Assembly (NCBI RefSeq): GCF_014193675.1
Contig: NZ_BLXZ01000001.1
Location: 558,001-622,000 of the forward strand
Direction: 5' to 3'
DNA: 64,000 bases
DNA from: Geomonas limicola
Lineage (GTDB): Bacteria > Desulfobacterota > Desulfuromonadia > Geobacterales > Geobacteraceae
Shown: positions 1-64,000 of the stretch, in pieces
Position numbering within the stretch: position 1 is the stretch's first letter
How the letters are laid out: every line of letters begins with the position of its first letter
Made by a program: the position numbers and the translations under genes
The notes under the pieces: generated by a model
Seen by the model: only the letters and a program-made list of their open reading frames with translations
Databases searched by the model: none
What the model was told of the DNA's origin: nothing

Positions 1-7
1 AGCGATC

Positions 8-1132
8 GTGATCGTCGGGATTTTGAAGGAGATTAAGACCGAAGAAAACAGGGTATCCATGACACCGGCCGGTGTGGAAGTGATGACCGCCAAAGGTCAC
101 CAGGTGCTGGTCGAGTCGCTTGCCGGCGTGGGGAGCGGGTTCAGCAACGAGGCCTACCAGGCAGCCGGCGCTGAGATCGTGGCGACTGCCGCCGAAGTCT
201 ACGCGCGTTCCGAAATGGTGATGCACGTCAAAGAGCCCCAGCCCAGCGAGTACGAACTGATCCGTCCCGGCCAGATCGTCTTCACCTACTTCCACTTTGC
301 GGCCTGCGAGGAGCTGACCCGCGCCATGCTGAAGACCGGCGCCATCGCCATCGCCTACGAGACCATCGTCGACGCCGACAACACCCTGCCGCTGCTTACC
401 CCGATGAGCGAGGTGGCCGGGCGCATGGCGGCTCAACAGGCAGCCAAGTACTCCGAGCGGGCCCAGGGTGGGCGCGGTATCCTCCTGGGTGGCGTCCCCG
501 GCGTGCCGCCGGCGAACGTCCTGGTCATCGGCGGTGGCGTGGTGGGCACCCACGCAGCCCAGATGGCCTGCGGCCTGGGTGCCAAGGTGTACCTCCTGGA
601 CACCAGCCTGAACCGTCTGCGGCACCTCTCCGAGGTGATGCCCAAGAACTGCTTCCCGATGATGTCGTCGCCGGCCACCATCCGTGACCTGGTACAGCAG
701 GCCGACGTGGTGATCGGCGCGGTCCTGGTGCACGGGGCGAAGGCCCCCAAGCTGGTGACCCGCGAGATGCTGAAGACCATGAAAAAAGGCGCGGTGCTGG
801 TGGACATCGCCATCGACCAGGGGGGCTGTTTCGAGACCTCGCGTCCGACCACCCACACCACCCCGACCTACGAAGTGGATGGCATCCTGCACTACTGCGT
901 CGCCAACATGCCCGGTGCGGTACCGCTGACCTCGACCGTGGCGCTTACCAACGCCACCCTCCCCTACGCGGCCGCCATCGCCGCCGAAGATTGGCGCGAG
1001 GTGGTGCGCAAGCACGCCGGCATCCGCGCCGGGGTCAACGTGGCCTGCGGCAAGGTGACCTACCAGGGGGTCGCGGAGGCCTTCGGCCTTGAGTACACCC
1101 CGGTCGACCAGCTGCTCATCTCCATCCCCTAG
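8..1132 (+). CDS. ald: Alanine dehydrogenase
   Basis: The product (374 aa) catalyses reversible NAD-dependent oxidative deamination of L-alanine to pyruvate and ammonia in the cytosol. It opens with the family N-terminus MIVGILKEIKTEENRV and has the substrate-site Lys in HVKEPQ (about residue 74) and His in YFHFA (about 96). The Rossmann segment VLVIGGGVVGTHAAQ lies near residues 170-185. The length is normal for the family. The start is GTG; whether an RBS precedes it cannot be seen because the window begins 7 bases upstream. A strong terminator follows at once, so it is the last gene of its unit. Confidence 0.95.
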   Translation: MIVGILKEIKTEENRVSMTPAGVEVMTAKGHQVLVESLAGVGSGFSNEAYQAAGAEIVATAAEVYARSEMVMHVKEPQPSEYELIRPGQIVFTYFHFAACEELTRAMLKTGAIAIAYETIVDADNTLPLLTPMSEVAGRMAAQQAAKYSERAQGGRGILLGGVPGVPPANVLVIGGGVVGTHAAQMACGLGAKVYLLDTSLNRLRHLSEVMPKNCFPMMSSPATIRDLVQQADVVIGAVLVHGAKAPKLVTREMLKTMKKGAVLVDIAIDQGGCFETSRPTTHTTPTYEVDGILHYCVANMPGAVPLTSTVALTNATLPYAAAIAAEDWREVVRKHAGIRAGVNVACGKVTYQGVAEAFGLEYTPVDQLLISIP

Positions 1133-1158
1133 CTCGGCACCGCATCGTCACACACCAG

Positions 1159-1186
1159 CGCCCCCTCCACCCGAGGGGGCGTTTTT
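1159..1186 (+). terminator. Rho-independent terminator of ald
   Basis: An 8-bp GC stem (CGCCCCCT / AGGGGGCG) with a 7-base loop is followed by TTTTT, 26 bases after the ald stop codon. Confidence 0.85.
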
Positions 1187-1281
1187 CGTTCAAGCTGCCA
1201 CCAGGTGCCGGCCGCTCCAGGGCTCACCGGCAAGCCCCCCTACCAAACTATGTGTTTAGGGCGAGGCTTCCTAAGGTACGG

Positions 1282-1313
1282 AAAAACCCCTGCGCCGCGC
1301 GGGCGACCAGGGG
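1282..1313 (-). terminator. Terminator downstream of the inositol monophosphatase gene
   Basis: Read on the minus strand, CCCCTG and CAGGGG close a hairpin with further inner GC pairing, followed by TTTTT. It lies about 40 bases beyond the stop codon at 1354. Confidence 0.75.
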
Positions 1314-1353
1314 CGATGAAGGGGGGACTCTGCGGCACCGGCCGCTGCTCGAC

Positions 1354-2169
1354 TCAACGAGCAGACCCGGCCCGTTTCAGGGCCTCGAGCATCTCGTCGT
1401 GAATCCCGCCGTTACTGGCGAGAATCCGGTGGTCGTAGACGGTGTACCCCGCTCCTTCCTGGTTGGTGACCCGCCCCCCGGCTTCGAGGACCAGGAGCGT
1501 GCCTGCCGCCACGTCCCAGGGTTTCAGCTTCACCTCCCAGTAGCCGTCAAGCCGTCCGGCGGCGACGTAGGCCAGGTCGAGCGCCGCGGCTCCGGCGCGC
1601 CGAACGCCGCGCGCCGCCAGTTGCAGTTCGAAGAAGTTCGCGAAGTTGTTCTCGTTGTCGCGGGCCACGTCGTAGGGAAATCCCGTCGCCACCAGTGCCC
1701 GCCTCAGCGGGGTCCGGGTGGAGACCCGGATCGGCCGGCCGTTCAGGAAGGCGCCCCCCCCTTTGCAGGCCGTGAAGAGTTCGTCCATCATGCAGTGGTA
1801 GATCACCCCGACAGCCAGCTCCCCCTGGAACTCCAGTGCTATCGAGACGCAGAACCAGGGGAAGCCGTGGGCAAAGTTGGTGGTGCCGTCCAGGGGATCG
1901 ATGATCCACTTGTAGCGGGAGTCGCTGCGCTTGGCCCCCTCCTCCTCGGCGAGAAAGCCGTGCCCCGGGAAGGCGGCCGCAAGCCGGGAGATGATGAGCT
2001 CCTCGCAGGCCCGGTCCACCTCGGTCACCAGGTCGATATCCCCCTTGAAATCAATGGCAAAATCGCCCCAGAGGCGCTCCTTCTGCAGCTTGCCTGCCTC
2101 GAGCGCGGCCGCGCTTGCGGTTGCGAGAAATTGCTCCAGTTCCTGCTCGGTCGGCATCCGGTACTCCAT
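1354..2169 (-). CDS. suhB: Inositol-1-monophosphatase family protein
   Basis: This 271-aa member of the Mg-dependent inositol monophosphatase superfamily has the metal-binding signature DPLDGTT at residues 91-97, the upstream acidic cluster EEE at 75-77, and the C-terminal WDVAAG motif near 219. The family hydrolyses inositol-1-phosphate or related sugar phosphates; some members act on 3'-phosphoadenosine 5'-phosphate or fructose-1,6-bisphosphate, so the substrate is not fixed by sequence. Its start codon overlaps the stop of the upstream ferritin-like gene by one base (TGATG), so the two are translationally coupled. Confidence 0.9.
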   Translation of the reverse strand: MEYRMPTEQELEQFLATASAAALEAGKLQKERLWGDFAIDFKGDIDLVTEVDRACEELIISRLAAAFPGHGFLAEEEGAKRSDSRYKWIIDPLDGTTNFAHGFPWFCVSIALEFQGELAVGVIYHCMMDELFTACKGGGAFLNGRPIRVSTRTPLRRALVATGFPYDVARDNENNFANFFELQLAARGVRRAGAAALDLAYVAAGRLDGYWEVKLKPWDVAAGTLLVLEAGGRVTNQEGAGYTVYDHRILASNGGIHDEMLEALKRAGSAR

Positions 2170-2639
2170 CAGTGTTTGGGTAGGTCCTGCACGTCCTCGG
2201 GGAGAATTTCCAGAAGCTCCCGCATCTGCTCGAGCAGGGTAAAGTGCATCTCGTCATCGGCGGCTATCTTCAGGTAGAGTTCCTTCTCCCAGTGGTGCTG
2301 GGCCTCACGGGCCAGTTGACCGTAGAGCCTGACGCTGGCAGCCTCGAAATCCATGGCGCGGCTCACGCAAACCAGTTCTTCGTCGAGCTGCTCGAGCCCG
2401 GAGAGCTGCACCGCCAGGTTGCGCAGGATGAAGCGCGCCCCGTCCAGGGTACGGGATTGGGGGAGATCGACCAACACACCCTCCTGTTGAGCCTTGAGGG
2501 CCTCGGCGTGCCGTTCTTCATCCTCGGAGAGCAGGGCGAACATCCCTGCGACCCCAGGCAGACCGACTGCGGTCTGGCACCCCTCGTAGTAAGCTCTCCC
2601 CTCGCCAGTCTTTCGGAGCACCACGTCATGTGATTCCAT
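2169..2639 (-). CDS. Ferritin-like diiron protein (rubrerythrin-type)
   Basis: This 156-aa four-helix protein has the pattern of a ferritin-like diiron site: Glu residues in the first helix, an EERH motif in LSEDEERHAEAL, and DEMH in a later helix (KIAADDEMHF). The family handles iron or peroxide in the cytosol; the exact activity is not evident. The internal ATG at 2639 was chosen because the sequence GGGAGGG lies just before it, whereas an in-frame ATG 12 bases upstream sits inside that RBS. It is the first gene of a two-gene unit with suhB. Two copies of a palindrome lie 40-80 bases upstream, suggesting regulation. Confidence 0.8.
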   Translation of the reverse strand: MESHDVVLRKTGEGRAYYEGCQTAVGLPGVAGMFALLSEDEERHAEALKAQQEGVLVDLPQSRTLDGARFILRNLAVQLSGLEQLDEELVCVSRAMDFEAASVRLYGQLAREAQHHWEKELYLKIAADDEMHFTLLEQMRELLEILPEDVQDLPKH

Positions 2640-2678
2640 ACGCCCTCCCATGCGAAGATTTGCGGCTGGAAAACAGTA

Positions 2679-2718
2679 CCAGAAATTCTGTCAAATACAA
2701 AAAAACCAGAAATTCTGG
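2679..2718. promoter_or_regulatory. Tandem palindromic operator upstream of the ferritin-like gene
   Basis: The palindrome CAGAAATTCTG occurs twice (2680-2690 and 2707-2717), centres 27 bp apart, with flanking CC in both copies. The position is right for repressor or activator binding to the minus-strand promoter. The regulator is unknown. The rest of the gene-free stretch 2640-2916 shows nothing else recognisable. Confidence 0.5.
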
Positions 2719-2925
2719 ATCAGGAGTTCCACTGACAGAGAACAACTGGCACTACCGACAGCCAAGCCTCCTCTAGTGCCGACCGTGCTGCCTCCTGAGC
2801 CAGTGCGCCGAGGTCCTGTGAGAGCCCCGGCCGGGAGAGCAGCATATAGTTATTCCGGGAGCACACCCTTTGCCAAGGAAATGCTCCGCCACAGGAGGGT
2901 GCGCCCGACGCCGGGCACAAAAAAA

Positions 2926-2947
2926 GGAGGGATCCGAAGATCCCTCC
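2926..2947 (-). terminator. Terminator of glnK-amt
   Basis: A 9-bp stem (GGAGGGATC / GATCCCTCC) with a CGAA loop is followed on the minus strand by a run of T, 30 bases after the amt stop. Confidence 0.9.
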
Positions 2948-2977
2948 CGTTGGGGGGAAGCCTTTACTGAAGACCGG

Positions 2978-4558
2978 TTAGTTGTACGCGGTCTCGGAGT
3001 GCTGGGTCTGGTCGAGGCCCATGATCTCGTCTTCCTTCTCGACGCGGAAGCCGATGGTCATCTTGATCGCGAAGCCGATGATGAAGGTTACCACCACTGC
3101 GTAGGCTGCTGCGGCGCCGACTGCGATCAGCTGGGTGACGAACTGCTTGCCGTTGCCGGAAGTAAGGCCGGTGGCGCCGACGGTAGCAAAGACGCCGGTC
3201 AGGATGGCGCCGGTGGTGCCGCCGATGCCGTGCACGCCGAAGGCATCCAGGGAGTCGTCGTACTTCAGTTTCGCCTTCACCAGGACGCCGAGGTAGCAAA
3301 CCAGGCCGCCGGCGATACCCATCAGGATGGCGGCACCCGGCTGTACGAAGCCGGCTGCGGGGGTGATGACAACGAGGCCTGCCACGACGCCGGAGCCGAA
3401 GCCCAGGGCGGAAGGTTTGCCGGCGTGGATCCACTCGGCGATCATCCAGGTAAGGCCTGCCACGGCAGGGGCCACCATGGTGGTGGTGAAGGCGAGGCCG
3501 GCCAGGCCGCCTGCTGCGTCAGAGCAGTTCGGACCGACGATGGCGGAACCCGCGTTGAAGCCGAACCAGCCGAACCAGAGGATGCCTACGCCGATCAGGG
3601 TCAGCGGGAGGCTGTGCGGAGCCATGCGCTCCTGCGGGAAGCCGTGACGCTTGCCGAGGAAGTAGAGGATGACCAGGGCCGAGATACCGGAGGAGAGGTG
3701 TACGACGGTGCCGCCTGCGAAGTCCAGTGCGCCCAGCTTGAAGAGCCAGCCGTCGCTCATCCAGACCCAGTGTGCGATCGGGTCGTAGACCAGGGTGGTC
3801 CAGAGCAGCACGAAGACGCAGTAGGCGGAGAACTTGATGCGCTCGGCGAGAGCGCCGGAAACCAGGGCCACGGTGATCATGGCGAACATGCACTGGTACA
3901 TGGAGAAGACGAACTCGGGGATGGAGCCCGGCTCGGTCGGCACGTTCTGGAACAGCGCGTAGACCGGGTTGCCGTCCTTGAAGGTGATCAGGCCGTTCAG
4001 CATCGCCTTGCTGAAGTTACCCAAGAGCCCGTGACCCAGGTCGGGACCAAAGGAGAGCGAGTAGCCGATGATGACCCACTGCACGCCGACGATCCCCATG
4101 GCGACCATGGAGTGCATCATGGTGGAGAGCACGTTCTTGGAGCGCACCATGCCGCCGTAGAACAGGGCGAGGCCGGGGGTCATGAAGAGCACCAGCGCGG
4201 CGGAAACCAGCATCCAGGCAGTGTCGCCGGTGTTGAGGACCGGGTCGACGTTCTTGGGAGCAGGGGCTGCGGCCGGTGCGCCCGGAGCCGGGGCTGCTGC
4301 GGCTGCGGCCGGTGCTGCGGCCGGGGCACTTGCTGCCGGTGCGGCGGCGGGAGCTGCCGGCGCTGCGGCAGGTGCGGCAGCGGCAACCGGAGCGGCTGCT
4401 GCGGGAGCTGCCTTCTCTTCGGCCTGGGCCAAGAGCGGCGCAGCCATCAGGCAGGCGAGCAGTGCGTACTTGGAAAGGGAAAGGACCATCTTACCGCTTG
4501 CAGAAGCGGTGTCTCCTGCCACCCGGGCAGCCACGTTGCGGATACCTCTTCGTATCAT
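2978..4558 (-). CDS. amt: Ammonium transporter with Ala/Pro-rich N-terminal extension
   Basis: This 526-aa Amt/MEP/Rh channel conducts ammonium across the inner membrane. A hydrophobic leader (KYALLACLMAAPLLAQA, ending near residue 46) is followed by about 50 residues made almost only of Ala and Pro. The Amt core then starts at NTGDTAWML, with the FYGGMVRSKN signature. The Ala/Pro linker makes it longer than the usual 400-450 residues and would lie on the periplasmic side. It is encoded 51 bp downstream of the PII gene, the classical glnK-amt pair in which PII blocks the channel when nitrogen is ample. Confidence 0.95.
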   Translation of the reverse strand: MIRRGIRNVAARVAGDTASASGKMVLSLSKYALLACLMAAPLLAQAEEKAAPAAAAPVAAAAPAAAPAAPAAAPAASAPAAAPAAAAAAPAPGAPAAAPAPKNVDPVLNTGDTAWMLVSAALVLFMTPGLALFYGGMVRSKNVLSTMMHSMVAMGIVGVQWVIIGYSLSFGPDLGHGLLGNFSKAMLNGLITFKDGNPVYALFQNVPTEPGSIPEFVFSMYQCMFAMITVALVSGALAERIKFSAYCVFVLLWTTLVYDPIAHWVWMSDGWLFKLGALDFAGGTVVHLSSGISALVILYFLGKRHGFPQERMAPHSLPLTLIGVGILWFGWFGFNAGSAIVGPNCSDAAGGLAGLAFTTTMVAPAVAGLTWMIAEWIHAGKPSALGFGSGVVAGLVVITPAAGFVQPGAAILMGIAGGLVCYLGVLVKAKLKYDDSLDAFGVHGIGGTTGAILTGVFATVGATGLTSGNGKQFVTQLIAVGAAAAYAVVVTFIIGFAIKMTIGFRVEKEDEIMGLDQTQHSETAYN

Positions 4559-4609
4559 TGTCTTCTCTCCTATAGGGATTTTTTCTGGTTCGAAAAAATG
4601 GTGATTGAA

Positions 4610-4996
<387 letters not shown>

Positions 4997-4998
4997 TT

Positions 4999-5014
4999 AG
5001 CACGCCGCGTGCCA
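4999..5014 (-). promoter_or_regulatory. Sigma-54 promoter of glnK-amt
   Basis: On the minus strand the sequence reads TGGCAC-N5-GTGCT, matching the sigma-54 -24/-12 consensus TGGCAC-N5-TTGCW with one mismatch. Predicted transcription starts about 40 bases upstream of the glnK ATG. Nitrogen-controlled sigma-54 transcription of glnK-amt is well established in proteobacteria. Confidence 0.8.
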
Positions 5015-5064
5015 GTTTTTAAAATGGCGTCGTTACAGCACCTTACAAATAATGCCCTCCGGGG

Positions 5065-5081
5065 CGCACCAGTGCGTGCAC
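5065..5081. promoter_or_regulatory. Possible NtrC-type enhancer site
   Basis: GCACCAGTGC and GTGCGTGCAC are two overlapping dyads (GCAC-N2-GTGC and GTGC-N2-GCAC) about 55-65 bp upstream of the -24 element. They resemble, but do not match exactly, the NtrC consensus TGCACC-N5-GGTGCA. The location fits an upstream activating sequence. Confidence 0.35.
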
Positions 5082-5215
5082 ATTTTTGAGGCAGGACGCT
5101 GCATCGCAAGGCAGTCGATAGCGGTTTTTTTAGGCTGTCGCTTTTGTAGGCAGGAGGTAGGCGGGGGGGAGGAGGGGAGCACGGCGGCGCAGGGGAACGG
5201 GTTCCCCTGCGGCCA

Positions 5216-7348
5216 TCAGGCGCCTGAGGAAAGGGAGCTGAAACCGGTCAACAGGGGGGGGATGCCCTCCGGGGGGAGCGGCCGGCTGAACAGGTAACCC
5301 TGGTAGGTGTCGCAGCCGTGGCTCACCAGGAACTCGAGCTGGTCGGTAGTCTCGACCCCCTCGGCGATCACCTGCAGCTTCAGGGTGTGCGCCATTTCGA
5401 TGGTGGCGAGGGTGATGGCGGCGTCGTCGGGGTCGGTAGTGATGTCGTTTATGAAGGTGCGGTCGATCTTCAGGACGTCGAGGGGGAACCGTTTCAGGTA
5501 GGAGAGCGAGGAGAAGCCGGTACCGAAATCGTCGATCGCCAGGCGCACCCCCATCTCCTTGAGGGCCTTCAGGGTCTTCACGGTCTTCTCGGTGTGGGCC
5601 ATGAGCACCCCTTCGGTGAGTTCCAGCTCCAGGAGCCCCGGGTCCAGCCCGGTCTGTCCCAGTACCGCGGTCACCGTGTCGAGCAGGTCGTTTTTCAGGA
5701 AGTGCTGCCCCGAGATGTTGAGCGCCAGGGTAACAGGGGCGAACCCCGCATCGATCCAGGCCTTGTGCTGCCGGCAGGCCTCGCGCATCATCCACTGGTC
5801 GATCTGGATCACCAGGCCGATCTCCTCGGCAAGGGCAAGGAAGCGCCCCGGTTCGACGATCCCCAGTTCCCGGCTGTTCCAGCGTACCAGGGCCTCCAGG
5901 CCGACCACCTCGCCGGTGCGCGCGCAGACCTGCGGTTGGTAGTACACGGTGAACTCGTTGTCCTTCAGCGCCTTGTGCAGCTGGCTCTCCAGGATGATGC
6001 GCTCCAGGGCCTTGGCGTTCATCGACTCGTCGTAGATCTGGTAGCCGTTTCTCCCCTGTTCCTTCGCCTGGTACATGGCGCCGTCCGCGTTTCGAATCAG
6101 GTCGCTCGCGGTACAGGCATCGAAGGGGTAGAGGCTGATGCCTATCGAGGTGGAGAGGAAGACCTCCTGCCCTTCCAGCGAGTAGGGGAGCGAGATCGCC
6201 TCCAGGATGCGCCGGGCCACCTTGGCGACGTCCTGGAAGTGGTCGATATCCGAGAGCATGATGGTGAACTCGTCCCCACCCAGGCGGGAGACCAGCGAGG
6301 GGGGGCCATCCTCGTCACCGCGCGCCAGGCAGTCGCTGCGCCTCACGCAGCGCAGCAGGCGGTCCGCCACGTCCTGCAAGAGGCGATCCCCCACCCCATG
6401 CCCCAGGGTGTCGTTCACCAGCTTGAAACGGTCCAGGTCCAGGAAGAGCACCGCGAGCAGCCGGTCGTTGCGGTTGGCATAGACCAGCGCCTGTTCCAGC
6501 TGCTGCAGGAAAAATCGCCGGTTGGGAAGGCCGGTGAGCGCATCGTAGTAGGCAAGAAGCCGGATCTGTTCCTCGGCGTGCTTTCTCTCGGTTATGTCCT
6601 GGATGGTGCCGGTGAGCGAGACTGGTTTCCCCTCGTGGTCAAGGACGGTCACCAGTTCGGCGTGCAGGGTGCGCTCCACCGCATCGTCCAAAAGGATCCG
6701 GTAGTCGAAGCTCAGCGGCGCGCGCCTGGCGATGGCGTCCTGCACGGAGCTCTCCACGAAGCTGCGGTCCAGCTGGTGCACCGGGTCGAGGATCGGGTTG
6801 ACCAGTCTTAAGCGGTCCGAGCAGCAGATGTTGTAGACCTCCTCGGAGCAGTGGATATCCCCGCTGGTGAGGTCCCACTCCCAGGAGCCGATGTGGGCGA
6901 GGCTCTGGGCGTGCGCGAGCCCCTCCCGGCTTTCCCTGAGCTGGTCCAGCGCCGTGCTGGCCCTCAGCATGTAGTTGACCCGATAGCGCAGGATGTGCCA
7001 GTTGATCGGCTTGGTGATGAAGTCGGTGGCGCCGGCCTCGTAGGCGCAGTTGATCGACTCCAGGTCGTCGAGCCCCGTCATCATGAGAACGGGGGTATCG
7101 CGCCCAGCCAGGGTGCGCCTGATCGCACTGCAGACTGAGAACCCGTCGATCCCCGACATCATCACGTCCAGCAGGACGATATCCGGACGACTCTCCTCGA
7201 AGGTTTCCAGCGCCTCCTCGCCGCTACCGGCGTCGCGCACCGTGAACCCCGAGTGCTCCAGGGTCTCCCTGGCCAAGAGCCGCACCGCGTGGTCGTCGTC
7301 CACCACCATCACCAGCGGGGTCGCCCGTTTTGTCTTCCTGGTCAGCAT
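5216..7348 (-). CDS. Response regulator with PAS, GGDEF and EAL domains (c-di-GMP turnover)
   Basis: The 710-aa protein has a receiver domain (acidic VDDD at 16-19, phospho-Asp near 61, Lys near 113), a PAS segment (about 135-260), GGDEF (about 275-440) and EAL (about 460-700). Both catalytic signatures are intact: RLGGDEF near 355 and GLEALVRWN near 484. It could therefore both make and degrade cyclic di-GMP. A short insertion separates the RRSD motif (a possible I-site) from GGDEF, so product inhibition may be altered. The start ATG at 7348 overlaps the stop of the upstream hybrid kinase (ATGCTGA), implying coupled synthesis. A much longer open frame extends upstream but only as antisense-like reading of the kinase. 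Confidence 0.9.
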
Positions 7349-9816
7349 AGTGCGCCTCCCTGCAAGGCCTCGCGTACCATCCGGTACTCTTCCTCGACTT
7401 GCATAAGTAGCGGCAGGGCCCCCTCGGTGGAACCGGCGCGGCCCAGCGTCTCCAGTTCCAGGCAGACGTCGGCCAGGCGCAGGGCACCCAGGTTGGCACT
7501 GCTCGATTTGAAGCTGTGCGCCGCCGCCTTGAGTTTCTCGGGATCCTTGCCGGACTCCGCCTCCCGCAAGGTCTGCAGCAGCGTTGGGGTACTCAAGAGG
7601 TAGAAGTCCACCACCTTGCGCAGCACCTCCTTGCCGCGCTCGCCGGGGAGCATCGTGATCATTTCGATGGCACCGCTGTTGTGGCCCCGGCTGATCGCCC
7701 CCTCTTCCGGCAGCGCGGCCACCATGTTCAGGTACCGGCGCATGACCCGGGAGAGTTCCTCGCGGCTGAAGGGCTTGGAAAGGTAGTCGTCGGCCCCCGA
7801 GGCGATGCAGTTCTCGCGGTCTCCCTTCATGGCGAAGGCGGTGAGCATGACGATGGGGAGCCGTTTGCCAGACGTACCCGGGCTGCCGCTCACGGTTATG
7901 GGCTGGTCCCCCTTTTCCGCCGTGCCGCACCCCCCGGGTTTCCCTCCGGCCGCTTCCCACTCCCTGATGCGCCGCGTGGCTTCAAGTCCGTCCAGTTCCG
8001 GCATCTGGCTGTCCATAAAGACCAGGTCGTAGGGGTTGCGCCCCACCCAGTCCAGGGCCTCCAGCCCGTCCTGGGCCAGCTCCACGCTGCACCCCAGGCT
8101 CTCCAGCATGCCGCGCCCTACTTCCTGGTTCACCGGGTTGTCCTCGACCAGCAGCACGTGGGGCGCCCGTCTCAGGCAACCGGCGCCCGGTCCGGCTTCG
8201 CTCTCCGGTTCCATCCCGAGGGCCCGGACCAGGGTGGCGTAGAGTCTCTGCGGGGTGAGCGGCCGGGAGAGCGCCACTGCGACGCCGCTCTCCCGCTCCA
8301 GGAGTTCCCGGCGCGGCTTGCGGTCGTCGGGCAGGAGAACCAGGCGCAGCGAGCGACCGGCCGGCAGGGCGCGCACCGAGGCGGCCAGTTCCAGGCCGTC
8401 CGCCCCCCCCAACACCTCGTCGATGATCACCAGGTCGAAAGGTGCTGCGACGACCCGGCAGAGCGCCCGGGAGGCGTCTTCGGCACGCTCGACGTCGACT
8501 CCCCAGCCGCTCAGCTGTTCGAGGAGCGCGTGGCTCACCAAAGCGTCCGCCGAGGCAAGGAGCGCCCGCTTGCCGCGCAGGGCACCCAGGTTGCCGGTCG
8601 CGGGCCAGGTGAGCGGTTCGGGCGGGGTCTCGGTCAGGCGCACCGTGAAAGAGAAGGTGGAGCCGCACCCGGGGGCGCTTTCCAGGGTGATAGCCCCCCC
8701 CATCAGCTCGGTGAGTTGCCGTGCGATCACCAGTCCGAGTCCCGTACCGCCGTAGCGCCGGGTGATCGACTCGTCGGCCTGGGCAAACTGTTCGAAGATA
8801 CGCCCCTGCTGCTCGGGCGGGATCCCGATGCCGGTGTCGCTGACCCGGAAGCGGACCAGGGTCGCCTCCACCCGCGAAACCTCGAGGGTCACGCTCCCGG
8901 CCGGGGTGAACTTGATCGCGTTCCCCAGGAGGTTGATCATCACCTGGCGCAGCCGGCCCGGGTCCCCTTGGTACACCCCCGCGACATCCTCGCCCACCAG
9001 GCAGCACAGCTCGAGCCCCTTACGGGCGGCGTCCTCGGCAAAAAGCCCCACCGTCTCGGCCACCAGTTCGCGCAGGTCGAAGGGGATCGACTCCAGTTCC
9101 AGGCGCCCCGCCTCGATCTTGGAGAAGTCCAGGATGTTGTTGATGATGGTAAGCAGCGCCTCCCCGGAACGGCGCACCGTATCGACGAACCGGGTCTGTT
9201 CCTTGCTGAGGTCGGTGCTCTGCAAAAGCTCCGTCATCCCCAGCATGCCGTACATCGGGGTGCGGATCTCGTGGCTCATCTGGGCCAGGAAGCCGCTCTT
9301 GGCCTCGTTGGCCGCCTGGGCCGCTTCCATGGCCCGGCTGGCACGCTCCAGGCTTTCCTCGAGCCGCCGGTTCACGCTGGAAAGCTCCCGGGTCCGCTCG
9401 GCCACCTCGAGCTGGAGTTCCTCGGAGTGCAGGGCGAGCCGCTCGTCGCGCACGGCGATCTCGGCAAGCATGCCGTTGAAGCAGTCGAACAGGAGCCCCA
9501 GTTCGTCGTCATGCCAGCTGGTAACCCGGACCTGGTAGTCCTGGCGCTCGGAGACGATCTCCATCTTTTCGGTGAGGTGACGGATCGGGTCGGATATCAA
9601 CAGGGTGATGCGGCCAGCGAGCAGCTTCAGGGAGCCGAACACGGCGAGGGCGGAGAGGGCGAGAAACCAGGCGCTGAAAACCAGGGTGGAAGGCTCCAGG
9701 GACCGGAAAGCGAGGGAGCCGGTGAGCAGGATGAGGCAGATGAAGGTATTGGTGGCGAGCAACAGGGTCGAAAGCTTCCCCTTGATGGTCTGCGTGGAAA
9801 ACCAACGATCAGTCAC
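7342..9816 (-). CDS. Hybrid sensor histidine kinase with two receivers and HPt
   Basis: The order over 824 aa is: two membrane segments (about 15-37 and 43-66) with only a short loop between them, HAMP (68-125), coiled coil, HisKA with phospho-His in MSHEIRTP (about 182), HATPase, a degenerate receiver (about 420-540), a full receiver ([12 protein letters not shown]..., about 560-700) and a C-terminal HPt with [13 protein letters not shown]. The near absence of a periplasmic domain suggests a membrane or cytoplasmic signal. The HPt suggests an internal phosphorelay ending on the receiver of the GGDEF-EAL protein encoded immediately downstream with a 7-bp overlap. Confidence 0.9.
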
Positions 9817-9855
9817 AGCCCCCCCTTCCCCCGCTCAAGCAAACGGTGTCATGGC

Positions 9856-9880
9856 GCCGCCCCTCGCGGTGAGGGGCGGC
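9856..9880. other. Perfect GC hairpin between amidotransferase and kinase genes
   Basis: GCCGCCCCTC and GAGGGGCGGC form a perfect 10-bp stem with a 5-base loop in the 114-bp gap. There is no T run on either side, so it may be a processing or pause structure rather than a standard terminator. Confidence 0.5.
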
Positions 9881-9930
9881 AGGTAGGTCCGGCGCGAATC
9901 GTTAGAACTTTACAATAATCGGTTAGGAAT

Positions 9931-10617
9931 TCAAGGGCGGCGCAAACCTGCGGCGAGGCGGACGAAATTGGCGAGTATGGTGCGGGAAGCGGCGTCGAAT
10001 ACCGCTTTTTGGGCGAGGAAGCCGGTGAGGAGATCCAGCTGCGGATCGGGTAGGTTCCCCCAGCAGGCGACGATCTCCGGGTCCACCTCGGGGTGAAACT
10101 GGACCCCGTAGGCACTGCGGCCGAGGCGGAAGGCCTGGGCGGGGCAGGCGGGCGAACTGCCGAGCAGCAGGGCCTCTCCGGGAGGGGTGAAGCTGTCATT
10201 GTGCAGCTGGAAGGTGACAAAACTCCCGGGCAAGCCGGCGAAGAGCGGGTCGGCCGCGCCGCGGTCGTTCAGGTCGACGCGCTGGATCCCCTTTTCTCCG
10301 TGGGGTGACGGGGAGGCGACGCTGCCGCCGGCGACCTGCGCCAGGAGTTGCCCCCCCAGGCAGATCCCCAGGAGCGGAATCTCCGCGTCGAGTGCCCGGC
10401 GCATGAACCCGCGCACCCCTTCCAGGTACGGGAAGCGCTCGGTCTCGTGCACCCCCATGTCCCCCCCGAGGACGATGATACCGGTCACCTCGGCCAGTTC
10501 GGGGAACGGCTCATTCGCAAAGGCGGCGACGGTCTGCACGGCAAATCCGGCGGCCGCGATGAGCTCCGGGCAGCTGCCGGCGGGACACTGGGGATCGTTC
10601 TGGATCAGGACAAACAT
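9931..10617 (-). CDS. Class I glutamine amidotransferase-like protein
   Basis: The 228-aa protein has the nucleophile elbow GICLGGQLLA (catalytic Cys) and the His-Glu pair in VQFHPEVD, so the class I glutamine amidotransferase triad is complete. No synthetase domain is attached. Stand-alone members of this GMP-synthase-glutaminase-like family include gamma-glutamyl hydrolases and uncharacterised amidases, and the substrate cannot be assigned. It lies 6 bp after the CapA-like gene, so the two form an operon. Confidence 0.8.
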   Translation of the reverse strand: MFVLIQNDPQCPAGSCPELIAAAGFAVQTVAAFANEPFPELAEVTGIIVLGGDMGVHETERFPYLEGVRGFMRRALDAEIPLLGICLGGQLLAQVAGGSVASPSPHGEKGIQRVDLNDRGAADPLFAGLPGSFVTFQLHNDSFTPPGEALLLGSSPACPAQAFRLGRSAYGVQFHPEVDPEIVACWGNLPDPQLDLLTGFLAQKAVFDAASRTILANFVRLAAGLRRP

Positions 10618-10623
10618 CTGGCG

Positions 10624-11739
10624 TTACTCCTTGGGTTTTGGGGTGCCTGCGGCACGGAACTCGCCGTCGGGGCCGAAGCTCAGGGGCGAGCCGGGGAAGT
10701 CCTCGGTGCTCAGCCGGCGCATCAGGCGGTAGGCGCGCTGTTTGGGGTCACGCACCGGTCCGCGCTGGAAGGTCTGCAGGAAGGAATCCACCCTCCCCTT
10801 CTCGAAGGAGCCGTCCCGGGAAAGCTGCACGGTGATAAGCGGCGCGTAACCGCTCTCCCCGACCACGCTCACCCCGCCATAGGTGGCGAAGTTCCCCAGG
10901 CTGTAGGCGATCAGGCGCCCCTTGTAGAGCTCCAGGGCGCGCGGCACGTGGGGGCCGTGGCCCAAGACCAGCGCGGCGCCGCGGTCGATGGCGGCATGGG
11001 CGAAGCGGACCAGGTCGCCGCGCGGCTCGTTCAGGAAGGTCTCCGGCCCCGGGGCGACGTGCAGCGCGCCGCGTCCCTCGGCCCCGGCATGCACCGAGAG
11101 GATCAGGATGTCGTAACGGGGCGCCAGTTCCGCCACCTCGGCGAGCGCCCGTTCCGGATAGACGATGGAGCGCGGGCCAGCGCCGAATCCCAGGGCCAGC
11201 ACCGCGACCTTCAGCCCGCGCACCTGGAACTCGGCCACCTGGCCCGACTTGCCGGCGTAGGCGACCCCCGCCGCGTCGAGCGCCTCCCTCGTGGAGGTAA
11301 GCCCGTCGCGCCCGAAGTCCAGGGCGTGGTTGTTGGCCAGCGAGACGAAGGAGATCCCGGCCTTTTTGAGGTTTCGCGCGTAGGAGGGGGGAGTGCGAAA
11401 CAGGTAGCGGCGCCCCTTGAGGGGTTCCTTGGCCGGGTCACCCCCCGAGAAGAGAGGTCCTTCCAGGTTGGCGAGCGCGAGGTCGGCACCCTGGAAAAGC
11501 GGAGCGGCCGGGGTAAGTAGGTTGCGCCCCTGGTCCTTGGGGAGCCGCGGCGTGGGGAAATCGCTCCCCATCATGACGTCGCCGACCGCGGCCACCGTGA
11601 GACCGGCGGTCTGGGCGCTGGCGGTACCGGCCACCAGGAGCACCAAGAGCGTGACGAGAACGAGGCAACGGCAGGAGTGCCGCAGGGTAAACGGAACAGG
11701 CAGGGGACGGGAGTCGGACTGGGGTAACGGGGTGTACAA
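10624..11739 (-). CDS. CapA-family secreted metallophosphatase-like protein
   Basis: A signal peptide (LVLVTLLVLLVAGTASA) precedes a CapA/PGA_cap domain with the family motifs AAVGDVMMG, ANLEGPL, SLANNHALDFG, VHAG and LGHGPHVP. These are the metal-ligand motifs of the metallophosphatase fold used in poly-gamma-glutamate capsule proteins. The frame is open far upstream, into the oxidoreductase gene. I chose TTG at 11739 because GAGAG precedes it by 6 bases and it gives a normal signal peptide, for 371 aa; no ATG is available nearby. The role is probably in envelope polymer metabolism, but this is inferred from the family only. Confidence 0.75.
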   Translation of the reverse strand: MYTPLPQSDSRPLPVPFTLRHSCRCLVLVTLLVLLVAGTASAQTAGLTVAAVGDVMMGSDFPTPRLPKDQGRNLLTPAAPLFQGADLALANLEGPLFSGGDPAKEPLKGRRYLFRTPPSYARNLKKAGISFVSLANNHALDFGRDGLTSTREALDAAGVAYAGKSGQVAEFQVRGLKVAVLALGFGAGPRSIVYPERALAEVAELAPRYDILILSVHAGAEGRGALHVAPGPETFLNEPRGDLVRFAHAAIDRGAALVLGHGPHVPRALELYKGRLIAYSLGNFATYGGVSVVGESGYAPLITVQLSRDGSFEKGRVDSFLQTFQRGPVRDPKQRAYRLMRRLSTEDFPGSPLSFGPDGEFRAAGTPKPKE

Positions 11740-11923
11740 AGGTTTCTCTCGGGGCAGTTTCTGTCCGGGGCACGGCAGCTGCACTAAATATAAGATGAAC
11801 CAGGTTCCGATCTGCGCTCCTGCTGCCCCGTTGCACCAGGAGGCGACGCTTTCCGGATCCTGCCGGGCGCGGGATGCAGCACCCGCCCGACCGGCTGATG
11901 GGCCGGCCGGGCAGGAAAATACC

Positions 11924-13912
11924 TTACACCTTGCGCAGACTTTCGGCAATCACTTCCGCGATGTCCCGGACCTGCACCTTCTCGGCGCCCCGGTCCTTCA
12001 GGCCGTCCTCGAACATGGTGAGGCAGTAGGGGCAGGCTACGCAAACCGTGTCCGGGGTCTGGGTAAGCGCCTCGTCCACCCGGGCGTGGTTGATCCGCTC
12101 ACCGGTCAGCTCTTCCATCCACATGCGCCCGCCACCGGCACCGCAGCAGAAGGAATTTTCCCGGTTGCGCTCCATCTCCTTGACCGGTTTCCCGGTCGCC
12201 TGCTCGATGAGGGTCCGCGGTTCGTCGAAGACGCCGTTGTGGCGCCCGAGATAGCAGGGGTCGTGGTAGGTGACGGTCCCAAGCCCCGCAGCACCACCGG
12301 TGAGCTTGAGGCGCCCGGTCTGCACCAGCTCCGTGATGAGCTCGCTGTAGTGGCGCACCTCGAGCTCCAACCCGAACTGGCGGTAGTCGTTTTTCAGAGT
12401 GGTCAGGCAGTGCGGGCAGAGGGTGATCACCTTGGTTACGCCGCGCTCCTTGAAGAGCTCCACGTTCTCCCGGGCCATCTTGTCGAAGAGGAACTCGTTA
12501 CCGAGCCGGCGTAGGCTGTCCCCGCAGCACTTCTCGTCCTTGCCCAGGATCCCCCAGGAAATACCGGCCGCATCGAGGATGGTGGCGAGCGCCACGGTGA
12601 CCTGCTTGGTGCGCGAGTCGAAGGAGCCGGCGCACCCGACGTAGAAGAGGTACTCAGTCTCGCCTGCGGCAAACGGTTTCACGTCGAGGGTGGAGACCCA
12701 CTTGGCGCGCTCGCCGGGGGCGATCCCCCAAGGGTTGGAGCGCTGCTCCATGTTCTCGAACAGGTTCAAAAGCTCCTCGGGGAAGTGTGCCTTGGTCTCC
12801 ACCAGGTGCCGGCGCATCTTGATGATCTTGGGCATCTGCTCGATCAGGACCGGGCAGGCCTGCATGCAGGCGCCGCAGGTGGTGCAGGACCAGATGGACT
12901 CTTCGGTGTTGGTCCCCTCCCCTTCGTCCCCGATGAGCGGCAGGGTCCCCGGGCGTCCCTCCTTGAGAGCCGGCCCGTTTTCCAGCAGGTTCGTCTTGAT
13001 GGCGTGCACGATCTGGCGCGGGTTCAGGGGCTTGCCCGTGTTGGTGGCCGGGCAGGCCGCCTGGCAGCGACCGCACTCGGTGCAGCTGTAGGAGTCGAAG
13101 AGGTCCTTCCAGGTGAAGTTCTCCACGCTCCCCACCCCGAAGGTCTCCCCCTTCTCGAAGCGCTCGCGCGGCTGGGTGTTGGGCCAGTCGAGACTCCCGA
13201 AGTAGCAGTTGGGGATGGCGGTCAGGATGTGCATGTGCTTTGAGTGCGGCAAGAAGCAGATGAAGGCCAGGAGCACCACGGCGTGCAGCCACCAGGAGAT
13301 GAGCACCACGCCGTCGAGCCCTGTTCCCAGGGGGGCAAGCCAGGAGCCGACCAGGGTGGATACCGGCATGGCAGCGGTCGCAGTTTCTACCCCTTGCGCG
13401 ATCAGCGCGCCGTGCATCCCGAAGTAGGCGATCATCAAGAGCGCGATGAAGCTGAGGATCAGGAACGCCTCGGGGCTTCTCCCCTTCACGTAGCGGCTGT
13501 CCAGGTACGGGGGTTGGATAAGCAGACGCCGCCCGAAGGAAAAGGCGATGGCGACCAGGGTAAAGAGCGAGACCAGGTCGAAGAGGAAGAGGAGCGCGTG
13601 GTGCACCCCCGCCGGGAGCAGCCCCAGGTTGATTCCCGGGACGACCCCGGCCACCAGGAACTCCCCGTTGGCGATCGCCAGGATCATAAAGGACCAGAAG
13701 ATCACGAAGTGGTTGAGGCCGAAGGGTTTTTTAAGGACGCGCGCCTGGGCGAAGGCGTAGAGGAGCATGTCCTTCAGACGGCGCCCCGGCTGGTCCAGGC
13801 GCTCTTCCGGCTGGCCTACCAAGACCAGCGAGAACCTCCGGTAGACGCTGAAGAGAAAAAAGACCAGCGAAGCGGCCAGCAGCACGGCAAATAGGGGGGG
13901 ATGCGGCATCAT
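11924..13912 (-). CDS. Membrane FeS oxidoreductase of EMO type (ETF:menaquinone oxidoreductase)
   Basis: The 662-aa protein starts with an N-terminal membrane domain of several helices (about 1-220, NarI-like). It continues with two 4Fe-4S motifs (CTECGRCQAACP near 274 and CTTCGACMQACP near 341) and two CCG (HdrD-type) domains with CCGD near 463 and SFCCGAGGG near 588. This is the architecture of the family reported to pass electrons from electron-transfer flavoprotein to (methyl)menaquinone in anaerobic aromatic and fatty-acid degraders. It follows etfB and etfA in the same direction, which supports that role. It links acyl-CoA dehydrogenases to the membrane quinone pool. Confidence 0.88.
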   Translation of the reverse strand: MMPHPPLFAVLLAASLVFFLFSVYRRFSLVLVGQPEERLDQPGRRLKDMLLYAFAQARVLKKPFGLNHFVIFWSFMILAIANGEFLVAGVVPGINLGLLPAGVHHALLFLFDLVSLFTLVAIAFSFGRRLLIQPPYLDSRYVKGRSPEAFLILSFIALLMIAYFGMHGALIAQGVETATAAMPVSTLVGSWLAPLGTGLDGVVLISWWLHAVVLLAFICFLPHSKHMHILTAIPNCYFGSLDWPNTQPRERFEKGETFGVGSVENFTWKDLFDSYSCTECGRCQAACPATNTGKPLNPRQIVHAIKTNLLENGPALKEGRPGTLPLIGDEGEGTNTEESIWSCTTCGACMQACPVLIEQMPKIIKMRRHLVETKAHFPEELLNLFENMEQRSNPWGIAPGERAKWVSTLDVKPFAAGETEYLFYVGCAGSFDSRTKQVTVALATILDAAGISWGILGKDEKCCGDSLRRLGNEFLFDKMARENVELFKERGVTKVITLCPHCLTTLKNDYRQFGLELEVRHYSELITELVQTGRLKLTGGAAGLGTVTYHDPCYLGRHNGVFDEPRTLIEQATGKPVKEMERNRENSFCCGAGGGRMWMEELTGERINHARVDEALTQTPDTVCVACPYCLTMFEDGLKDRGAEKVQVRDIAEVIAESLRKV

Positions 13913-14049
13913 GAAAAACCTCGTATGCGTCTATGCGGCCCGGGACCGCGTTATATCAAGTAACAACGACTCGTCCACGCTCAATACTGCGTAGCCGGCC
14001 TGGGAAGATTCTGCAGGGGGCACCCGATCATGCGCCCTCACCAACCGGT

Positions 14050-14101
14050 TCCAACTCTCCCCCGCCCCTTGCGGGAAGGGGTCGGGGGGTGGGGGAAGCC
14101 G
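14050..14101. repeat. GC-rich dispersed palindrome, CTCCCCC family
   Basis: CTCTCCCCCGCCCCTTGCGGG leads into AAGGGGTCGGGGGGTGGGGG, an imperfect inverted repeat of the same general kind as the element at 39931-39968. Such extragenic elements are frequent in Geobacter genomes. Confidence 0.5.
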
Positions 14102-14212
14102 CCATGCAGCAATCACCTAACCACCTGTTGCAGCCCGGCGTCCCCCATCGCGAAGTTCTCGCTCACATCCAGGGAAGCCGTAGTTCGATCCACCTTTCAG
14201 CCGGCCTCACGT

Positions 14213-14249
14213 CCACCCCTTTGCGAAGGGGGGACAGGGGGGATTTGCC
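14213..14249. repeat. Dispersed CCCCTTTGCGAAGGGG element
   Basis: The hairpin core CCCCTT(TGCG)AAGGGG is followed by GGACAGGGGGGATTTG. The same ACAGGGGGG or CCCCCCTGT tail and hairpin recur at 17909-17946 and 29349-29384, so this is a repeat family with at least three members in the window. Confidence 0.6.
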
Positions 14250-14277
14250 TTGGAGATCCGCAGTTGCAGACCCAAGC

Positions 14278-15621
14278 TTACGCCCGTTTCCCCGAGCGCG
14301 CCTCCTTGAGCGTCTTCAGCTTGCGGGTGAGCGCCGGAATCACCTGGAACAGGTCCCCCACGATGCCGTAGCTCGCCACCTGGAAGATCGGCGCCTCGGG
14401 ATCACGGTTGATGGCGATCACCACGTCGGAGTCCTGCATGCCGACCAGGTGCTGGATCGCTCCGGAGATGCCGCAGGCGATGTACACCTTGGGGCGCACC
14501 GTCTTACCCGTCTGCCCCACCTGGCGGTCCTGGGGCATCCAGCCGGCGTCCACCGCGCTGCGCGAGGCCCCCACCACGCCACCCAGGACGTCGGCCAACT
14601 CCTGGAGCATCGAGAAGTTCTCCTTGTTCATCATTCCCCTGCCACCCGAGATGATGAAGTCCGCGCCAGAGATGTCCACCTGGGAGCCGGAGCCGCCGTC
14701 CATGAGGATCTTCAGCACCTTGACCTTCATTTCCTCCTCGGTCACCGGCACGCTCTCGCGCACGACCTCGCCGGTCAGCGCCGCGTCGAAGGGGGGCATC
14801 GGCATCACGTGGGGGCGCACGGTGGCCATCTGGGGGCGGAACTTGTCGCAGATGATGGTGGCCATGATGTTGCCGCCAAAGGCAGGGCGGGTCTGCATCA
14901 GGTTCCCCTTGTCATCGATGGAGAGCCCGGTGCAGTCGGCGGTGAGACCGGTAGAGAGTTCGGTGGCGACCACGCCGGCCAGGTCGCGTCCGAGCCCTGT
15001 CGCCCCCATGAGGATCACCTCGGGACGGTACTTCTCCACCAGGGCGCAGACCCCGCGCTGGTAGGCGTCGGTCCGGTAGTGGCGCAACACCGGCGCGTCC
15101 ATCGAAAAGACCCGCTGCGCGCCGTAGCCGATCGCCTGGCGGCAGAGCTCCTCGACCCCCTCGCCCATCACCACGGCGGCGAGTTCGCAGTTGCGCGCCT
15201 CAGCCAGTTCCTTCCCTTTGCCGAGCAGCTCCCAGGAGACCTTGGCGGCCTCACCCTCGGTCTGCTCGATGAATACCCAGACGCCGCGGTAGGCGGAGAG
15301 CTTGCGGGCGAGTTCCGCCTCCTCGGCGTCCACCTCCACTACCGGCGCGCCGGCCGCAGCCGAGGTGGCCGCCAGTTCCTGGAGGATCCGGAGTTCCTCC
15401 GGGGTAAAGGACATCTCCAGCGCCTGGGCCGGGCAGACCTTGACGCATTTCACGCAGCCGATGCACTTGGAGGTATTGATGATCGGCGCGCCGGCGTCGT
15501 CCATCTCGATGGCGTCGACCGGGCAGGCACTCTGGCAGCGCGCACCGCAGGCGATGCACCGCCCTTCCAGAAGGGAGGCGACGCCGCGCGGTTTTTTGGG
15601 AGGTTTCACAGCATCAGTCAT
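14278..15621 (-). CDS. etfA: Electron transfer flavoprotein alpha subunit with N-terminal ferredoxin domain
   Basis: The 447-aa EtfA carries about 70 extra N-terminal residues with two 4Fe-4S clusters: Cys 22, 25, 29, 33 and Cys 53, 56, 59, 63. The first motif has CX2CX3CX3C spacing, slightly different from a classical ferredoxin. The C-terminal FAD-binding part contains SGAIQHLVGM and INRDPEAPIF. With EtfB it takes electrons from acyl-CoA dehydrogenases and passes them to the membrane FeS oxidoreductase encoded downstream. The ferredoxin extension is seen in anaerobes and adds a possible extra electron port. Confidence 0.95.
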   Translation of the reverse strand: MTDAVKPPKKPRGVASLLEGRCIACGARCQSACPVDAIEMDDAGAPIINTSKCIGCVKCVKVCPAQALEMSFTPEELRILQELAATSAAAGAPVVEVDAEEAELARKLSAYRGVWVFIEQTEGEAAKVSWELLGKGKELAEARNCELAAVVMGEGVEELCRQAIGYGAQRVFSMDAPVLRHYRTDAYQRGVCALVEKYRPEVILMGATGLGRDLAGVVATELSTGLTADCTGLSIDDKGNLMQTRPAFGGNIMATIICDKFRPQMATVRPHVMPMPPFDAALTGEVVRESVPVTEEEMKVKVLKILMDGGSGSQVDISGADFIISGGRGMMNKENFSMLQELADVLGGVVGASRSAVDAGWMPQDRQVGQTGKTVRPKVYIACGISGAIQHLVGMQDSDVVIAINRDPEAPIFQVASYGIVGDLFQVIPALTRKLKTLKEARSGKRA

Positions 15622-15781
15622 GTCAGGTTCCTTGGTGGTCCGTCAATAGCTTGTAAAGTTCGGGGACTGGCTCCGTGAGGTACCTGTCCCCTTCCCCCAC
15701 CTCTCCCTTAGCCTCGCCTCCCGCTCGTCGAAAAAATGGCGGGTGCGTCAACTGGAAAGGGGCCGGGGCGTTTAACTCTGG

Positions 15782-16594
15782 TTACAGCGCCAAGAGGTCT
15801 TTTTCCAGCATCTTGTCGATCAAGAGCTGCGCGGCCCCTTCGGGATCGCGGGCGCCGTCGCCCAGCATCTCCCCCTTGGCCCGCTCCGGGGAGAAGATTC
15901 GGCTTACCCAGGTCGGGGAGCCCTTGAGGCCGATCTGGTTCACGTCGAGGTTCAGGACCTTGTTGTCCCACAGCTCCACCTGGGCGTCCACCGCCTCCAG
16001 ACGCTGGGCCACGGTCGGGTAGCGCGGCCGGTTCAGTTCGCGCACCACGGTGAGGAGGACCGGCAGCGGCGCCTCGACCTCCTCGTGCCGCCCCTCAAGC
16101 TTGCGGCGCACCTGGATGCTGCCCCGGGTGGGGTCCAGCGCCTCGACCCGGTCCACCAGGGTGAGCTGCGCATACCCCAGGCGGGTGGCTATCCCCGGGC
16201 CGACCTGCGCCGTGTCGCCGTCGATGGTCTGCTTGCCGCAGATCACCACGCCGACCTCCTCTTCCTGGGCCAGCCGCTCGATGGCTGCGGAGAGCACCTT
16301 GCTGGTGGCCAGGGTATCGGCGCCGCCGAAGACCCGGTCCGACAACAGGATGGCGCGATCCACCCCCAGCGCCAGTGCCTTGCGCAAGGTGGCCTCGGCA
16401 TTGGGCGGGCCCATCGAAATGGCGGCCACCCTGAAACCGAAGCGGTCCTTGAACTTGAGCCCCTCCTCGACGGCATGGGTATCGTAGGGATTCACGATGA
16501 AGGGGACCCCCTCGCGGATCAGGGTGTTGGTGACCGGGTCGATCTGGACCTGGGTAGTATCGGGAACCTGTTTGACACAAACGACAACCAGCAT
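15782..16594 (-). CDS. etfB: Electron transfer flavoprotein beta subunit
   Basis: The 270-aa protein starts MLVVVCVKQVPDTTQVQID, the standard EtfB N-terminus, and has VVICGKQTIDGDTAQVGP, the nucleotide-binding segment. It is the first gene of etfB-etfA-FeS oxidoreductase. The gap to etfA is 160 bp and carries pyrimidine-rich sequence without an obvious terminator. Two dyads lie within 70 bp upstream of its start. Confidence 0.95.
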   Translation of the reverse strand: MLVVVCVKQVPDTTQVQIDPVTNTLIREGVPFIVNPYDTHAVEEGLKFKDRFGFRVAAISMGPPNAEATLRKALALGVDRAILLSDRVFGGADTLATSKVLSAAIERLAQEEEVGVVICGKQTIDGDTAQVGPGIATRLGYAQLTLVDRVEALDPTRGSIQVRRKLEGRHEEVEAPLPVLLTVVRELNRPRYPTVAQRLEAVDAQVELWDNKVLNLDVNQIGLKGSPTWVSRIFSPERAKGEMLGDGARDPEGAAQLLIDKMLEKDLLAL

Positions 16595-16627
16595 AGTAAC
16601 CTCGAACGTTGGGGTGCCTCTGAAGCT

Positions 16628-16663
16628 ACAGCAGTGCTGTTAAAAGGAATTGATCTAAGTCAA
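16628..16663. promoter_or_regulatory. Two candidate operators upstream of etfB
   Basis: ACAGCAGTGCTGT (16628-16640) is a perfect 13-bp dyad. TTGATCTAAGTCAA (16650-16663) matches the FNR/CRP-family box TTGAT-N4-ATCAA with one mismatch. Both lie 34-70 bp upstream of etfB, in the divergent region shared with the TonB-like gene. The regulators are not identifiable from this window. Confidence 0.45.
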
Positions 16664-16864
16664 TAAATGGCGATCCAAGCAATGCTGGAATATGTACCAT
16701 CATTTACACGGTGAGGCAACCGTGAAGCAATATCAACCAGTTCGCTCTTGCAATTTGAGGGTCGATCTTTTACCATTTCGATTCGTGCCCGCACTCTAAG
16801 CGTCCTAGCGCGCTTTCTGCCAGCCTTTCATACTGTTAGTGTCCTTTCCTCCCCGGCGGAGCTG

Positions 16865-17776
16865 ATGTCCGACAAATATATAGAAAAAACTTTTCTCTAC
16901 CTGGTCCTGCTCTCCGTCCTGCTGCACGCAGCGGCGTTTTGGGCGGTGTCGAAACTCCCCAAGGAGCCGCCGCACCCCGAAGAAGCGACCATCGTGGACC
17001 TGAAAGATATCCCAGACCTCCCCCTGCCCCCCCCTCCCGCCCTGCAGCCGGGACCTCCCAAGGCTGCGCCGCCGCTCACCCGCCAACCCCGTCCCGTTGA
17101 GCGCCCGCGCCTCTCCCCTGCCCCGGTACTGCCCCGGCAGCCCCAGCAGGCACCCCCCCAGAGCGAGACAAAAAGCGCCAAAGCACTCCCAAGCAAGGGA
17201 CTTCCCGCGCAGCCCAAGGCAGACCTCGGGACCCCGGCGCGCCCGACCGGCAGGGAGGAAGCGCCGCGCCGCGAGAATGCGGGTCGCGAACCGAGCCGCG
17301 GCGAAGGGCTCTTCAAGCCGCAGCGCGGCAAAAGCGATGAATTGGCCCGGCTCTTCCCCTCGGCACGCGGGATCCAGCGCATCGAAGAGAACTTCCGCAA
17401 GAAGTACGAGGACGCCGAGCAGGGTGACACCCGGCTCATGGACACCGATGATCCGAACATCGGCACCTTCACCCGGCGCTTCGCCATTGCGCTGCGTGAC
17501 CGGCTCAATTCCATCGACCGCTACGAGAAAAAGGGGGTGGGGATGACCGTGCTCAACATCCGCATCGGCCGGGATGGCATGGTGGAGGGGACCCGGATAC
17601 TCTACACCAGCGGCAACGCGAAGCTCGACGAACTGGCCACCAAGGCAGCCAGTTCCGCGAGCTACGTGGGACCACTCCCCAGAAGGTGGGAGCACGACAC
17701 CCTGAACCTGATCTGCTCGTTCGTGATCCGGGAAGGTGGCGGGATCTCGGCAAGCTGGGAACTCACCAACCAGTAG
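16865..17776 (+). CDS. TonB-like energy transducer / TonB C-terminal domain protein
   Basis: The 303-aa protein has an N-terminal membrane anchor (about residues 10-28), a long Pro-rich periplasm-spanning linker (about 45-190) and a C-terminal TonB-type domain (GVGMTVLNIRIGRDGMVEGT, about 220-300). The start at 16865 follows GGCGGAG with 3-4 bases spacing; open frame upstream lacks such a site. TonB proteins transmit inner-membrane proton-motive force to outer-membrane receptors. No exbB/exbD or receptor is nearby, so this may act with distant partners or be a TolA/TonB-like structural protein. Confidence 0.75.
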   Translation: MSDKYIEKTFLYLVLLSVLLHAAAFWAVSKLPKEPPHPEEATIVDLKDIPDLPLPPPPALQPGPPKAAPPLTRQPRPVERPRLSPAPVLPRQPQQAPPQSETKSAKALPSKGLPAQPKADLGTPARPTGREEAPRRENAGREPSRGEGLFKPQRGKSDELARLFPSARGIQRIEENFRKKYEDAEQGDTRLMDTDDPNIGTFTRRFAIALRDRLNSIDRYEKKGVGMTVLNIRIGRDGMVEGTRILYTSGNAKLDELATKAASSASYVGPLPRRWEHDTLNLICSFVIREGGGISASWELTNQ

Positions 17777-17798
17777 CGCTTTCCCGGAAACGAAAAAA

Positions 17799-17827
17799 GG
17801 GGACCGGCTCCCTTGGTGCCCGTCCCC
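17799..17827 (+). terminator. Probable terminator of the TonB-like gene
   Basis: GGGGAC and GTCCCC form the base of a hairpin that starts 22 bases after the stop codon, preceded by an A run and followed by TTAAT. The T run is weak; the A run could serve the opposite strand. Confidence 0.5.
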
Positions 17828-17908
17828 TTAATCAACATCCCCTATGCCAACCGGAGCTGCCGGAGCCCGTTCAAACGCGCGTCCAGTTTACCCGAAGTAC
17901 TGCAGCCG

Positions 17909-17946
17909 CCCCTGGCCCCCCCTTTGAAAAAGGGGGGCCAGGGGGG
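17909..17946. repeat. Dispersed CCCCTGGCCCCCC palindrome
   Basis: CCCCTGGCCCCCCCTTT and its near-exact complement AAAAAGGGGGGCCAGGGG flank a tiny loop. It sits between the convergent TonB-like and galU genes and belongs to the same family as 14213-14249 and 29349-29384. Confidence 0.6.
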
Positions 17947-17982
17947 AGGTCGCCTTTACCCTGCCCGCCCCTCCCCCATCCC

Positions 17983-18849
17983 CTACCTGCAGAGCCGCAT
18001 CCTCAGGTAATCCTGGAAGGCCCCGTTGAACTCGTCGCGCTTCAGCGCCATATCCACCGTCGCCTTCAAAAAACCGAGCTTGTCGCCGCAGTCGTGGCGC
18101 AGCCCCTCGAACTGGCAGCCGAAGATGGACTCCTGTTTGCTGAGCCGCACCAGCGCGTCGGTGAGCTGGATCTCGCCCCCCTTCCCCGGCGCCTGGTCCT
18201 CGAGGATCGGGAAGATACCCGGGGTCAGGATGTAGCGGCCGATGATGGCCAGATCAGACGGGGCGTCGATGATGGCCGGCTTCTCGACCAGGTCGAGCAC
18301 CTCGTAGACGCGCTTGGCAAGCTGGTTCGCCCGCACGCAGCCGTAGGAGGAGATGTTTACCATGGGGACCTTCTCCAGGGCGAGCACCGGCGCGCGGTAG
18401 CTTTCGTAGACGTCGAGGAGCTGTCCCAGGCAGGGCACCGGGGCGTCGATGATGTCGTCGCCCAAAAGGACCGCGAACGGCTCCGCCCCCACGAACTCCT
18501 TGGCGCACAGGATGGCGTGCCCAAGGCCCAGGGCCTGCTTCTGGCGCACGAAGAAGATCTTGGCCATCTCGGCGATCTGGCGCACCTCGTGGAGTTCGGC
18601 GGTCTTACCCTTGTCCTCGAGCAGGGTCTCCAGCTCGAAGGCATGGTCGAAGTGGTCCTCGATGGCCCGCTTGCCGCGCCCGGTGACGAAGAGGATCTGT
18701 TCGATGCCCGAGGCGACCGCCTCCTCGACCACGTACTGCACCAGCGGCTTGTCGATGAGCGGCAGCATCTCCTTGGGGGTCGACTTGGTGGCCGGCAGAA
18801 ACCTGGTGCCCAGGCCTGCTACCGGGAAAACCGCCTTTTTCACCCGCAT
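17983..18849 (-). CDS. galU: UTP-glucose-1-phosphate uridylyltransferase
   Basis: The 288-aa protein has the nucleotidyltransferase signature FPVAGLGTRFLPATKSTPKE near the N-terminus and the GALU-type VEKP motif (DLVEKPAIIDAPS). It makes UDP-glucose for polysaccharide and lipopolysaccharide synthesis in the cytosol. The length is typical. It is transcribed alone, with a terminator of the upstream gene separating it from the FmdB-type gene. Confidence 0.95.
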   Translation of the reverse strand: MRVKKAVFPVAGLGTRFLPATKSTPKEMLPLIDKPLVQYVVEEAVASGIEQILFVTGRGKRAIEDHFDHAFELETLLEDKGKTAELHEVRQIAEMAKIFFVRQKQALGLGHAILCAKEFVGAEPFAVLLGDDIIDAPVPCLGQLLDVYESYRAPVLALEKVPMVNISSYGCVRANQLAKRVYEVLDLVEKPAIIDAPSDLAIIGRYILTPGIFPILEDQAPGKGGEIQLTDALVRLSKQESIFGCQFEGLRHDCGDKLGFLKATVDMALKRDEFNGAFQDYLRMRLCR

Positions 18850-18936
18850 GACACCCTCCTCTGCAAGAATTTTCTAATGCAGAAAGATAATAAGGAGTGC
18901 CGTCGGGTTTGTAAAGAGCTGCGCGGGGCGGGCAAA

Positions 18937-18958
18937 AAAAAACCCCCGAAGACGGGGG
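18937..18958 (-). terminator. Terminator of the zinc-ribbon (FmdB-type) gene
   Basis: On the minus strand CCCCCG, a TCTT loop and CGGGGG are followed by a run of nine T. It lies 26 bases after the stop at 18984. Confidence 0.9.
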
Positions 18959-18983
18959 CTCTTTTTCATGGGTAGCAGGTGGT

Positions 18984-19229
18984 TTAGCTGGCCGAAGGGC
19001 AACCGGCGCAGCTGCCGCCGGAGGGGCAGGCAGGGGCTGCCGCGGACTTAGTGCCGCCGTAGCCGTCACTGTACCAACCCTGCCCTTTCAGGGCGAAACC
19101 GGTCTGCGATATCAGCTTCTCGACCTCGCCGCCGCACGACGGGCAGGAGGAGGCCGGAGGATCGGAGAATTTCTGGCGCAATTCGAACGTGTTGTTGCAG
19201 CTTTTGCACTGGTATTCATAAAGTGGCAT
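18984..19229 (-). CDS. FmdB-family zinc-ribbon protein
   Basis: The 81-aa protein starts MPLYEYQCKSCNNTFE, the FmdB/CxxC_CxxC_SSSS signature, and has a second pair CPSC to complete a zinc ribbon. The C-terminus is Ser/Cys/Ala-rich. The start at 19229 matches the conserved family N-terminus and has AGGAGG about 10 bases upstream; a longer open frame adds eight residues. FmdB-like proteins are proposed regulators, but the function here is unknown. Confidence 0.88.
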   Translation of the reverse strand: MPLYEYQCKSCNNTFELRQKFSDPPASSCPSCGGEVEKLISQTGFALKGQGWYSDGYGGTKSAAAPACPSGGSCAGCPSAS

Positions 19230-19311
19230 AGCTTGTACTACCTCCTGTCGCATACTGCGGTGTAGAGAAAAACATTGCTGCGCTTACTATAGGAATCCCA
19301 CCCCGTTTTTG

Positions 19312-19776
19312 TCAAGGGGTCGGTTGTTCCTCGAGGCTGCGGGTCATGGCGAAGAGCAGGCGGGAGCGGTAGATGATCCCCACCACCTTCTTGCCGTCCA
19401 CCACGGGAACCCTCTGGAAGCGGTGGGTCAAGAAGAGCGAGGCGACGTCGCTCACCCGGGCGTCCTGGGTGACCGAGATCGGCTGGTGCTCCATGATGTC
19501 GGACACCGGCAGGTCCTTGATCTTCGCGCAGAGCGACTCGAAGTACGGCGCGTCCGAGCCGCCGGTGGGGGCTCCGTCCATGAGGGCCGTGATGATGCTC
19601 AAGGGGGTAAGGATGCCGGCCAGCCCGCCACGCTCGTTGAGGACGATGAGGCCCGGAGCGGCATTAAGGAAGCTTTCGTCCCCGAAGTTGCGCTTCATGG
19701 TGCGGACCGCCTCGGCGACGGTAGTGCGCACCGAGATGGTGGGGACATCGGTTACCATTATGTCTTTGGCTTTCAT
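19312..19776 (-). CDS. CBS-domain pair protein
   Basis: The 154-aa protein is two CBS domains: MKAKDIMVTDVPTISVRT at the start, and VSDIMEHQPISVTQDARVSD in the second half. CBS pairs bind adenosine nucleotides. The start at 19776 gives the classical CBS opening and overlaps the DUF167 stop by one base, so it is the last gene of a coupled four-gene cluster (yggT, divIVA-like, DUF167, CBS). Confidence 0.88.
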   Translation of the reverse strand: MKAKDIMVTDVPTISVRTTVAEAVRTMKRNFGDESFLNAAPGLIVLNERGGLAGILTPLSIITALMDGAPTGGSDAPYFESLCAKIKDLPVSDIMEHQPISVTQDARVSDVASLFLTHRFQRVPVVDGKKVVGIIYRSRLLFAMTRSLEEQPTP

Positions 19777-20087
19777 CAAAGGGTCTTCTCCTCTTCCCTG
19801 AAAAGTATGGCGAGCGCGTCCGGGGCGATTCCCTCGACCTGGACTACCTTGTGCCGGGACTTGCCACCCGACCGGATCGTGACACGGGACTTGGCGATCC
19901 CCAGCGTCTTGGCTATCAGTTCCACGCACTGCTTGTTGGCGGCGTCCTCGACCGGTGGCGAGGTGAGCCTCAGCCTCAGTTCACCGTCCTTGGGGCCGCA
20001 GATCTCGGCGCGCGAGGCCCTGGGCTGGACGTGCACGCCGAAGCATACTCCATCCGGCGTCGGGGTCACACGCACAACGTCACTCAT
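19776..20087 (-). CDS. DUF167 (YggU-family) protein
   Basis: The 103-aa protein has the family features GVCFGVHVQPRASRAEI and the later PPVEDAANKQCVELIAKTLG. No biochemical function is established for the family. It overlaps the upstream DivIVA-like gene by 8 bp and the CBS gene by 1 bp. The neighbourhood yggT-divIVA-DUF167 is a common cell-envelope arrangement. Confidence 0.9.
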   Translation of the reverse strand: MSDVVRVTPTPDGVCFGVHVQPRASRAEICGPKDGELRLRLTSPPVEDAANKQCVELIAKTLGIAKSRVTIRSGGKSRHKVVQVEGIAPDALAILFREEEKTL

Positions 20088-20529
20088 CTTTCAGGGCAAG
20101 CAGCTTGTAGTAGGTATCGAGCAGCGCCTTGAAGCCGGACTCGAACTGCACCTTCTCGCGGCGCAGTTCCTGGATCTGGTTCGAGAGTTCCACCAGCTTC
20201 TTCTCCGCCTCCGCGACGATCCGCTCCCCCTTCAGTTCCGCCTCCGAGATGAGCAGCTGCGCCTCTTTCTGGGAGTTGGCCTTCATCTCCTCGGTGACCC
20301 GTTGCGCGGCGAGCATAGTCTCGCGCAGTTGCACCTCGCGCGCCTCCATCTCGGCCACCTGGTTCGCCTGGCGGTTCAGGCGCTCCTTGAGGTCGTTGTT
20401 CTCGCGGATCAGCTCTTCCAGCTCGCCTGCCACGGCCTGCAGGTAGGCGTCGACCTCCTCGGCGTCGAGGCCGCCGAACATCTTCCCCTTGAACTGTTGT
20501 TGCTGGATGTCCACCGGGGTTATCTTCAT
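20080..20529 (-). CDS. DivIVA-domain coiled-coil protein
   Basis: The 149-aa protein begins MKITPVDIQQQQFKGKMFGG, the DivIVA N-terminal motif, followed by continuous heptad coiled coil. DivIVA-type proteins recognise curved membrane at poles or septa and recruit partners. It overlaps yggT by 4 bp and DUF167 by 8 bp, so the three are translated together. Confidence 0.88.
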   Translation of the reverse strand: MKITPVDIQQQQFKGKMFGGLDAEEVDAYLQAVAGELEELIRENNDLKERLNRQANQVAEMEAREVQLRETMLAAQRVTEEMKANSQKEAQLLISEAELKGERIVAEAEKKLVELSNQIQELRREKVQFESGFKALLDTYYKLLALKDE

Positions 20530-20855
20530 AGTGCTTGTCCCTTGAGCTGGCTGCTGAACATCATCAGGTAGGTGTACGCCGTGTCGAACACCACGATCTG
20601 CACCAGGTAGATCAGGATGAAGACCACGACCGGAGAGAGGTCGAGCATACCGGTGTCCGGCATGTAGCGACGCACCCGGCGCAGCACCGGTTCCGTAGTA
20701 CGGTAGATGAAACTGACAATGGGATTGTAGGGGTCGGCGTTAACCCAGGATATGATGACATTTGCCAGGAGGATGTACTTATAGATCGTCAAAATCCCGC
20801 TTGCCACTTCGACTATCTTTGCCAGGGCCAAGAGGACATTGGCTAGCAGAATCAT
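20526..20855 (-). CDS. YggT-family membrane protein
   Basis: The 109-aa protein has two hydrophobic stretches: an N-terminal one (MILLANVLLALAKIVEVA) and one near the C-terminus. The YggT signature IISWVNADPYNPIVSF lies between them. The start at 20855 has AAGGGAGGG six bases upstream; an in-frame ATG 36 bases earlier is less likely. YggT proteins are small integral inner-membrane proteins linked to septation or osmotic adaptation. It is the first gene of the cluster. Confidence 0.88.
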   Translation of the reverse strand: MILLANVLLALAKIVEVASGILTIYKYILLANVIISWVNADPYNPIVSFIYRTTEPVLRRVRRYMPDTGMLDLSPVVVFILIYLVQIVVFDTAYTYLMMFSSQLKGQAL

Positions 20856-21256
20856 TAACCCTCCCTTATCAAACATTGGATAGCATGCCAAGCTATACAG
20901 AAATTCGCATAGTTTGTCAAGCCGAGGTCCCGCCTGAGAGAGCGGCCCCGGTAACTTTCAGAGGGTACTACAGAACCGTTGCGGCTGACAACCTCTTCTT
21001 GGCTTTATACAAGAAAATCAGCCAGAAAATCCACGCCCTGAGGCGATACTACCTTGCCTGATTCAACATTCTGGCAGAATGGTCGAAGTAGCTAAGACCT
21101 GCGCCGTAAAAGCCAGCTGGTAGAGAGCCGGCAGCGCAGCCATTATTCCCGGTCCGGGAGTCACAGGAGTTAGCAGTTGACTTAGCATCGGCGATGTTTT
21201 AAAAGAGTCGGGCTGGGTGCTCCACTGCCCGCGTCCTCAAAAGATTCGATCAAGAT
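20856..21256. other. Region between yggT and tRNA-Sec
   Basis: There is no credible gene in 400 bp. A long nested hairpin occurs at 20983-21023 (outer GGCTGA/TCAGCC, inner TTCTTG/CAAGAA). A weak sigma-70-like element for the tRNA is TTGACT at 21177-21182, followed 17 bases later by TAAAAG. Several smaller GC hairpins lie at 21100-21165. Confidence 0.5.
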
Positions 21257-21354
21257 GGAAACGCAACCGTCGCTGGTGGGCGGCCCGGTCTTCAAAACCG
21301 GTGTGGGGGGTGAGAAACTTCCCAGGTGGGTTCGATTCCCATGCGTTTCCGCCA
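21257..21354 (+). tRNA. selC: tRNA-Sec (selenocysteine, anticodon TCA)
   Basis: This 98-nt tRNA has an 8-bp acceptor stem (GGAAACGC / GCGTTTCC), a discriminator G and an encoded CCA. The anticodon loop is CTTCAAA with anticodon TCA at 21292-21294. It has a long variable arm and the T-loop TTCGATT. The 8-bp acceptor and long extra arm distinguish tRNA-Sec from a suppressor tRNA. It reads UGA as selenocysteine together with SelA, SelB and SelD, none of which is in this window. Confidence 0.93.
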
Positions 21355-21481
21355 TCCTGCTGTAACGCCACGGCTTTAGTCCCCCCCCTCCTCTTTACCA
21401 CTATGCGCTCCACAGAAAGAAAGTCCCCTGGTTTTGGCTTGTCGTTTACCGTAAGAAGAGAGGCAATCAACCGGCTTCTTG

Positions 21482-22219
21482 TTACCTCGTCGCCTGGTAG
21501 TATGCAGCTATCTCGGCCCCGGAACGCAGCTTTTTACTGATCCTCAACTCGTCTATCACGCCTAAAAGTTGATGGTCTGGACCTTCGCCGATGTCTGCTA
21601 CATAGAGAGTGTTGTAGTTGGTCGGAATCTGGTAGGTTATGTTGTTCGTTGCATCGGGGGCACCGTCGATATAGAGGGTGGCGAGTGTGCCATTGTAGGT
21701 AACCGCAACGTGGTGCCAGGCTCCAGCGGTCAACACCTGGTTGCCCAATATCACGCTCTTCCAAAGGAAATTGTCATTTACCGCCAATTCCAGTTTCCCG
21801 TTGTTGATCTGGAATCGGAAGGAGGTGAGTCCTCCGTCTCCACTGCCGACTATCTGGTGTATGCTGTTGAGGCTTATACTGTCCAGGCTGATCCAGGAAT
21901 CGATGCTGATCGTGTTTGTCTCGAAAGGCAACTGGAGATAGTATCCAGGCTGGCCGGCTTTGTTCGGATCGAGCATGGGGATCTCCACCCGTGCACCAGA
22001 ACTGCCGAAGTGTAGAGCGTTACCACTTTTGCCCGCGACCCTGTTGGCGCCATAAATGGTGCCATTGAAGAAACTGGCACTCGAGTTTGCAGCCGTTGCC
22101 CCGCTGCTCTCGTCAAATTTGTAGGTTAAATCGGTAACCCCCGTAGCAGAGTTGCTGCCACCACCTCCTCCGCATCCCACGATCAGGCTCAAGATAAAGC
22201 AGATCACCACCAACCTCAT
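21482..22219 (-). CDS. LamG/concanavalin-like lectin lipoprotein
   Basis: The 245-aa protein has a lipoprotein signal (LSLIVGC, then a Gly/Ser linker) and a single laminin-G-like (LamG_3) domain with DLTYKFDESSG, AGAWHHVAVTYNGTLATLYIDG and GVIDELRISKKL. These domains bind carbohydrate or protein on the cell surface. The start at 22219 follows GAGGAGG. It is a single-gene unit just after tRNA-Sec, and its codon use looks less GC-biased than that of the flanking core genes. Confidence 0.85.
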   Translation of the reverse strand: MRLVVICFILSLIVGCGGGGGSNSATGVTDLTYKFDESSGATAANSSASFFNGTIYGANRVAGKSGNALHFGSSGARVEIPMLDPNKAGQPGYYLQLPFETNTISIDSWISLDSISLNSIHQIVGSGDGGLTSFRFQINNGKLELAVNDNFLWKSVILGNQVLTAGAWHHVAVTYNGTLATLYIDGAPDATNNITYQIPTNYNTLYVADIGEGPDHQLLGVIDELRISKKLRSGAEIAAYYQATR

Positions 22220-22515
22220 TTCAACCTCCTCAAAAGAAATTATCAGCCCGGCAGTCTGGGGGACATAACCTGGTACCCCGCCGTCCACCAGTACGTCATG
22301 GCTAGGTCCAGGCGGTACGCCAGAGTGTCAGGCTTTTGGAAACCAGCTTCTCCCCTACCTCAAGATACTCACTTACTCATTTATCGGCAGAGAACTTTAT
22401 GGGCTGTAGGGAAAGGTAGAGAATGAACAAACATCGGACTCCCATTTCCAACGTCAAATTGCACACTCCCCTATTGACTAAAACTGAACATGTTTCCGTT
22501 CCTGCTTGATTACCG

Positions 22516-23022
22516 TTAGCGACGGCCCAACTTCCCCGTAAGGAATAAAATCAGCAGATAAATGAGGTAGATCTGGAATGCTATTGACGCAGCAAAGCCG
22601 CCTGCCAGAACCAGGATTTCTCCCAGTGGTATGCCATCCCCTTTGGGGTTAGAAAGAAACAACGCCTTGCATATCACCAAAGGCCAGAAAAAAAATTGAA
22701 AAAGTAATTTTGAGCCAGCCTGGACATACAAAATGGAGAAGAGAGTGAACCCGCTTATCAGGCCGAGAAAAGTGGCCAGCACCTTTTCCTTCGTAGTTGA
22801 TGTTGTGCCTCCCGTGGAGCCTACGTTGCTCTCACGACCAGAAGTTTTCGGCGGCAAAACCTCGCGTTGGACCGGGATCCCGTCGCCAGTTTTCACGGGC
22901 TCAGCGGGATTGACCAGGAACACAGCCGAGCAGCGTGGACATGTGGCCCGCGCAGTTTGGGAGGGAATCTTCTCAGGATTCACATCCGTAGAAAAACCGC
23001 ACGAAGGGCACTCGATCATCAT
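22516..23022 (-). CDS. MJ0042-type zinc-finger membrane protein
   Basis: The 168-aa protein begins with the MJ0042 zinc-ribbon (MIECPSCGFSTDVN ... RATCPRCSAVFLVNP), found at the N-terminus of many deltaproteobacterial proteins. A linker follows, then three hydrophobic segments (about 85-105, 108-130 and 140-165). The start is uncertain: MMIECPSC at 23022 was chosen because the zinc-finger starts there; an ATG 36 bases upstream is possible. Function is unknown. Confidence 0.7.
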   Translation of the reverse strand: MMIECPSCGFSTDVNPEKIPSQTARATCPRCSAVFLVNPAEPVKTGDGIPVQREVLPPKTSGRESNVGSTGGTTSTTKEKVLATFLGLISGFTLFSILYVQAGSKLLFQFFFWPLVICKALFLSNPKGDGIPLGEILVLAGGFAASIAFQIYLIYLLILFLTGKLGRR

Positions 23023-23292
23023 ACGTGAAGTACCTTCATTACGTGATTCCTCCATCTGAAATAGAATCGACTGGCGCCCCAAGGCGGTCCCGCCGTTTTC
23101 CCTCGATTTTTATTTCGCTAGGGGGGCCTGAGAAAAAAGGGCCCATGCCTTCAGGCGTTTCATTGCCAAGGCATGTCAGAAACGCATCAGCGCATGGACG
23201 TCCCCTCCTGCTTCCCCAAAGTCACCTGGCCTGAGGGCCGGAGCACGACAACTCTCATCCCCCAACTCTTCTGTCTGAAGCCTCTTATGCAG
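23023..23292. other. Region upstream of the small Cys protein
   Basis: No gene is seen between the zinc-finger gene and the promoter at 23293. The stretch has only scattered short GC dyads. Confidence 0.4.
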
Positions 23293-23322
23293 TTGACATC
23301 TCAGCGTTAATTCAATTATAAC
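23293..23322 (+). promoter_or_regulatory. Sigma-70 promoter of the small Cys protein
   Basis: TTGACA, an 18-bp spacer and TATAAC form a near-consensus promoter. Transcription would start near 23329 and give a leader of about 100 nt. The leader contains a hairpin at 23351-23375 (CACAGCAAGA / TCTTACTGTG, 5-base loop). Confidence 0.7.
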
Positions 23323-23429
23323 TATACTTCATGTTAACGGGACCTCAGGTCACAGCAAGAGTCATTCTTACTGTGCTTTCGTGCCGTTAGCGCCCCCCCA
23401 CTATCAAGACTCACTCCCGGAGGAGCAAA

Positions 23430-23645
23430 ATGGCAGACTGCGAACTTGTCACCAAATGTCTTTTCTTCAACGATCAGATGGCCAACATGCCTTCTACCAG
23501 CAACGTCTTCAAGCTCATGTACTGCAACGACAACTTCCCGGCCTGTGCTCGGTTCATGGTGCGCAGCCAGCGCGGCCCCGACGTCGTGCCCGGTGACCTT
23601 TTCCCCAACCAGACCGATCGGGCCAAGGCCATTATTGCCGGCTAG
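23430..23645 (+). CDS. Small conserved Cys-containing protein
   Basis: This 71-aa protein (MADCELVTKCLFFNDQM at the N-terminus, with further Cys near 32 and 39) resembles a family of short proteins common in Geobacter and relatives, often repeated per genome. A strong RBS (GGAGGAG) lies 4 bases before the ATG, and the gene has its own promoter and a downstream hairpin. Four Cys could bind a metal. No function is known. Confidence 0.8.
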   Translation: MADCELVTKCLFFNDQMANMPSTSNVFKLMYCNDNFPACARFMVRSQRGPDVVPGDLFPNQTDRAKAIIAG

Positions 23646-23659
23646 CTAGTAAGGGCTGC

Positions 23660-23688
23660 GGGGACGTTGTTAAGCGGACAACATCCCC
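23660..23688 (+). terminator. Probable terminator of the small Cys protein gene
   Basis: GGGGACGTTGT and ACAACATCCCC form an 11-bp stem with one mismatch, starting 15 bases after the stop. The T run is absent, so termination may be weak or factor-dependent. Confidence 0.5.
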
Positions 23689-23739
23689 CTAGCTCTGCCC
23701 TGTCATGCACCCTTCCAAGGCTTTCTCACCGTTCACAAG

Positions 23740-24735
23740 CTACCAGCGTCTCTCCACCCCTCGCAATGAAGCCCCCCCCCACTGACCAGTAGTGAAGGAA
23801 AAGGTCGCTTGCTCAAGCGCATTACCAAAGATGTCCGTGAGGCTGCGTGCGTGTCCCGGCGTATTCAGGGTGCATTGGATCAGCGTCTCAGCCGGCAAGA
23901 GGGAGGTCGAGTTGTCTCGCGAAATGAAGAAGGCTGTGTGATCCGCCGACCACCTGGCTGGCGTTGAGTTGGAAAGAGCCCAACTGGCGTCACAGCTTAT
24001 GTTGATATCAGGTCCCATTTCCTTGTTGAACTGGAACTTCAACTCCTGAAGGCTCCTGGAAACACCGGTGGCCCCGCGGGCAGGGACGACTGCGGCGACC
24101 ACGGGATTGTCGTGAGCCGCAACCTCGCCGTAGTTGGCGAGTATCCCCAAGTCGCCGGCCCCGGCACTGATGGATTCTAGGCTGCTCCAGGTGGAACCTG
24201 CGTATCTTACGAAACTGGCATTGCCAGCATCGAGGTGGCTGTCGGTGCGTAAGAAGAAGGCATTGCTCCCCGAAGCGGAAGCCAGGGGCTTGGTGACCCA
24301 CTCAACAGCGATATAGAAGCTGCCGCTGGAAATAGTGGTGGGAGGAATCGTAATGGTCTTGGCAGCATAGGCACCCCCGGTGTCCGGAATAGCCTGGTTC
24401 AGCACGGGTGGGAACATCTCTGTTTGCGCGGAGAGGTCGCTGAAGCCACGAACATTGAATGCCTGATCCGAGCCGGTGGTATTGGAGGGATAGATGGTTA
24501 CCGATGTGAAGGTCACCGGATAGAAGGAAGGGGTTAATTTAACAGCCATTGCAGGCTGCAAGGACGCCGAGCCATCACCCCAGGGAGAAGTGAAGGTGCC
24601 GTTCTGCCCAACGGAGAAATTCCTGATGGTGCCGCTACTGGCGGAGCCGCCATTTTGCCCCCCACCGCAGGCGTTCAAGCTAAATGCAAGCAACAGGCAG
24701 AAAAAGTCTCTAAAGCAGACAAATCTCATTCTCAT
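23740..24735 (-). CDS. Lipoprotein with Ig-like (SbsA-type) domain
   Basis: The 331-aa protein has a lipoprotein signal ending LLLAFSLNAC with a Gly/Ser-rich linker, then a beta-rich region. A C-terminal Big_5/SbsA Ig-like domain is marked by VPARGATGVSRSLQELKFQF and DIFGNALEQATFSFTTG. Such lipoproteins are usually surface or periplasmic and of unknown function. It is monocistronic. Start: ATG at 24735 or the second Met two codons on. Confidence 0.75.
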   Translation of the reverse strand: MRMRFVCFRDFFCLLLAFSLNACGGGQNGGSASSGTIRNFSVGQNGTFTSPWGDGSASLQPAMAVKLTPSFYPVTFTSVTIYPSNTTGSDQAFNVRGFSDLSAQTEMFPPVLNQAIPDTGGAYAAKTITIPPTTISSGSFYIAVEWVTKPLASASGSNAFFLRTDSHLDAGNASFVRYAGSTWSSLESISAGAGDLGILANYGEVAAHDNPVVAAVVPARGATGVSRSLQELKFQFNKEMGPDINISCDASWALSNSTPARWSADHTAFFISRDNSTSLLPAETLIQCTLNTPGHARSLTDIFGNALEQATFSFTTGQWGGASLRGVERRW

Positions 24736-24773
24736 ACCATCCTTTTATAGATGTGACATCTGCAGTACGGCTT

Positions 24774-25157
24774 TTATCGGCTCGTCCCCGCTAGGTAAAA
24801 TGGGCCCCACCAAGTTTTTACCGTCCCTCGGAAAGTTCCGTGAGTCTGCAAAACCCAATAAAGCGACTCTTTTTTACAAAAATAAGCATCCTTTGCAATG
24901 TCCGTATAGCTATTTGCAGCGGGCAGCGTAAAAAGTAACAATGGTGTTCCATCATGGGGACATTTATGCTGCCCCAACATGGTGAAATCATCTTGCGATG
25001 GGTGGCGGGTGCGAAAATCCGGTTTTTTCTTTTGGCCTTGCCAGTCCTTATAGATTGAAGTGATCAATGCCTGATCCTGTTCACCTTGCACCAGCGAAGC
25101 CATGGGGAACAGGATTGCGGTAAGAAGAACGACTGTACTGGCCAGGATTTTTTTCAT
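24774..25157 (-). CDS. Small secreted protein of unknown function
   Basis: The 127-aa protein has a clear signal peptide (KKILASTVVLLTAILFPMASLVQG). The mature part has CPHDGTPLLLF and YFCKKESLYWV, a pair of Cys in a context seen in small zinc- or disulfide-containing modules. I do not recognise a family. It lies 38 bp upstream of the Ig-like lipoprotein gene in the same direction and may be cotranscribed. Confidence 0.65.
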   Translation of the reverse strand: MKKILASTVVLLTAILFPMASLVQGEQDQALITSIYKDWQGQKKKPDFRTRHPSQDDFTMLGQHKCPHDGTPLLLFTLPAANSYTDIAKDAYFCKKESLYWVLQTHGTFRGTVKTWWGPFYLAGTSR

Positions 25158-25206
25158 AGTCCTTCCATTTGCCTCAACGCCCGGATACTGCAGACAACTG
25201 CTACCG

Positions 25207-26325
25207 TTACTTCGGTTGATCCACGTAGAATATCTTCATCTCGGCCCCTATCGGGGTATTCACCACCCCATCGGTGATGTAGATGCCTTTGCCGTTGGTG
25301 ACCGACACATTCCTGATGCTCGTTGCCGTGCCTATCGTTTTCACCAACACAGGAGACTTCGGATCGGTAATATCGAAGATCCGCAACCCTCCGGTTCCGC
25401 AGGCCACATACAGGTTGTTGCCGTGGGATGTCATGGCGTAAATCGAGTCGGGCAAGGTAACCGTGGTGACTAGGGACGGGGCCAGCGGGTCGCTGAGATC
25501 GACGACCCGCAACCCTTCGTCTGAAACGTAGGCGATATTCTCCTTCACGACGATGGGGGAGAACGTGATGTTTGCGGAAACTCCGGGATCGGCAGGTCCG
25601 ATGAGAGCCGGTGCCGAGGGATTTGATACGTCGATCACCCTGATGTTTTGCCAGTCCCAGCCAAACGTATCGGACACGAGGCTGAGGTAGACAAGGTTTC
25701 CCACTTTGGCCAGGCGACCTGCACCGTGAATATCTACCGCACCGACCTTTTTGGGGGCTTTGGGATCGCTGATGTCGACGACCGCGAATTGATCGTGGGA
25801 CATTCCGTAGGTTCCCGTTACGTAGAGATAGTTCCCTTCAGCCAACAGTACCTCTGGGCCGAGAGCATCGGCAAGCGTTGCCAGGTACGTGGCCTTGGTT
25901 CGGTCACTGATGTCATACAGCCTGAGTTCTCTTGTTTCCCCGGCGCAAAAGCCGACGCAGCCGGGAATTACGGCGACTGCAGCGATGTTTCCGTCCAGTG
26001 CGACGGAGAGCATTTCGTCGAAGCTGCCATGCACTCCATCCGAAATTTCTGACGCAACAAGTCGCCTGGGAGCCCCGACCTGCTCCAGATTGCTGTCGTC
26101 CACCAGACTTAGTCCGTTGTAGGTATCGCTATAGAAGACTGCATCTGCGGTCTGTGTTGCGGTGCGTGTGGAACTGTCCACCGCGATCACCTGCACGGTC
26201 GACCAGTTAACGAACTGTTTGGCAACGGGGGGTGGGGGCGACTGTGTGCCGGCAGGTGAGGTGCCGCCGGAACACGCTTGAAGCACTAGCAATCCGCATA
26301 GACTGGCAAACATCTTCAACCACAT
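25207..26325 (-). CDS. LVIVD-repeat (beta-propeller-like) lipoprotein
   Basis: The 372-aa lipoprotein (LLVLQACSGG) is built of repeated blades with the LVIVD signature: FAVVDISDPKAPKKVG, IRVIDVSNPSAPALIG, LRVVDLSDPLAPSLV and LRIFDITDPKSPVLV. These repeats form extracellular propellers in many bacterial and archaeal surface proteins. Ligand unknown. It is the first gene of a possible three-gene minus-strand set (this gene, the small secreted protein, the Ig-like lipoprotein). Confidence 0.82.
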   Translation of the reverse strand: MWLKMFASLCGLLVLQACSGGTSPAGTQSPPPPVAKQFVNWSTVQVIAVDSSTRTATQTADAVFYSDTYNGLSLVDDSNLEQVGAPRRLVASEISDGVHGSFDEMLSVALDGNIAAVAVIPGCVGFCAGETRELRLYDISDRTKATYLATLADALGPEVLLAEGNYLYVTGTYGMSHDQFAVVDISDPKAPKKVGAVDIHGAGRLAKVGNLVYLSLVSDTFGWDWQNIRVIDVSNPSAPALIGPADPGVSANITFSPIVVKENIAYVSDEGLRVVDLSDPLAPSLVTTVTLPDSIYAMTSHGNNLYVACGTGGLRIFDITDPKSPVLVKTIGTATSIRNVSVTNGKGIYITDGVVNTPIGAEMKIFYVDQPK

Positions 26326-26671
26326 GAGTCACCTCCAGTAGTTCTGATTTGCTGGGAGCGCGGGACGTTGGCAACGTAAAACACATCATTTGGCAAGCTT
26401 TATCACCTGAGCTTTGAGCCAGGGAAGGCAGAGGGGGACGCGTATAAGAATATAAGATTCCGGTGACGGAGGGTCAGGTCTGGACATGGACAAAGCTACA
26501 AGCTTTTCGTTCAGTCTTGTCAGACTGTGTCAATGTCCAGACCTGACCTTGCTAGATCCTCCCAGTATCAGACCAGACTCAGGAAACTCCTTTGGGGATG
26601 CAGTCGGTAATCATCAAGAAACTGGTCATCCTCGTGTTAGTTCAGCCGGTGGCTTTGTTGAAGCACGGTAC
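26326..26671. other. Intergenic region with a REP-like element
   Basis: There is no reading frame of substance. The only clear structure is the folded repeat at 26472-26548 described separately. The rest is the promoter side of the LVIVD lipoprotein gene and the 3' side of the next gene. Confidence 0.6.
26472..26548. repeat. REP/MITE-like element with three nested hairpins
   Basis: Outer arms GGTCAGGTCTGGACAT (26472-26487) and its exact complement (26533-26548) enclose two smaller hairpins: AAAGCT-ACA-AGCTTT (26492-26506) and CAGTCT-TGTC-AGACTG (26512-26527). The single strand would fold into a three-way junction. GGTCAGGTCT is the start of many repeats associated with REP-associated tyrosine transposases, so this is probably a non-autonomous copy. 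No transposase gene is nearby. Confidence 0.7.
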
Positions 26672-27250
26672 TTACGGCCCCATTGACCAAAATTGATATC
26701 GTGTTTTTCGCTTCAGCGCGTATGTAACCGGCGGCAGTGATGCGGCAACCACAGTGAACGAGGATTTGGGTGGTGGAAGGTTGGAGAACCGAAACCATAT
26801 GCAGCTTTCTTTCTCTACCAGGACTGGCTTAGACAAGTCCACGACGATAGCAGTTTTCTCTCCGCCACAAACTGCCCCCATTTTTGCTTCTGAAGGTTTA
26901 TGTAGATGTCCATTCGCATCTACTTGAAGCGTAGGGTAGAAAGTGGCTTTATCCCTTTTGGGTTTTACCCATAAATTGACGGTTACTCGAAGATCATCCT
27001 TGCCTATGCCTGTCAGCCACTTCCACTGCCCAAATGGAATGAACGGTACAATAATCCCTACCAGTCCAAAATCAGGGGTGTAGCCTTCCACTTCTTGAAA
27101 GGCCTCAAAGTCTCCACCGTCGAGTTTCGCCATTGTATTCTTTTCTGGAACGACCTCAACTCCGGAGGGGTACGGAAACCTACCGGTAGTTAAACCGGCA
27201 CAGCCGGACATATATAGTATGACCATCAAAAGAAAGAGGGGTTTCATCAT
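26672..27250 (-). CDS. Lipoprotein of unknown function
   Basis: The 192-aa protein has a lipoprotein signal (LLMVILYMSGC) followed by a globular, beta-rich domain with a Trp-rich stretch FGQWKWLTGIGKDDL. A later pair of Cys (AVCGGEK and ESCIWFRF) could form a disulfide. I do not recognise a family. The start is either of two consecutive Met codons. Low GC compared with core genes. Confidence 0.65.
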   Translation of the reverse strand: MMKPLFLLMVILYMSGCAGLTTGRFPYPSGVEVVPEKNTMAKLDGGDFEAFQEVEGYTPDFGLVGIIVPFIPFGQWKWLTGIGKDDLRVTVNLWVKPKRDKATFYPTLQVDANGHLHKPSEAKMGAVCGGEKTAIVVDLSKPVLVEKESCIWFRFSNLPPPKSSFTVVAASLPPVTYALKRKTRYQFWSMGP

Positions 27251-27697
27251 CGTTCCTATTTACGACCAACGCCTAAGTGAGCACCGGAGCAACCCAACTA
27301 TCATCAGCTTCTCTCAACTTCCGTAGGCTGCGGAGTGTGCTCTACCTTTTGTGGTTGGCGCGTTTTCCTGTTACTGGCTTTGGCTCAACCTCGCCCTTCC
27401 ATTCACTTCCATCAGCTTGATCAGCTCTCACAGACTTTCACCGACATCTACAGACTCAGCCTGCTTAATTCAGCGAGCCTTTGAGCCGACAGTTTTCTCG
27501 TGGGGTACAGGGAGACGTTGTTAAGCTCGTTGCGATCTCCAGTTACTTAACACCTTCACAACGTCCAACGTAGCCCCCCAATGACGTGTTAAACGTTCCG
27601 CTTCAGCTTTGGCTCGAATTTCCGATATGCTCAACGGAGCAGGCGATCACGGTTCAGGTGGTTACCAGGGACGAACCAAGTGCGAAAAGGATCTGAC
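27251..27697. other. Intergenic region before the orphan receiver gene
   Basis: I see no gene in 447 bp. A GACGTTGTTAAGC stretch at 27514-27526 also occurs at 23663-23675, and an ACGTTGT/ACAACGT inverted pair lies at about 27515-27562. These may be regulatory or remnants. Confidence 0.4.
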
Positions 27698-28099
27698 ATG
27701 AAGAAATGTCTGATAGTTGACGATGAAATCCTCTGCGGCGAACTGCTTGCGCATATGTTGAGAAATCATTTCGAATGCAAAACGGCAACCAGCGGCAAAG
27801 AGGCCTGGGAGATTATTGAATCGAGTTGGCACAGAGGCGAATTTTTCGAGTTCATCTGCTGCGACCTCGAAATGCCGGGGTTAAGCGGTCACGGATTGAT
27901 CAGAAAAATCCGCTCGTTGGAAGATACCGCTTGCCGACCGGGAGTGGCGGCGGCCAAGATATTCGTGGTGACTGCCGGCACCTCAGTCTGGGAGTCTGGG
28001 AAGACGTTGCTTGACGAGGCTGCCGACGGCTACATCATCAAACCCTGCGAACCCGGGCACTTATTCGAGCAACTGCAGGAACATGGCCTCCTTGAGTAA
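27698..28099 (+). CDS. Stand-alone receiver-domain response regulator
   Basis: The product is a CheY-like single receiver domain (133 aa) with acidic DDE at the N-terminus (LIVDDEILCG), phospho-Asp in CCDLEMPG, conserved Thr in FVVTAGTS and Lys in GYIIKPC. No output domain. The start at 27698 has AAAGGA upstream; an in-frame ATG or GTG earlier is less likely. There is no kinase beside it, so the partner is distant. Confidence 0.85.
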   Translation: MKKCLIVDDEILCGELLAHMLRNHFECKTATSGKEAWEIIESSWHRGEFFEFICCDLEMPGLSGHGLIRKIRSLEDTACRPGVAAAKIFVVTAGTSVWESGKTLLDEAADGYIIKPCEPGHLFEQLQEHGLLE

Positions 28100-28164
28100 G
28101 GAAAAGACGTACATAACCTCCCTCCCTGTTCTTTCGCCAACAAGTTATTATTCATAAGAAAAAA

Positions 28165-28291
28165 GCATCTAATATTATATACCGGCATCTAATATTAGAT
28201 GCATGTTTATAACTTTAGATGCTTTTGTGGTATCTAATATTATATCCTTTTATCCGGCTTCTCTGCCGTGGAGGCATCTAATACTATATGC
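28165..28291. repeat. Array of five AT-rich palindromes, consensus GCATCTAATATTAKATGC
   Basis: Copies: 28165-28180 (GCATCTAATATTATAT), 28185-28202 (GCATCTAATATTAGATGC, a perfect 18-bp palindrome), 28211-28222 (a half copy, AACTTTAGATGC), 28231-28245 (TATCTAATATTATAT) and 28274-28291 (GCATCTAATACTATATGC, overlapping the stop codon of the next gene). The first three are spaced about 20 bp, or two helical turns. The form is that of an iteron, operator or partition-like cluster. Confidence 0.75.
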
Positions 28292-28614
28292 TATTCAAGG
28301 TCGCTACCCTTGATCTTGCCATAAGGGATGCGCCACACTTTCGCATTGGAATCCCACTTTCCACTGGCAGCCTTAGCCATGGCCTGCAATGGTTTATCTT
28401 CTCTACCAATCCGCACCGAGACAATCTGCTCGGCCGTTAAATGCGGCGCTGACTGTTTCCACGGCTTGCGCTCCACGATTATCTCTGCCGTCTTGATACG
28501 CTGACCTGCCTCTGCTTCGTACCGGTAGCGTAGGCACACCAGATCATCACCGTACGTGGCCTGCAACTTCCAGGTCCCCTTCTGGCCCGGCTTCAGTTTC
28601 AGCCGGATAGTCAT
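28291..28614 (-). CDS. Conserved small protein with KW..WRIPYGKI motif
   Basis: The 107-aa protein has the patterns LKPGQKGTWKLQATYG, VCLRYRYEAEAGQRIKTAEIIVE and a C-terminal GKWDSNAKVWRIPYGKIKG. I recall similar short hypothetical proteins, with KW-P-VW-YG endings, scattered in delta- and gammaproteobacteria. No function is known to me. The RBS GAAGGGAAAG precedes the ATG. A 17-bp palindrome sits about 46 bp upstream, and its stop codon lies inside the AT-rich palindrome array. Confidence 0.7.
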   Translation of the reverse strand: MTIRLKLKPGQKGTWKLQATYGDDLVCLRYRYEAEAGQRIKTAEIIVERKPWKQSAPHLTAEQIVSVRIGREDKPLQAMAKAASGKWDSNAKVWRIPYGKIKGSDLE

Positions 28615-28659
28615 ATCTTTCCCTTCGGCGGCAGGTTCGCCACGTGACTATATGTTAAT

Positions 28660-28676
28660 ATTTACACAGTGTAAAT
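28660..28676. promoter_or_regulatory. Operator-like palindrome ATTTACAC-A-GTGTAAAT
   Basis: A perfect 8+8 bp dyad lies 46 bp upstream of the start at 28614, followed by a half-repeat (AAATTTAC). It is in the right place to repress or activate the 107-aa protein gene. Confidence 0.55.
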
Positions 28677-29748
28677 TAAAATTTACGAAGGTCGCTCTCA
28701 TCTATTCCTAAATGACCTTATTTCGTGATCATGCATAATCTCCGAAGCTAGCTACGGATGCGTTCGCTCATTCTGCATCAGTATGAGTCTCCGCTCTGCC
28801 TCAGAGAAGAGGCGCCTGTTGCAGTACTGCAGGTACGGTGCTGACAGAACTTGCGCCGGGAACAGCTCGTAGCACGGTGTACTTCGGTCACGAGCCGAGG
28901 AATCCCTTCCTTCAAAACTAAAAGCCCAAGATCATCGGCAACCGCTTTCACCTCCCATCCCAGGTCCCAAACGACACCGAAACCTTTTAAGTTCTTTCTA
29001 ACCGTCCTCTTGCAATTCCCTTCAACTCCTTTTACCCTTCTTGAGCCCCTTAGGGGACCCCCCAACTCAACAACGCCAAACCGGAAAAGGAGACGGGATA
29101 TCTGCCTCCGCATGCAGCAAAAAGAACTGGGGCGAGGCAATGGCGTCCACCGGACTGGGCTCCCTCCCTTTTGCGCAACCGACTCAGCAGGAGATATCGG
29201 CCATAACCGGTGGCCGGGTACGTCAACTCCGACCCCATCCTCTCCCCTCCACCGGACCGCCCCCCCTCACAGCCGTTATACGCGCCACCTTATGTACACG
29301 TGTAGCTTTATCTTTGAATAACCGTCGTGTGATCGATACCCACAAGGCAACCCCCCCCTGTTCCCCCCTCGCAAAGGGGGGGAACGCGGCGGCGCTGGCA
29401 TTAGGTGCACAGCTACCGTCTCGATGCTTCACCGGAAATCCCTGAAGGGCTTTGACCAAGAAGTCATGCGGATCCACCGGGGTCTGGCTAGCCGGATACT
29501 ACAGGCTTCGAACTCCCCTTGATTGAACAGTCTCAGGTTAATAATGAATTAGGTTGTCAAGCTCCACTAATAATAAACTGATATCTTGTGCAATAATGAA
29601 TAGAAAAAAGTTATGTAAGCTGTTGCAAACTTCTCAATACCTATTAATCTCATCTCTCGTAATGCAGTAACCAAGACCGTTCGCAATTCACACACGGCAC
29701 AGTATTAATTCAGCAGCACTATAAGGGCTGAGGGTAGAGGGAGATGAG
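28677..29748. other. About 1.1 kb without a convincing gene, upstream of the type VI operon
   Basis: All frames here are short and compositionally poor. A minus-strand stretch near 28760-28900 reads like a small C-terminal fragment (VLSAPYLQYCNRRLF) but lacks a start. A dispersed GC hairpin is at 29349-29384. The segment 29520-29748 is AT-rich and probably carries the promoter of tssJ. Confidence 0.5.
29349..29384. repeat. Dispersed CCCCCCTGTTCCCCCC palindrome
   Basis: The element has arms TTCCCCCC and GGGGGGGAA around TCGCAAA, with a CCCCCCCCTG flank. It is the third member of the family seen at 14213-14249 (opposite orientation) and 17909-17946. Confidence 0.6.
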
Positions 29749-30285
29749 ATGGTTAAAACACTATCCTCGATACTGTGTATCCTCTCTTTCCTTGCCGGCT
29801 GTTCTTCGGCGCCACGTACCGTCGTGCCGCCGGCCTGGAACTTCGAGCAGGGTGCCATCGATCTGAACCTTGACAGCACCTCTCAGCTCAACCTGTTCCA
29901 GAAAAACCCTCACTCTCTTTTGGTCTGCCTCTACCTATTGAAAGATCCCACCGCTTTTAACCAGGTCGTCGGCGAGCAGGACGGCCTCGTTAAACTGCTA
30001 CAGTGCACGCCGTTCGACCAAACCGTCACCTATTCCCGGCGCCTGGTGCTGCAACCGAGTCAAAGCCTCCACGAACAGCTCGACCGTAGCGATGGGGCAC
30101 GTTTTGTCGGGGTGGTGGCCGGCTACTACAACCTGCACCGCGAAACCTCGGTCCGCTCGTTCGCCATACCACTCACCGAGATGGAACAGGGCTCGCAACT
30201 GGTGCAGCGCCCCGCACGACTCGCCATCGACCTCACCCTCGGAGCCCAGCAGATCGAAACCGGAACCACAAGCAGCACCCCCTAG
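29749..30285 (+). CDS. tssJ: Type VI secretion lipoprotein TssJ
   Basis: The 178-aa protein has a lipobox (LSFLAGC) and the TssJ/VasD beta-sandwich pattern with AIDLNLDSTSQLN and LVCLYLLKDPTAF. It is anchored in the outer membrane and holds the TssL-TssM membrane complex. It is the first gene of the operon; an AT-rich promoter region lies upstream and GAGGGAGATGAG precedes the ATG. Confidence 0.92.
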   Translation: MVKTLSSILCILSFLAGCSSAPRTVVPPAWNFEQGAIDLNLDSTSQLNLFQKNPHSLLVCLYLLKDPTAFNQVVGEQDGLVKLLQCTPFDQTVTYSRRLVLQPSQSLHEQLDRSDGARFVGVVAGYYNLHRETSVRSFAIPLTEMEQGSQLVQRPARLAIDLTLGAQQIETGTTSSTP

Positions 30286-30302
30286 CCAAGCCGGAGAGAG
30301 CC

Positions 30303-31679
30303 ATGCACACCCCACTGTTCTGGCAACAGGGAACCCTGCTGCAGCCGCAGCACTTCCAGCTGATGGAGCAAGCTGCCGCGGAGCGCCTGTTCCCGTACCA
30401 CACCTACCTGCAGCCGTACCTCTGGGGAGTGGGATCCTTGAAAATCAGGAAGGCGGCGCTGAACCTGGGGAGTTTCGAGGTGACGGAGGGGGAGTTCCTC
30501 TTTCCCGACGGCAGCTTCGCGGCCTTCCCGCTCAACGCCCGGCTCGCCCCGCGCAGCTTCGATACGAACCTGCTGGAAGACGGCAAGCCCTACCCGGTCT
30601 ACCTGGGACTCAAGAAATGGCAGGAGCACGCCGCCAACGTGACCCCCTCAGCGGACCACGATATTGCAGCGACAGCGACGCGCTTCGCCGCAGGGACGCA
30701 GGGGGCCATGGTGCCGGACCTCCACGCAGGGGGACCCGAGGTGGAGGTGCAGCGGCTCGATCTGGTGCTGCGCATCTTTTGGGAAACGGAGCTTGACCAG
30801 TTGGGGGAGTACGAACTTATCCCCCTGGCACAGCTGGAGAGAAACGGCGCGGAGATCGTCTGCTCGGAGCGCTTCGTACCGCCGAGTCTTTGCTGCTCGG
30901 CCTCGTCGGTGCTCAACCAGTTGATCCGCGAAATCCGTGACCAGGTCATGGCGCGGGCCCGCCAGCTCGAGGAGTACAAAACCAAGCGCCGCATCCACGG
31001 CGCGGAGTTCGGCTCGCGCGACATGGTCTTCATCTTGGCCCTGGGAGCGGTGAACCGCTATCTGCCGCTTTTGGTCCACTTCGTTGAGGCGCCCCGGCAA
31101 CACCCCTGGCAGGTCTTCGGGGTGCTGCGCCAGCTGATCGGGGAGTTGAGTACCTTCTCCGACACCATCGACCTGCTGGGACAGGGGCCGGGCGATCAGG
31201 GGCTGCCGGGCTACCGGCACCGCGACCTCTGGGGGTGCTTCGCCGCGGCGCAGCGCCTGATCCTCAGGCTCCTCGACGAGGTGAGTGCCGGGCCGGAGTA
31301 CGTGATCGGCCTGCCGTTCGACGGCAGGAACTACAGCTGCGACCTGAAGCCAGCCATCTTCGAAGGGCGCAACCGGTTCTTTCTGGCGGTGAAGACCGAA
31401 GAAGAGCGCCAGACCGTGTTGCAGGAGTTGGAGCAGGGAGCCAAGGTGAGCTCTCCGATCCACCTGGAACTCCTGGTGAACCGGTCTTTGCCGGGAATCC
31501 CTCTGCAGTACCTGCAGATCCCGCCGCAGGAACTTCCCCGGCGGGCAGACACGCTGTATCTGGCCATCGATCACAGCGATCCCCAGTGGGACGGCATCCG
31601 CAAGGAACGCAGCCTCGCCCTGCACTGGGCCGGGGCCCCCGAAGGGGTGGTTGTCGAGCTGATGGTGGTGGGGAGGTGA
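30303..31679 (+). CDS. tssK: Type VI secretion baseplate protein TssK
   Basis: The 458-aa protein begins MHTPLFWQQGTLLQPQHFQ, the typical TssK start, and the C-terminal region contains PGIPLQYLQIPPQELPRR. TssK links the baseplate to the membrane complex. It is 17 bp after tssJ with GAGAGCC as RBS. Confidence 0.93.
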   Translation: MHTPLFWQQGTLLQPQHFQLMEQAAAERLFPYHTYLQPYLWGVGSLKIRKAALNLGSFEVTEGEFLFPDGSFAAFPLNARLAPRSFDTNLLEDGKPYPVYLGLKKWQEHAANVTPSADHDIAATATRFAAGTQGAMVPDLHAGGPEVEVQRLDLVLRIFWETELDQLGEYELIPLAQLERNGAEIVCSERFVPPSLCCSASSVLNQLIREIRDQVMARARQLEEYKTKRRIHGAEFGSRDMVFILALGAVNRYLPLLVHFVEAPRQHPWQVFGVLRQLIGELSTFSDTIDLLGQGPGDQGLPGYRHRDLWGCFAAAQRLILRLLDEVSAGPEYVIGLPFDGRNYSCDLKPAIFEGRNRFFLAVKTEEERQTVLQELEQGAKVSSPIHLELLVNRSLPGIPLQYLQIPPQELPRRADTLYLAIDHSDPQWDGIRKERSLALHWAGAPEGVVVELMVVGR

Positions 31680-31685
31680 AAGGCC

Positions 31686-32366
31686 ATGCACCTGGTGGAA
31701 TGTTTCCTGCCGCTCTTTAACTTCCAGCTCCGCCTCCTGGAGCGCCTGGACGCCGAGCAACCCGAGTACCCGGAGGTTCGCGCCGAGGTCGAGCGCCTGA
31801 TCGGGCACAGCCAGGAGCACCCCGCACATTCGGTGGTGAGCGCCAAGGAGTACGCCGACGCGCGTTTCGCCGTCTGCGCCTGGGTCGACGAGGGGATCCT
31901 CAACTCCGGGTGGCGGCACAAGGAGCCCTGGCTTGCAGCCCAGCTGCAGCGGGTCTACTACGGTACGAGCGATGCCGGTGAGCTCTTCTTCAAGCATCTC
32001 AAGGAACTCGGCGCGGAACAGCAGGAAGTACGCGAGGTGTACTATCTTTGCCTGGCCCTCGGCTTCTCGGGTCGTTTCTGCGATGAGGAAGCCGCCTGGC
32101 ACCTGGAGCAGGTGCGGGCATCCACCCTCAAACTTCTCCAGCACGGGCACCTGGCGGCTCTCGACCAGGAGGCGCCGGGACTCTTCTCCGCAACCCGCCC
32201 CGTCCCCGCAGACTCCCCCTCCCTGCAGCGCCCGCGCAGCGTGTTCCTCGCTCCCGGCCCTCTCTGCGTCGCCGCCTCGCTGCTCCTCTTTGTGGTCCTG
32301 TACCTCGTCTATTCCTTCATCCTGAACGGCATCGGCAACAATTTCCTGAAAACGGTGGGGACCTGA
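31686..32366 (+). CDS. tssL: Type VI secretion protein TssL (DotU-type)
   Basis: The 226-aa protein has the DotU cytoplasmic helical domain (VSAKEYADARFAVCAWVDE, GGF-like ALGFSGRF) and a single C-terminal membrane segment (about 188-215). The peptidoglycan-binding OmpA domain of long TssL proteins is absent, so anchoring must depend on another protein. It is 6 bp after tssK. Confidence 0.92.
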   Translation: MHLVECFLPLFNFQLRLLERLDAEQPEYPEVRAEVERLIGHSQEHPAHSVVSAKEYADARFAVCAWVDEGILNSGWRHKEPWLAAQLQRVYYGTSDAGELFFKHLKELGAEQQEVREVYYLCLALGFSGRFCDEEAAWHLEQVRASTLKLLQHGHLAALDQEAPGLFSATRPVPADSPSLQRPRSVFLAPGPLCVAASLLLFVVLYLVYSFILNGIGNNFLKTVGT

Positions 32367-32368
32367 AG

Positions 32369-35300
32369 ATGCAAGCCCTTCGTGGAACGTTCGGTACCTC
32401 CTTGCGCTGGTTTCTTACCGGCACCCTCTTGTTTCTGACCGGTTGCGCGTTCGCACTCGTGGTCGCCTGGCCCTGGTGGGTCGGCGCCTGCCTGGCGCTC
32501 ACCACCCTGGGCCTCGCCCTGGGTGTTCTCATTCTGGTGAGGTTCTGGAGGCGCCGGCGCGGTGCCCCGGTTGCGGAGGAGCCGGAATCGGCCGACACAC
32601 GGGCGGCGCTGGAGGCCAAGGATGCGGATCTGCGCAGCGTGGAGCACTGGTTCGCAGCAGGAGTTGCCGCATTGCGCCGCACGCAATTGAAGCGCCTGGG
32701 GAACCCGCTCGACGCCCTCCCCTGGTACCTGGTGCTCGGGCCGACCGGCGCGGGAAAGAGCACCGCACTCAAGGAGGCCCGGCTCGCCGCACCGATTCCG
32801 GAACCAACCTGGCAGGAGGAGAGCGCGGCACCCTGGAACTGGAGTTTCCTGGAGCGGGCGGTACTTCTCGACCTGCCGGGGTGCTACGCGAGCGCGACCG
32901 GGAGCGCGGCGCACCGGCACAAGTGGCATCGCCTGGTGGCCCTCCTGGCGCGGCACCGCAAAAAGCCGGTCAACGGCGTGCTGCTCATGGTAGGGGCGGA
33001 CCACCTGTGGGAGGCCACGGCGGAGCAATTGGAAGAGGACGCCCTGACGGTGCGGCAGCGCATCGACGAACTGATGGGATCGGGCAGGGTCCGGATCCCG
33101 GTGTACCTCGTGGTGACCAGGTGCGACCTGATCCCGGGGTTCGGCGACCTCTCCCGCCTGTTGCCCCCCGGCCGCCTCGGCGAACCGATGGGCGAGCTGG
33201 TCCGCGAACCGGCCGCTCCCAACCTGGTCGTCGCGGGTCTCGTGGAAGCCCTCCAGGAGCGCCTGAGAAGCCTGCGTCCCGTGCTCCTGGCCCGCGCGGC
33301 TGCCGACCCGGCACGCTCCGCTGTGTTCGAACTCCCCGAGGCGTTCGGCCAGCTGCAACTGGGTCTGGAGAACTTCGCCGGCCATTGTTTCGGGACAAGT
33401 CCCTACCGCGAGACGCCGCTTTTGCGCGGTATCTTCTTTACGGCATCAGCGCTCGAAGCTGCACCGGGCCCGGATGCCTCAGCCGGCCAGCGGCGTTGCG
33501 GGCTCTTTCTCCACGACCTGCTCGGGTCGCTGATTCCCGCGGACCAGGCAGGACTCAGGCACACCGAAAGCTGGCTGCGTTGGCGCCGGGGCACCTGGCG
33601 CCTTGCCCTCGGCGGTACCCTGGCCTTGAGCCTTGCCCTGAGCGGCCTTTTGACCTTTTCGTTTGTGAAGAACCTGGAGGTGCTGCGCTCCCTGGGCGGT
33701 TTGGCAGCGGTATCCCCCTCGTCGGGAAGCACACCAGGCGGGGCGGCACGGCTCGAGCGTTTCCGGCAGGGGATCGTCGAGGTCGAGGCGCAGAACCGGG
33801 CGTGGTGGCTGCCGCGTCTCGGCCTCACCGCGAGCCTCAAGGTCGAAGAGGATCTCAAGGGACGCTACTGCAGGGAGTTCCGCCAGACGGTGCTGAACCC
33901 GCTGGACGAACAGCTGCAGAGTACCGCGGAGCCCGCGCTCCCCAGCTCTTCCGACGCGGACTACGGGCGCCGGGTCATGTACCTGGTGCGGCGCGCCAAC
34001 CTGGTCCGGCAGGCCCTGCTGGTCCGTACCCCCGAGCAGCTGGCCCGCCTCCCCCAGCCAGATTTTGTTCCCTTGCAGGGGCCGACCTCCGCGTCTGGAG
34101 TGCAGCTTGCCACCCTGTACCGCTACTATATTGCCTGGAACCGTGACCGGGGTGCCGTCGGAGAGGAGCTCGCCCGGCTGCAGGGCTCTGTGAAGCGCCA
34201 GTTGGCGGCCCGGGGGGGGCGGCTGGAGTGGTGCCTCGCCTACCTGGAACAGGATGGCGGAATACCGGGAGTGACCCTCAAGGAGTTTTGGGGCGGCAGC
34301 CGCGAATTCAGCGCTGCGCCGACGGTCGCAGGCCCCTGCACCGGGCAGGGACGCCAGGCGGTGGCAGCGCTGCTTGACGAGCTGGAAACGACGCTCCCCG
34401 ACCGGCAGGAATTTGCTAGAACGCGCGGAGCCTTTCTTACCTGGTACCAGGGAAAACGGTGGGAGGCCTGGTACCGGTTCGCCGCGCAGTTCGGGCAGGG
34501 GAGCAGGCGACTGGCCGGCAGGACCGAATGGCAGCAGGTGGCGGCGCGCATGGCAACGGACCAGGGTCCCTATTTCGCCCTCGTAAACCGCATCGAGCGC
34601 GAGGTGGGAACCGACGGGCAGGCGCCCGATTGGCTGGCAACGGTCCGCGAGTTCGGGCGCATCCGGCGCGAAGCCCAGACCACCGCGGGGGTCAACCGGA
34701 TGGCAGAGACCGGGAAGCTGGTCCTCACCACGGTGCGCAAGAGTGCGGGGCAACAGGCGGGTGCGGAGCGCCTGGAGGCCGAGGTCGCCACGGCGCGCGC
34801 GGGGCGGGACTACCTGGAGGCCCTGGCGGCCCTGGCCGCGGCGAGCGCTTCCCGCAGCGAATCCTTCAGACTGCTCGCCCAGGCCTACCAGGAGGACCCC
34901 GCGACCGGGACCTCTTCCCTGGCCGGCGCACTGCGGGCCGCAGCGAGGCTCAAGAAGGGGCTGCCGCAAGGAGGCGGGGATACGCTGGCCGCGACGCTGG
35001 TCAGCGGGCCGCTCGACTATCTCCTGGGCTACCTGCGCCGGGAGGGGGCCAGCCAGCTGCAGGAACTCTGGGAGGAGCAGGTACTCGCGGCGACCCAGGG
35101 CCTTTCCGGGCAGCAGGCTGCAGCGCTATTGTTGGGGCCGGATGGTGCGGTGTGGCGCTTCGTCAAGGGTCCCGCAGCCCCCTTCCTGACCGCGTCCCTC
35201 TCCGGTTTCCGTCTCCGGGAGCTCACCGGGGCCAGCCTCCCCATCGATGCCGCTCTGCTGCGCTACCTCGGCAAGGGGGTCGAGACTCGGGCGGCAGTTG

Positions 35301-35755
35301 CCGCGCTCGCCAAACCCGTGAGCTACCCGGTTGGGATCCGGGGACTTCCCACCGACAGCAACAGGGACGCGAAAGTGCGGCCGCACGCCACCCGGCTCGA
35401 GCTCCTCTGTAGCGGATCCAGCCAACAATTGGTGAACCAGAATTACCCGGTCGCCAGGACCTTCCAGTGGTCGCCGGAGAATTGCAGCGATGTGACGCTG
35501 CAGATCGAGGTCGGCGACCTGGTGCTGACCAGGCACTACCCGGGGGCGCAGGGATTGCCCGATTTCCTGCGGGACGTGCAGGGAGGCAGGCGCAGTTTCC
35601 CGGCGCACGAGTTCCCCAGCGAACAGCAGGCCTTGAAACGGCTGGGGGTGAAGACCATCACCGTCAACTACCAGATCACCGGGAGCGCGCCGCTGCTCAG
35701 GCAGGCGGTGGTCTTGAGCGGCCAGGCGCCGCGGGTCATCGCGCAGGGGTGGTAG
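32369..35755 (+). CDS. tssM: Type VI secretion membrane protein TssM (IcmF)
   Basis: The 1128-aa protein has two N-terminal membrane segments (about 12-55), a Walker A motif GPTGAGKST at 124-132, a GTPase-like domain with DLPGCYAS and TRCDLIPGF, a third membrane helix near 410-430, and a large periplasmic part that contacts TssJ. It is 2 bp after tssL. The length is normal. The intact Walker A suggests nucleotide hydrolysis. Confidence 0.95.
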   Translation: MQALRGTFGTSLRWFLTGTLLFLTGCAFALVVAWPWWVGACLALTTLGLALGVLILVRFWRRRRGAPVAEEPESADTRAALEAKDADLRSVEHWFAAGVAALRRTQLKRLGNPLDALPWYLVLGPTGAGKSTALKEARLAAPIPEPTWQEESAAPWNWSFLERAVLLDLPGCYASATGSAAHRHKWHRLVALLARHRKKPVNGVLLMVGADHLWEATAEQLEEDALTVRQRIDELMGSGRVRIPVYLVVTRCDLIPGFGDLSRLLPPGRLGEPMGELVREPAAPNLVVAGLVEALQERLRSLRPVLLARAAADPARSAVFELPEAFGQLQLGLENFAGHCFGTSPYRETPLLRGIFFTASALEAAPGPDASAGQRRCGLFLHDLLGSLIPADQAGLRHTESWLRWRRGTWRLALGGTLALSLALSGLLTFSFVKNLEVLRSLGGLAAVSPSSGSTPGGAARLERFRQGIVEVEAQNRAWWLPRLGLTASLKVEEDLKGRYCREFRQTVLNPLDEQLQSTAEPALPSSSDADYGRRVMYLVRRANLVRQALLVRTPEQLARLPQPDFVPLQGPTSASGVQLATLYRYYIAWNRDRGAVGEELARLQGSVKRQLAARGGRLEWCLAYLEQDGGIPGVTLKEFWGGSREFSAAPTVAGPCTGQGRQAVAALLDELETTLPDRQEFARTRGAFLTWYQGKRWEAWYRFAAQFGQGSRRLAGRTEWQQVAARMATDQGPYFALVNRIEREVGTDGQAPDWLATVREFGRIRREAQTTAGVNRMAETGKLVLTTVRKSAGQQAGAERLEAEVATARAGRDYLEALAALAAASASRSESFRLLAQAYQEDPATGTSSLAGALRAAARLKKGLPQGGGDTLAATLVSGPLDYLLGYLRREGASQLQELWEEQVLAATQGLSGQQAAALLLGPDGAVWRFVKGPAAPFLTASLSGFRLRELTGASLPIDAALLRYLGKGVETRAAVAALAKPVSYPVGIRGLPTDSNRDAKVRPHATRLELLCSGSSQQLVNQNYPVARTFQWSPENCSDVTLQIEVGDLVLTRHYPGAQGLPDFLRDVQGGRRSFPAHEFPSEQQALKRLGVKTITVNYQITGSAPLLRQAVVLSGQAPRVIAQGW

Positions 35756-35777
35756 CCGGACCCCACGAGGGATTGCC

Positions 35778-37325
35778 ATGGAGCACGAGCTTTCTCAACT
35801 AGGCCGTCACCCGATCAGCCCGGAGGCTCCCGCCGGAACCGAGGTCCGAGAAGACCCCCTCTTCGAGGCATTGCAGGCCGAGGTGGAGAAGCTCTCGGCA
35901 CCGGCTGCGGCGGAACCGGTGGACTGGCCCAAGGTGGCGCGCCTCTCCGCGGGGCTCCTGGCGGAGAAGTCCAAGGACCTCCTGGTGGCAAGCTACCTCT
36001 GCGTGGCGCTGGTCCACACCGAGGGGTGCGCCGGATGTGCCCGCGGGCTTACCTGCTACCGGGAACTCCTGGAGCATTTCTGGGAGAAGCTCTACCCGCA
36101 GAAGAACCGGCTGCGGGCCAGGGTGCGGGCCCTGGAGTGGTGGGTCGAGAAGACGTTGTGCGCCCTGGAACAGCTGGGATCGGTCAGCTGGTCCTCGCAG
36201 GTGCGCGATGGGGTGCTCGACGAGTTGACCCGCCTGGAGCGCCTGCTGCACGACCACCTGGAAACCCCGCCGTCGCTCGCCCCGCTAATCGACTATTTCT
36301 GCAGCGTGCAGCTGGTGACCGCCGGCGAATCGACGGAACAAACCATCCCCGCGGAAACGGAGCGGGCTTTCCAGCCAGCGGCACTGCGGGAGGGTGCGGC
36401 TGGCCGGGAAGGCACGCCGGAGGAAGTCGGGAGCATCGAGGCGGCCATTACGGCGCTCTCCCGTGCCACCTTCCAGGGCTGGCAGCACAACCTCGCCAAC
36501 CCGCACCCCTACCGCCTCAGGCGCCAGCTCGCCTGGTCCGCGCTCGAGGACCTGCCGCCGGCACAGAAGGGGCGCACCAGGCTCGCTCCCCCGCCCCAGG
36601 CGCTGTTGACCCTTTTGGAGGACCTGCAGCGCAGCGGCGAGCCGGAGGCGCTGCTGCGGGCCGCCGAGACCCGGCTGGACGAGTACCTCTTCTGGCTGGA
36701 CCTGAGTTTTTACGCCTACCGGTCCTTGCAGCGCCTGGGGGAAGGGTACCTGCAGGCGGCAGAGGCGGTACGCCAGGAAACCGTCTTCCTGGTGCGGCGG
36801 CTCCCCGGCCTGGAGGAGCTCTCCTTTGCCGACGGCACCCCCTTTGCCCGCAGCGAAACCGCCGGCTGGCTCGCCGCGGGAAGCGCGCTCGCCCCCCTCA
36901 CCTCCTCAAGCGACGCACCGGAGCCGGCGCTCACACTGCAAACACACGCGGCCGGCGAAGAGCAGGTCCGGCACCTGGTCAGGTCCGGGAGGCTCACGGA
37001 AGCGATCGAGCAGAGCCAGCGACGACTCAAGGAGTGCGGCTGCGGCAGGGAGCGGCTGTTCTGGCGGGTCACCATGGCCGGGATGCTCATGGCGGCCGGT
37101 CAGGGGCGCATCGCCCTCCCCTACCTCGACCAGGTACTCGAGGAGCTGGACCGCCACCACCTGGAGGAGTACGAACCCGAGCTCGCCCTGCGTGCCCTGG
37201 AGCTTGCCTGGCGCGCCTACCGTGAGCAGTCGGAATCCCAGGCCCAGGAGATAGCCAACACGCTGTTACTCAGGATCGGGAGGCTCGACCTCCCCGAGAT
37301 GCTGAGACTCACCCACCGCTCGTGA
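35778..37325 (+). CDS. tssA: Type VI secretion protein TssA
   Basis: The 515-aa protein has an ImpA N-terminal domain (LGRHPISPEAPAGTEVREDP, then CAGCARGLTCYRELLEHFWE) and a helical C-terminal half. TssA proteins cap and organise sheath polymerisation. It is 22 bp after tssM. The C-terminal half shows a repeat-like helical pattern typical of VasJ/TssA. Confidence 0.88.
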   Translation: MEHELSQLGRHPISPEAPAGTEVREDPLFEALQAEVEKLSAPAAAEPVDWPKVARLSAGLLAEKSKDLLVASYLCVALVHTEGCAGCARGLTCYRELLEHFWEKLYPQKNRLRARVRALEWWVEKTLCALEQLGSVSWSSQVRDGVLDELTRLERLLHDHLETPPSLAPLIDYFCSVQLVTAGESTEQTIPAETERAFQPAALREGAAGREGTPEEVGSIEAAITALSRATFQGWQHNLANPHPYRLRRQLAWSALEDLPPAQKGRTRLAPPPQALLTLLEDLQRSGEPEALLRAAETRLDEYLFWLDLSFYAYRSLQRLGEGYLQAAEAVRQETVFLVRRLPGLEELSFADGTPFARSETAGWLAAGSALAPLTSSSDAPEPALTLQTHAAGEEQVRHLVRSGRLTEAIEQSQRRLKECGCGRERLFWRVTMAGMLMAAGQGRIALPYLDQVLEELDRHHLEEYEPELALRALELAWRAYREQSESQAQEIANTLLLRIGRLDLPEMLRLTHRS

Positions 37326-37367
37326 ACATCGCCGCTACAGGCCGCCTGAGGGGGCCGGGAGGTTTCC

Positions 37368-37844
37368 ATGACCAAAGAGACAACGGTAGCACCACGGGAG
37401 CGGGTCAACATCGTCTACCGCCCCGCACTGCAGGACGCCCGCGAGGAGGTGGAGCTCCCGCTCAAGATGCTGGTGTTGGGTGATTTCACCGGCAGAGCGG
37501 ACGAGCACCCGGTGGAACTGCGCACCCCGATGAACGTCGACCACAATTCGCTGGATGAGGTACTCAAGGCGCAGCAGGTCAGCCTCGCCATCACGGTGGA
37601 GGACCGGATCTCTGGTGCAGGAGAGCTCACGGTGCAGCTCGACATCGAGTCACTGCGGGATTTCACCCCTCAGGCCATCGTCGAGCAGGTTCCGGAATTA
37701 CGACGGCTCGCCGAACTGCGCGAGGCACTGCGGGCGCTCAAGGGACCGCTGGCGAACCTCCCGGAATTCCGCAAGAAGCTCCAGGAGGCCATCGGCGACC
37801 CGGCGACCCGCCAGAAGCTTCTCGGCACCGCTGCGCCGGAATAG
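37368..37844 (+). CDS. tssB: Type VI sheath small subunit TssB
   Basis: The 158-aa protein has the TssB/VipA motifs RVNIVYRPAL, LPLKMLVLGDFTG and LRDFTPQAIVEQVPELRRL. It assembles with TssC as the contractile sheath. It is 42 bp after tssA with GGGAGG as RBS. Confidence 0.95.
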   Translation: MTKETTVAPRERVNIVYRPALQDAREEVELPLKMLVLGDFTGRADEHPVELRTPMNVDHNSLDEVLKAQQVSLAITVEDRISGAGELTVQLDIESLRDFTPQAIVEQVPELRRLAELREALRALKGPLANLPEFRKKLQEAIGDPATRQKLLGTAAPE

Positions 37845-37853
37845 GGGGACACC

Positions 37854-39344
37854 ATGAATAACAACTATCCATTCCCGACGCAGACCCTGGACATCCCGAT
37901 CCCGACCGTCGACTTGGTCCAGGAGATCGTCCAGTCCACCCGCATCGAGCCCGCCGACGAGGCCTATGCCCTCACCTGCCGCGGGGTCGAGACGCTCATC
38001 ACCCAGCTGGCCGCCAGGGAGAGCGGGCCGGTCCGGGTCTCCAGCGCGAGCCTCGACCAGCTGATCGCCGAGCTGGACCTGAAACTAAGCCGGCAGCTCG
38101 ACGAGATCCTGCACCACGAACAGTTCCAGAAGCTGGAGTCGGCCTGGCGCTCACTCGAGTTCCTGGTCAAGCGGGTCGATTTCCGGGAGAACATCAGGGT
38201 CGAGATCCTGCAGGTCAGCAAGGAAGAGCTTGCGGAGGACTTCGAGGACGCACCCGAGGTGGTGCAGTCCGGCCTCTACAAGACCGTGTACAGCGCCGAA
38301 TACGGCCAGTTCGGCGGCACCCCCTACGGCTGCCTGATCGGCAACTACCAGTTTTGCGCAGCCGCCGCGGACGTGAGACTGTTGCAGCAGGTGGCCCAGG
38401 TGGCAGCCCTGAGCCACACCCCGTTCATCGCCGCCGCGGCAGCGCAGTTTTTCGGGGTGGCAGAGTACGGCGCCCTTCCCCTGCTGAAGGATCTTTCCTC
38501 GACCCTCGAGGGGCCCCAGTACCTGAAGTGGCAGGCCTTCAGGGAGACCGAGCCGGCACGCTACGTGGGGCTTACCCTGCCGCGCTTCCTGCTGCGCCTC
38601 CCCTACGGCCCGGACGGGATCCCGGTGCGCCACTTCGACTACCGGGAACAGGCAGGGGCCGACCCGCGCCACTACCTGTGGGGCAACGCCGCCTTCGCCT
38701 TGGCGAGCTGCCTCGCCGAAAGCTTCGCGCGCTACCGCTGGTGCGCCAACATCGTCGGCCCGCAGGGGGGCGGCGCGGTCCGGGACCTGCCGCTCTACCA
38801 CTACCAGGCGCTCGGCTCCCTGCAGACCAAGATACCGACCGAGGTGCTGGTCTCGGAGCGCCGCGAGTTCGAACTGGCGGAGCAGGGTTTCATCGCGCTC
38901 ACCATGCGCAAGGGGAGCGACAACGCGGCCTTCTTCTCCGCCAACTCGGCGCAGAAGCCGAAGTACTTCGGCAGTTCGGCCACCGGCAAGGAAGCCGAGC
39001 TCAACTACCGGCTCGGGCTGCAGCTCCCCTACCTCTTCGTGGTGAGCCGGCTCGCCCACTACCTCAAGGTGATCCAGCGCGAGCAAATCGGCACCTTCAA
39101 GGAGCGCGACGACCTGGAACAGGAGCTCAACAGCTGGATCAGGCAGTACGTCTCGGACATGGACAGCCCGATGCCGGGGGTACGCAGCCGCCGCCCGCTG
39201 CGCCAGGCCGAGGTCTCGGTGGAGGAGGTCCCCGGGGAGGCGGGGTGGTACCGGGTCTCGCTGCAGGTCCGGCCGCACTTCAAGTACCTGGGAGCCTACT
39301 TCACCCTGGCACTGGTGGGCCGGCTGGACCGCGAGAAACGCTAA
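37854..39344 (+). CDS. tssC: Type VI sheath large subunit TssC
   Basis: The 496-aa protein has the VipB motifs FQKLESAWRSLEFLVKR, EYGQFGGTPYGCLIG and LYHYQALGSLQTKIPTEV. It is 9 bp after tssB. Together with TssB it forms the sheath that contracts to drive the Hcp tube. Confidence 0.96.
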   Translation: MNNNYPFPTQTLDIPIPTVDLVQEIVQSTRIEPADEAYALTCRGVETLITQLAARESGPVRVSSASLDQLIAELDLKLSRQLDEILHHEQFQKLESAWRSLEFLVKRVDFRENIRVEILQVSKEELAEDFEDAPEVVQSGLYKTVYSAEYGQFGGTPYGCLIGNYQFCAAAADVRLLQQVAQVAALSHTPFIAAAAAQFFGVAEYGALPLLKDLSSTLEGPQYLKWQAFRETEPARYVGLTLPRFLLRLPYGPDGIPVRHFDYREQAGADPRHYLWGNAAFALASCLAESFARYRWCANIVGPQGGGAVRDLPLYHYQALGSLQTKIPTEVLVSERREFELAEQGFIALTMRKGSDNAAFFSANSAQKPKYFGSSATGKEAELNYRLGLQLPYLFVVSRLAHYLKVIQREQIGTFKERDDLEQELNSWIRQYVSDMDSPMPGVRSRRPLRQAEVSVEEVPGEAGWYRVSLQVRPHFKYLGAYFTLALVGRLDREKR

Positions 39345-39369
39345 CGCACGCAGATAAGGAGGAAGCACC

Positions 39370-39855
39370 ATGGCCATGCCGGCACACCTCACCCTGGAGG
39401 GGGAAAAACAGGGGAAGATCGAGGGTTCCTGCGACATGCAGGGACGGGAAGGGAGCATCCTGGTCTACGGGATGGACCACGCGGTCAACATCCCGCGCAG
39501 CCCCACCGACGGGCTTGCCACCGGCAAGAGGGTGCACGGGCCGCTGTCGGTGGTGAAAGAGTACGACAAGAGCTCACCCAAGCTCTACCAGGCGCTGTGC
39601 ACCGGCGAACACCTGAAGAGGGTGACCCTCAAGTGGTACCGCATCACCAAGCAGGGGACCGAAGAGCACTACTTCACCCACACCCTGGAGGACGCCATCG
39701 TGGTCAGCGTGAGCCCGTTCATGCCGACCACCCTGCTCTCGGAGAACGACCCCTACCGCCACATGGAGAAGGTCTCCTTCACCTACAAGAAGATAAAGTG
39801 GACCTGGGAGCCCAGCGGCATCGAGGCGGAGGATTCCTGGTCGGCACCCAAGTGA
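39370..39855 (+). CDS. hcp: Hcp tube protein (TssD)
   Basis: The 161-aa protein has the Hcp fold markers IEGSCDMQGREGSI, RVHGPLSVVKEYDKSSP and FTYKKIKWTWEPSGIEAEDSW. Hcp hexamers stack into the inner tube. It is the last gene of the operon; a dispersed palindrome and a strong hairpin terminator follow. Confidence 0.95.
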   Translation: MAMPAHLTLEGEKQGKIEGSCDMQGREGSILVYGMDHAVNIPRSPTDGLATGKRVHGPLSVVKEYDKSSPKLYQALCTGEHLKRVTLKWYRITKQGTEEHYFTHTLEDAIVVSVSPFMPTTLLSENDPYRHMEKVSFTYKKIKWTWEPSGIEAEDSWSAPK

Positions 39856-39930
39856 GGTGAAGAAAGATCTTAGGGATTTTCTGGAGCTGCCCGTGGCTGA
39901 AGCTGCCACCGGCGGTGAAATGGCACCTTC

Positions 39931-39968
39931 CCCCTCACCCTGTCCCTCTCCCGCAAGGGAGAGGGGAC
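39931..39968. repeat. Dispersed CTCCC-type palindrome after hcp
   Basis: GTCCCTCTCCC and GGGAGAGGGGAC form an 11-bp inverted repeat around GCAA, preceded by CCCCTCACCCT. It is related to 14050-14101. Confidence 0.6.
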
Positions 39969-40009
39969 CCGAGCTGGCCGGTTTTCCCGGAGATCCTGGC
40001 AGCCTAAAA

Positions 40010-40043
40010 AAAGCGGGGCCGCCTTGAAGGCGTGCCCCGCTTT
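40010..40043. terminator. Bidirectional terminator
   Basis: AAAGCGGGGC and GCCCCGCTTT form a 10-bp stem with a long inner hairpin (CGCCTT/AAGGCG). A run of A precedes it on the plus strand, so it terminates the minus-strand membrane protein gene and may also end the hcp transcript. Confidence 0.8.
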
Positions 40044-40068
40044 GTCGTTTTCTCTTCGCTTCGAACAC

Positions 40069-40335
40069 CTACAGGGTAAGCGCCTTCGGGCGGTCGTACT
40101 CGGTTCTCAGCGGCACAAAGGGGCCGGAGGACGGTGCCGGCCCCGCATTGGGGTCCGGGAAAAGGATGGCCAGGGCAAAGTAGCCCAAAAAGAGGTAGGC
40201 AAGCAACAAAGCGGCAAGCACCATGGCGAGCGGTGAAGGATCGCTGGCCAGAAACCACCAGACAGCTCCCCCCAGCGCGCAACTCACCAAGGTCGACGTC
40301 CCCCCTACGCTCTGCTCTTCGGCACTTCCCCGCAT
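40069..40335 (-). CDS. Small membrane protein of unknown function
   Basis: The 88-aa protein has two hydrophobic helices (about 14-31 and 36-60) and a short Pro-rich cytoplasmic or periplasmic tail. I do not recognise a family. It is followed by a strong terminator and is probably monocistronic. Confidence 0.6.
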   Translation of the reverse strand: MRGSAEEQSVGGTSTLVSCALGGAVWWFLASDPSPLAMVLAALLLAYLFLGYFALAILFPDPNAGPAPSSGPFVPLRTEYDRPKALTL

Positions 40336-40396
40336 GTTCTCCCCTTGTGCACCGCAGGCGTCCCGTTACCCGCAGGTAGTTGTGAATTTGCGAAAA

Positions 40397-40771
40397 CTAG
40401 TTCGACTCGGCCTGCTGCTCGTCCAGGTAGCTGTAGAAGGCCTGCAGGAATTCGGCGGGGTGCATCCCGGAGCTGTGCAGGAGGTTGCTGAAAAAAAGCA
40501 GAGTCTCCGGATCGAGTTCGTTACAGCTGCAACCGATGCCGGAGCCCGAGACCCGGGCCACCGAGCACGGTACGGTAACCGACAGGGAGCGCCCGGCGTG
40601 TTTCAGGATGATCGAGACGGACGCGCTCCCCCCGGCCCCGCTCGGCGCCGGCATGTCCACAAAAAGTCCATGCCTGCTGATGTCGCGGATCTCGCTGGCA
40701 AAGGCACTGCCGTTTTGTACCACAAAGGCCGGCGCCTTGAAAGGAATCCTTGTTGATTGTCTGCGATCCAT
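40397..40771 (-). CDS. PilZ-domain protein (c-di-GMP receptor)
   Basis: The 124-aa protein has RRQSTRIP at the N-terminus and DISRHGLFVDM, the two parts of the c-di-GMP-binding PilZ signature (RxxxR and DxSxxG). It is a stand-alone PilZ protein, likely an effector of the c-di-GMP made by proteins such as the GGDEF-EAL regulator at 5216-7348. Confidence 0.85.
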   Translation of the reverse strand: MDRRQSTRIPFKAPAFVVQNGSAFASEIRDISRHGLFVDMPAPSGAGGSASVSIILKHAGRSLSVTVPCSVARVSGSGIGCSCNELDPETLLFFSNLLHSSGMHPAEFLQAFYSYLDEQQAESN

Positions 40772-41078
40772 GACTGTCTCCCTTCTTAGTACCGGAATTG
40801 CTCCTACTCTAGCACAATCCCCGCCCAGAAACAGTCATTAGTTACTCAAAGAGCGCTCGCTCTGTCAGAAATCGTTCCCAACGTTGAGATTAGAGGGGCC
40901 GCCGCCTCGGGAGAGACCTCCCTAAAGATCGCTATCGGCACGGCTCGAAGCGTACTGAAGCAGAATTCCCGACAGTGTCGGGTGAGCCTTTGACAATGAG
41001 TGAAGCAGGTAAAAAGCAGATAGGCAGGTGGGAACGCCGCGGAGGGAGCAAGGGGAGCACGGCCCGGAGGCTTGTGGA
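40772..41078. other. Intergenic region upstream of the PilZ gene
   Basis: No gene. A perfect 15-bp palindrome CCCGACAGTGTCGGG lies at 40968-40982. The minus-strand promoter of the PilZ gene should be near 40780-40850. Confidence 0.5.
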
Positions 41079-41459
41079 TCAGCTGGGAGTATAACCGGTG
41101 CTGTCTTCCTCGACGATGAGCTGGTTCAGGTCGGTACCGGTTTCCAGGTGGCGCACGACCAGCTTGATCGCGACGGAGACCTCGTTCAGGCAGGTCTTAG
41201 GACCGTGGTGACAGGCGATGCCGGAAAGGGCCTTCACCGCGTCGCACGGGTCGAGACCGGAGCGCAGCCCGTAGGAGACCAGCCGGGCCACGCCGTCTGC
41301 CATGGCGGAGCTGCACCCCCCCGCCTTGCCGAAGCGGATGAAAACCTCGAAAGGTTTCTCGTTGCGGGTGGTGACCGTGATGAAGAGTTTGCCGCAATGC
41401 GACCTGCGCTGCACGGTAAAGCTCAGCGTGGCCGAGGGGCGCGGGGCCTTGCGCGTCAT
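41079..41459 (-). CDS. Stand-alone TSCPD-domain protein
   Basis: The 126-aa protein matches the TSCPD domain otherwise seen at the C-terminus of ribonucleotide reductases: KAGGCSSAMADGVARLVSYGL, then LSGIACHH and KTCLNEVSVAI. The start at 41459 has GGGAGGG four bases upstream. Stand-alone TSCPD proteins (NrdR-unrelated) are common in Geobacter; their role is unknown. The Cys residues may bind zinc. Confidence 0.75.
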   Translation of the reverse strand: MTRKAPRPSATLSFTVQRRSHCGKLFITVTTRNEKPFEVFIRFGKAGGCSSAMADGVARLVSYGLRSGLDPCDAVKALSGIACHHGPKTCLNEVSVAIKLVVRHLETGTDLNQLIVEEDSTGYTPS

Positions 41460-41637
41460 GTGCCCTCCCTGCGAGCGGGTAACGGTCCCGCCCGCGCTAC
41501 CGGGTAACCATACCACCTGACGCGGCTTTTGGCAGCAAGTTTCGCAGCTCCCGGCTCGGTGCGCGGGGAGTTGTCGGGCTCGCTAGCGGGGCCGCGCCCC
41601 CGGTCACCAGCGCTACGCTTTCCCCTAGGCGATTCAC
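41460..41637. other. Promoter-proximal region of the TSCPD gene
   Basis: No convincing gene. A 108-codon minus-strand open frame runs from 41782 through the TSCPD RBS, but its codon use and composition do not look coding. Confidence 0.4.
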
Positions 41638-41654
41638 TGTCAGATAATCCGACA
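41638..41654. promoter_or_regulatory. Palindrome TGTC-GATAATCC-GACA, possible enhancer site
   Basis: TGTCAGATAATCCGACA is a 17-bp near-perfect dyad about 320 bp upstream of the sigma-54 promoter at 41973. A related sequence, TGTAAGGTTTTTCGACA, is 15-20 bp away at about 41669-41685. Two TGT-N11-ACA elements near a sigma-54 promoter would suit an enhancer-binding protein. Confidence 0.4.
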
Positions 41655-41706
41655 TAGCGCATCATCATGTAAGGTTTTTCGACATTCGAGACTGAACCGT
41701 CACTCA

Positions 41707-41908
41707 CCTTTTCGGCGATTAGCCGGCGCACCGCGTGCCGGCTCGCGAAAAGGACGGTCACGCAGCAGGTTAGCACCCCCACCTCGGCATTCCCAATGAG
41801 CGACCGGACGGCCTACCTCGCCAGGTGAGGCTACCGGGCCGGGAGCCGCACCCGTGAGCCGGAGGGGAAAACAGGGGCGCTAGGGAGGTTTCCCTGTCGG
41901 TTTTTTTT
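41707..41908 (+). ncRNA. Candidate structured RNA with its own terminator
   Basis: The plus strand contains a nested hairpin (CCTTTTCG/CGAAAAGG with inner AGCCGGC/GCCGGCT, 41707-41753), a dyad around CCTCGCCAGGTGAGG (about 41817-41831), and a GC-rich hairpin. It ends in a terminator-like hairpin (ACAGGG/CCCTGT, 41871-41897) followed shortly by eight T. No plus-strand gene lies upstream of this terminator, so it may end a small RNA. Promoter not identified. Confidence 0.4.
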
Positions 41909-41972
41909 ACACGCCACCTGCACCGCCTGCCACGCCGGCGAAAAGAGGCGGGAAAACGGGATATTCCGAAGG

Positions 41973-41988
41973 TGGCACTGCACTTGCT
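41973..41988 (+). promoter_or_regulatory. Sigma-54 promoter of the PEP-CTERM gene
   Basis: TGGCAC-TGCAC-TTGCT is an exact match to the sigma-54 -24/-12 consensus. Transcription would start near 42000, giving an 85-nt leader. PEP-CTERM genes are often sigma-54-dependent under PrsK/PrsR-type control. Confidence 0.88.
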
Positions 41989-42004
41989 TACATAACGCTA
42001 ATGG

Positions 42005-42062
42005 CAGCACAGGGCAAAGGAGCATCCGGGCTTCGCAAAGCCGTACCGGATACCTTACCCGC
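42005..42062 (+). promoter_or_regulatory. GEMM-like leader of the PEP-CTERM mRNA
   Basis: The leader has GCACAGGGCAAA (42007-42018) and CGCAAAGCC (42034-42042), the two conserved strands of the GEMM-I (c-di-GMP/cGAMP) riboswitch. The GAAA-capped hairpin that normally joins them is replaced by a short GGA-GCA-TCC. A hairpin ATCCGG/CCGGAT with inner GCTT/AAGC (42024-42051) is also possible. It may be a variant riboswitch or an unrelated leader. Confidence 0.4.
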
Positions 42063-42084
42063 CACTTTGTTGGAGGAGGAAATC

Positions 42085-42696
42085 ATGAGAAGAGGTCTTG
42101 AACGAGCCTTGAGCAGCTGCTCCGCGGCATCCCGCGGCTGGACGATCCTCATTCTTGCTGTCCTGGTACTTGCCTGCGCCACGCCGGCCCGGGCAACACT
42201 GATCGGCAGCCCGGTGTCCCATCCGGACCTGACCATCTCCTACCTCGAGGTAACCCCCAGCGCGGGTACCATCTCTGCGGCGAGCAGCAGTTTAAACCCC
42301 TACCTCGACCTCTGGTTGAACCCGTTAGTCGATGTCTTCCTCACCGGCAGCTACCTCCTGAGCTACAACGAGATCAGCCATTCCGGGCACCTGACCATAC
42401 AGGGGACCATCGATGACACCCAGGAAAACTTCCTGATCTCGGGTGCCATCATCCAGTTCGGCAGCTCCGGGGACGGCAAGGCCTACGACTTCCTGGTGCA
42501 GCTCGACGCCATCGACCCGGTGCTCTCCGCCTGTGGGTTCGGCGGGGTCGGCTCGGTGATCTACACCGACCTCTTGCACAACGGCGACATCTGGCAGTCG
42601 GACACCGTGCCCGCCGCGGTTCCCGAGCCCGGGACGGTCATGCTGGTGGCAAGCGGGATGACCCTGGCGGCCCTGTGGCGTCGCCGGGAATCCTAG
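42085..42696 (+). CDS. PEP-CTERM sorting-domain protein
   Basis: The 203-aa protein has a signal peptide (ILILAVLVLACATPARA) and a C-terminal PEP-CTERM tail: the motif VPEPGT, a hydrophobic helix and WRRRES. Such tails are cleaved by exosortase and the protein is delivered to the cell surface or extracellular matrix. The start at 42085 follows GGAGGAGG. No exosortase gene is in this window. Expression is under the sigma-54 promoter just upstream. Confidence 0.9.
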   Translation: MRRGLERALSSCSAASRGWTILILAVLVLACATPARATLIGSPVSHPDLTISYLEVTPSAGTISAASSSLNPYLDLWLNPLVDVFLTGSYLLSYNEISHSGHLTIQGTIDDTQENFLISGAIIQFGSSGDGKAYDFLVQLDAIDPVLSACGFGGVGSVIYTDLLHNGDIWQSDTVPAAVPEPGTVMLVASGMTLAALWRRRES

Positions 42697-42718
42697 CCCC
42701 ACTTTTTACCGCAGCACG

Positions 42719-42752
42719 AGCGCGGACAGTTGAAAGCTGCCGCGCTTTTTTT
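42719..42752 (+). terminator. Terminator after the PEP-CTERM gene
   Basis: AGCGCGG and CCGCGCT close a hairpin, with CAG/CTG pairing inside, followed by a run of T. It separates the PEP-CTERM gene from the large repeat protein, so expression of the latter needs read-through or another promoter. Confidence 0.85.
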
Positions 42753-42765
42753 ACGCGCATCGTCA

Positions 42766-42782
42766 CGGCGTGAGTCACGCCG
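42766..42782. promoter_or_regulatory. Perfect 17-bp palindrome at the RBS of the giant surface protein
   Basis: CGGCGTGA-G-TCACGCCG ends directly against the RBS GGGGAGG (42782-42788). It is either an operator or an RNA hairpin that influences translation initiation. Only 42 bases lie between the preceding T run and the start codon. Confidence 0.6.
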
Positions 42783-42794
42783 GGGAGGCCCTCC

Positions 42795-45700
42795 ATGATC
42801 CGACTCAGATTCCTCTTCGTTTGCCTTGTCCTGCTCCTGACCGCCCAGCCCGCCTGGTGCGACATCCTCGGGGTGACGCCGGGCTACCCGAACACCACCT
42901 TCTCGAGCGTCACCGGCACGAGTTTCTCGCCGACCAGCGGGCTCTTGAGCGTCGCCACGACGCCGCAACTCACCACGCTCAGCTCCGGCACCACGGCAGT
43001 GAGGGTCGGCACGCCGCGCTCGCTTACCATCGCGGTCCAGGTGGACAGCTCCGGGCGGCTGGTGGGCGGGGTGAACGGCGACGACCTGGTGTTGATCGGC
43101 ACGGTCGGGAGCTACACCGGCACCCTGTTGACCGGGGAGATCATCGAGTACGGCATCACGAACTCGGGGGCCATCGACTACCTGGACTTCAGGTTCCGGG
43201 TGACCGGCGGCGCCCTGGCCGGGCTCTACGCCGGGCAGGACATCGGGGTGACCCAGTCGATCGAGAACTCAAGCTTCAACGGCTCCTTCCTGGCGGCCTT
43301 CGCGGGAGGGGCCAAGGGGAACCTGGGACCCATCCCCCAGAAACCGGTCTGCAACGGGGCGATCGGCGACTTCGTCTGGAACGACCAGAACCGCGACGGC
43401 ATCCAGGACGCGGGGGAGCCGGGACTCGACAACGTGCGGCTCACCCTTCAGGACGCCACCGGCAACCAGCTGGCCAGTACGCTGAGCGGCCCCAACGGCG
43501 CCTACCTCTTCAGCGGGCTGTGCGCCGGGAGCTACACGGTGAGCGTCGACGCGACCACCCTCCCCGCGGGCTTCGTCCCCTCGCCGGCCTACCAGGGTGG
43601 CGATACCACCCGCGACTCCAACCCGACAGGCACCCAGGTGACGCTCCCCACCGGGAGTACGGTGGAGCGCAGTATCGACTTCGGCTACAACTCCCCCTGC
43701 ACCGGTTCCCTCGGCGACCTGGTCTGGCACGACCAGAACCGTAGCGGCATCCAGGATCCGGGCGAACCCGGGATCAACGGGGTGACGGTGAACCTCTACA
43801 ATCCGGCGAGCGGGGCCCTTATCGGTGCCACCACGACCAACGGCACGGGCAACTACCTGTTCACCGGCCTGTGCGCCGGCAGCTACCGGGTGGAGGCGCT
43901 CCCCCCCGCAGGTTTCGTGGCCTCCCCTTCTCTCAAGGGGAGCGACCGGGCGGCGGACAGCAACCCCAACCCGGCCGAGATCACCCTCCCCAGCGACTTC
44001 ACCAGCGAGCCCACCGTCGACTTCGGATTCAACACCCCCTGCACCGGGTCGATCGGCGACTTCGTCTGGCAGGACCTTAACCGTAACGGCATCCAGGAAC
44101 CGGGCGAGCCCGGGATCAACGGGGTGCGGGTGCTCCTCAAGGACAGCTTCTCGAACCTGATCGCCAGTGCGAGCACGACCGGCAACGGCTTCTACCAGTT
44201 CACCGGCCTGTGCGCCGGGAGCTACCGGGTCGAGGTGGATGCCACCACGCTCCCCGCCGGCCTGGTGGCCTCGCCAGTCCAGGCCGGGGGCGACCGTGGC
44301 GCCGACAGTAACCCGAGCCCCGCCCCGGTTGTCCTCGACAGCGACGCGAGTAGCGACGCGACCGTCGACTTCGGCTTCAACACCCCCTGCTCCGGGTACA
44401 TCGGTGACCTGGTCTGGCTTGACGCCAACCGCGACGGCATCCAGAACCCCGGCGAGACCGGCATAAACGGTGTTACGGTCCTCCTGAAGGACGCCGCCAA
44501 CACGACCAGCGCCACGGCCACGACCGGAACGGGCCCCCTGGGGCAGGCGGGATACTACGGTTTCTCCGGCCTGTGCGCCGGCAGCTACACGGTCGAGGTG
44601 ATCACCCCGGCGAACCTGGTCCCCTCGCCGAGCCTGGCAGGCGCCGACGTCAGCGTGGACAGTAACGGCAGCCCCGCCGCGCTCTACCTCCCGGCCGACG
44701 ACAGCGTGGAGCCCACCATCGACTTCGGCTTCAATCCCCCCTGTTCCGGGAGCATCGGCAACCTGGTCTGGGACGATGCCAACCGGAACGGGATCCAGGA
44801 CGCCGGCGAAGCAGGGATCGACGGCGTCACGGTGAACCTGCGCGACGCCTCCAACGTCCTTATCTCCTCCACCACGACGGCCGGCGGCGGGCTCTACCAG
44901 TTCGCCGGCCTGTGCGCGGGGAGCTACCAGGTCGAGGTCATCCCCCCCGCCGGGCGTGCCGCCTCACCGGTACTTGCCGGCAACGACCGTGCTCTCGACA
45001 GCAATCCGAACCCCGCACCGGTACTGCTCGCCGGCGATTCCAGTTCGGACCAGAGCATCGACTTCGGATTCAACACCCCCTGCACCGGCACGATCGGCGA
45101 CCTGATCTGGCACGACACCAACCGCGACGGCATCCAGGGTGGTGCCGAGCCGGGGATCGCCGGGGCACAGCTTGTCCTGAAGAACGACCAGGGGACGGTG
45201 ATCGCCACGACGAGCAGTAACGCCTCGGGCGCCTACCGGTTCGCCGGCCTGTGCCGCGGCAGCTACACGGTCGAGGTGGCCACCCCGGCCGGCTTCGTCC
45301 CCTCGCCGAGCCTCGCCGGGAACGACCGCGCCCTGGACAGTAACCCCGTCCCGGCGCCGGTCGTCCTCGCCGACGACGCGAGCCAGGACCTCGGCATCGA
45401 CTTCGGCTTCAACACCCCCTGCACCGGAGTCATCGGCGACTTCGTCTGGAACGACCTGAACGCGGACGGCATCCAGGATGCCGGGGAACCCGGACTCGCC
45501 GGTGTCACCGTGAACCTGCGCGACGGGCTCAACACCCTCTTGCGCACCACCCAGACCCTGGCCGACGGCTCCTACCGCTTCATCGGGGTGTGCGCCGGCG
45601 ACTACCGCGTCGAGGTGGTGCCCCCGGCGGGGCTTACGCCTGCTCCGGTCCAGGCCGGCAGTAACCCCGCGCTCGACAGTAACCCGAACCCCGCGGCAGT

Positions 45701-48700
45701 CAGCCTCTTCGAGGACAGCGCCAGCGACCTCAGCATCGACTTCGGCTACTTCCGTGCCCTGCCGGGGCTAAGCGTCAAGGCCTCCTGCCAGAGCGCCCCG
45801 GCTCCCGGCCTCCCGATCTCTGTCACGGCGCTCGTCACCAACACCGGCAACGAGACGCTCACCGGGCTCGGCTGCTCGGACAGCCAGGGGAGCCAGCTTT
45901 CCGGGATGCCGACCAGCCTCGCACCGGGGCTTAGCTTCACCCTGACCGGCAGCTACCTCCCGGCGGGAAGCGGCTCGCTCGACACGGTAACCTGCAGCGC
46001 CACCGGGGCCCTCGACCAGGCCGGCGTCTCGGCCTCCTCAAGCGCCAGCTGCGGCATCCTCACCGCGCCCGCCTTGACCGTGACGGCGAGCTGCGCCAGC
46101 GCCCCGGTACCCGGCCTCCCGGTGACCGTGAGCGCCGTCCTGACCAACGCCGGCAACGAGACCCTGGCCGGCTTTAGCTGCACGGACAGCCAGGGCGCTT
46201 CCCTCTCCGGGATCCCGACCCTGCTCCTCCCCGGTGCCAGCGCGACCGTAACCGGCAGCTACCTCCCGGCCAGCGCCACTTCCAGCGAGACCATCAGCTG
46301 CAGCGCCCGCGGCACCATCAACGGGGTCACGGTGAGCGCCGACTCGAGCACGAGCTGCGGCACCGACGGCACGGTCTGCATCAAGGTGAAAAAGCAGGTG
46401 AGCACCACCTGCACGGTAACCGGCGGCAAGGACAAGCACTGCCGGTCCGACGAGGGGAAAGAGGAGCACTGCAAGCGCCACGATACGGACCACGGCTACT
46501 GCCGCGACAGTGCCGCGACCAAGGCGAGCTACTGCCACGAGGTCTCCCGCAAGCAGGCCCACTGCCAGGCATACGAAACGAAGGCGAGCCACTGCGCCAA
46601 GTCCGACTGCGACAAAAGCTACTGCGAGCGCCCCGACCTGGACAAGGACGACTACTGCAAGATCCCGGCGGTGCCGGTCTGCGTGCCGGTCTGGCTCGAC
46701 GCCGACACCCAGGACACCGGCGCCCCGGTACTTCCGGTCCTGAAGGGCGAGCTGGCGAACGGTGATGATCTGCTGGCCAAAATCTCCAGCGGCTCGCTCG
46801 CCGACAGCATCCCCGGCTGGCTCGCGAAGATCCTCCAGGCACTGTCGCGCGACGACAGCGACCAGGCCGAGGTGAAGGAGAGTACGGAGAGCGAGGCGAC
46901 CGTCTCCCTTACATGCGACAGTTCCGAATACTACCAGGGGCACCAGCGCCAGTCCGGCCTCGCTTTCCGCTTCATCGTCGAAAACTGCGGCACGAGCGAC
47001 CTGACCCAGGTCTCCCTGGACGACCCGCGGCTGGGTATCGCCGGTTACCAGGTGGGTGCCCTCGCCGCCGGGGAGAGCATCACCATCGGCGCCGACGCCA
47101 TCCCGAAGCTCGCGCAGCCCGATTTCACCTGCACCAGCTCCTTCGTGAACACCGTGACGGCGACCGGCACTGACCTCTTCGGGCACAGCGCGAGCGCAAG
47201 CGACGACGCCTTCGTAATCTGCAACACGAAGAGTTGCACCTTCACCCAGGGGTACTGGAAGAACCATCCGGCGCACTGGCCGGTAACAAGCCTCAAGCTG
47301 GGGAACACGAGCTACACCCAGAGCCAGCTGATCGCCATCTTCGAGACCCCCAACGCCGGCAACGGCCTCATCAGCCTCGCCCAGCAGCTGAGCGCCGCGA
47401 AACTCAACGTCGCCAACGGGACCCGGCTGCCGAGCGGCGTACAGCAGGCGATCACCAGCGCCGACCAGTTGATCGGGGCACTGGTGGTGCCGCCGGTGGG
47501 GAGCGGCAGCCTCTCGAGCGCCCAGACCGCGGCGCTCACCCAGACTCTCGAGAGCTACAACAGCGGCAGCTACCCCGGCGGCCCGAGCCACTGCGGCGAG
47601 GCCCCGCCCCCCAGCTGCAGCGGGGTGATCGGGGACTTCGTCTGGAACGACCTCAACAAAAACGGCAGCTACCAGGCCGGGGAGCCGGGGCTTGCCGGGG
47701 TGAAGGTGACCTTGAGTAACGGCAAGAGCACCACGAGCGACGCGACCGGTCACTACCAGTTCACCGGACTGTGCCCCGGGAGCTACCAGGTGAAGGTGGT
47801 CCCCCCCTGCGGGTACCAGCCGACTTCCCCGGGTACCGTGAGCGTCACCCTGACCGCCAGCGCCGCGAGCAACCTCTCCGCCGACTTCGGCCTCGCCAGG
47901 CCGGGCGTTTCCTGCAGCGGCAAGATCGGCGACTTTATCTGGAAGGACCTCAACAAGAACGGGATCCAGGACTGGGGCGAACCGGGTCTCGCCGGTGTCA
48001 CGGTGAGCCTTGGTAACGGGGCCTCCACCACGAGCGACGCGAACGGCTACTACCAGTTCACCGGGCTGTGCGCCGGCGAATACCAGGTGAGCGTCGCCAC
48101 CCCGACCGGCTACACCCCGAGCCCGGCGGGTCAAGGGACCAACAGCGCGAGGGACAGCAAGCTGAGCCCGACCAAGGTGACCCTCTCCAGCAACGCGAGT
48201 TCGGTGCAGAACCTCGACTACGGGTTCTTCAAGAGCACGGCCCCCGAGTGCACCGGGGTAATCGGCAACTACGTCTGGAACGATGCCAACAAAAACGGCC
48301 TGCAGGACTGCACAGAAAAGGGGATCGCGGGCGTGGTGCTGCGGCTTAGTACCGGCCAGAGCGCGGTGACCGATGCCGAGGGTCACTACCAGTTCACCGG
48401 CCTTTGTGCCGGGAGCTACACGGTCAGCGTGCTGACCCCGGACGGCTTTACCCCCTCGCCGACCCTGCAGGGGGGAAGCCGTGCCTCGGACAGTAACCCC
48501 ACCCCGGCCACGGTGACCCTGGGCGACAACCGCGGCTCGGATCTCGGCATCGATTTCGGGTTCTGGAAACTCCCGAAACCCGGACAGGGTGAGGGGTGCA
48601 GCCTCGGGTACTGGAAAACCCACAGCGCCAGCTGGCCTGCGGCACACCACGGCTACGACAGCTTCGACGGCACCTTCGGGGTAAGCGCCTTCAGCCCCGA

Positions 48701-48926
48701 CCTCACGCTCTTACAGGCAGTGAACCTGGGGGGCGGCGGCCTCAACAACCTGGCCCGCCAGGCCGCAGCGGCGCTGCTCAACGCCGAGGACGGCCGGATC
48801 AAGGGGTTCCCCCTCTCGGTGAGCGAGCTCAAGGGGGCATTGGCGGCGGCCCTGGCGTCGGGAAGCTACGACGCCCTGGCGGCAACGCTGGACGCCTACA
48901 ACAACCTCTGCTGCCCGCTCAAGTAG
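42795..48926 (+). CDS. Giant secreted protein with SdrD-type B repeats
   Basis: The 2043-aa protein has a signal peptide (LFVCLVLLLTAQPAWC). After an N-terminal domain come seven SdrD-type B repeats (about 185-980, each with CxGxIGDFVW, NRDGIQDxGEPG and GLCAGSY), two SCxSAPxPG beta domains (about 985-1190), a Cys-rich decapeptide array (about 1212-1288) and a GYWKNHP domain (about 1485-1590). Three more B repeats (about 1608-1932) and a second GYWKTH domain finish the protein. Each B repeat has a pair of Cys for a disulfide and a Ca-binding loop. No LPXTG, PEP-CTERM or membrane anchor is present. It is probably a secreted adhesin or matrix protein. Confidence 0.88.
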   Translation: MIRLRFLFVCLVLLLTAQPAWCDILGVTPGYPNTTFSSVTGTSFSPTSGLLSVATTPQLTTLSSGTTAVRVGTPRSLTIAVQVDSSGRLVGGVNGDDLVLIGTVGSYTGTLLTGEIIEYGITNSGAIDYLDFRFRVTGGALAGLYAGQDIGVTQSIENSSFNGSFLAAFAGGAKGNLGPIPQKPVCNGAIGDFVWNDQNRDGIQDAGEPGLDNVRLTLQDATGNQLASTLSGPNGAYLFSGLCAGSYTVSVDATTLPAGFVPSPAYQGGDTTRDSNPTGTQVTLPTGSTVERSIDFGYNSPCTGSLGDLVWHDQNRSGIQDPGEPGINGVTVNLYNPASGALIGATTTNGTGNYLFTGLCAGSYRVEALPPAGFVASPSLKGSDRAADSNPNPAEITLPSDFTSEPTVDFGFNTPCTGSIGDFVWQDLNRNGIQEPGEPGINGVRVLLKDSFSNLIASASTTGNGFYQFTGLCAGSYRVEVDATTLPAGLVASPVQAGGDRGADSNPSPAPVVLDSDASSDATVDFGFNTPCSGYIGDLVWLDANRDGIQNPGETGINGVTVLLKDAANTTSATATTGTGPLGQAGYYGFSGLCAGSYTVEVITPANLVPSPSLAGADVSVDSNGSPAALYLPADDSVEPTIDFGFNPPCSGSIGNLVWDDANRNGIQDAGEAGIDGVTVNLRDASNVLISSTTTAGGGLYQFAGLCAGSYQVEVIPPAGRAASPVLAGNDRALDSNPNPAPVLLAGDSSSDQSIDFGFNTPCTGTIGDLIWHDTNRDGIQGGAEPGIAGAQLVLKNDQGTVIATTSSNASGAYRFAGLCRGSYTVEVATPAGFVPSPSLAGNDRALDSNPVPAPVVLADDASQDLGIDFGFNTPCTGVIGDFVWNDLNADGIQDAGEPGLAGVTVNLRDGLNTLLRTTQTLADGSYRFIGVCAGDYRVEVVPPAGLTPAPVQAGSNPALDSNPNPAAVSLFEDSASDLSIDFGYFRALPGLSVKASCQSAPAPGLPISVTALVTNTGNETLTGLGCSDSQGSQLSGMPTSLAPGLSFTLTGSYLPAGSGSLDTVTCSATGALDQAGVSASSSASCGILTAPALTVTASCASAPVPGLPVTVSAVLTNAGNETLAGFSCTDSQGASLSGIPTLLLPGASATVTGSYLPASATSSETISCSARGTINGVTVSADSSTSCGTDGTVCIKVKKQVSTTCTVTGGKDKHCRSDEGKEEHCKRHDTDHGYCRDSAATKASYCHEVSRKQAHCQAYETKASHCAKSDCDKSYCERPDLDKDDYCKIPAVPVCVPVWLDADTQDTGAPVLPVLKGELANGDDLLAKISSGSLADSIPGWLAKILQALSRDDSDQAEVKESTESEATVSLTCDSSEYYQGHQRQSGLAFRFIVENCGTSDLTQVSLDDPRLGIAGYQVGALAAGESITIGADAIPKLAQPDFTCTSSFVNTVTATGTDLFGHSASASDDAFVICNTKSCTFTQGYWKNHPAHWPVTSLKLGNTSYTQSQLIAIFETPNAGNGLISLAQQLSAAKLNVANGTRLPSGVQQAITSADQLIGALVVPPVGSGSLSSAQTAALTQTLESYNSGSYPGGPSHCGEAPPPSCSGVIGDFVWNDLNKNGSYQAGEPGLAGVKVTLSNGKSTTSDATGHYQFTGLCPGSYQVKVVPPCGYQPTSPGTVSVTLTASAASNLSADFGLARPGVSCSGKIGDFIWKDLNKNGIQDWGEPGLAGVTVSLGNGASTTSDANGYYQFTGLCAGEYQVSVATPTGYTPSPAGQGTNSARDSKLSPTKVTLSSNASSVQNLDYGFFKSTAPECTGVIGNYVWNDANKNGLQDCTEKGIAGVVLRLSTGQSAVTDAEGHYQFTGLCAGSYTVSVLTPDGFTPSPTLQGGSRASDSNPTPATVTLGDNRGSDLGIDFGFWKLPKPGQGEGCSLGYWKTHSASWPAAHHGYDSFDGTFGVSAFSPDLTLLQAVNLGGGGLNNLARQAAAALLNAEDGRIKGFPLSVSELKGALAAALASGSYDALAATLDAYNNLCCPLK

Positions 48927-48950
48927 CCGCGAAGAGGGGTGCCGGAAACA

Positions 48951-48982
48951 AACGAGGCTCCCGGGAAACCGGGAGCCTCGTT
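48951..48982. terminator. Bidirectional hairpin between convergent genes
   Basis: AACGAGGCTCCCGG and its exact complement form a 14-bp stem with a GAAA loop, between the giant surface gene (plus) and the PAS kinase gene (minus). The flanking T run is short. Confidence 0.75.
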
Positions 48983-49053
48983 GCGTGTAACGTCTCAAGC
49001 GATGGGAGAAAAAGGGGGGAGGTTGCGGCACCGCAGCGGCAGGTCCGCGTCCC

Positions 49054-51075
49054 CTAGACCTCGATGCAGAACTGGGCACCCGAGGCGGTATTGCGCACGG
49101 TGAGCCTGCCGTTCATGTTCTTTTCGATGATGTTTTTGGACATGAAGAGCCCGATCCCGCTCCCCTGGGGCCCCTTGGTGCTGAAGTGCGGCTCGAAGAT
49201 CTTGGGGAGGTGTTCCTCGGGGATGCCGCCGGCGTTGTCCTCGATGGTGAGCAGCGACCTGCCGTCCCGTGCATCGAGGGTGAGCAGGACCCGGGGCTCG
49301 GCAACCTGGCGCGTCTCGAAGGCGTCCTTCGCGTTATTAAGGATGTTCACCACCACCTGCGAGTACTCGCCCGGATAGCCGTACACCACGCAGTCCGCCA
49401 ACTCGGCGACCTCGATCTGCGCAGAGCGACTGTTAAAAGCACCCTCCATGAGCTTGGTGGCGGCAGTCACCACCTCGCTCAGCCTGAAGTGGCTCTTCTC
49501 CTTGTCCGGCTTGAAGAAGTTGCGGAAATCGTCGATGGTGCGCGACATGTAGAGGATGAGCTCCATGCAGCGCTCGGTGGTCTCCCTAATCACCTCCGCG
49601 CTCGCCCCGCCGGTCTCCTCCATGAGGGCCAGCCCCTGGATGTTGAGCCCCAACAGGTTGAGCGGCTGGCGCCACTGGTGCGAGATATTGCTGAGCATCT
49701 CTCCCATGGCGGCAAGCCGGCTCTGCTGCAAGAGGAGGTGTTCTTTTTCGTGCAGCGCCTCCAGGGTGTTCTCGAGTTCGGCGGTGCGCTCCAGGACCCG
49801 GATTTCCAGGAGTTCGTGCGCCTTGCGCAGTTCGTCCTCGGCTCGCCTGCGGTCGGTGACATCCCGGGTGGTTCCGGCAATCAGTTCGACCCCGCCGTCG
49901 GGTCCCAAAACCGGGGTAAAGATGTACTCGTAGATGCCGTAGACCCCGGTCAGCGGCGCCTTGAAGGGGACTTCCCCCTTGAGCGGGCACCTGGTCCGGA
50001 TGACCTCCCGGATCTCGTTCATGTGCATGTCGTGGTGCCAGCGCTGGTACCCCAGTTCCAGGCAGGTCTTCCCCACCACCTCGGGGAGCTGCATCCCCAG
50101 GACCTCGAGGAGCCTCTTGTTGGCATAGAGGAAGCGCCCCTGGCGATCGAAGACATAGACGAAATCGGGGGTGGTGGCGGCAACACCGTCGAACAGGCGC
50201 ACCTGCTGCTCGTAGCGCTCCTGGATGCGTTTGCGTTCCGTGACGTCGATGAGACAGGAGACTACCACGGTCTGGCCGGCGACCTCGATGAGCTGCGCGG
50301 AGAGCTGGGTACTGAAACGCTCGCCGGACCTCTTGAAAAAGTCCTTTTGCCAGCCGTTGAGTCTCCCCCACTGTTTCAGTTCCGCGACAAAGTGCGCCGC
50401 CTCGGCGGGGTCGGGCCAGATCCCCAGCTGACGGGCCGAGACCCCCAGGACCTCGTCGCGCCGGTACCCAACCAGCTGGCACCAGGTATCGTTGACATCG
50501 AGAAAGGTGCCGTCTTCGAGCAGGGTGAGGGCGATGGCGGCAGGGTTGGTGGAGAAGATCTTGGCGTATTTTTCCTCGGACAGGCGCAGAGATGCCTCGG
50601 CCTGCTTCTGCACGGTGATGTCCCGGCTGAAGCTCACCACCCAGGCCACCCTCCCCCCGACGTCCCGGACCGGCGACAGGCTGTGGTGGAAGGCGATCCC
50701 CGTGCGCTCGTCCTCGAACTCCAGCGGCTCCCCGGTTTCCAGCACCTGGCGAATCATGGCCCAGCGAGCCTCCCACAGCGCAGGTTCCAGGAACTCCGCG
50801 GGAGAACGGCCATTCATCTCCTCTTCGCTCTTCCCGAAACGGCCGAAGGCGGTAGGGTTCGCCAGCCGGATGCAGCCGTCCTTGTCAAAGAGCACGATGG
50901 CTTCCTCGATGGCCGCATCCAGAATGCCCCGCAACATCACATTTTCAGCCTGGTCTGCCTGCACCGCCGTTTCCTCCCCAGGGTCCCGAGTCCCAACCCC
51001 GGCATTCTTACCAGATCTTACAGAAAATGTGGCGGGATAGGAAGCAAAAACTGGTGAAGTTGTGAACGTTTTCAT
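49054..51075 (-). CDS. Multi-PAS sensor histidine kinase
   Basis: The 673-aa soluble kinase has at least three PAS/PAC modules (the FDKDGCIRLANPTAFGRF, TLLEDGTFLDVNDTWCQLVG and FDRQGRFLYANKRLLE starts). The histidine-kinase core has the phospho-His in NISHQWRQPLN and an HATPase with NAKDAFE, EDNAGGIPEEH and GSGIGLFMSKNIIE. There is no membrane segment and no receiver. The ATG at 51075 was chosen over a TTG one codon earlier. Its regulator is not adjacent. Confidence 0.88.
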   Translation of the reverse strand: MKTFTTSPVFASYPATFSVRSGKNAGVGTRDPGEETAVQADQAENVMLRGILDAAIEEAIVLFDKDGCIRLANPTAFGRFGKSEEEMNGRSPAEFLEPALWEARWAMIRQVLETGEPLEFEDERTGIAFHHSLSPVRDVGGRVAWVVSFSRDITVQKQAEASLRLSEEKYAKIFSTNPAAIALTLLEDGTFLDVNDTWCQLVGYRRDEVLGVSARQLGIWPDPAEAAHFVAELKQWGRLNGWQKDFFKRSGERFSTQLSAQLIEVAGQTVVVSCLIDVTERKRIQERYEQQVRLFDGVAATTPDFVYVFDRQGRFLYANKRLLEVLGMQLPEVVGKTCLELGYQRWHHDMHMNEIREVIRTRCPLKGEVPFKAPLTGVYGIYEYIFTPVLGPDGGVELIAGTTRDVTDRRRAEDELRKAHELLEIRVLERTAELENTLEALHEKEHLLLQQSRLAAMGEMLSNISHQWRQPLNLLGLNIQGLALMEETGGASAEVIRETTERCMELILYMSRTIDDFRNFFKPDKEKSHFRLSEVVTAATKLMEGAFNSRSAQIEVAELADCVVYGYPGEYSQVVVNILNNAKDAFETRQVAEPRVLLTLDARDGRSLLTIEDNAGGIPEEHLPKIFEPHFSTKGPQGSGIGLFMSKNIIEKNMNGRLTVRNTASGAQFCIEV

Positions 51076-51483
51076 CAAGAATTGTTACCTGCTTCGCCAC
51101 CTCCCGACGGAGCGACCGGCGACAAAACGCCGTGTTTCACCCTGCGTTCCGAGGAGAATTACCCCAGGTTTATGAAGTGACCACGCTGGAAGGGGTAGAA
51201 AAAAGAGAACGATTCCCGTGACCTGGGGACCACGCCCCAAGCCGCCCCTGCACCAGGAGCTGCCAGTTTGCCAGCGAGGAACTGGTGGACCAGGCCCGGG
51301 CGTCGCTTTGGGGTGCGTCTTCGAGGTGGAGCCGCCGGGAACCGGAATCGACACGACAGGCTGCAGCAAACTGGCTATCGTGGATGCACCTACACCGGCT
51401 ATCGGACCCGCAACCTCAACCGGGTGCGTTTTCCCGTAAGGCAACGAATCGGCTTACATATTCCTACAAATATTCAAAATTGC
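51076..51483. other. Region between the PAS kinase and the chemoreceptor promoter
   Basis: About 400 bp without a believable gene. A long-range 10-bp inverted pair (GCCAGTTTGC at 51262-51271 and GCAAACTGGC near 51365) is the only notable structure. Otherwise it should hold the promoter of the minus-strand kinase. Confidence 0.45.
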
Positions 51484-51510
51484 TAAAGTTTTTGAAACTG
51501 AGGCCGACAA
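51484..51510 (+). promoter_or_regulatory. Sigma-28 (FliA) promoter of the chemoreceptor gene
   Basis: TAAAGTTT-N11-GCCGACAA matches the FliA consensus TAAAGTTT-N11-GCCGATAA with one mismatch and exact spacing. The leader to the start codon is about 60 nt. Confidence 0.88.
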
Positions 51511-51518
51511 GGGAGGGA

Positions 51519-51537
51519 ACCGTTTACAGAAAACGGT
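51519..51537 (+). promoter_or_regulatory. Leader hairpin in the chemoreceptor mRNA
   Basis: ACCGTTT-ACAGA-AAACGGT forms a 7-bp stem and is followed by ATCGTTTTT, which resembles a weak attenuator. It lies between the FliA promoter and the RBS. A third ACCGTTT copy follows at about 51559. Confidence 0.5.
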
Positions 51538-51580
51538 ATCGTTTTTCAAGGGGTAACAACCGTTTCCAGGGAGGATGCAG

Positions 51581-53224
51581 ATGTCGTTTGCAGATTTGAA
51601 GATGAGCCTGAAACTCGTGTCGCTTTGCTCAGTGGGCATTCTCGGGATGCTGATCATCGGGATCACCAGTACCAGCAACCTGACCCGCTCCACCCACCAC
51701 CTCCAGGAACTCAACAGCGGCATCAACCAGGTGGTGGGTTTTTCGGAACTGAAGAGCCGCCTTTTGACCACCCGGCTTGATGTCGTGTACATGATGTCCC
51801 TGGAGGACGACGCCAAGCTCAAGGAAAAGCACCAGGACATGAAACAGCAGCTCACCAGGATCACCGAGTTGGTCGCTAAACTGGAGGCCGACAAGCTCGA
51901 AGGTGAGGAGAAACAGCTCCTGACCGACTACAAAAGCGGTGCCGAAGCCTATGCCGCGCAGGGGGAGAAGCTGGCCGAACTGCTGCTCGCCGCGCACCGG
52001 ACCAACGACGGCGCGGCGCTCAAGGAAGCCATCAGCTTCGGGGTCGGGCAGGTGGCGCCTTTGTACCTGAAACCGGCCGAGGCGATCGACGCCCTCCTGA
52101 AGTTCAACATCGCCCAAAGCGAAAAGGCCTACCAAACGAGCAGCGCCGCGGTCCGTCGCGGTATCGGGATGAACCTGGCCATCGTCGGGATCATCCTGGC
52201 CGCCACGCTGGCGGTCGGGGTACTGATCAGCCGCGGCATTACCGGAGCCGTGACCAAGGTCTTCGGCGCCATGGCCGCCATAGCCGAGGGCGATCTCACC
52301 GTCGACCCCGGAGTGCAGTCGAAGGACGAGATGGGGATGCTCGGGCGGGAGATGAACCTGATGCGCGGCAAGCTCTCCGACATGGTGCGCCGCCTGTCCG
52401 GCAACAGCCTCTCGGTCTCCTCCGCGGCAGTGCAGATGCACTCAACCGCCCAGCAGATGGCGACCAGCAACGAAGAACTCGCCTGCCAGGCGACCACCAT
52501 AGCCACCGCCTGCGAGGAGATGTCGGCCACCTCGCAGGACATCGCCAGCAGCTGCCACCGGGCCGCCGAGGACTCGGCCCACGCCAACGACGCGGCACGG
52601 CACGGGGTCCGGGTGGTCGAGGATACCCTGGGGGTGATGAACCGGATCGCGGTCAAGGTACAAGCTTCGGCAGCCACCATCGAGGGGCTCGGTGCCAGCT
52701 CCGACAAGATCGGCGCCATCGTGGAGACCATCGAGGACATCGCGGACCAGACCAACCTGCTGGCCCTGAACGCCGCCATCGAAGCGGCACGGGCCGGCGA
52801 GCAGGGGCGCGGCTTCGCCGTGGTGGCGGACGAGGTGCGTGCCTTGGCCGAGCGGACCACCCGGGCCACCCGGGAGATCGCCGAGATGATCAAGACCATC
52901 CAGTCCGAAACCCGCGAGGCGGTAAGCGTCATGGACGAGGGGGTTCAGGAGGTCGAACAGGGGACCTCGGAGGCGGCCAAGTCGGGGGCGGCGCTCCAGA
53001 AGATCCTGGAGCAGATCGGCAGTGTGACGCTGCAGGTGAACCAGATCGCGGTGGCGGCCGAGGAGCAGACCGCCACCACCCTCGAGATCAACAAGAACGT
53101 GCAGCAGATAACCGACGTCGCCAGCCAGACGGCCAACGCTTCGCACGAGGAGGCGGCCGCGGCGAACCAGCTGGCCCGGCTTGCCGAGGATCTCAAGGGG
53201 ATGGTGCAGCAGTTCCGCTGCTGA
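51581..53224 (+). CDS. Methyl-accepting chemotaxis protein
   Basis: The 547-aa receptor has an N-terminal membrane helix, a four-helix-bundle periplasmic domain (about 40-185), a second helix near 190-212, HAMP and a signalling domain with the conserved tip [20 protein letters not shown] and [18 protein letters not shown]. The start at 51581 is preferred because GGGAGG is then 6 bases upstream; an ATG at 51575 abuts the RBS. Its FliA promoter ties it to motility. Confidence 0.93.
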
Positions 53225-53255
53225 CCGGCTCTTCTCGCGCGGGGGAAAAAGAAAA

Positions 53256-53286
53256 CGGCACGGGTAATACTACCCGTGCCGTTTTT
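53256..53286 (+). terminator. Terminator of the chemoreceptor gene
   Basis: CGGCACGGGTA and TACCCGTGCCG form a perfect 11-bp stem with a 4-base ATAC loop, followed by TTTTT. It starts 31 bases after the stop codon. Confidence 0.92.
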
Positions 53287-53386
53287 CGTGCCCGGTGCGA
53301 GGCCGGGGGGTGCAAGGCCCCGGGGCACGGCAGCTGCCGAGGCCGGGGGGGACTTGGAGCCTGCCGCAGAACCCCCGGGGCGCCTT

Positions 53387-54022
53387 CTAGTGGATGAAGT
53401 TGAAGTAGGTCTTCGGCTCCTGCTGGGGCGCCGGAACCGCACCCTTGCCGTGCTCCACCAGTTTCATGAGCCAGGCCATATTCTTCCCCAGAACCCGCAT
53501 GATCTGGGTCCCTTCGCTGTCCTGGTGCACCTCGCCGGGGCGGGTGCCGTGGATCACGTTCCAGTAGTTGGAGGTGGGGAGCAGCATCTCCGAGTAGAGC
53601 AGGTAGTTGTTGAGCTGCTGGAAGGTGGGAAGTCCCCCGGAGCGGCGCACCGCGACCAGCGCGGCACCCACCTTGTGGCGGAACAGCCCGCCGTTTGAGC
53701 CGCTCACGTAGAAGGCGCGGTCCAGAAAGGACTTCATGGTGCCGGCGATGGCCGAGTAGTAGACCGGGGAACCGAGCAGGATGCCGTCGGCCTCCTTCAT
53801 CTTCTGGATCCACTGGTTCACCTGGTCGCCGGGGAGCACGCACCGCTCGTTCCTGTTCTTGGCGCACTGGCCGCAGGCGATGCAGCCGCGTACCTCCTGG
53901 CCTCCCACCTGGAGGATCTCCGTCTCGATCCCCTCGTTAGCCAGTTCTGCCGCCACCAGGCTCAGTGCCTGGAAGGTGTTTCCGTCGGTCTTGGGACTGC
54001 CGTTGATTGCCACTACCTTCAC
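53387..54022 (-). CDS. Iron-sulfur flavoprotein / NADPH-dependent FMN reductase-like protein
   Basis: The 211-aa flavodoxin-fold protein has the FMN phosphate loop VVAINGSPKTDGNTF and the compact Cys motif CIACGQC-N7-C (CX2CX2CX7C) typical of iron-sulfur flavoproteins that coordinate a 4Fe-4S cluster near FMN. It also has GSPVYYSAIAG. The GTG start at 54022 is chosen because AGGAGG lies 8 bases upstream and it gives the family N-terminus. It is divergent from an HxlR regulator, the usual pattern for redox or electrophile-induced reductases. Confidence 0.82.
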   Translation of the reverse strand: MKVVAINGSPKTDGNTFQALSLVAAELANEGIETEILQVGGQEVRGCIACGQCAKNRNERCVLPGDQVNQWIQKMKEADGILLGSPVYYSAIAGTMKSFLDRAFYVSGSNGGLFRHKVGAALVAVRRSGGLPTFQQLNNYLLYSEMLLPTSNYWNVIHGTRPGEVHQDSEGTQIMRVLGKNMAWLMKLVEHGKGAVPAPQQEPKTYFNFIH

Positions 54023-54129
54023 GCCGATGCCCTCCTGTTCGGGGATGTGTCTCAAAGAGAGCCTTCCCTTTTGGAATAGTTTGGGCTACATTCGCTCATA
54101 CGTGCCGATCGGTCAATAACGAACTTATT

Positions 54130-54174
54130 GGTAACGTAGTATGTGTTTCAATACTGAGTACCTTTTTGGTAACT
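54130..54174. promoter_or_regulatory. Candidate HxlR operator in the divergent region
   Basis: GGTAAC occurs at 54130-54135 and 54168-54173. The dyad AGTACC-TTTTT-GGTAACT (54157-54174) is adjacent to the HxlR start. It is in the position expected for control of both divergent genes. Confidence 0.55.
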
Positions 54175-54193
54175 ATGAGAGACGGAGCAAGCT

Positions 54194-54550
54194 ATGCAGG
54201 CAAACCAATCAGTGGCAGACGTCATGACCTTCCGCGAAAGGGAGTACAAGTGCGGCATCGACATCACCCTTGCCGTGGTGGGAGGTAAGTGGAAGGCCTC
54301 CATCCTGTGGCACCTGGCCCAGGGCACCATGCGGTTCTCGGATCTGCAGCGCCAGTTCTCGGACACCACCCGCAAGATGCTCACCCAGCAGCTGCGCGAA
54401 CTGGAAGAAGACGGCCTGGTGTACCGCAAGGTGTACGCGCAGGTCCCCCCCAAGGTGGAGTACTCGCTCACCGAAAGCGGCAGGAGCATCCACCCGATCC
54501 TCGAGCAGATGTGCAGCTGGGGCAAGCAGTTTCTCAAGGAGAGTTCTTAA
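54194..54550 (+). CDS. HxlR-family transcriptional regulator
   Basis: The 118-aa winged-helix protein has the HxlR signature: an N-terminal Cys (EYKCGIDITLAVVGGKWK), LTQQLRELEEDGLVYRKVY and VEYSLTESGRSIHPIL. The conserved Cys is used by many HxlR proteins to sense electrophiles or redox state. It probably controls the divergent flavoprotein gene. Confidence 0.9.
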   Translation: MQANQSVADVMTFREREYKCGIDITLAVVGGKWKASILWHLAQGTMRFSDLQRQFSDTTRKMLTQQLRELEEDGLVYRKVYAQVPPKVEYSLTESGRSIHPILEQMCSWGKQFLKESS

Positions 54551-54645
54551 GACAGTGAGGGAGGTTTCAGGTACTTCTTGAAGCTGTAGCGCAAGGGTCT
54601 GTCATAGGCGTCCCGGTCGCTCTATCCTGTGTCACATGCAGCCGC

Positions 54646-54674
54646 TTGACACTCTCTTCATCTCGGCTTATAAA
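54646..54674 (+). promoter_or_regulatory. Sigma-70 promoter of the 42-aa protein gene
   Basis: TTGACA, a 17-bp spacer and TATAAA are an almost ideal promoter. Transcription would start near 54682, about 95 nt before the GTG start. Confidence 0.8.
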
Positions 54675-54680
54675 AGACCT

Positions 54681-54770
54681 CTCAAGTTTGTCGGTTGAAC
54701 GCCGATAGTACCGGAAGGGTGCGAACACAGCCCGCATGAAGAGCGAAGATGTCATTTCTGCTTGAGGAGG
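54681..54770 (+). promoter_or_regulatory. Structured leader with possible RBS-sequestering stem
   Basis: CTCAAG at 54681-54686 is complementary to CTTGAG at 54761-54766, which runs into the RBS GAGGAGG. The intervening leader has other GC pairing. A closed form would hide the ribosome site of the small ORF. No known riboswitch motif is evident. Confidence 0.4.
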
Positions 54771-54777
54771 GATTACC

Positions 54778-54906
54778 GTGCAAAGCCTGACCGAGATGCT
54801 TCCCAATACGACCCCGGCCAAACCGACAACGACTGTTCCCAATGAACTGATTATCACCGATCCGAAACTCAGACTCAGCCTGCTGGCCCAGATCGTCTCG
54901 AAATAA
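54778..54906 (+). CDS. Small 42-residue protein
   Basis: GTG start with the strong RBS GAGGAGGG 7 bases upstream, codons in frame to TAA at 54904. The product is a Thr/Pro-rich N-terminal half (MLPNTTPAKPTTTVPNE) and a C-terminal amphipathic half (DPKLRLSLLAQIVSK). No family recognised. It has its own consensus promoter and precedes the L,D-transpeptidase gene by 111 bp. Confidence 0.6.
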   Translation: MQSLTEMLPNTTPAKPTTTVPNELIITDPKLRLSLLAQIVSK

Positions 54907-55017
54907 CGGGAACAGCCGGCCGATCAAAGAGAGGATCGTCTCTCTGTGCCGTGCGCTCCGCTTCACCCACCCGCGCTGGTAAACGGACCACTACATCCAC
55001 ACGGGAAGCGAAGCACG

Positions 55018-56664
55018 ATGCGCCTCATCGTTTTAAGCGTACTTATCCTCCTCCTCGGCACCACCCCCGCCCGCTCCGCCTCGCGCTCCGAGGCGCTCAT
55101 CATCCTCAACAACCTGATGGAAGAAGGTGCGTCCACCCGGCATCCGGAAAGCTTCAAGGTGCTCATCGAGACCTATTTCGCCGGGGTGAAGTGCCTCGAG
55201 GAGAAGCAGCCCGAGCTGGCCGCCAAGTACTTCGCGCTCGTGGAGAAGTACGGCAAGATCCTGGCACCCTACTTCCTCACCCTGCAACCCGGCCAGCAGT
55301 TGATCACCCCGTCGCGGAACAAGGCCAAGCCGGTGCCGGCAGCACCGCTTCCAATCCCGGGCCCGGCCTCTCCCCAGGCGGTGCGCAGCCAGGAGGCGCA
55401 GCTCTCCGCCCTCGGGCCGCAGCCGGCGCTTACCGGTACGGGGACCGGCGCCGCCACAGCCGCCCCGGAAGCTCACCTCCCCCCCGTCGTGCCGCCTAAG
55501 CCCGCCGGTTCGCCCGTTTCCACGGCACGGCCGGCTGCCGCCACTACACCGTCCCCGGTAGCTGCAGCTGAACCCGCCGCCACTAAACCGCCCCAGCTAC
55601 CCGCACCAGGGCCTGCCGCCAGCTCCCCCTTGCACCCGATCGCGGTCGTCCCCCCCCTCGCCCCGTCACGCGGTCCGCTCCCTGCGGCGCCTGCACCCCT
55701 TCCCGCAAACGCCGCGACAGCCGTGCCGGACGTGGAGCAGCAGGTGCGCGCGGAGAGCCCTGAGGAGGACGGGGAGGACGAACTGGTCGAGGACGCCCCG
55801 ACCGAGAGCGCCGGCCAGGAGGGTTCCCGGCCGGAACCCCAGCTCTTGGGGAGGGTCCTGGGGGGCGAGACGCTCTACCGGGTGCGCCCCAACGACACGC
55901 TCTTAAAGATCGCCGCGCGCTTCAAGATCAAGGCGCCCCTCTTGGCGCGCCTGAACCGGCTCACCCTTACCTCCCTGTTGCGCGAGGGTCAGACACTCCG
56001 CATCGTGAACCGGCGCATCGTCCCCTCCCCCCTGGACCAGGGGCTGGTCATCAACATCGCCGACTGCACCCTGTACTGCTTCAAGGACGGCAAGCTGACC
56101 CGGACGGTCCCCATCGCGGTGGGGCGGGCCGAGTTGAAGCAGAACCGCTCCTGGCAGACGCCACTGGGGAGCTTCACGGTGGTGGACAAGGTGAAAAACC
56201 CGAGCTGGCGCGTCCCCATCTCCATTCAAAAGGAGATGGAGCAACAGGGCAAGGAGGTGAAGGCCCTGGTCCCACCCGGCCCCGAGAACCCGCTCGGCAA
56301 GTACGCCCTGCGCACCTCGCTCCCCGGGATCCTGATCCACGGCACCAACCGCCCTTCCTCAATCTCGAGCTACTCGAGCCACGGCTGCATCAGGGTGTCC
56401 CCGGCCAACATCGAGCTCCTCTACAACGAGGTGCCGGTGAACACGGCGGGGAAGATCGTCTACCGGCCGGTCAAGGTGGCCGTGAGCGAGGGGAAGACCT
56501 ACCTCGAGGTGCACAAGGATATCTACGGCAAGCTCGAGGACCTGGAGCGGGAAGCCCGCAACCTCCTCGCGGCGGCCGGGAGTACCCCCATCGACTGGCG
56601 CAAGGTGCGCCGGATGGTGCAGGAGCAGACGGGGGTTGCCGAAGAGGTGACCCGGGTCCGCTGA
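55018..56664 (+). CDS. L,D-transpeptidase with LysM domain
   Basis: The 548-aa protein has a signal peptide (VLSVLILLLGTTPARS), an N-terminal helical region, a long Ala/Pro-rich linker (about 110-260), a LysM domain (YRVRPNDTLLKIAARF..., about 283-335) and a YkuD catalytic domain (about 345-485) with ILIHGTNRP and SYSSHGCIRVS; catalytic Cys is near 455. It would form 3-3 cross-links in peptidoglycan or attach proteins to it in the periplasm. The start at 55018 is the ATG directly before the signal peptide. Confidence 0.92.
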   Translation: MRLIVLSVLILLLGTTPARSASRSEALIILNNLMEEGASTRHPESFKVLIETYFAGVKCLEEKQPELAAKYFALVEKYGKILAPYFLTLQPGQQLITPSRNKAKPVPAAPLPIPGPASPQAVRSQEAQLSALGPQPALTGTGTGAATAAPEAHLPPVVPPKPAGSPVSTARPAAATTPSPVAAAEPAATKPPQLPAPGPAASSPLHPIAVVPPLAPSRGPLPAAPAPLPANAATAVPDVEQQVRAESPEEDGEDELVEDAPTESAGQEGSRPEPQLLGRVLGGETLYRVRPNDTLLKIAARFKIKAPLLARLNRLTLTSLLREGQTLRIVNRRIVPSPLDQGLVINIADCTLYCFKDGKLTRTVPIAVGRAELKQNRSWQTPLGSFTVVDKVKNPSWRVPISIQKEMEQQGKEVKALVPPGPENPLGKYALRTSLPGILIHGTNRPSSISSYSSHGCIRVSPANIELLYNEVPVNTAGKIVYRPVKVAVSEGKTYLEVHKDIYGKLEDLEREARNLLAAAGSTPIDWRKVRRMVQEQTGVAEEVTRVR

Positions 56665-56689
56665 CGCTCCCTGGCTGCGCGCCCCGGGG

Positions 56690-56947
56690 CTAGTGCGTAA
56701 GCCTCCCCCACCCGGTCCGGTAGCGGAAGACGGCCAGGGCGAAGGCGTTGGGATCCCCCATGTGGGAGGAGCGCCACGCCTCATCCAGCCGGTGCTCACG
56801 CGCAAAGTCCGTCCAGAACTCCTGCCTCTCGCACCAGTCCGCCAGCTCCCTGAACCCGTCGGGTGAGAGCACGTCCAGATCCGACAGCGCGGTGAGGCTC
56901 ACGAAAAATTCGTTGATGACCGATCGGGTTATCTGCATGTTCTTCAT
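56690..56947 (-). CDS. Hypothetical protein at the end of the efflux operon
   Basis: The 85-aa protein (MKNMQITRSVINEFFVSL...) has no recognised motif; it is helical, with a Trp-rich middle (ADWCERQEFWTDF). The start at 56947 follows GAGGG. It is about 100 bp downstream of emrB in the same direction and may be the last gene of that operon. Confidence 0.55.
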   Translation of the reverse strand: MKNMQITRSVINEFFVSLTALSDLDVLSPDGFRELADWCERQEFWTDFAREHRLDEAWRSSHMGDPNAFALAVFRYRTGWGRLTH

Positions 56948-57046
56948 CCTTTCCCTCGTTTTCGGGCGCCGCGGCACCCGTCCCTGCCAGCGTCACTCCT
57001 CCCGCAGGCCCCCAGCCGGGACGCGCCACCGGCACCTCACTACCGC

Positions 57047-58597
57047 CTAGTGCCCCACCACCGCTTGAGCCCCCGGCCTGGGACGCTTGATCAGCACCAG
57101 GAAGGGGATCACCGCGAGGAAGGCGAAGCCGAGCATCCAGAAGACCCGGTTGAAGGTCAAGAGCGCCGCCTGCTGCTGCACCATCCGGTAGATGCTGGCA
57201 ACCCCCATCTTGCCGGCGAGCTCGGACTCGATACCGCGCCCGATGAAGGCCTGGGTGAGCCCGGACAGGGTCTGCTGGAACTGCAGGCTGAAATTGTTGA
57301 CCTGTGCTGACAACGTGTTCTGGTTGAACTGGTTGACACGGGCCAGCATGGTCGAGGTGGCCGCGATCCCCACGCTGCCGCCGATGTTGCGCAACAGGCT
57401 GAACAGACCGCTGGCATCCCCCATCTGCTCGGGGCTCATCTTGCTCAGGGTGAGCGTGGTGAGCGGCACGAAGATGAGGGCGAGCCCCACCCCCGCCACC
57501 AGGCGCGGCCAGAGGAAATCGTCGTAGGAGACCCCCAGGGAAAAGCGCTGCCACAGGAACATGGACCACGCCGAGACCACGAGCCCGGCCAGCACGATCT
57601 TGCGCCCGTCGTACCTGCTGACCGCGAGTCCCACAAAGGGCATCAGCACCAGGGTGGCCACCCCGCCCGGGACCATCACCATCCCGGCGCGGGTCGCCGT
57701 GTAGCCCAGGAGGGACTGCAGGAACTGGGGGATCAGCATGAGCGAGCCGTACAGGCCAAAGCCCACCATGAACATGACCAGGTTCCCCGCCGAGAACTCC
57801 AGGTTCTTGAAGAGCCTCAGGTTCACCACCGGATGCGGGTGCCTAAGTTCCACCAGCACCAGCAGCACCAGGGAGACCAGCGTCACCACGCTGCAGGCCA
57901 CGATGAAGGGGGAGCTGAACCAGTCGTCCTGCTGCCCCTTGTCGAGGACGATCTGCAGCGCCCCGATACCGAGCACCAGCAGGCTAAGCCCCCAGTAGTC
58001 CACCTTTTCCTTCAGTTTTCGCGCGTACACCGGATCGGAGATCACGCTCCCCACCATGATGAGGGCCATGAGCCCCACCGGGAGGTTGATGTAGAAGATC
58101 CAGCGCCAGCTCAGGTTGTCGGTGATCCACCCGCCCAGGGCCGGACCGATGATCGGCCCGAACATCACCCCCACGCCGAAGATGGCGTTCGCCATCCCCT
58201 GTTCCGCCGCCGGGAAGCTCTCCAACAGGATCGCCTGGCTCATCGGGATGAGCGCTCCCCCCGCCGCACCCTGCAGGATCCGGAAGACGATCAGGGCGGC
58301 CAGGGTCGGGGCCGCGCCGCAGAGAAAGGACGACAGGGTGAAGAGCGTGATGCAGGTCATCAGGAAGCGCTTCCTGCCGAAGCGGCGCGCCAGCCATCCG
58401 GTCATCGGGAGCACCACGGCGTTACTGACCATGTACGAGGTGAGCACCCAGGTCGCCTCGTCGGTCCCGGCGTTCAGGCTCCCCTGGATGCTGGTGAGCG
58501 CCACGTTGGCTACCGAGGTGTCGATCACCTCCATGAGCGCCGGCAGCATGACCGCCAGCGCGATGATCCACTTGTTGGTTGGAGTTGCCTGTTCCAT
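57047..58597 (-). CDS. emrB: MFS multidrug efflux transporter, EmrB/QacA type
   Basis: The 516-aa protein has 14 predicted membrane helices, the DHA2 motif A (GWLARRFGRKRFL), and motif C-like GVMFGPIIGPALGG. It exports hydrophobic toxic compounds by proton antiport in a tripartite complex with the EmrA-type adaptor and TolC-type channel encoded directly upstream. Confidence 0.92.
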   Translation of the reverse strand: MEQATPTNKWIIALAVMLPALMEVIDTSVANVALTSIQGSLNAGTDEATWVLTSYMVSNAVVLPMTGWLARRFGRKRFLMTCITLFTLSSFLCGAAPTLAALIVFRILQGAAGGALIPMSQAILLESFPAAEQGMANAIFGVGVMFGPIIGPALGGWITDNLSWRWIFYINLPVGLMALIMVGSVISDPVYARKLKEKVDYWGLSLLVLGIGALQIVLDKGQQDDWFSSPFIVACSVVTLVSLVLLVLVELRHPHPVVNLRLFKNLEFSAGNLVMFMVGFGLYGSLMLIPQFLQSLLGYTATRAGMVMVPGGVATLVLMPFVGLAVSRYDGRKIVLAGLVVSAWSMFLWQRFSLGVSYDDFLWPRLVAGVGLALIFVPLTTLTLSKMSPEQMGDASGLFSLLRNIGGSVGIAATSTMLARVNQFNQNTLSAQVNNFSLQFQQTLSGLTQAFIGRGIESELAGKMGVASIYRMVQQQAALLTFNRVFWMLGFAFLAVIPFLVLIKRPRPGAQAVVGH

Positions 58598-58620
58598 TGA
58601 AAACCTCGTGTCCCGGCGCC

Positions 58621-59727
58621 TCAGGAGAGGTGCAAGAGATCCCTGATGATCGTCTGGTTGGAGCGCGGCACCTGGATGCTGGGGACCACACTCATGCCGA
58701 CCCGCAACAGGTGCTCGGGATCGCTCGAGCGGTCGATGACGATCTTCACCGGCACGCGCTGCACCACCTTCACGTAGTTACCGGTGGCGTTCTCCGGCGG
58801 CAGCAGCGAGAAGGCGGCCCCGGTACCCGACATGATGCTCGCCACCGTGCCGCTGAAGGTGCGCCCCGGGTAGGCGTCCACCCGGATCGCCACCTTCTGC
58901 CCCGGGCGCACCTGCCCCAGCTGGCTCTCCTTCAGGTTTGCCGTGATCCAGGCCTCGGAGAGCGGCACCACGGCCAAAAGCGCCTGGCCCGCCTGCACCC
59001 GGTTCCCCACCTCGACCGACTTGCGGGTCACGTAGCCGTCGGCCGGCGCGTAGATCTTCGTGTAGGAGAGGTTCAGCTCCTCTTCCTGGACCTGGGCCTG
59101 GTGCTTCGCCTCGCGCGCCCCCTGGCGTCCGGTCCCGGCGAGCCCCAGCGCCGCCTGGGCCTTTTTCAGACGCTGCTCGGCCTCGCGCACCTGTGCCTCG
59201 GCGACCTTCAGGTCGGTCGTGCGCCGGTCCAGTTGATCGCGCGGCATCACCTCGCGCTCCACCAGCGCGCTGGCCCGCTTCACGTCGAGCTCCGCCTGGG
59301 CCAGTTGCGCCCGGGTGCGCTGCACCTCGGCCCTGGCCGCCTCCACCTGGGCCAGGTCGCCCGAGGTGTCGTTCCTCGCGATGTCGAGCCCGGCCCGCGC
59401 ATCGGCGAGGCGCACCGCAAAGTCGCGCTCGTCCAGGGTGACCAGGACGTCCCCCTTGTGCACGAACTGGTTGTCCTCCACCAGCACCCGGACCACCGTC
59501 CCCGGCACCCTGCTGGCCACCGAGTGGATGCGCGACTCGATGAAGGCGTTGTCGGTCTCCACCACCTTCTGCCCCTCCAGCCAGTACCAGCCGCTGCCGG
59601 CGACAAGCGCGAGGACCGCGACGCCCCCCATAATCCGGGTAAGCCACGCTCTGCCGGTGCGCGCCACAGCTACCTCCTTTTCTGCTACCTCCTGCTCGAC
59701 TGCCTCGAGTACCTCTTCCATGGTCAT
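58621..59727 (-). CDS. emrA: EmrA-type membrane fusion protein
   Basis: The 368-aa periplasmic adaptor has one N-terminal membrane helix (about 34-52), a biotinyl-lipoyl motif (RVPGTVVRVLVEDNQFVHKGD), a long coiled-coil hairpin (about 120-215) and a beta-barrel (VRPGQKVAIRVDAYPGRTF). It ends 24 bp before emrB. It connects EmrB to the outer-membrane channel. Confidence 0.92.
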   Translation of the reverse strand: MTMEEVLEAVEQEVAEKEVAVARTGRAWLTRIMGGVAVLALVAGSGWYWLEGQKVVETDNAFIESRIHSVASRVPGTVVRVLVEDNQFVHKGDVLVTLDERDFAVRLADARAGLDIARNDTSGDLAQVEAARAEVQRTRAQLAQAELDVKRASALVEREVMPRDQLDRRTTDLKVAEAQVREAEQRLKKAQAALGLAGTGRQGAREAKHQAQVQEEELNLSYTKIYAPADGYVTRKSVEVGNRVQAGQALLAVVPLSEAWITANLKESQLGQVRPGQKVAIRVDAYPGRTFSGTVASIMSGTGAAFSLLPPENATGNYVKVVQRVPVKIVIDRSSDPEHLLRVGMSVVPSIQVPRSNQTIIRDLLHLS

Positions 59728-59783
59728 CTCCTCCTCTGGTTACCTGTCGTTTCCGAACGCATATGGCGTCGCTCTTTCCGCCC

Positions 59784-61046
59784 CTACAGCACCCCCAGCG
59801 CCTTCTGGACCCTCGCCTGGGCCACCCGGGCGTCAAAACTCGCCTGGAAGAAGTCGCTTCTGGCCTGGGTCAGCAGGGTCTGGGCGTCGATCACGTCCGT
59901 GGAGGTCCCCATCTGTTCCTCGTAGCGCCCGCGGTTCAGGCGCAGGTTCTCCTCGGCCTGCCCCACGGCCTTCTCGCAGGTCCCGATACGCTCCAGGGCC
60001 ACCTTCAGGTCGTTGTGCGCGGTCTGGTACTCCAACTGCGCCTCCTGTTCAACCTGGCGCAGCCTCTCCTCGCCGCGGGAGCGGGACTCCACCGCCTGGC
60101 GCAGCCGGGCGCTCGTGGCGAAACCGTCGAACAGGTTGAAGCGCACCCCCACCGTGGCTGCCATGATCACCGGCTCCTTCAGGTAGCGGTTCTGGGTGTA
60201 GTCGGCGCCGACGTGCAGGTAGAACTCGGGCCGCAAGCCGCTTGCCTGTTCGTTCACCGCGGCGCTCGCCGCCGTAAGTTCCAAGCGTGCCGCCAGCACG
60301 TCGGGGCGCACGGCGAGCTCGTCTTTTGCGGCCGGTACCGCTTGGGCCGGGGGCTGATCTTCCAGGGTGCCGCGCCCGCTGTCCTGACGACCGGTCAGGT
60401 GGTTCAAGAGCAGCCAGCCGTTTTCGAGCCGGCGCGCGATGTCCAGGCGCCGCTGTTTCGAGTTGGCGAGCTTCACCTCGGCCTGCAGCACGTCGTTGCG
60501 GGTCACCACCCCCTGGCTGTACTTGCTGGTGGCGTCCTTTAAATGCCCCTCCATCTGGTGCACCTCCTCGTCCGCCGCGGCCAGGAACTTCTCGTTTTCC
60601 AGGATCCCGTAGAAAGCCTGGACCACCTGGAGAAACACCTCCTGCTCCTGGCTGCGGTACCCCTGGCGGGTCGCCTCGCTCACGGCCCGGGCCTGCTCCA
60701 GCCGCGAGGCGGTGCGCCCGAAGTCGTAGAGGCTCTGCTCGACCGAGAGCGAGAAGAAACCGTAGTCGGCTTGCTGGGTCGGGGCGGAAAAGCCCCCCAC
60801 CGACATCCCCTGGGCGTCAAGCTGCGCGGTGTAGCCGCCGCTCGCGTCGACGCGCGGCAGGTACCCACTCGCCGCGATCCGCTCGTTCTGGGCGGCCACC
60901 CGGCTCTCCAGGGAGGCGGTCTTCAGCGCCTGGTTGTTGCGGGCGGCACTTTTCAGGCACTCTCCCAGGGTCAGGTTCTCGGCGGCGGCCGAGGTGGTCA
61001 GTGCCGCCAGCAGGAGTGCCGCGGCTGTCACGGTGATCATCTTCAT
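59784..61046 (-). CDS. TolC-family outer membrane efflux protein
   Basis: The 420-aa protein has a signal peptide (VTAAALLLAALTTSAAA) and the two TolC/OEP repeats, with LTLGECLKSAARNNQALKT at the mature N-terminus. The start at 61046 follows GAAGGGG. It is the exit duct for the EmrA-EmrB pump. Confidence 0.92.
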   Translation of the reverse strand: MKMITVTAAALLLAALTTSAAAENLTLGECLKSAARNNQALKTASLESRVAAQNERIAASGYLPRVDASGGYTAQLDAQGMSVGGFSAPTQQADYGFFSLSVEQSLYDFGRTASRLEQARAVSEATRQGYRSQEQEVFLQVVQAFYGILENEKFLAAADEEVHQMEGHLKDATSKYSQGVVTRNDVLQAEVKLANSKQRRLDIARRLENGWLLLNHLTGRQDSGRGTLEDQPPAQAVPAAKDELAVRPDVLAARLELTAASAAVNEQASGLRPEFYLHVGADYTQNRYLKEPVIMAATVGVRFNLFDGFATSARLRQAVESRSRGEERLRQVEQEAQLEYQTAHNDLKVALERIGTCEKAVGQAEENLRLNRGRYEEQMGTSTDVIDAQTLLTQARSDFFQASFDARVAQARVQKALGVL

Positions 61047-61113
61047 CGTTATCCCCTTCAATTGCGTGCTCAGGTCCAGGGCCCCGCACCGGTACCAGCC
61101 GGTTCGGGCGCCC

Positions 61114-61212
61114 CTATTCGTCGTTGGAATTTCGGTCGCCGCGGTAGCAAAAGGCAACCAGGGCGACCAGCACCCAGACCGCCAGGGTGGCCGCCACGAT
61201 AAATTTCATCAT
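61114..61212 (-). CDS. 32-residue single-helix membrane micropeptide
   Basis: ATG ATG start following GGGGAAGAGG, then a short open frame ending TAG at 61114. The product has one hydrophobic helix (FIVAATLAVWVLVALVAFCY) and a charged tail (RGDRNSNDE). It lies between the azoreductase and tolC genes in the same direction. Such micropeptides can regulate or stabilise transporters, which would fit its place in the efflux operon. Confidence 0.7.
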   Translation of the reverse strand: MMKFIVAATLAVWVLVALVAFCYRGDRNSNDE

Positions 61213-61245
61213 CCTCTTCCCCTTTCCCGTTCGACCTTGTGCAGC

Positions 61246-61878
61246 CTAGAAGAGCTGCGCCAGGCCGATGAGCCGGGTGCGCTCTTCCTCGTGCACCCAA
61301 CCCTGGACGGAAGCGGGGTCGTCCCCGCCTTCCAGAAGCACCGTGGTCTGCCGGGTCACCCCCAGGAAATTCAATAACGAGCTCAGGTACCCGGCACCCA
61401 GGTCGCGCTCACTGGCAAAGCGGTGCGACGCCAGCGCGTGCAGGTGCAGCGATTTCTTCTGCGCGCTGTGCAGCATCCCTTCAGCGCCGAGCTCCGTGAT
61501 CCGATAGGTCTTCTCGACCTCGCAGATCGCATCGATGTAGTACTTGAACTCAGCCGGGAAGAAGAGATTCCAGCTCGGTGTCACGAAGACGTACTTGTCG
61601 CAGGCGATGAACTGGTCGGCGAGCCACCAGATGCGCCGCATCTTGCGCTGTTCCTCCGGGCTCAACTGGGGAAGTCTCGCCCCCTGGGCCAGCTTCTCGC
61701 GGGCGGAGATCACGTCCGCATCGATGTGCTGGATGTTGTCGCGGAACAGGTCGAGGGAGTAGACCTGGTCGCGCGGGTTCCAGCGCAGGTACTCGTCCAG
61801 GAACTGGGCGCCCAGGGTCAGGCAGCGCGAGCGCTCGACGGGGTTCAGGTTGCAGGATATGTAGAGCAGGTTCGCCAT
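61246..61878 (-). CDS. FMN-dependent NAD(P)H:quinone/azo reductase (AcpD-type)
   Basis: The 210-aa flavodoxin-fold protein has the family pattern VFVTPSWNLFFPAEFKYYIDAI and the opening LLYISCNLNPVERSRCLTLG. It would reduce quinones, azo or nitro compounds with NAD(P)H. It is the first gene of the operon that continues with the micropeptide, TolC, EmrA and EmrB, behind a sigma-54 promoter. This suggests a joined detoxify-and-export response. Confidence 0.85.
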   Translation of the reverse strand: MANLLYISCNLNPVERSRCLTLGAQFLDEYLRWNPRDQVYSLDLFRDNIQHIDADVISAREKLAQGARLPQLSPEEQRKMRRIWWLADQFIACDKYVFVTPSWNLFFPAEFKYYIDAICEVEKTYRITELGAEGMLHSAQKKSLHLHALASHRFASERDLGAGYLSSLLNFLGVTRQTTVLLEGGDDPASVQGWVHEEERTRLIGLAQLF

Positions 61879-61913
61879 GGCGGTCTCCTTGTGGTGAGCA
61901 ACGCACTCCCCAT

Positions 61914-61929
61914 TGCCAGGGGCGTGCCA
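61914..61929 (-). promoter_or_regulatory. Sigma-54 promoter of the azoreductase-efflux operon
   Basis: On the minus strand the sequence reads TGGCAC-N5-TGGCA, one mismatch from the -24/-12 consensus. The start of transcription would be about 25 bases before the azoreductase ATG. A sigma-54 activator is encoded divergently. Confidence 0.75.
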
Positions 61930-61978
61930 GCGTCAAGGTTCACGTGGTTTCAGTCACTTACGCAAGACCCGCACGAAC

Positions 61979-62049
61979 AAATCACAACATGTCACAATTT
62001 ATGTTGTGGTATGTTGTGATTTGCGGCTATATTGCGGCATATTGTGATT
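61979..62049. promoter_or_regulatory. Enhancer cluster of TTGTGAT repeats
   Basis: A 12-bp inverted repeat (AAATCACAACAT at 61979-61990 and ATGTTGTGATTT at 62011-62022) encloses another ATGTTGTG (62001-62008) and a TCACAAT. A further ATATTGTGATT lies at 62039-62049. The cluster is 50-120 bp upstream of the -24 element of the efflux operon and about 125-195 bp before the activator gene, ideal for enhancer binding and autoregulation. Confidence 0.7.
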
Positions 62050-62174
62050 GCCCGGCAGCGGGCGTGGCTTGGGGAGCGCGGGAAGGTACGGTTTCGGCCG
62101 GTGCGTGGGGAAAACTGTAGGGAAATCGTGAGTTTTTTGCGAATGCGGAGCCGGAGTGCCGGCACGGGAGGAGA

Positions 62175-63728
62175 ATGGCCATGGTGAGCCGGGACGAATT
62201 TGTCCGCGAGGTGACCTTGCGGATCTGCAGCAGCCTGAAGATCGAGGAGTCGCTCGAGACCACCTACCGGTACCTGTGCGAGCACCTCCCGCTGGACGAC
62301 CTCTACTTAAGCATCCTCGACACCAGCCTGAGCGCGGTGCGGCGCGTCGCCTACGTGGCCGCCTCGGCGAGCACCGCCCACCAGGAGATCACCCCGCTCA
62401 GCGCGGAGATGCTGCAAACCCTCATGGCGCGGGAGTTCGTGGAGCCGTTTATCGCCGGTTTCGACCACCACGACGACCTGGTACGCAGTATGGCGCCGCT
62501 CTTTCGCCTCGAGGGGCACTCGGAAATGGTGGTGCCGCTCTGGCTCGAGGAACAGCGCATCGGAGGACTTTCCCTGAGGACCAAGGGGGAGGGATGCTAT
62601 ACCCCGGAGCACCTGGAGCTCATGAGCCTGGTGGCACAACCCTTCGCCATCGCCCTCGCCAACGCACTGGCCCACGAGGCGGTCCTCAGGTACCGGGACA
62701 TCCTGATCGACGACAAGCGCTTTTTGAACCGGGAACTGAACCCGCTCTCCGCCGAGGAGCTGATCGGCGGGGTCTCGGGGCTGCGCAACGTGGTCGACAT
62801 GGTGCGCCAGGTGGCGCCGCTCAACAACACGGTACTCCTCTTGGGAGAGACCGGCACCGGCAAGGAGCTGATCGCCAACCTGATCCACTTCTCCTCGCCG
62901 CGCAAGGAAGGCCCCTTCATCAAGGTGAACTGCGGCGCCATCCCCGAGAACCTGATCGACAGCGAGCTCTTCGGGCATGAGCGCGGCGCCTTTACCGGCG
63001 CGGTCGCCGAGAGCCGCGGCCGCTTCGAGCGCGCCGAGGGGGGGACCATCTTCCTGGACGAGATCGGCGAACTGCCGCTCACCGCCCAGGTGCGGCTTTT
63101 GCGCGTGCTGCAAAACCGCGAGGTGGAACGGGTGGGGGGCCACCGCCCCATCCCGGTGAACCTCAGGGTGATCGCGGCCACGCACCGAAACCTGGAGAGC
63201 ATGACCGCCGCCGGGAGCTTTCGCGAGGACCTCTGGTTCCGGCTGAACGGATTTCCCCTCATCATCCCCCCGCTTCGCCAGCGCAAGGAGGACGTCCCGG
63301 CCCTGATCCGCCACTTCGTCAACCTGAAGAGCCGGGAACTCGGCCTGGGGTTTCCCCCCGCCATCGCACCGGGGGCGCTTACCCGGCTCATGGAGTACAA
63401 CTGGCCCGGCAACGTGCGCGAGTTGGAGAACCTGGTGGAGCGCGAGCTGATCCGGCACCGCGGCGGCACACTCAATTTCGAATCGGTGCTCCCGGGCGAG
63501 GCGGATCGGGGGGCGGAAACGACGCTGGGTGCCGCCCCGCGCTATCCGCTCAACCTGGACCAGGCCATGGCCCAGCACATAAGCGAGGTGCTCAAAATGA
63601 CCGGCGGCAAGGTGCACGGTCCCGGCGGCGCGGCCGAACTGCTCGGGATGAACCCGAACACCCTCAGCTGGCGCATGGACAAGCTCGGGATCAGCCGTCC
63701 GCGCAGCCGGGCGCGCAGCGGCACCTAG
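62175..63728 (+). CDS. Sigma-54-dependent activator with GAF domain
   Basis: The 517-aa protein has an N-terminal GAF sensor (about 20-175), a AAA+ domain with Walker A GETGTGKE near 225, the sigma-54 contact motif GAFTGA near 271 and FLDEIGELPLTAQ, and a C-terminal Fis-type HTH (GGAAELLGMNPNTLSWRM). The N-terminus is not a receiver, so it senses a ligand directly, like NorR or FhlA. It is divergent from the azoreductase-efflux operon and probably its activator. Confidence 0.93.
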   Translation: MAMVSRDEFVREVTLRICSSLKIEESLETTYRYLCEHLPLDDLYLSILDTSLSAVRRVAYVAASASTAHQEITPLSAEMLQTLMAREFVEPFIAGFDHHDDLVRSMAPLFRLEGHSEMVVPLWLEEQRIGGLSLRTKGEGCYTPEHLELMSLVAQPFAIALANALAHEAVLRYRDILIDDKRFLNRELNPLSAEELIGGVSGLRNVVDMVRQVAPLNNTVLLLGETGTGKELIANLIHFSSPRKEGPFIKVNCGAIPENLIDSELFGHERGAFTGAVAESRGRFERAEGGTIFLDEIGELPLTAQVRLLRVLQNREVERVGGHRPIPVNLRVIAATHRNLESMTAAGSFREDLWFRLNGFPLIIPPLRQRKEDVPALIRHFVNLKSRELGLGFPPAIAPGALTRLMEYNWPGNVRELENLVERELIRHRGGTLNFESVLPGEADRGAETTLGAAPRYPLNLDQAMAQHISEVLKMTGGKVHGPGGAAELLGMNPNTLSWRMDKLGISRPRSRARSGT

Positions 63729-63750
63729 CGCTTGCAGCGTCACAAAAAAA

Positions 63751-63778
63751 GCCGGGGAGAACCCTCCCCGGCTTTTTT
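63751..63778 (+). terminator. Terminator of the sigma-54 activator gene
   Basis: GCCGGGGAG and CTCCCCGGC form a 9-bp stem, flanked by A on one side and T on the other, so it may serve both strands. Confidence 0.9.
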
Positions 63779-63820
63779 CTCGTGGTGCCCCCCTGTTCGC
63801 GGGGCCTGCGCGCCAACAGA

Positions 63821-64000
63821 CTACAGGCGGAACTGGCCGATCAGCCCCTGCAACTGCGCCGCATCCTGGTCCAGGCTCGCCGCGGCACCCTCGGCCTCTT
63901 GCGCTCCCTGCGAGGTCCGCTGCACGAGCTCCGTTATCTGCACGATGTTCCCGGAGATCTCGCTGGTGGTGGCGGTCTGCTCCTCGGCGGCCACCGCGAT
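63821..64000 (-). CDS. Methyl-accepting chemotaxis protein, C-terminal part only
   Basis: The visible 59 residues (starting [18 protein letters not shown], ending LIGQFRL) match the C-terminal end of a chemoreceptor signalling domain, like that of 51581-53224. The gene continues beyond the window end. Confidence 0.85.
   Translation of the reverse strand: MAVAAEEQTATTSEISGNIVQITELVQRTSQGAQEAEGAAASLDQDAAQLQGLIGQFRL

Follow-up and report, generated by a model that had tools for sequence, protein, structure and literature searches.

The decapeptide array described here and the charged linker that follows it form an insert within one probable DUF7507 domain of a giant protein, placed right after the strand that carries the presumed isopeptide Lys. 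The protein is encoded in the window, the whole 64,000-nt stretch of Geomonas limicola DNA that was analysed (source genome, 5.23 Mb). Two orthologues of the array were found, and only two, in Geomonas silvestris Red330 (G015) and Geomesophilobacter sediminis Red875 (G024). From the computed periodicity, conservation and insertion site of the array, and from the alternative inserts seen in relatives, we put it at about an even chance that the array serves a secreted, fibrillar-adhesin-like protein as a contact loop that is displayed and stapled by disulfides.

The host protein of 2043 aa matched SdrD_B (PF17210) in 10 stretches (931.3 bits, E 9.5e-287), which identifies it as a tandem SdrD_B protein, and DUF7507 in 3 stretches (62.5 bits, E 4.3e-17, whole protein). 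Its whole-protein NCBIfam scores stayed below the cut-offs for SdrD (713.6 vs 2500) and SdrC (653.2 vs 1700), so that it does not qualify as an MSCRAMM Sdr protein, and the NCBIfam rows gave no name to the array. The N-terminus is hydrophobic and, by eye, signal-peptide-like; no sortase signal was seen by eye, and neither a surface anchor nor a secretion partner was identified for the window protein. Regions similar to its N-terminal head were recognised by eye in the G024, G054 and G107 proteins. Directly 5' of the giant gene (42001-42696) lies a gene for a small PEP-CTERM-type protein ending VPEPGTVMLVASGMTLAALWRRRES; for G015, an upstream PEP-CTERM-like gene was absent from the best ORF matches. 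Further upstream (30303-39855), a series of genes resembles by eye a type VI secretion cluster (TssK, TssL, TssM, TssA, TssB, TssC, Hcp), and nothing connects this cluster to the 2043-aa protein. The layout of the gene is as follows.

42795 to 48926, plus strand: host gene, an SdrD_B / DUF7507 fibrillar-adhesin-like protein of 2043 aa (open ORF and Pfam).
42861 to 43343, plus strand: N-terminal head region, without a match in the Pfam search.
43347 to 45674, plus strand: stalk of seven SdrD_B domains (counted by eye) with 14 Cys (ORF translation and Pfam).
45759 to 46361, plus strand: two DUF7507-like domains with four Cys each (Pfam, alignment and Cys counts).
46374 to 46403, plus strand: strand A of the host DUF7507 (CLIPPER_2) domain, VCIKVKKQVS, carrying the presumed isopeptide Lys K1200 (predicted strand, first-block pLDDT 80; alignment).
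46404 to 46964, plus strand: whole insert of the host domain, 187 aa, comprising array and charged linker (comparison with relatives; AlphaFold2 confidence is low here).
46410 to 46412, plus strand: C1206, the Cys that opens the array, invariant in the three orthologues.
46413 to 46535, plus strand: array module 1, units 1-4 (KHC, EHC, GYC, SYC; 10, 10, 10 and 11 aa).
46536 to 46658, plus strand: array module 2, units 5-8 (AHC, SHC, SYC, DYC; 10, 10, 10 and 11 aa).
46680 to 46682, plus strand: C1296, the Cys that closes the array, invariant in the three orthologues.
46683 to 46964, plus strand: charged linker 3' of the array, containing C1374 (46914-46916) and less conserved than the array.
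46965 to 47222, plus strand: remainder of the host DUF7507 domain, where the presumed Asp (D1410) and Asn (N1452) lie.
47223 to 47603, plus strand: first GYWKNH-type domain.
47616 to 48584, plus strand: three C-terminal SdrD_B domains (counted by eye).
48597 to 48923, plus strand: second GYWKTH-type domain, the C-terminal end of the protein.

A sequence-only reading of this DNA had listed the eight units by their endings and had set them apart from the surrounding beta repeats. Both observations hold: the eight units follow one another in an open frame (46413-46658) with their [HY]C Cys at residues 1216, 1226, 1236, 1247, 1257, 1267, 1277 and 1288, and the array is distinct from its surroundings. 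Its 82 residues include 11 Asp, 10 Lys, 9 Cys, 7 His and 5 Tyr; the hydrophobic residues are two Val and one Leu, with Ile, Met, Phe and Trp all absent. Three Cys come in addition to those listed earlier: C1206 and C1296 at the two ends and C1272 inside unit 7. The periodicity is far above chance: the longest [HY]C chain at a spacing of 10-11 was 4 when the array residues were shuffled 200,000 times (reached in 2 shuffles) and 2 when the whole protein was shuffled 2,000 times, compared to 8 observed. Unit lengths (10,10,10,11,10,10,10,11) and pre-Cys residues (H,H,Y,Y,H,H,Y,Y) are the same in the window and in G015; G024 has lengths of 10,10,10,11,10,10,10,10 and pre-Cys residues H,Y,Y,Y,H,H,Y,Y. 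Units 3 and 7 read x-[KR]-x-D-x-D-x-x-Y-C in all three orthologues. An extra Cys separates the two Asp in every unit 7, and in G024 it does so in unit 3 as well.

The recurrence of lengths and end residues suggests that a four-unit module was duplicated once, which would account for both. The statistics for this period of four, which was noticed post hoc, are modest: it arises by chance in 6 of the 70 His/Tyr arrangements and in 4 of the 28 ways to place the two longer units, and the lag-4 similarity is matched by 10.5% of unit orders. A repeat-register alignment of overlapping five-unit pieces re-aligned only the overlaps and was dropped. Tandem Repeats Finder reported no DNA array over 46410-46658 (nearest row, 46671-46693), and the direct repeats in the array DNA are short and imperfect (15-38 nt, copies 61-81% identical). 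The array is therefore not a fresh DNA expansion.

AlphaFold2, run on the three-row alignment of the orthologues (284 aa; mean pLDDT 49.3), was confident for a strand at residues 3-11 and for strands from residue 195, while residues 12-193 fell under 50 and the array itself reached a pLDDT of 28-38. The host-domain core of the window protein scored 24.5 and 25.9 bits against DUF7507 (PF24346, gathering cut-off 27 bits) and 27.3 bits with strand A joined; in G024 joining raised the score from 37.8 to 40.3 bits, so that the gains are small and in the expected direction. The window domain resembles DUF7507 at these scores, as do the domains of G054, G266 and G024 at 33-40 bits, but it differs from the family in being split after strand A by 187 aa, and its pieces score below or at the cut-off. 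Lys, Asp and Asn, which in the window protein are K1200, D1410 and N1452, are aligned in 11/11 host domains, in a sequence-based alignment whose domain boundaries were set by the analyst at sequence motifs; Asp and Asn are also invariant in 7/7 rows of a separate alignment. We presume from this that K1200 and N1452 are joined by an isopeptide bond.

PMC12617251 gives DUF7507 the new name CLIPPER_2, with Lys, Asp and Asn as predicted isopeptide residues, and describes a CnaA-like bond as joining the first and penultimate strands. The same source states that isopeptide folds tolerate loop inserts, which are usually isopeptide or adhesion domains, and tabulates GBS104-like_Ig as two separate ranges. 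As described there, RrgA and Spy0125 carry large inserts between the bonded residues. The window domain would share with RrgA, Spy0125 and GBS104 a large insert between isopeptide-bonding residues; it differs from those cases (PMC12617251) in that its insert is a hydrophobic-poor Cys repeat in a Gram-negative protein. Insertion into an isopeptide-type domain is thus already known. Our few and narrow literature searches found neither this repeat nor such a variety of inserts at one Gram-negative site, and no paper on SdrD B-like proteins with Geobacter, on Cys-rich or decapeptide repeats, or on adhesive Cys/Tyr/His repeats.

We compared the same loop in relatives. The core and GYWK domains were found in 17/277 genomes of the class and, by profile, in 13/395 genomes of the phylum draw. 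Eleven proteins, those with a DUF7507-type and a GYWK domain readable in one frame, were compared, and in 9/11 strand A is followed by an insert of 105-600 aa. These inserts are of four kinds: the decapeptide array with its linker (window, G015 and G024; 186-187 aa), nine repeats of 61-63 aa (G094 and G107; 599-600 aa in total), Tyr/Lys/Asp repeats (G184, G266 and G182; 191-193 aa) and Asp/Ser repeats (G181; 105 aa). Among the Tyr/Lys/Asp repeats, a 7-residue period of Tyr stands out in G182, can be seen in G184 and is weak in G266. The remaining two proteins lack a long insert and have a connection of 26 aa (G054) or 20 aa (G512). The nine inserts consist to 34-54% of charged residues and His, compared to 9-22% in the remaining parts of these proteins, and the other DUF7507-type domains of the 11 proteins are, by eye, mostly insert-free. 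Collectively, these comparisons show that relatives have the loop site in common but apparently not its inserts. The Lys/Ser/Asp/Tyr repeats in the inserts of L064, L065 and L067, two of which often space Tyr by seven residues, could form a charged helical hairpin. Another DUF7507-type domain of G266 (L065), which starts SVDGGMTWFEADN, has at the equivalent loop an insert that consists of two copies of a different domain, folded-looking by eye.

Matches outside this set of 11 were of several kinds. G222 and G520 have a DUF7507-type domain with no long insert by eye and no GYWK domain in an open frame; G063 showed neither insert nor GYWK domain; G268, G151, G164 and G405 have a GYWK domain without a preceding DUF7507 domain. 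The contig of G062 starts inside the domain, stops interrupt the frame in G037 and G069, and no frame was read in G296 and G599. The phylum matches G351, G454, G594, G619 and G637 cover the DUF7507 half only.

The array itself is present in 2/19 genomes of the genus, in 3/141 genomes of the order (window, G015 and G024; a fourth weak match was rejected) and in 3/277 genomes of the class (three weak matches rejected), and an even draw of 395 genomes across the phylum contained only the window's own array (two weak matches rejected). A scan of genome contigs, in which the window's genome was possibly left out, returned two loci, in Geomonas silvestris and Geomesophilobacter sediminis, and plasmid and phage records gave no match at E<=0.1. 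The rejected profile matches (G114, G156, G253, G595 and G598; E 0.001-0.009) are without the decapeptide array: stop codons interrupt the frame in G156, G253 and G595, the frame of G114 spans 108 codons and its Cys are irregular, and G598 (L027) is a look-alike, a pentapeptide-repeat-like protein with HC every ten residues. In the remaining 17 genus genomes the core and GYWK domains were likewise without a match, so the whole gene, and not the array alone, is seemingly missing there. Two neighbour genes of the window, which were sought for a syntenic empty site in other Geomonas, had high identity only in G015 (79% and 86%). In that genome (L015, about 5600-6500) the signal peptide and head are absent, with tblastn finding only residues 174 on at the expected place; because these parts are lost, the G015 copy may be decaying, which would leave two intact-looking genomes. 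The G024 protein has both signal peptide and head.

The sequence-only reading had proposed that the array could bind metal, form a disulfide ladder or cross-link subunits, and had named absence or loss of periodicity in orthologues as the outcome that would speak against selection. The array is kept in register in both orthologues, with all 11 Cys from C1206 through C1296 invariant in the three proteins, and among the three proposed functions the disulfide ladder is now indirectly favoured by the Cys counts. The host domain with its insert holds 16 Cys in 3/3 orthologues, although the sets differ: the window and G015 have C1374, whereas G024 is without it and has the extra unit-3 Cys instead. 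The preceding DUF7507 domain has 4 Cys in 3/3, the one before that 4 in the 2/2 cases where it was located, and the first GYWK domain 2 in 3/3. These even counts are weak evidence that fits complete disulfide pairing, and the preserved parity through a compensating swap weakly favours disulfides over metal ligands; it could also be chance. Even parity is not universal, because the C-terminal part of the window protein, from residue 1608 on, holds 11 Cys and the protein has 51 after residue 22. C1206 and C1296 may pair in a neck disulfide. Cys are also regular through the SdrD_B and the two DUF7507-like domains that precede the array (43347-46361). The latter two (45759-46361) lack the presumed isopeptide Lys and Asn at the aligned columns, as if disulfides took the place of isopeptide bonds.

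Metal binding fared less well. If Cys and His, with some Asp and Tyr, held Zn, Cu, Ni or Fe, the array would be a surface loop for sequestering or sensing metal. Its dense Cys and His (9 and 7 per 82 residues) would suit such a role, as would a pre-Cys His at three of the eight positions in 3/3 orthologues and at a fourth in 2/3. However, the other four pre-Cys positions, half of the total, are Tyr, as is a fifth in G024, and Tyr binds most of these metals poorly. The Cys parity of the host domain and the Cys pairs of the stalk point to disulfides instead, and inspection of 29000-54000 by eye revealed no gene for metal handling. We consider this reading unlikely.

Alternatively, a Lys/Asp-rich loop that exposes Cys and Tyr could act as an intermolecular cross-linker or glue, bonding molecules to one another or to surfaces as in cement-like adhesive proteins. 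The richness of the array in Asp, Lys, Cys, His and Tyr, nearly without hydrophobics, and the Tyr/Lys/Asp repeats at the equivalent loop of relatives are consistent with this. The even Cys count of the host domain, in contrast, suggests internal pairing, and the anaerobic habitat makes Tyr oxidation unlikely, which also counts against a cross-linker. This makes such a role rather improbable.

The array might also be neutral low-complexity filler of an accessory gene, open merely by being in frame. Its presence in so few genomes of the order, the loss of the 5' part of the G015 copy and the tolerance of the loop for widely different inserts would all agree with filler, and dN/dS was 0.59 for the array relative to the more distant G024, no lower than in its neighbours (0.27-0.61 for the other comparable regions; the 1.17 of the SdrD_B block comes from a block that is not truly aligned). 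Relative to G015, however, dN/dS was 0.23 for the array, the same as for the folded domains (0.21-0.28), and 0.37 for the post-array linker. Identity with G024 is 61% for the array and 42% for the linker. Between G024 and the window, 9/9 array Cys were unchanged compared to 32/65 other residues (Fisher p = 0.0035), so that the array Cys, which are kept in both orthologues, were retained while about half of the other residues changed; 7/8 pre-Cys His/Tyr were also unchanged, which is not significant (p = 0.06), and relative to G015 neither Cys nor His/Tyr conservation was significant. The unit lengths are likewise kept, with one unit shorter by a residue in G024. Neutral filler is improbable on this evidence.

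The nine repeats of G107 (L068, residues about 1426-2024) and G094 (L066, about 1245-1844) bear about five Cys each and share the length order 61,63,61,61,61,61,63,61. They resemble Dockerin type I (PF00404) with its EF-hand-like Ca loops: the 61-aa repeat matched Dockerin_1 at 24.0 bits (cut-off 22.9; three G107 repeats tested), and a Dx[DN]xDGxxDExD loop was present in 18 repeat copies, a count restricted to copies with the DY[DN]xDG anchor, so that the selecting pattern already demanded most of the loop. The window decapeptides, in contrast, had no dockerin match (Pfam, E<=10), and homology between the array and the 61-aa repeat was not found (profile P 0.08 and 0.21; eight column-shuffled controls, 0.074 to 0.45). 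There is only a small chance that the array is a calcium-stiffened spacer whose Asp-rich units (DTDHG, DCDKS, DLDKD) bind Ca2+ as the relatives' dockerin-like repeats may. The Dockerin_1 match and the loop of the repeats at the equivalent site speak for it; the lack of a profile relation, and the absence by eye of a complete DxDxDG loop from the array, speak against it.

The earlier statement that no named domain fits the array was borne out. The best Pfam match was Keratin_B2 (E = 1; 9.7 bits, cut-off 28.7), and a PDB sequence search with the array gave none at E<=1. We also modelled one module (42 aa) from a six-row alignment containing both modules of the three orthologues, so that half of the rows are the other module. 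The model (pLDDT 74.9, pTM 0.48) has four short helices, which span the last four or five residues of each unit, from about Lys to His/Tyr or Cys, provisionally suggesting one short helix per unit. A Foldseek search with this model returned nothing from the PDB at E<=10. Regular Cys spacing near ten and disulfide-stapled short repeats also occur in CX9C / CHCH proteins and in the disulfide-ladder antifreeze proteins of insects. CHCH proteins, however, require hydrophobic helix faces, which are absent from the array, and antifreeze coils are 12-residue Thr/Cys repeats.

Returning to the preferred reading, a disulfide-stapled contact loop, we propose the following arrangement. The charged decapeptides, probably two four-unit modules, and the linker lie after strand A, ahead of the remainder of the CLIPPER_2 beta-sandwich. 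Because the presumed K1200-N1452 isopeptide bond would lock the first strand, the loop could stand out from the stalk without the domain unzipping. Successive units would form a small coreless solenoid, with one short helix each ending in His/Tyr-Cys, and disulfides between the conserved Cys would hold it. Contact with the target, be it mineral, particle, cell or matrix, would be made by the loop, and the inserts at this position differ between lineages. The adhesive role is suggested by analogy, from the company of domains and the precedent of the pilus proteins. A bolder version is possible but doubtful: that the strand-A loop of CLIPPER_2 beside GYWKNH is a cassette exchange site on an isopeptide-locked scaffold and that, in addition, the array folds as a coreless, disulfide-laddered solenoid of a new kind. 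The cassettes swapped in Gram-negative fibrillar proteins would then include decapeptide Cys, Cys-dockerin, Tyr-rich and Asp/Ser repeats.

If these proposals are correct, Gram-negative soil bacteria hold exchangeable, non-globular display loops on an isopeptide-locked beta-sandwich, and the insertion principle of the pilus proteins would reach another domain family and repeats without a hydrophobic core. The array would then allow folding by disulfides alone to be tested in a compact system. Geomonas and its relatives would also possess a candidate family of large surface-contact proteins, the variable loops of which would be directly testable.
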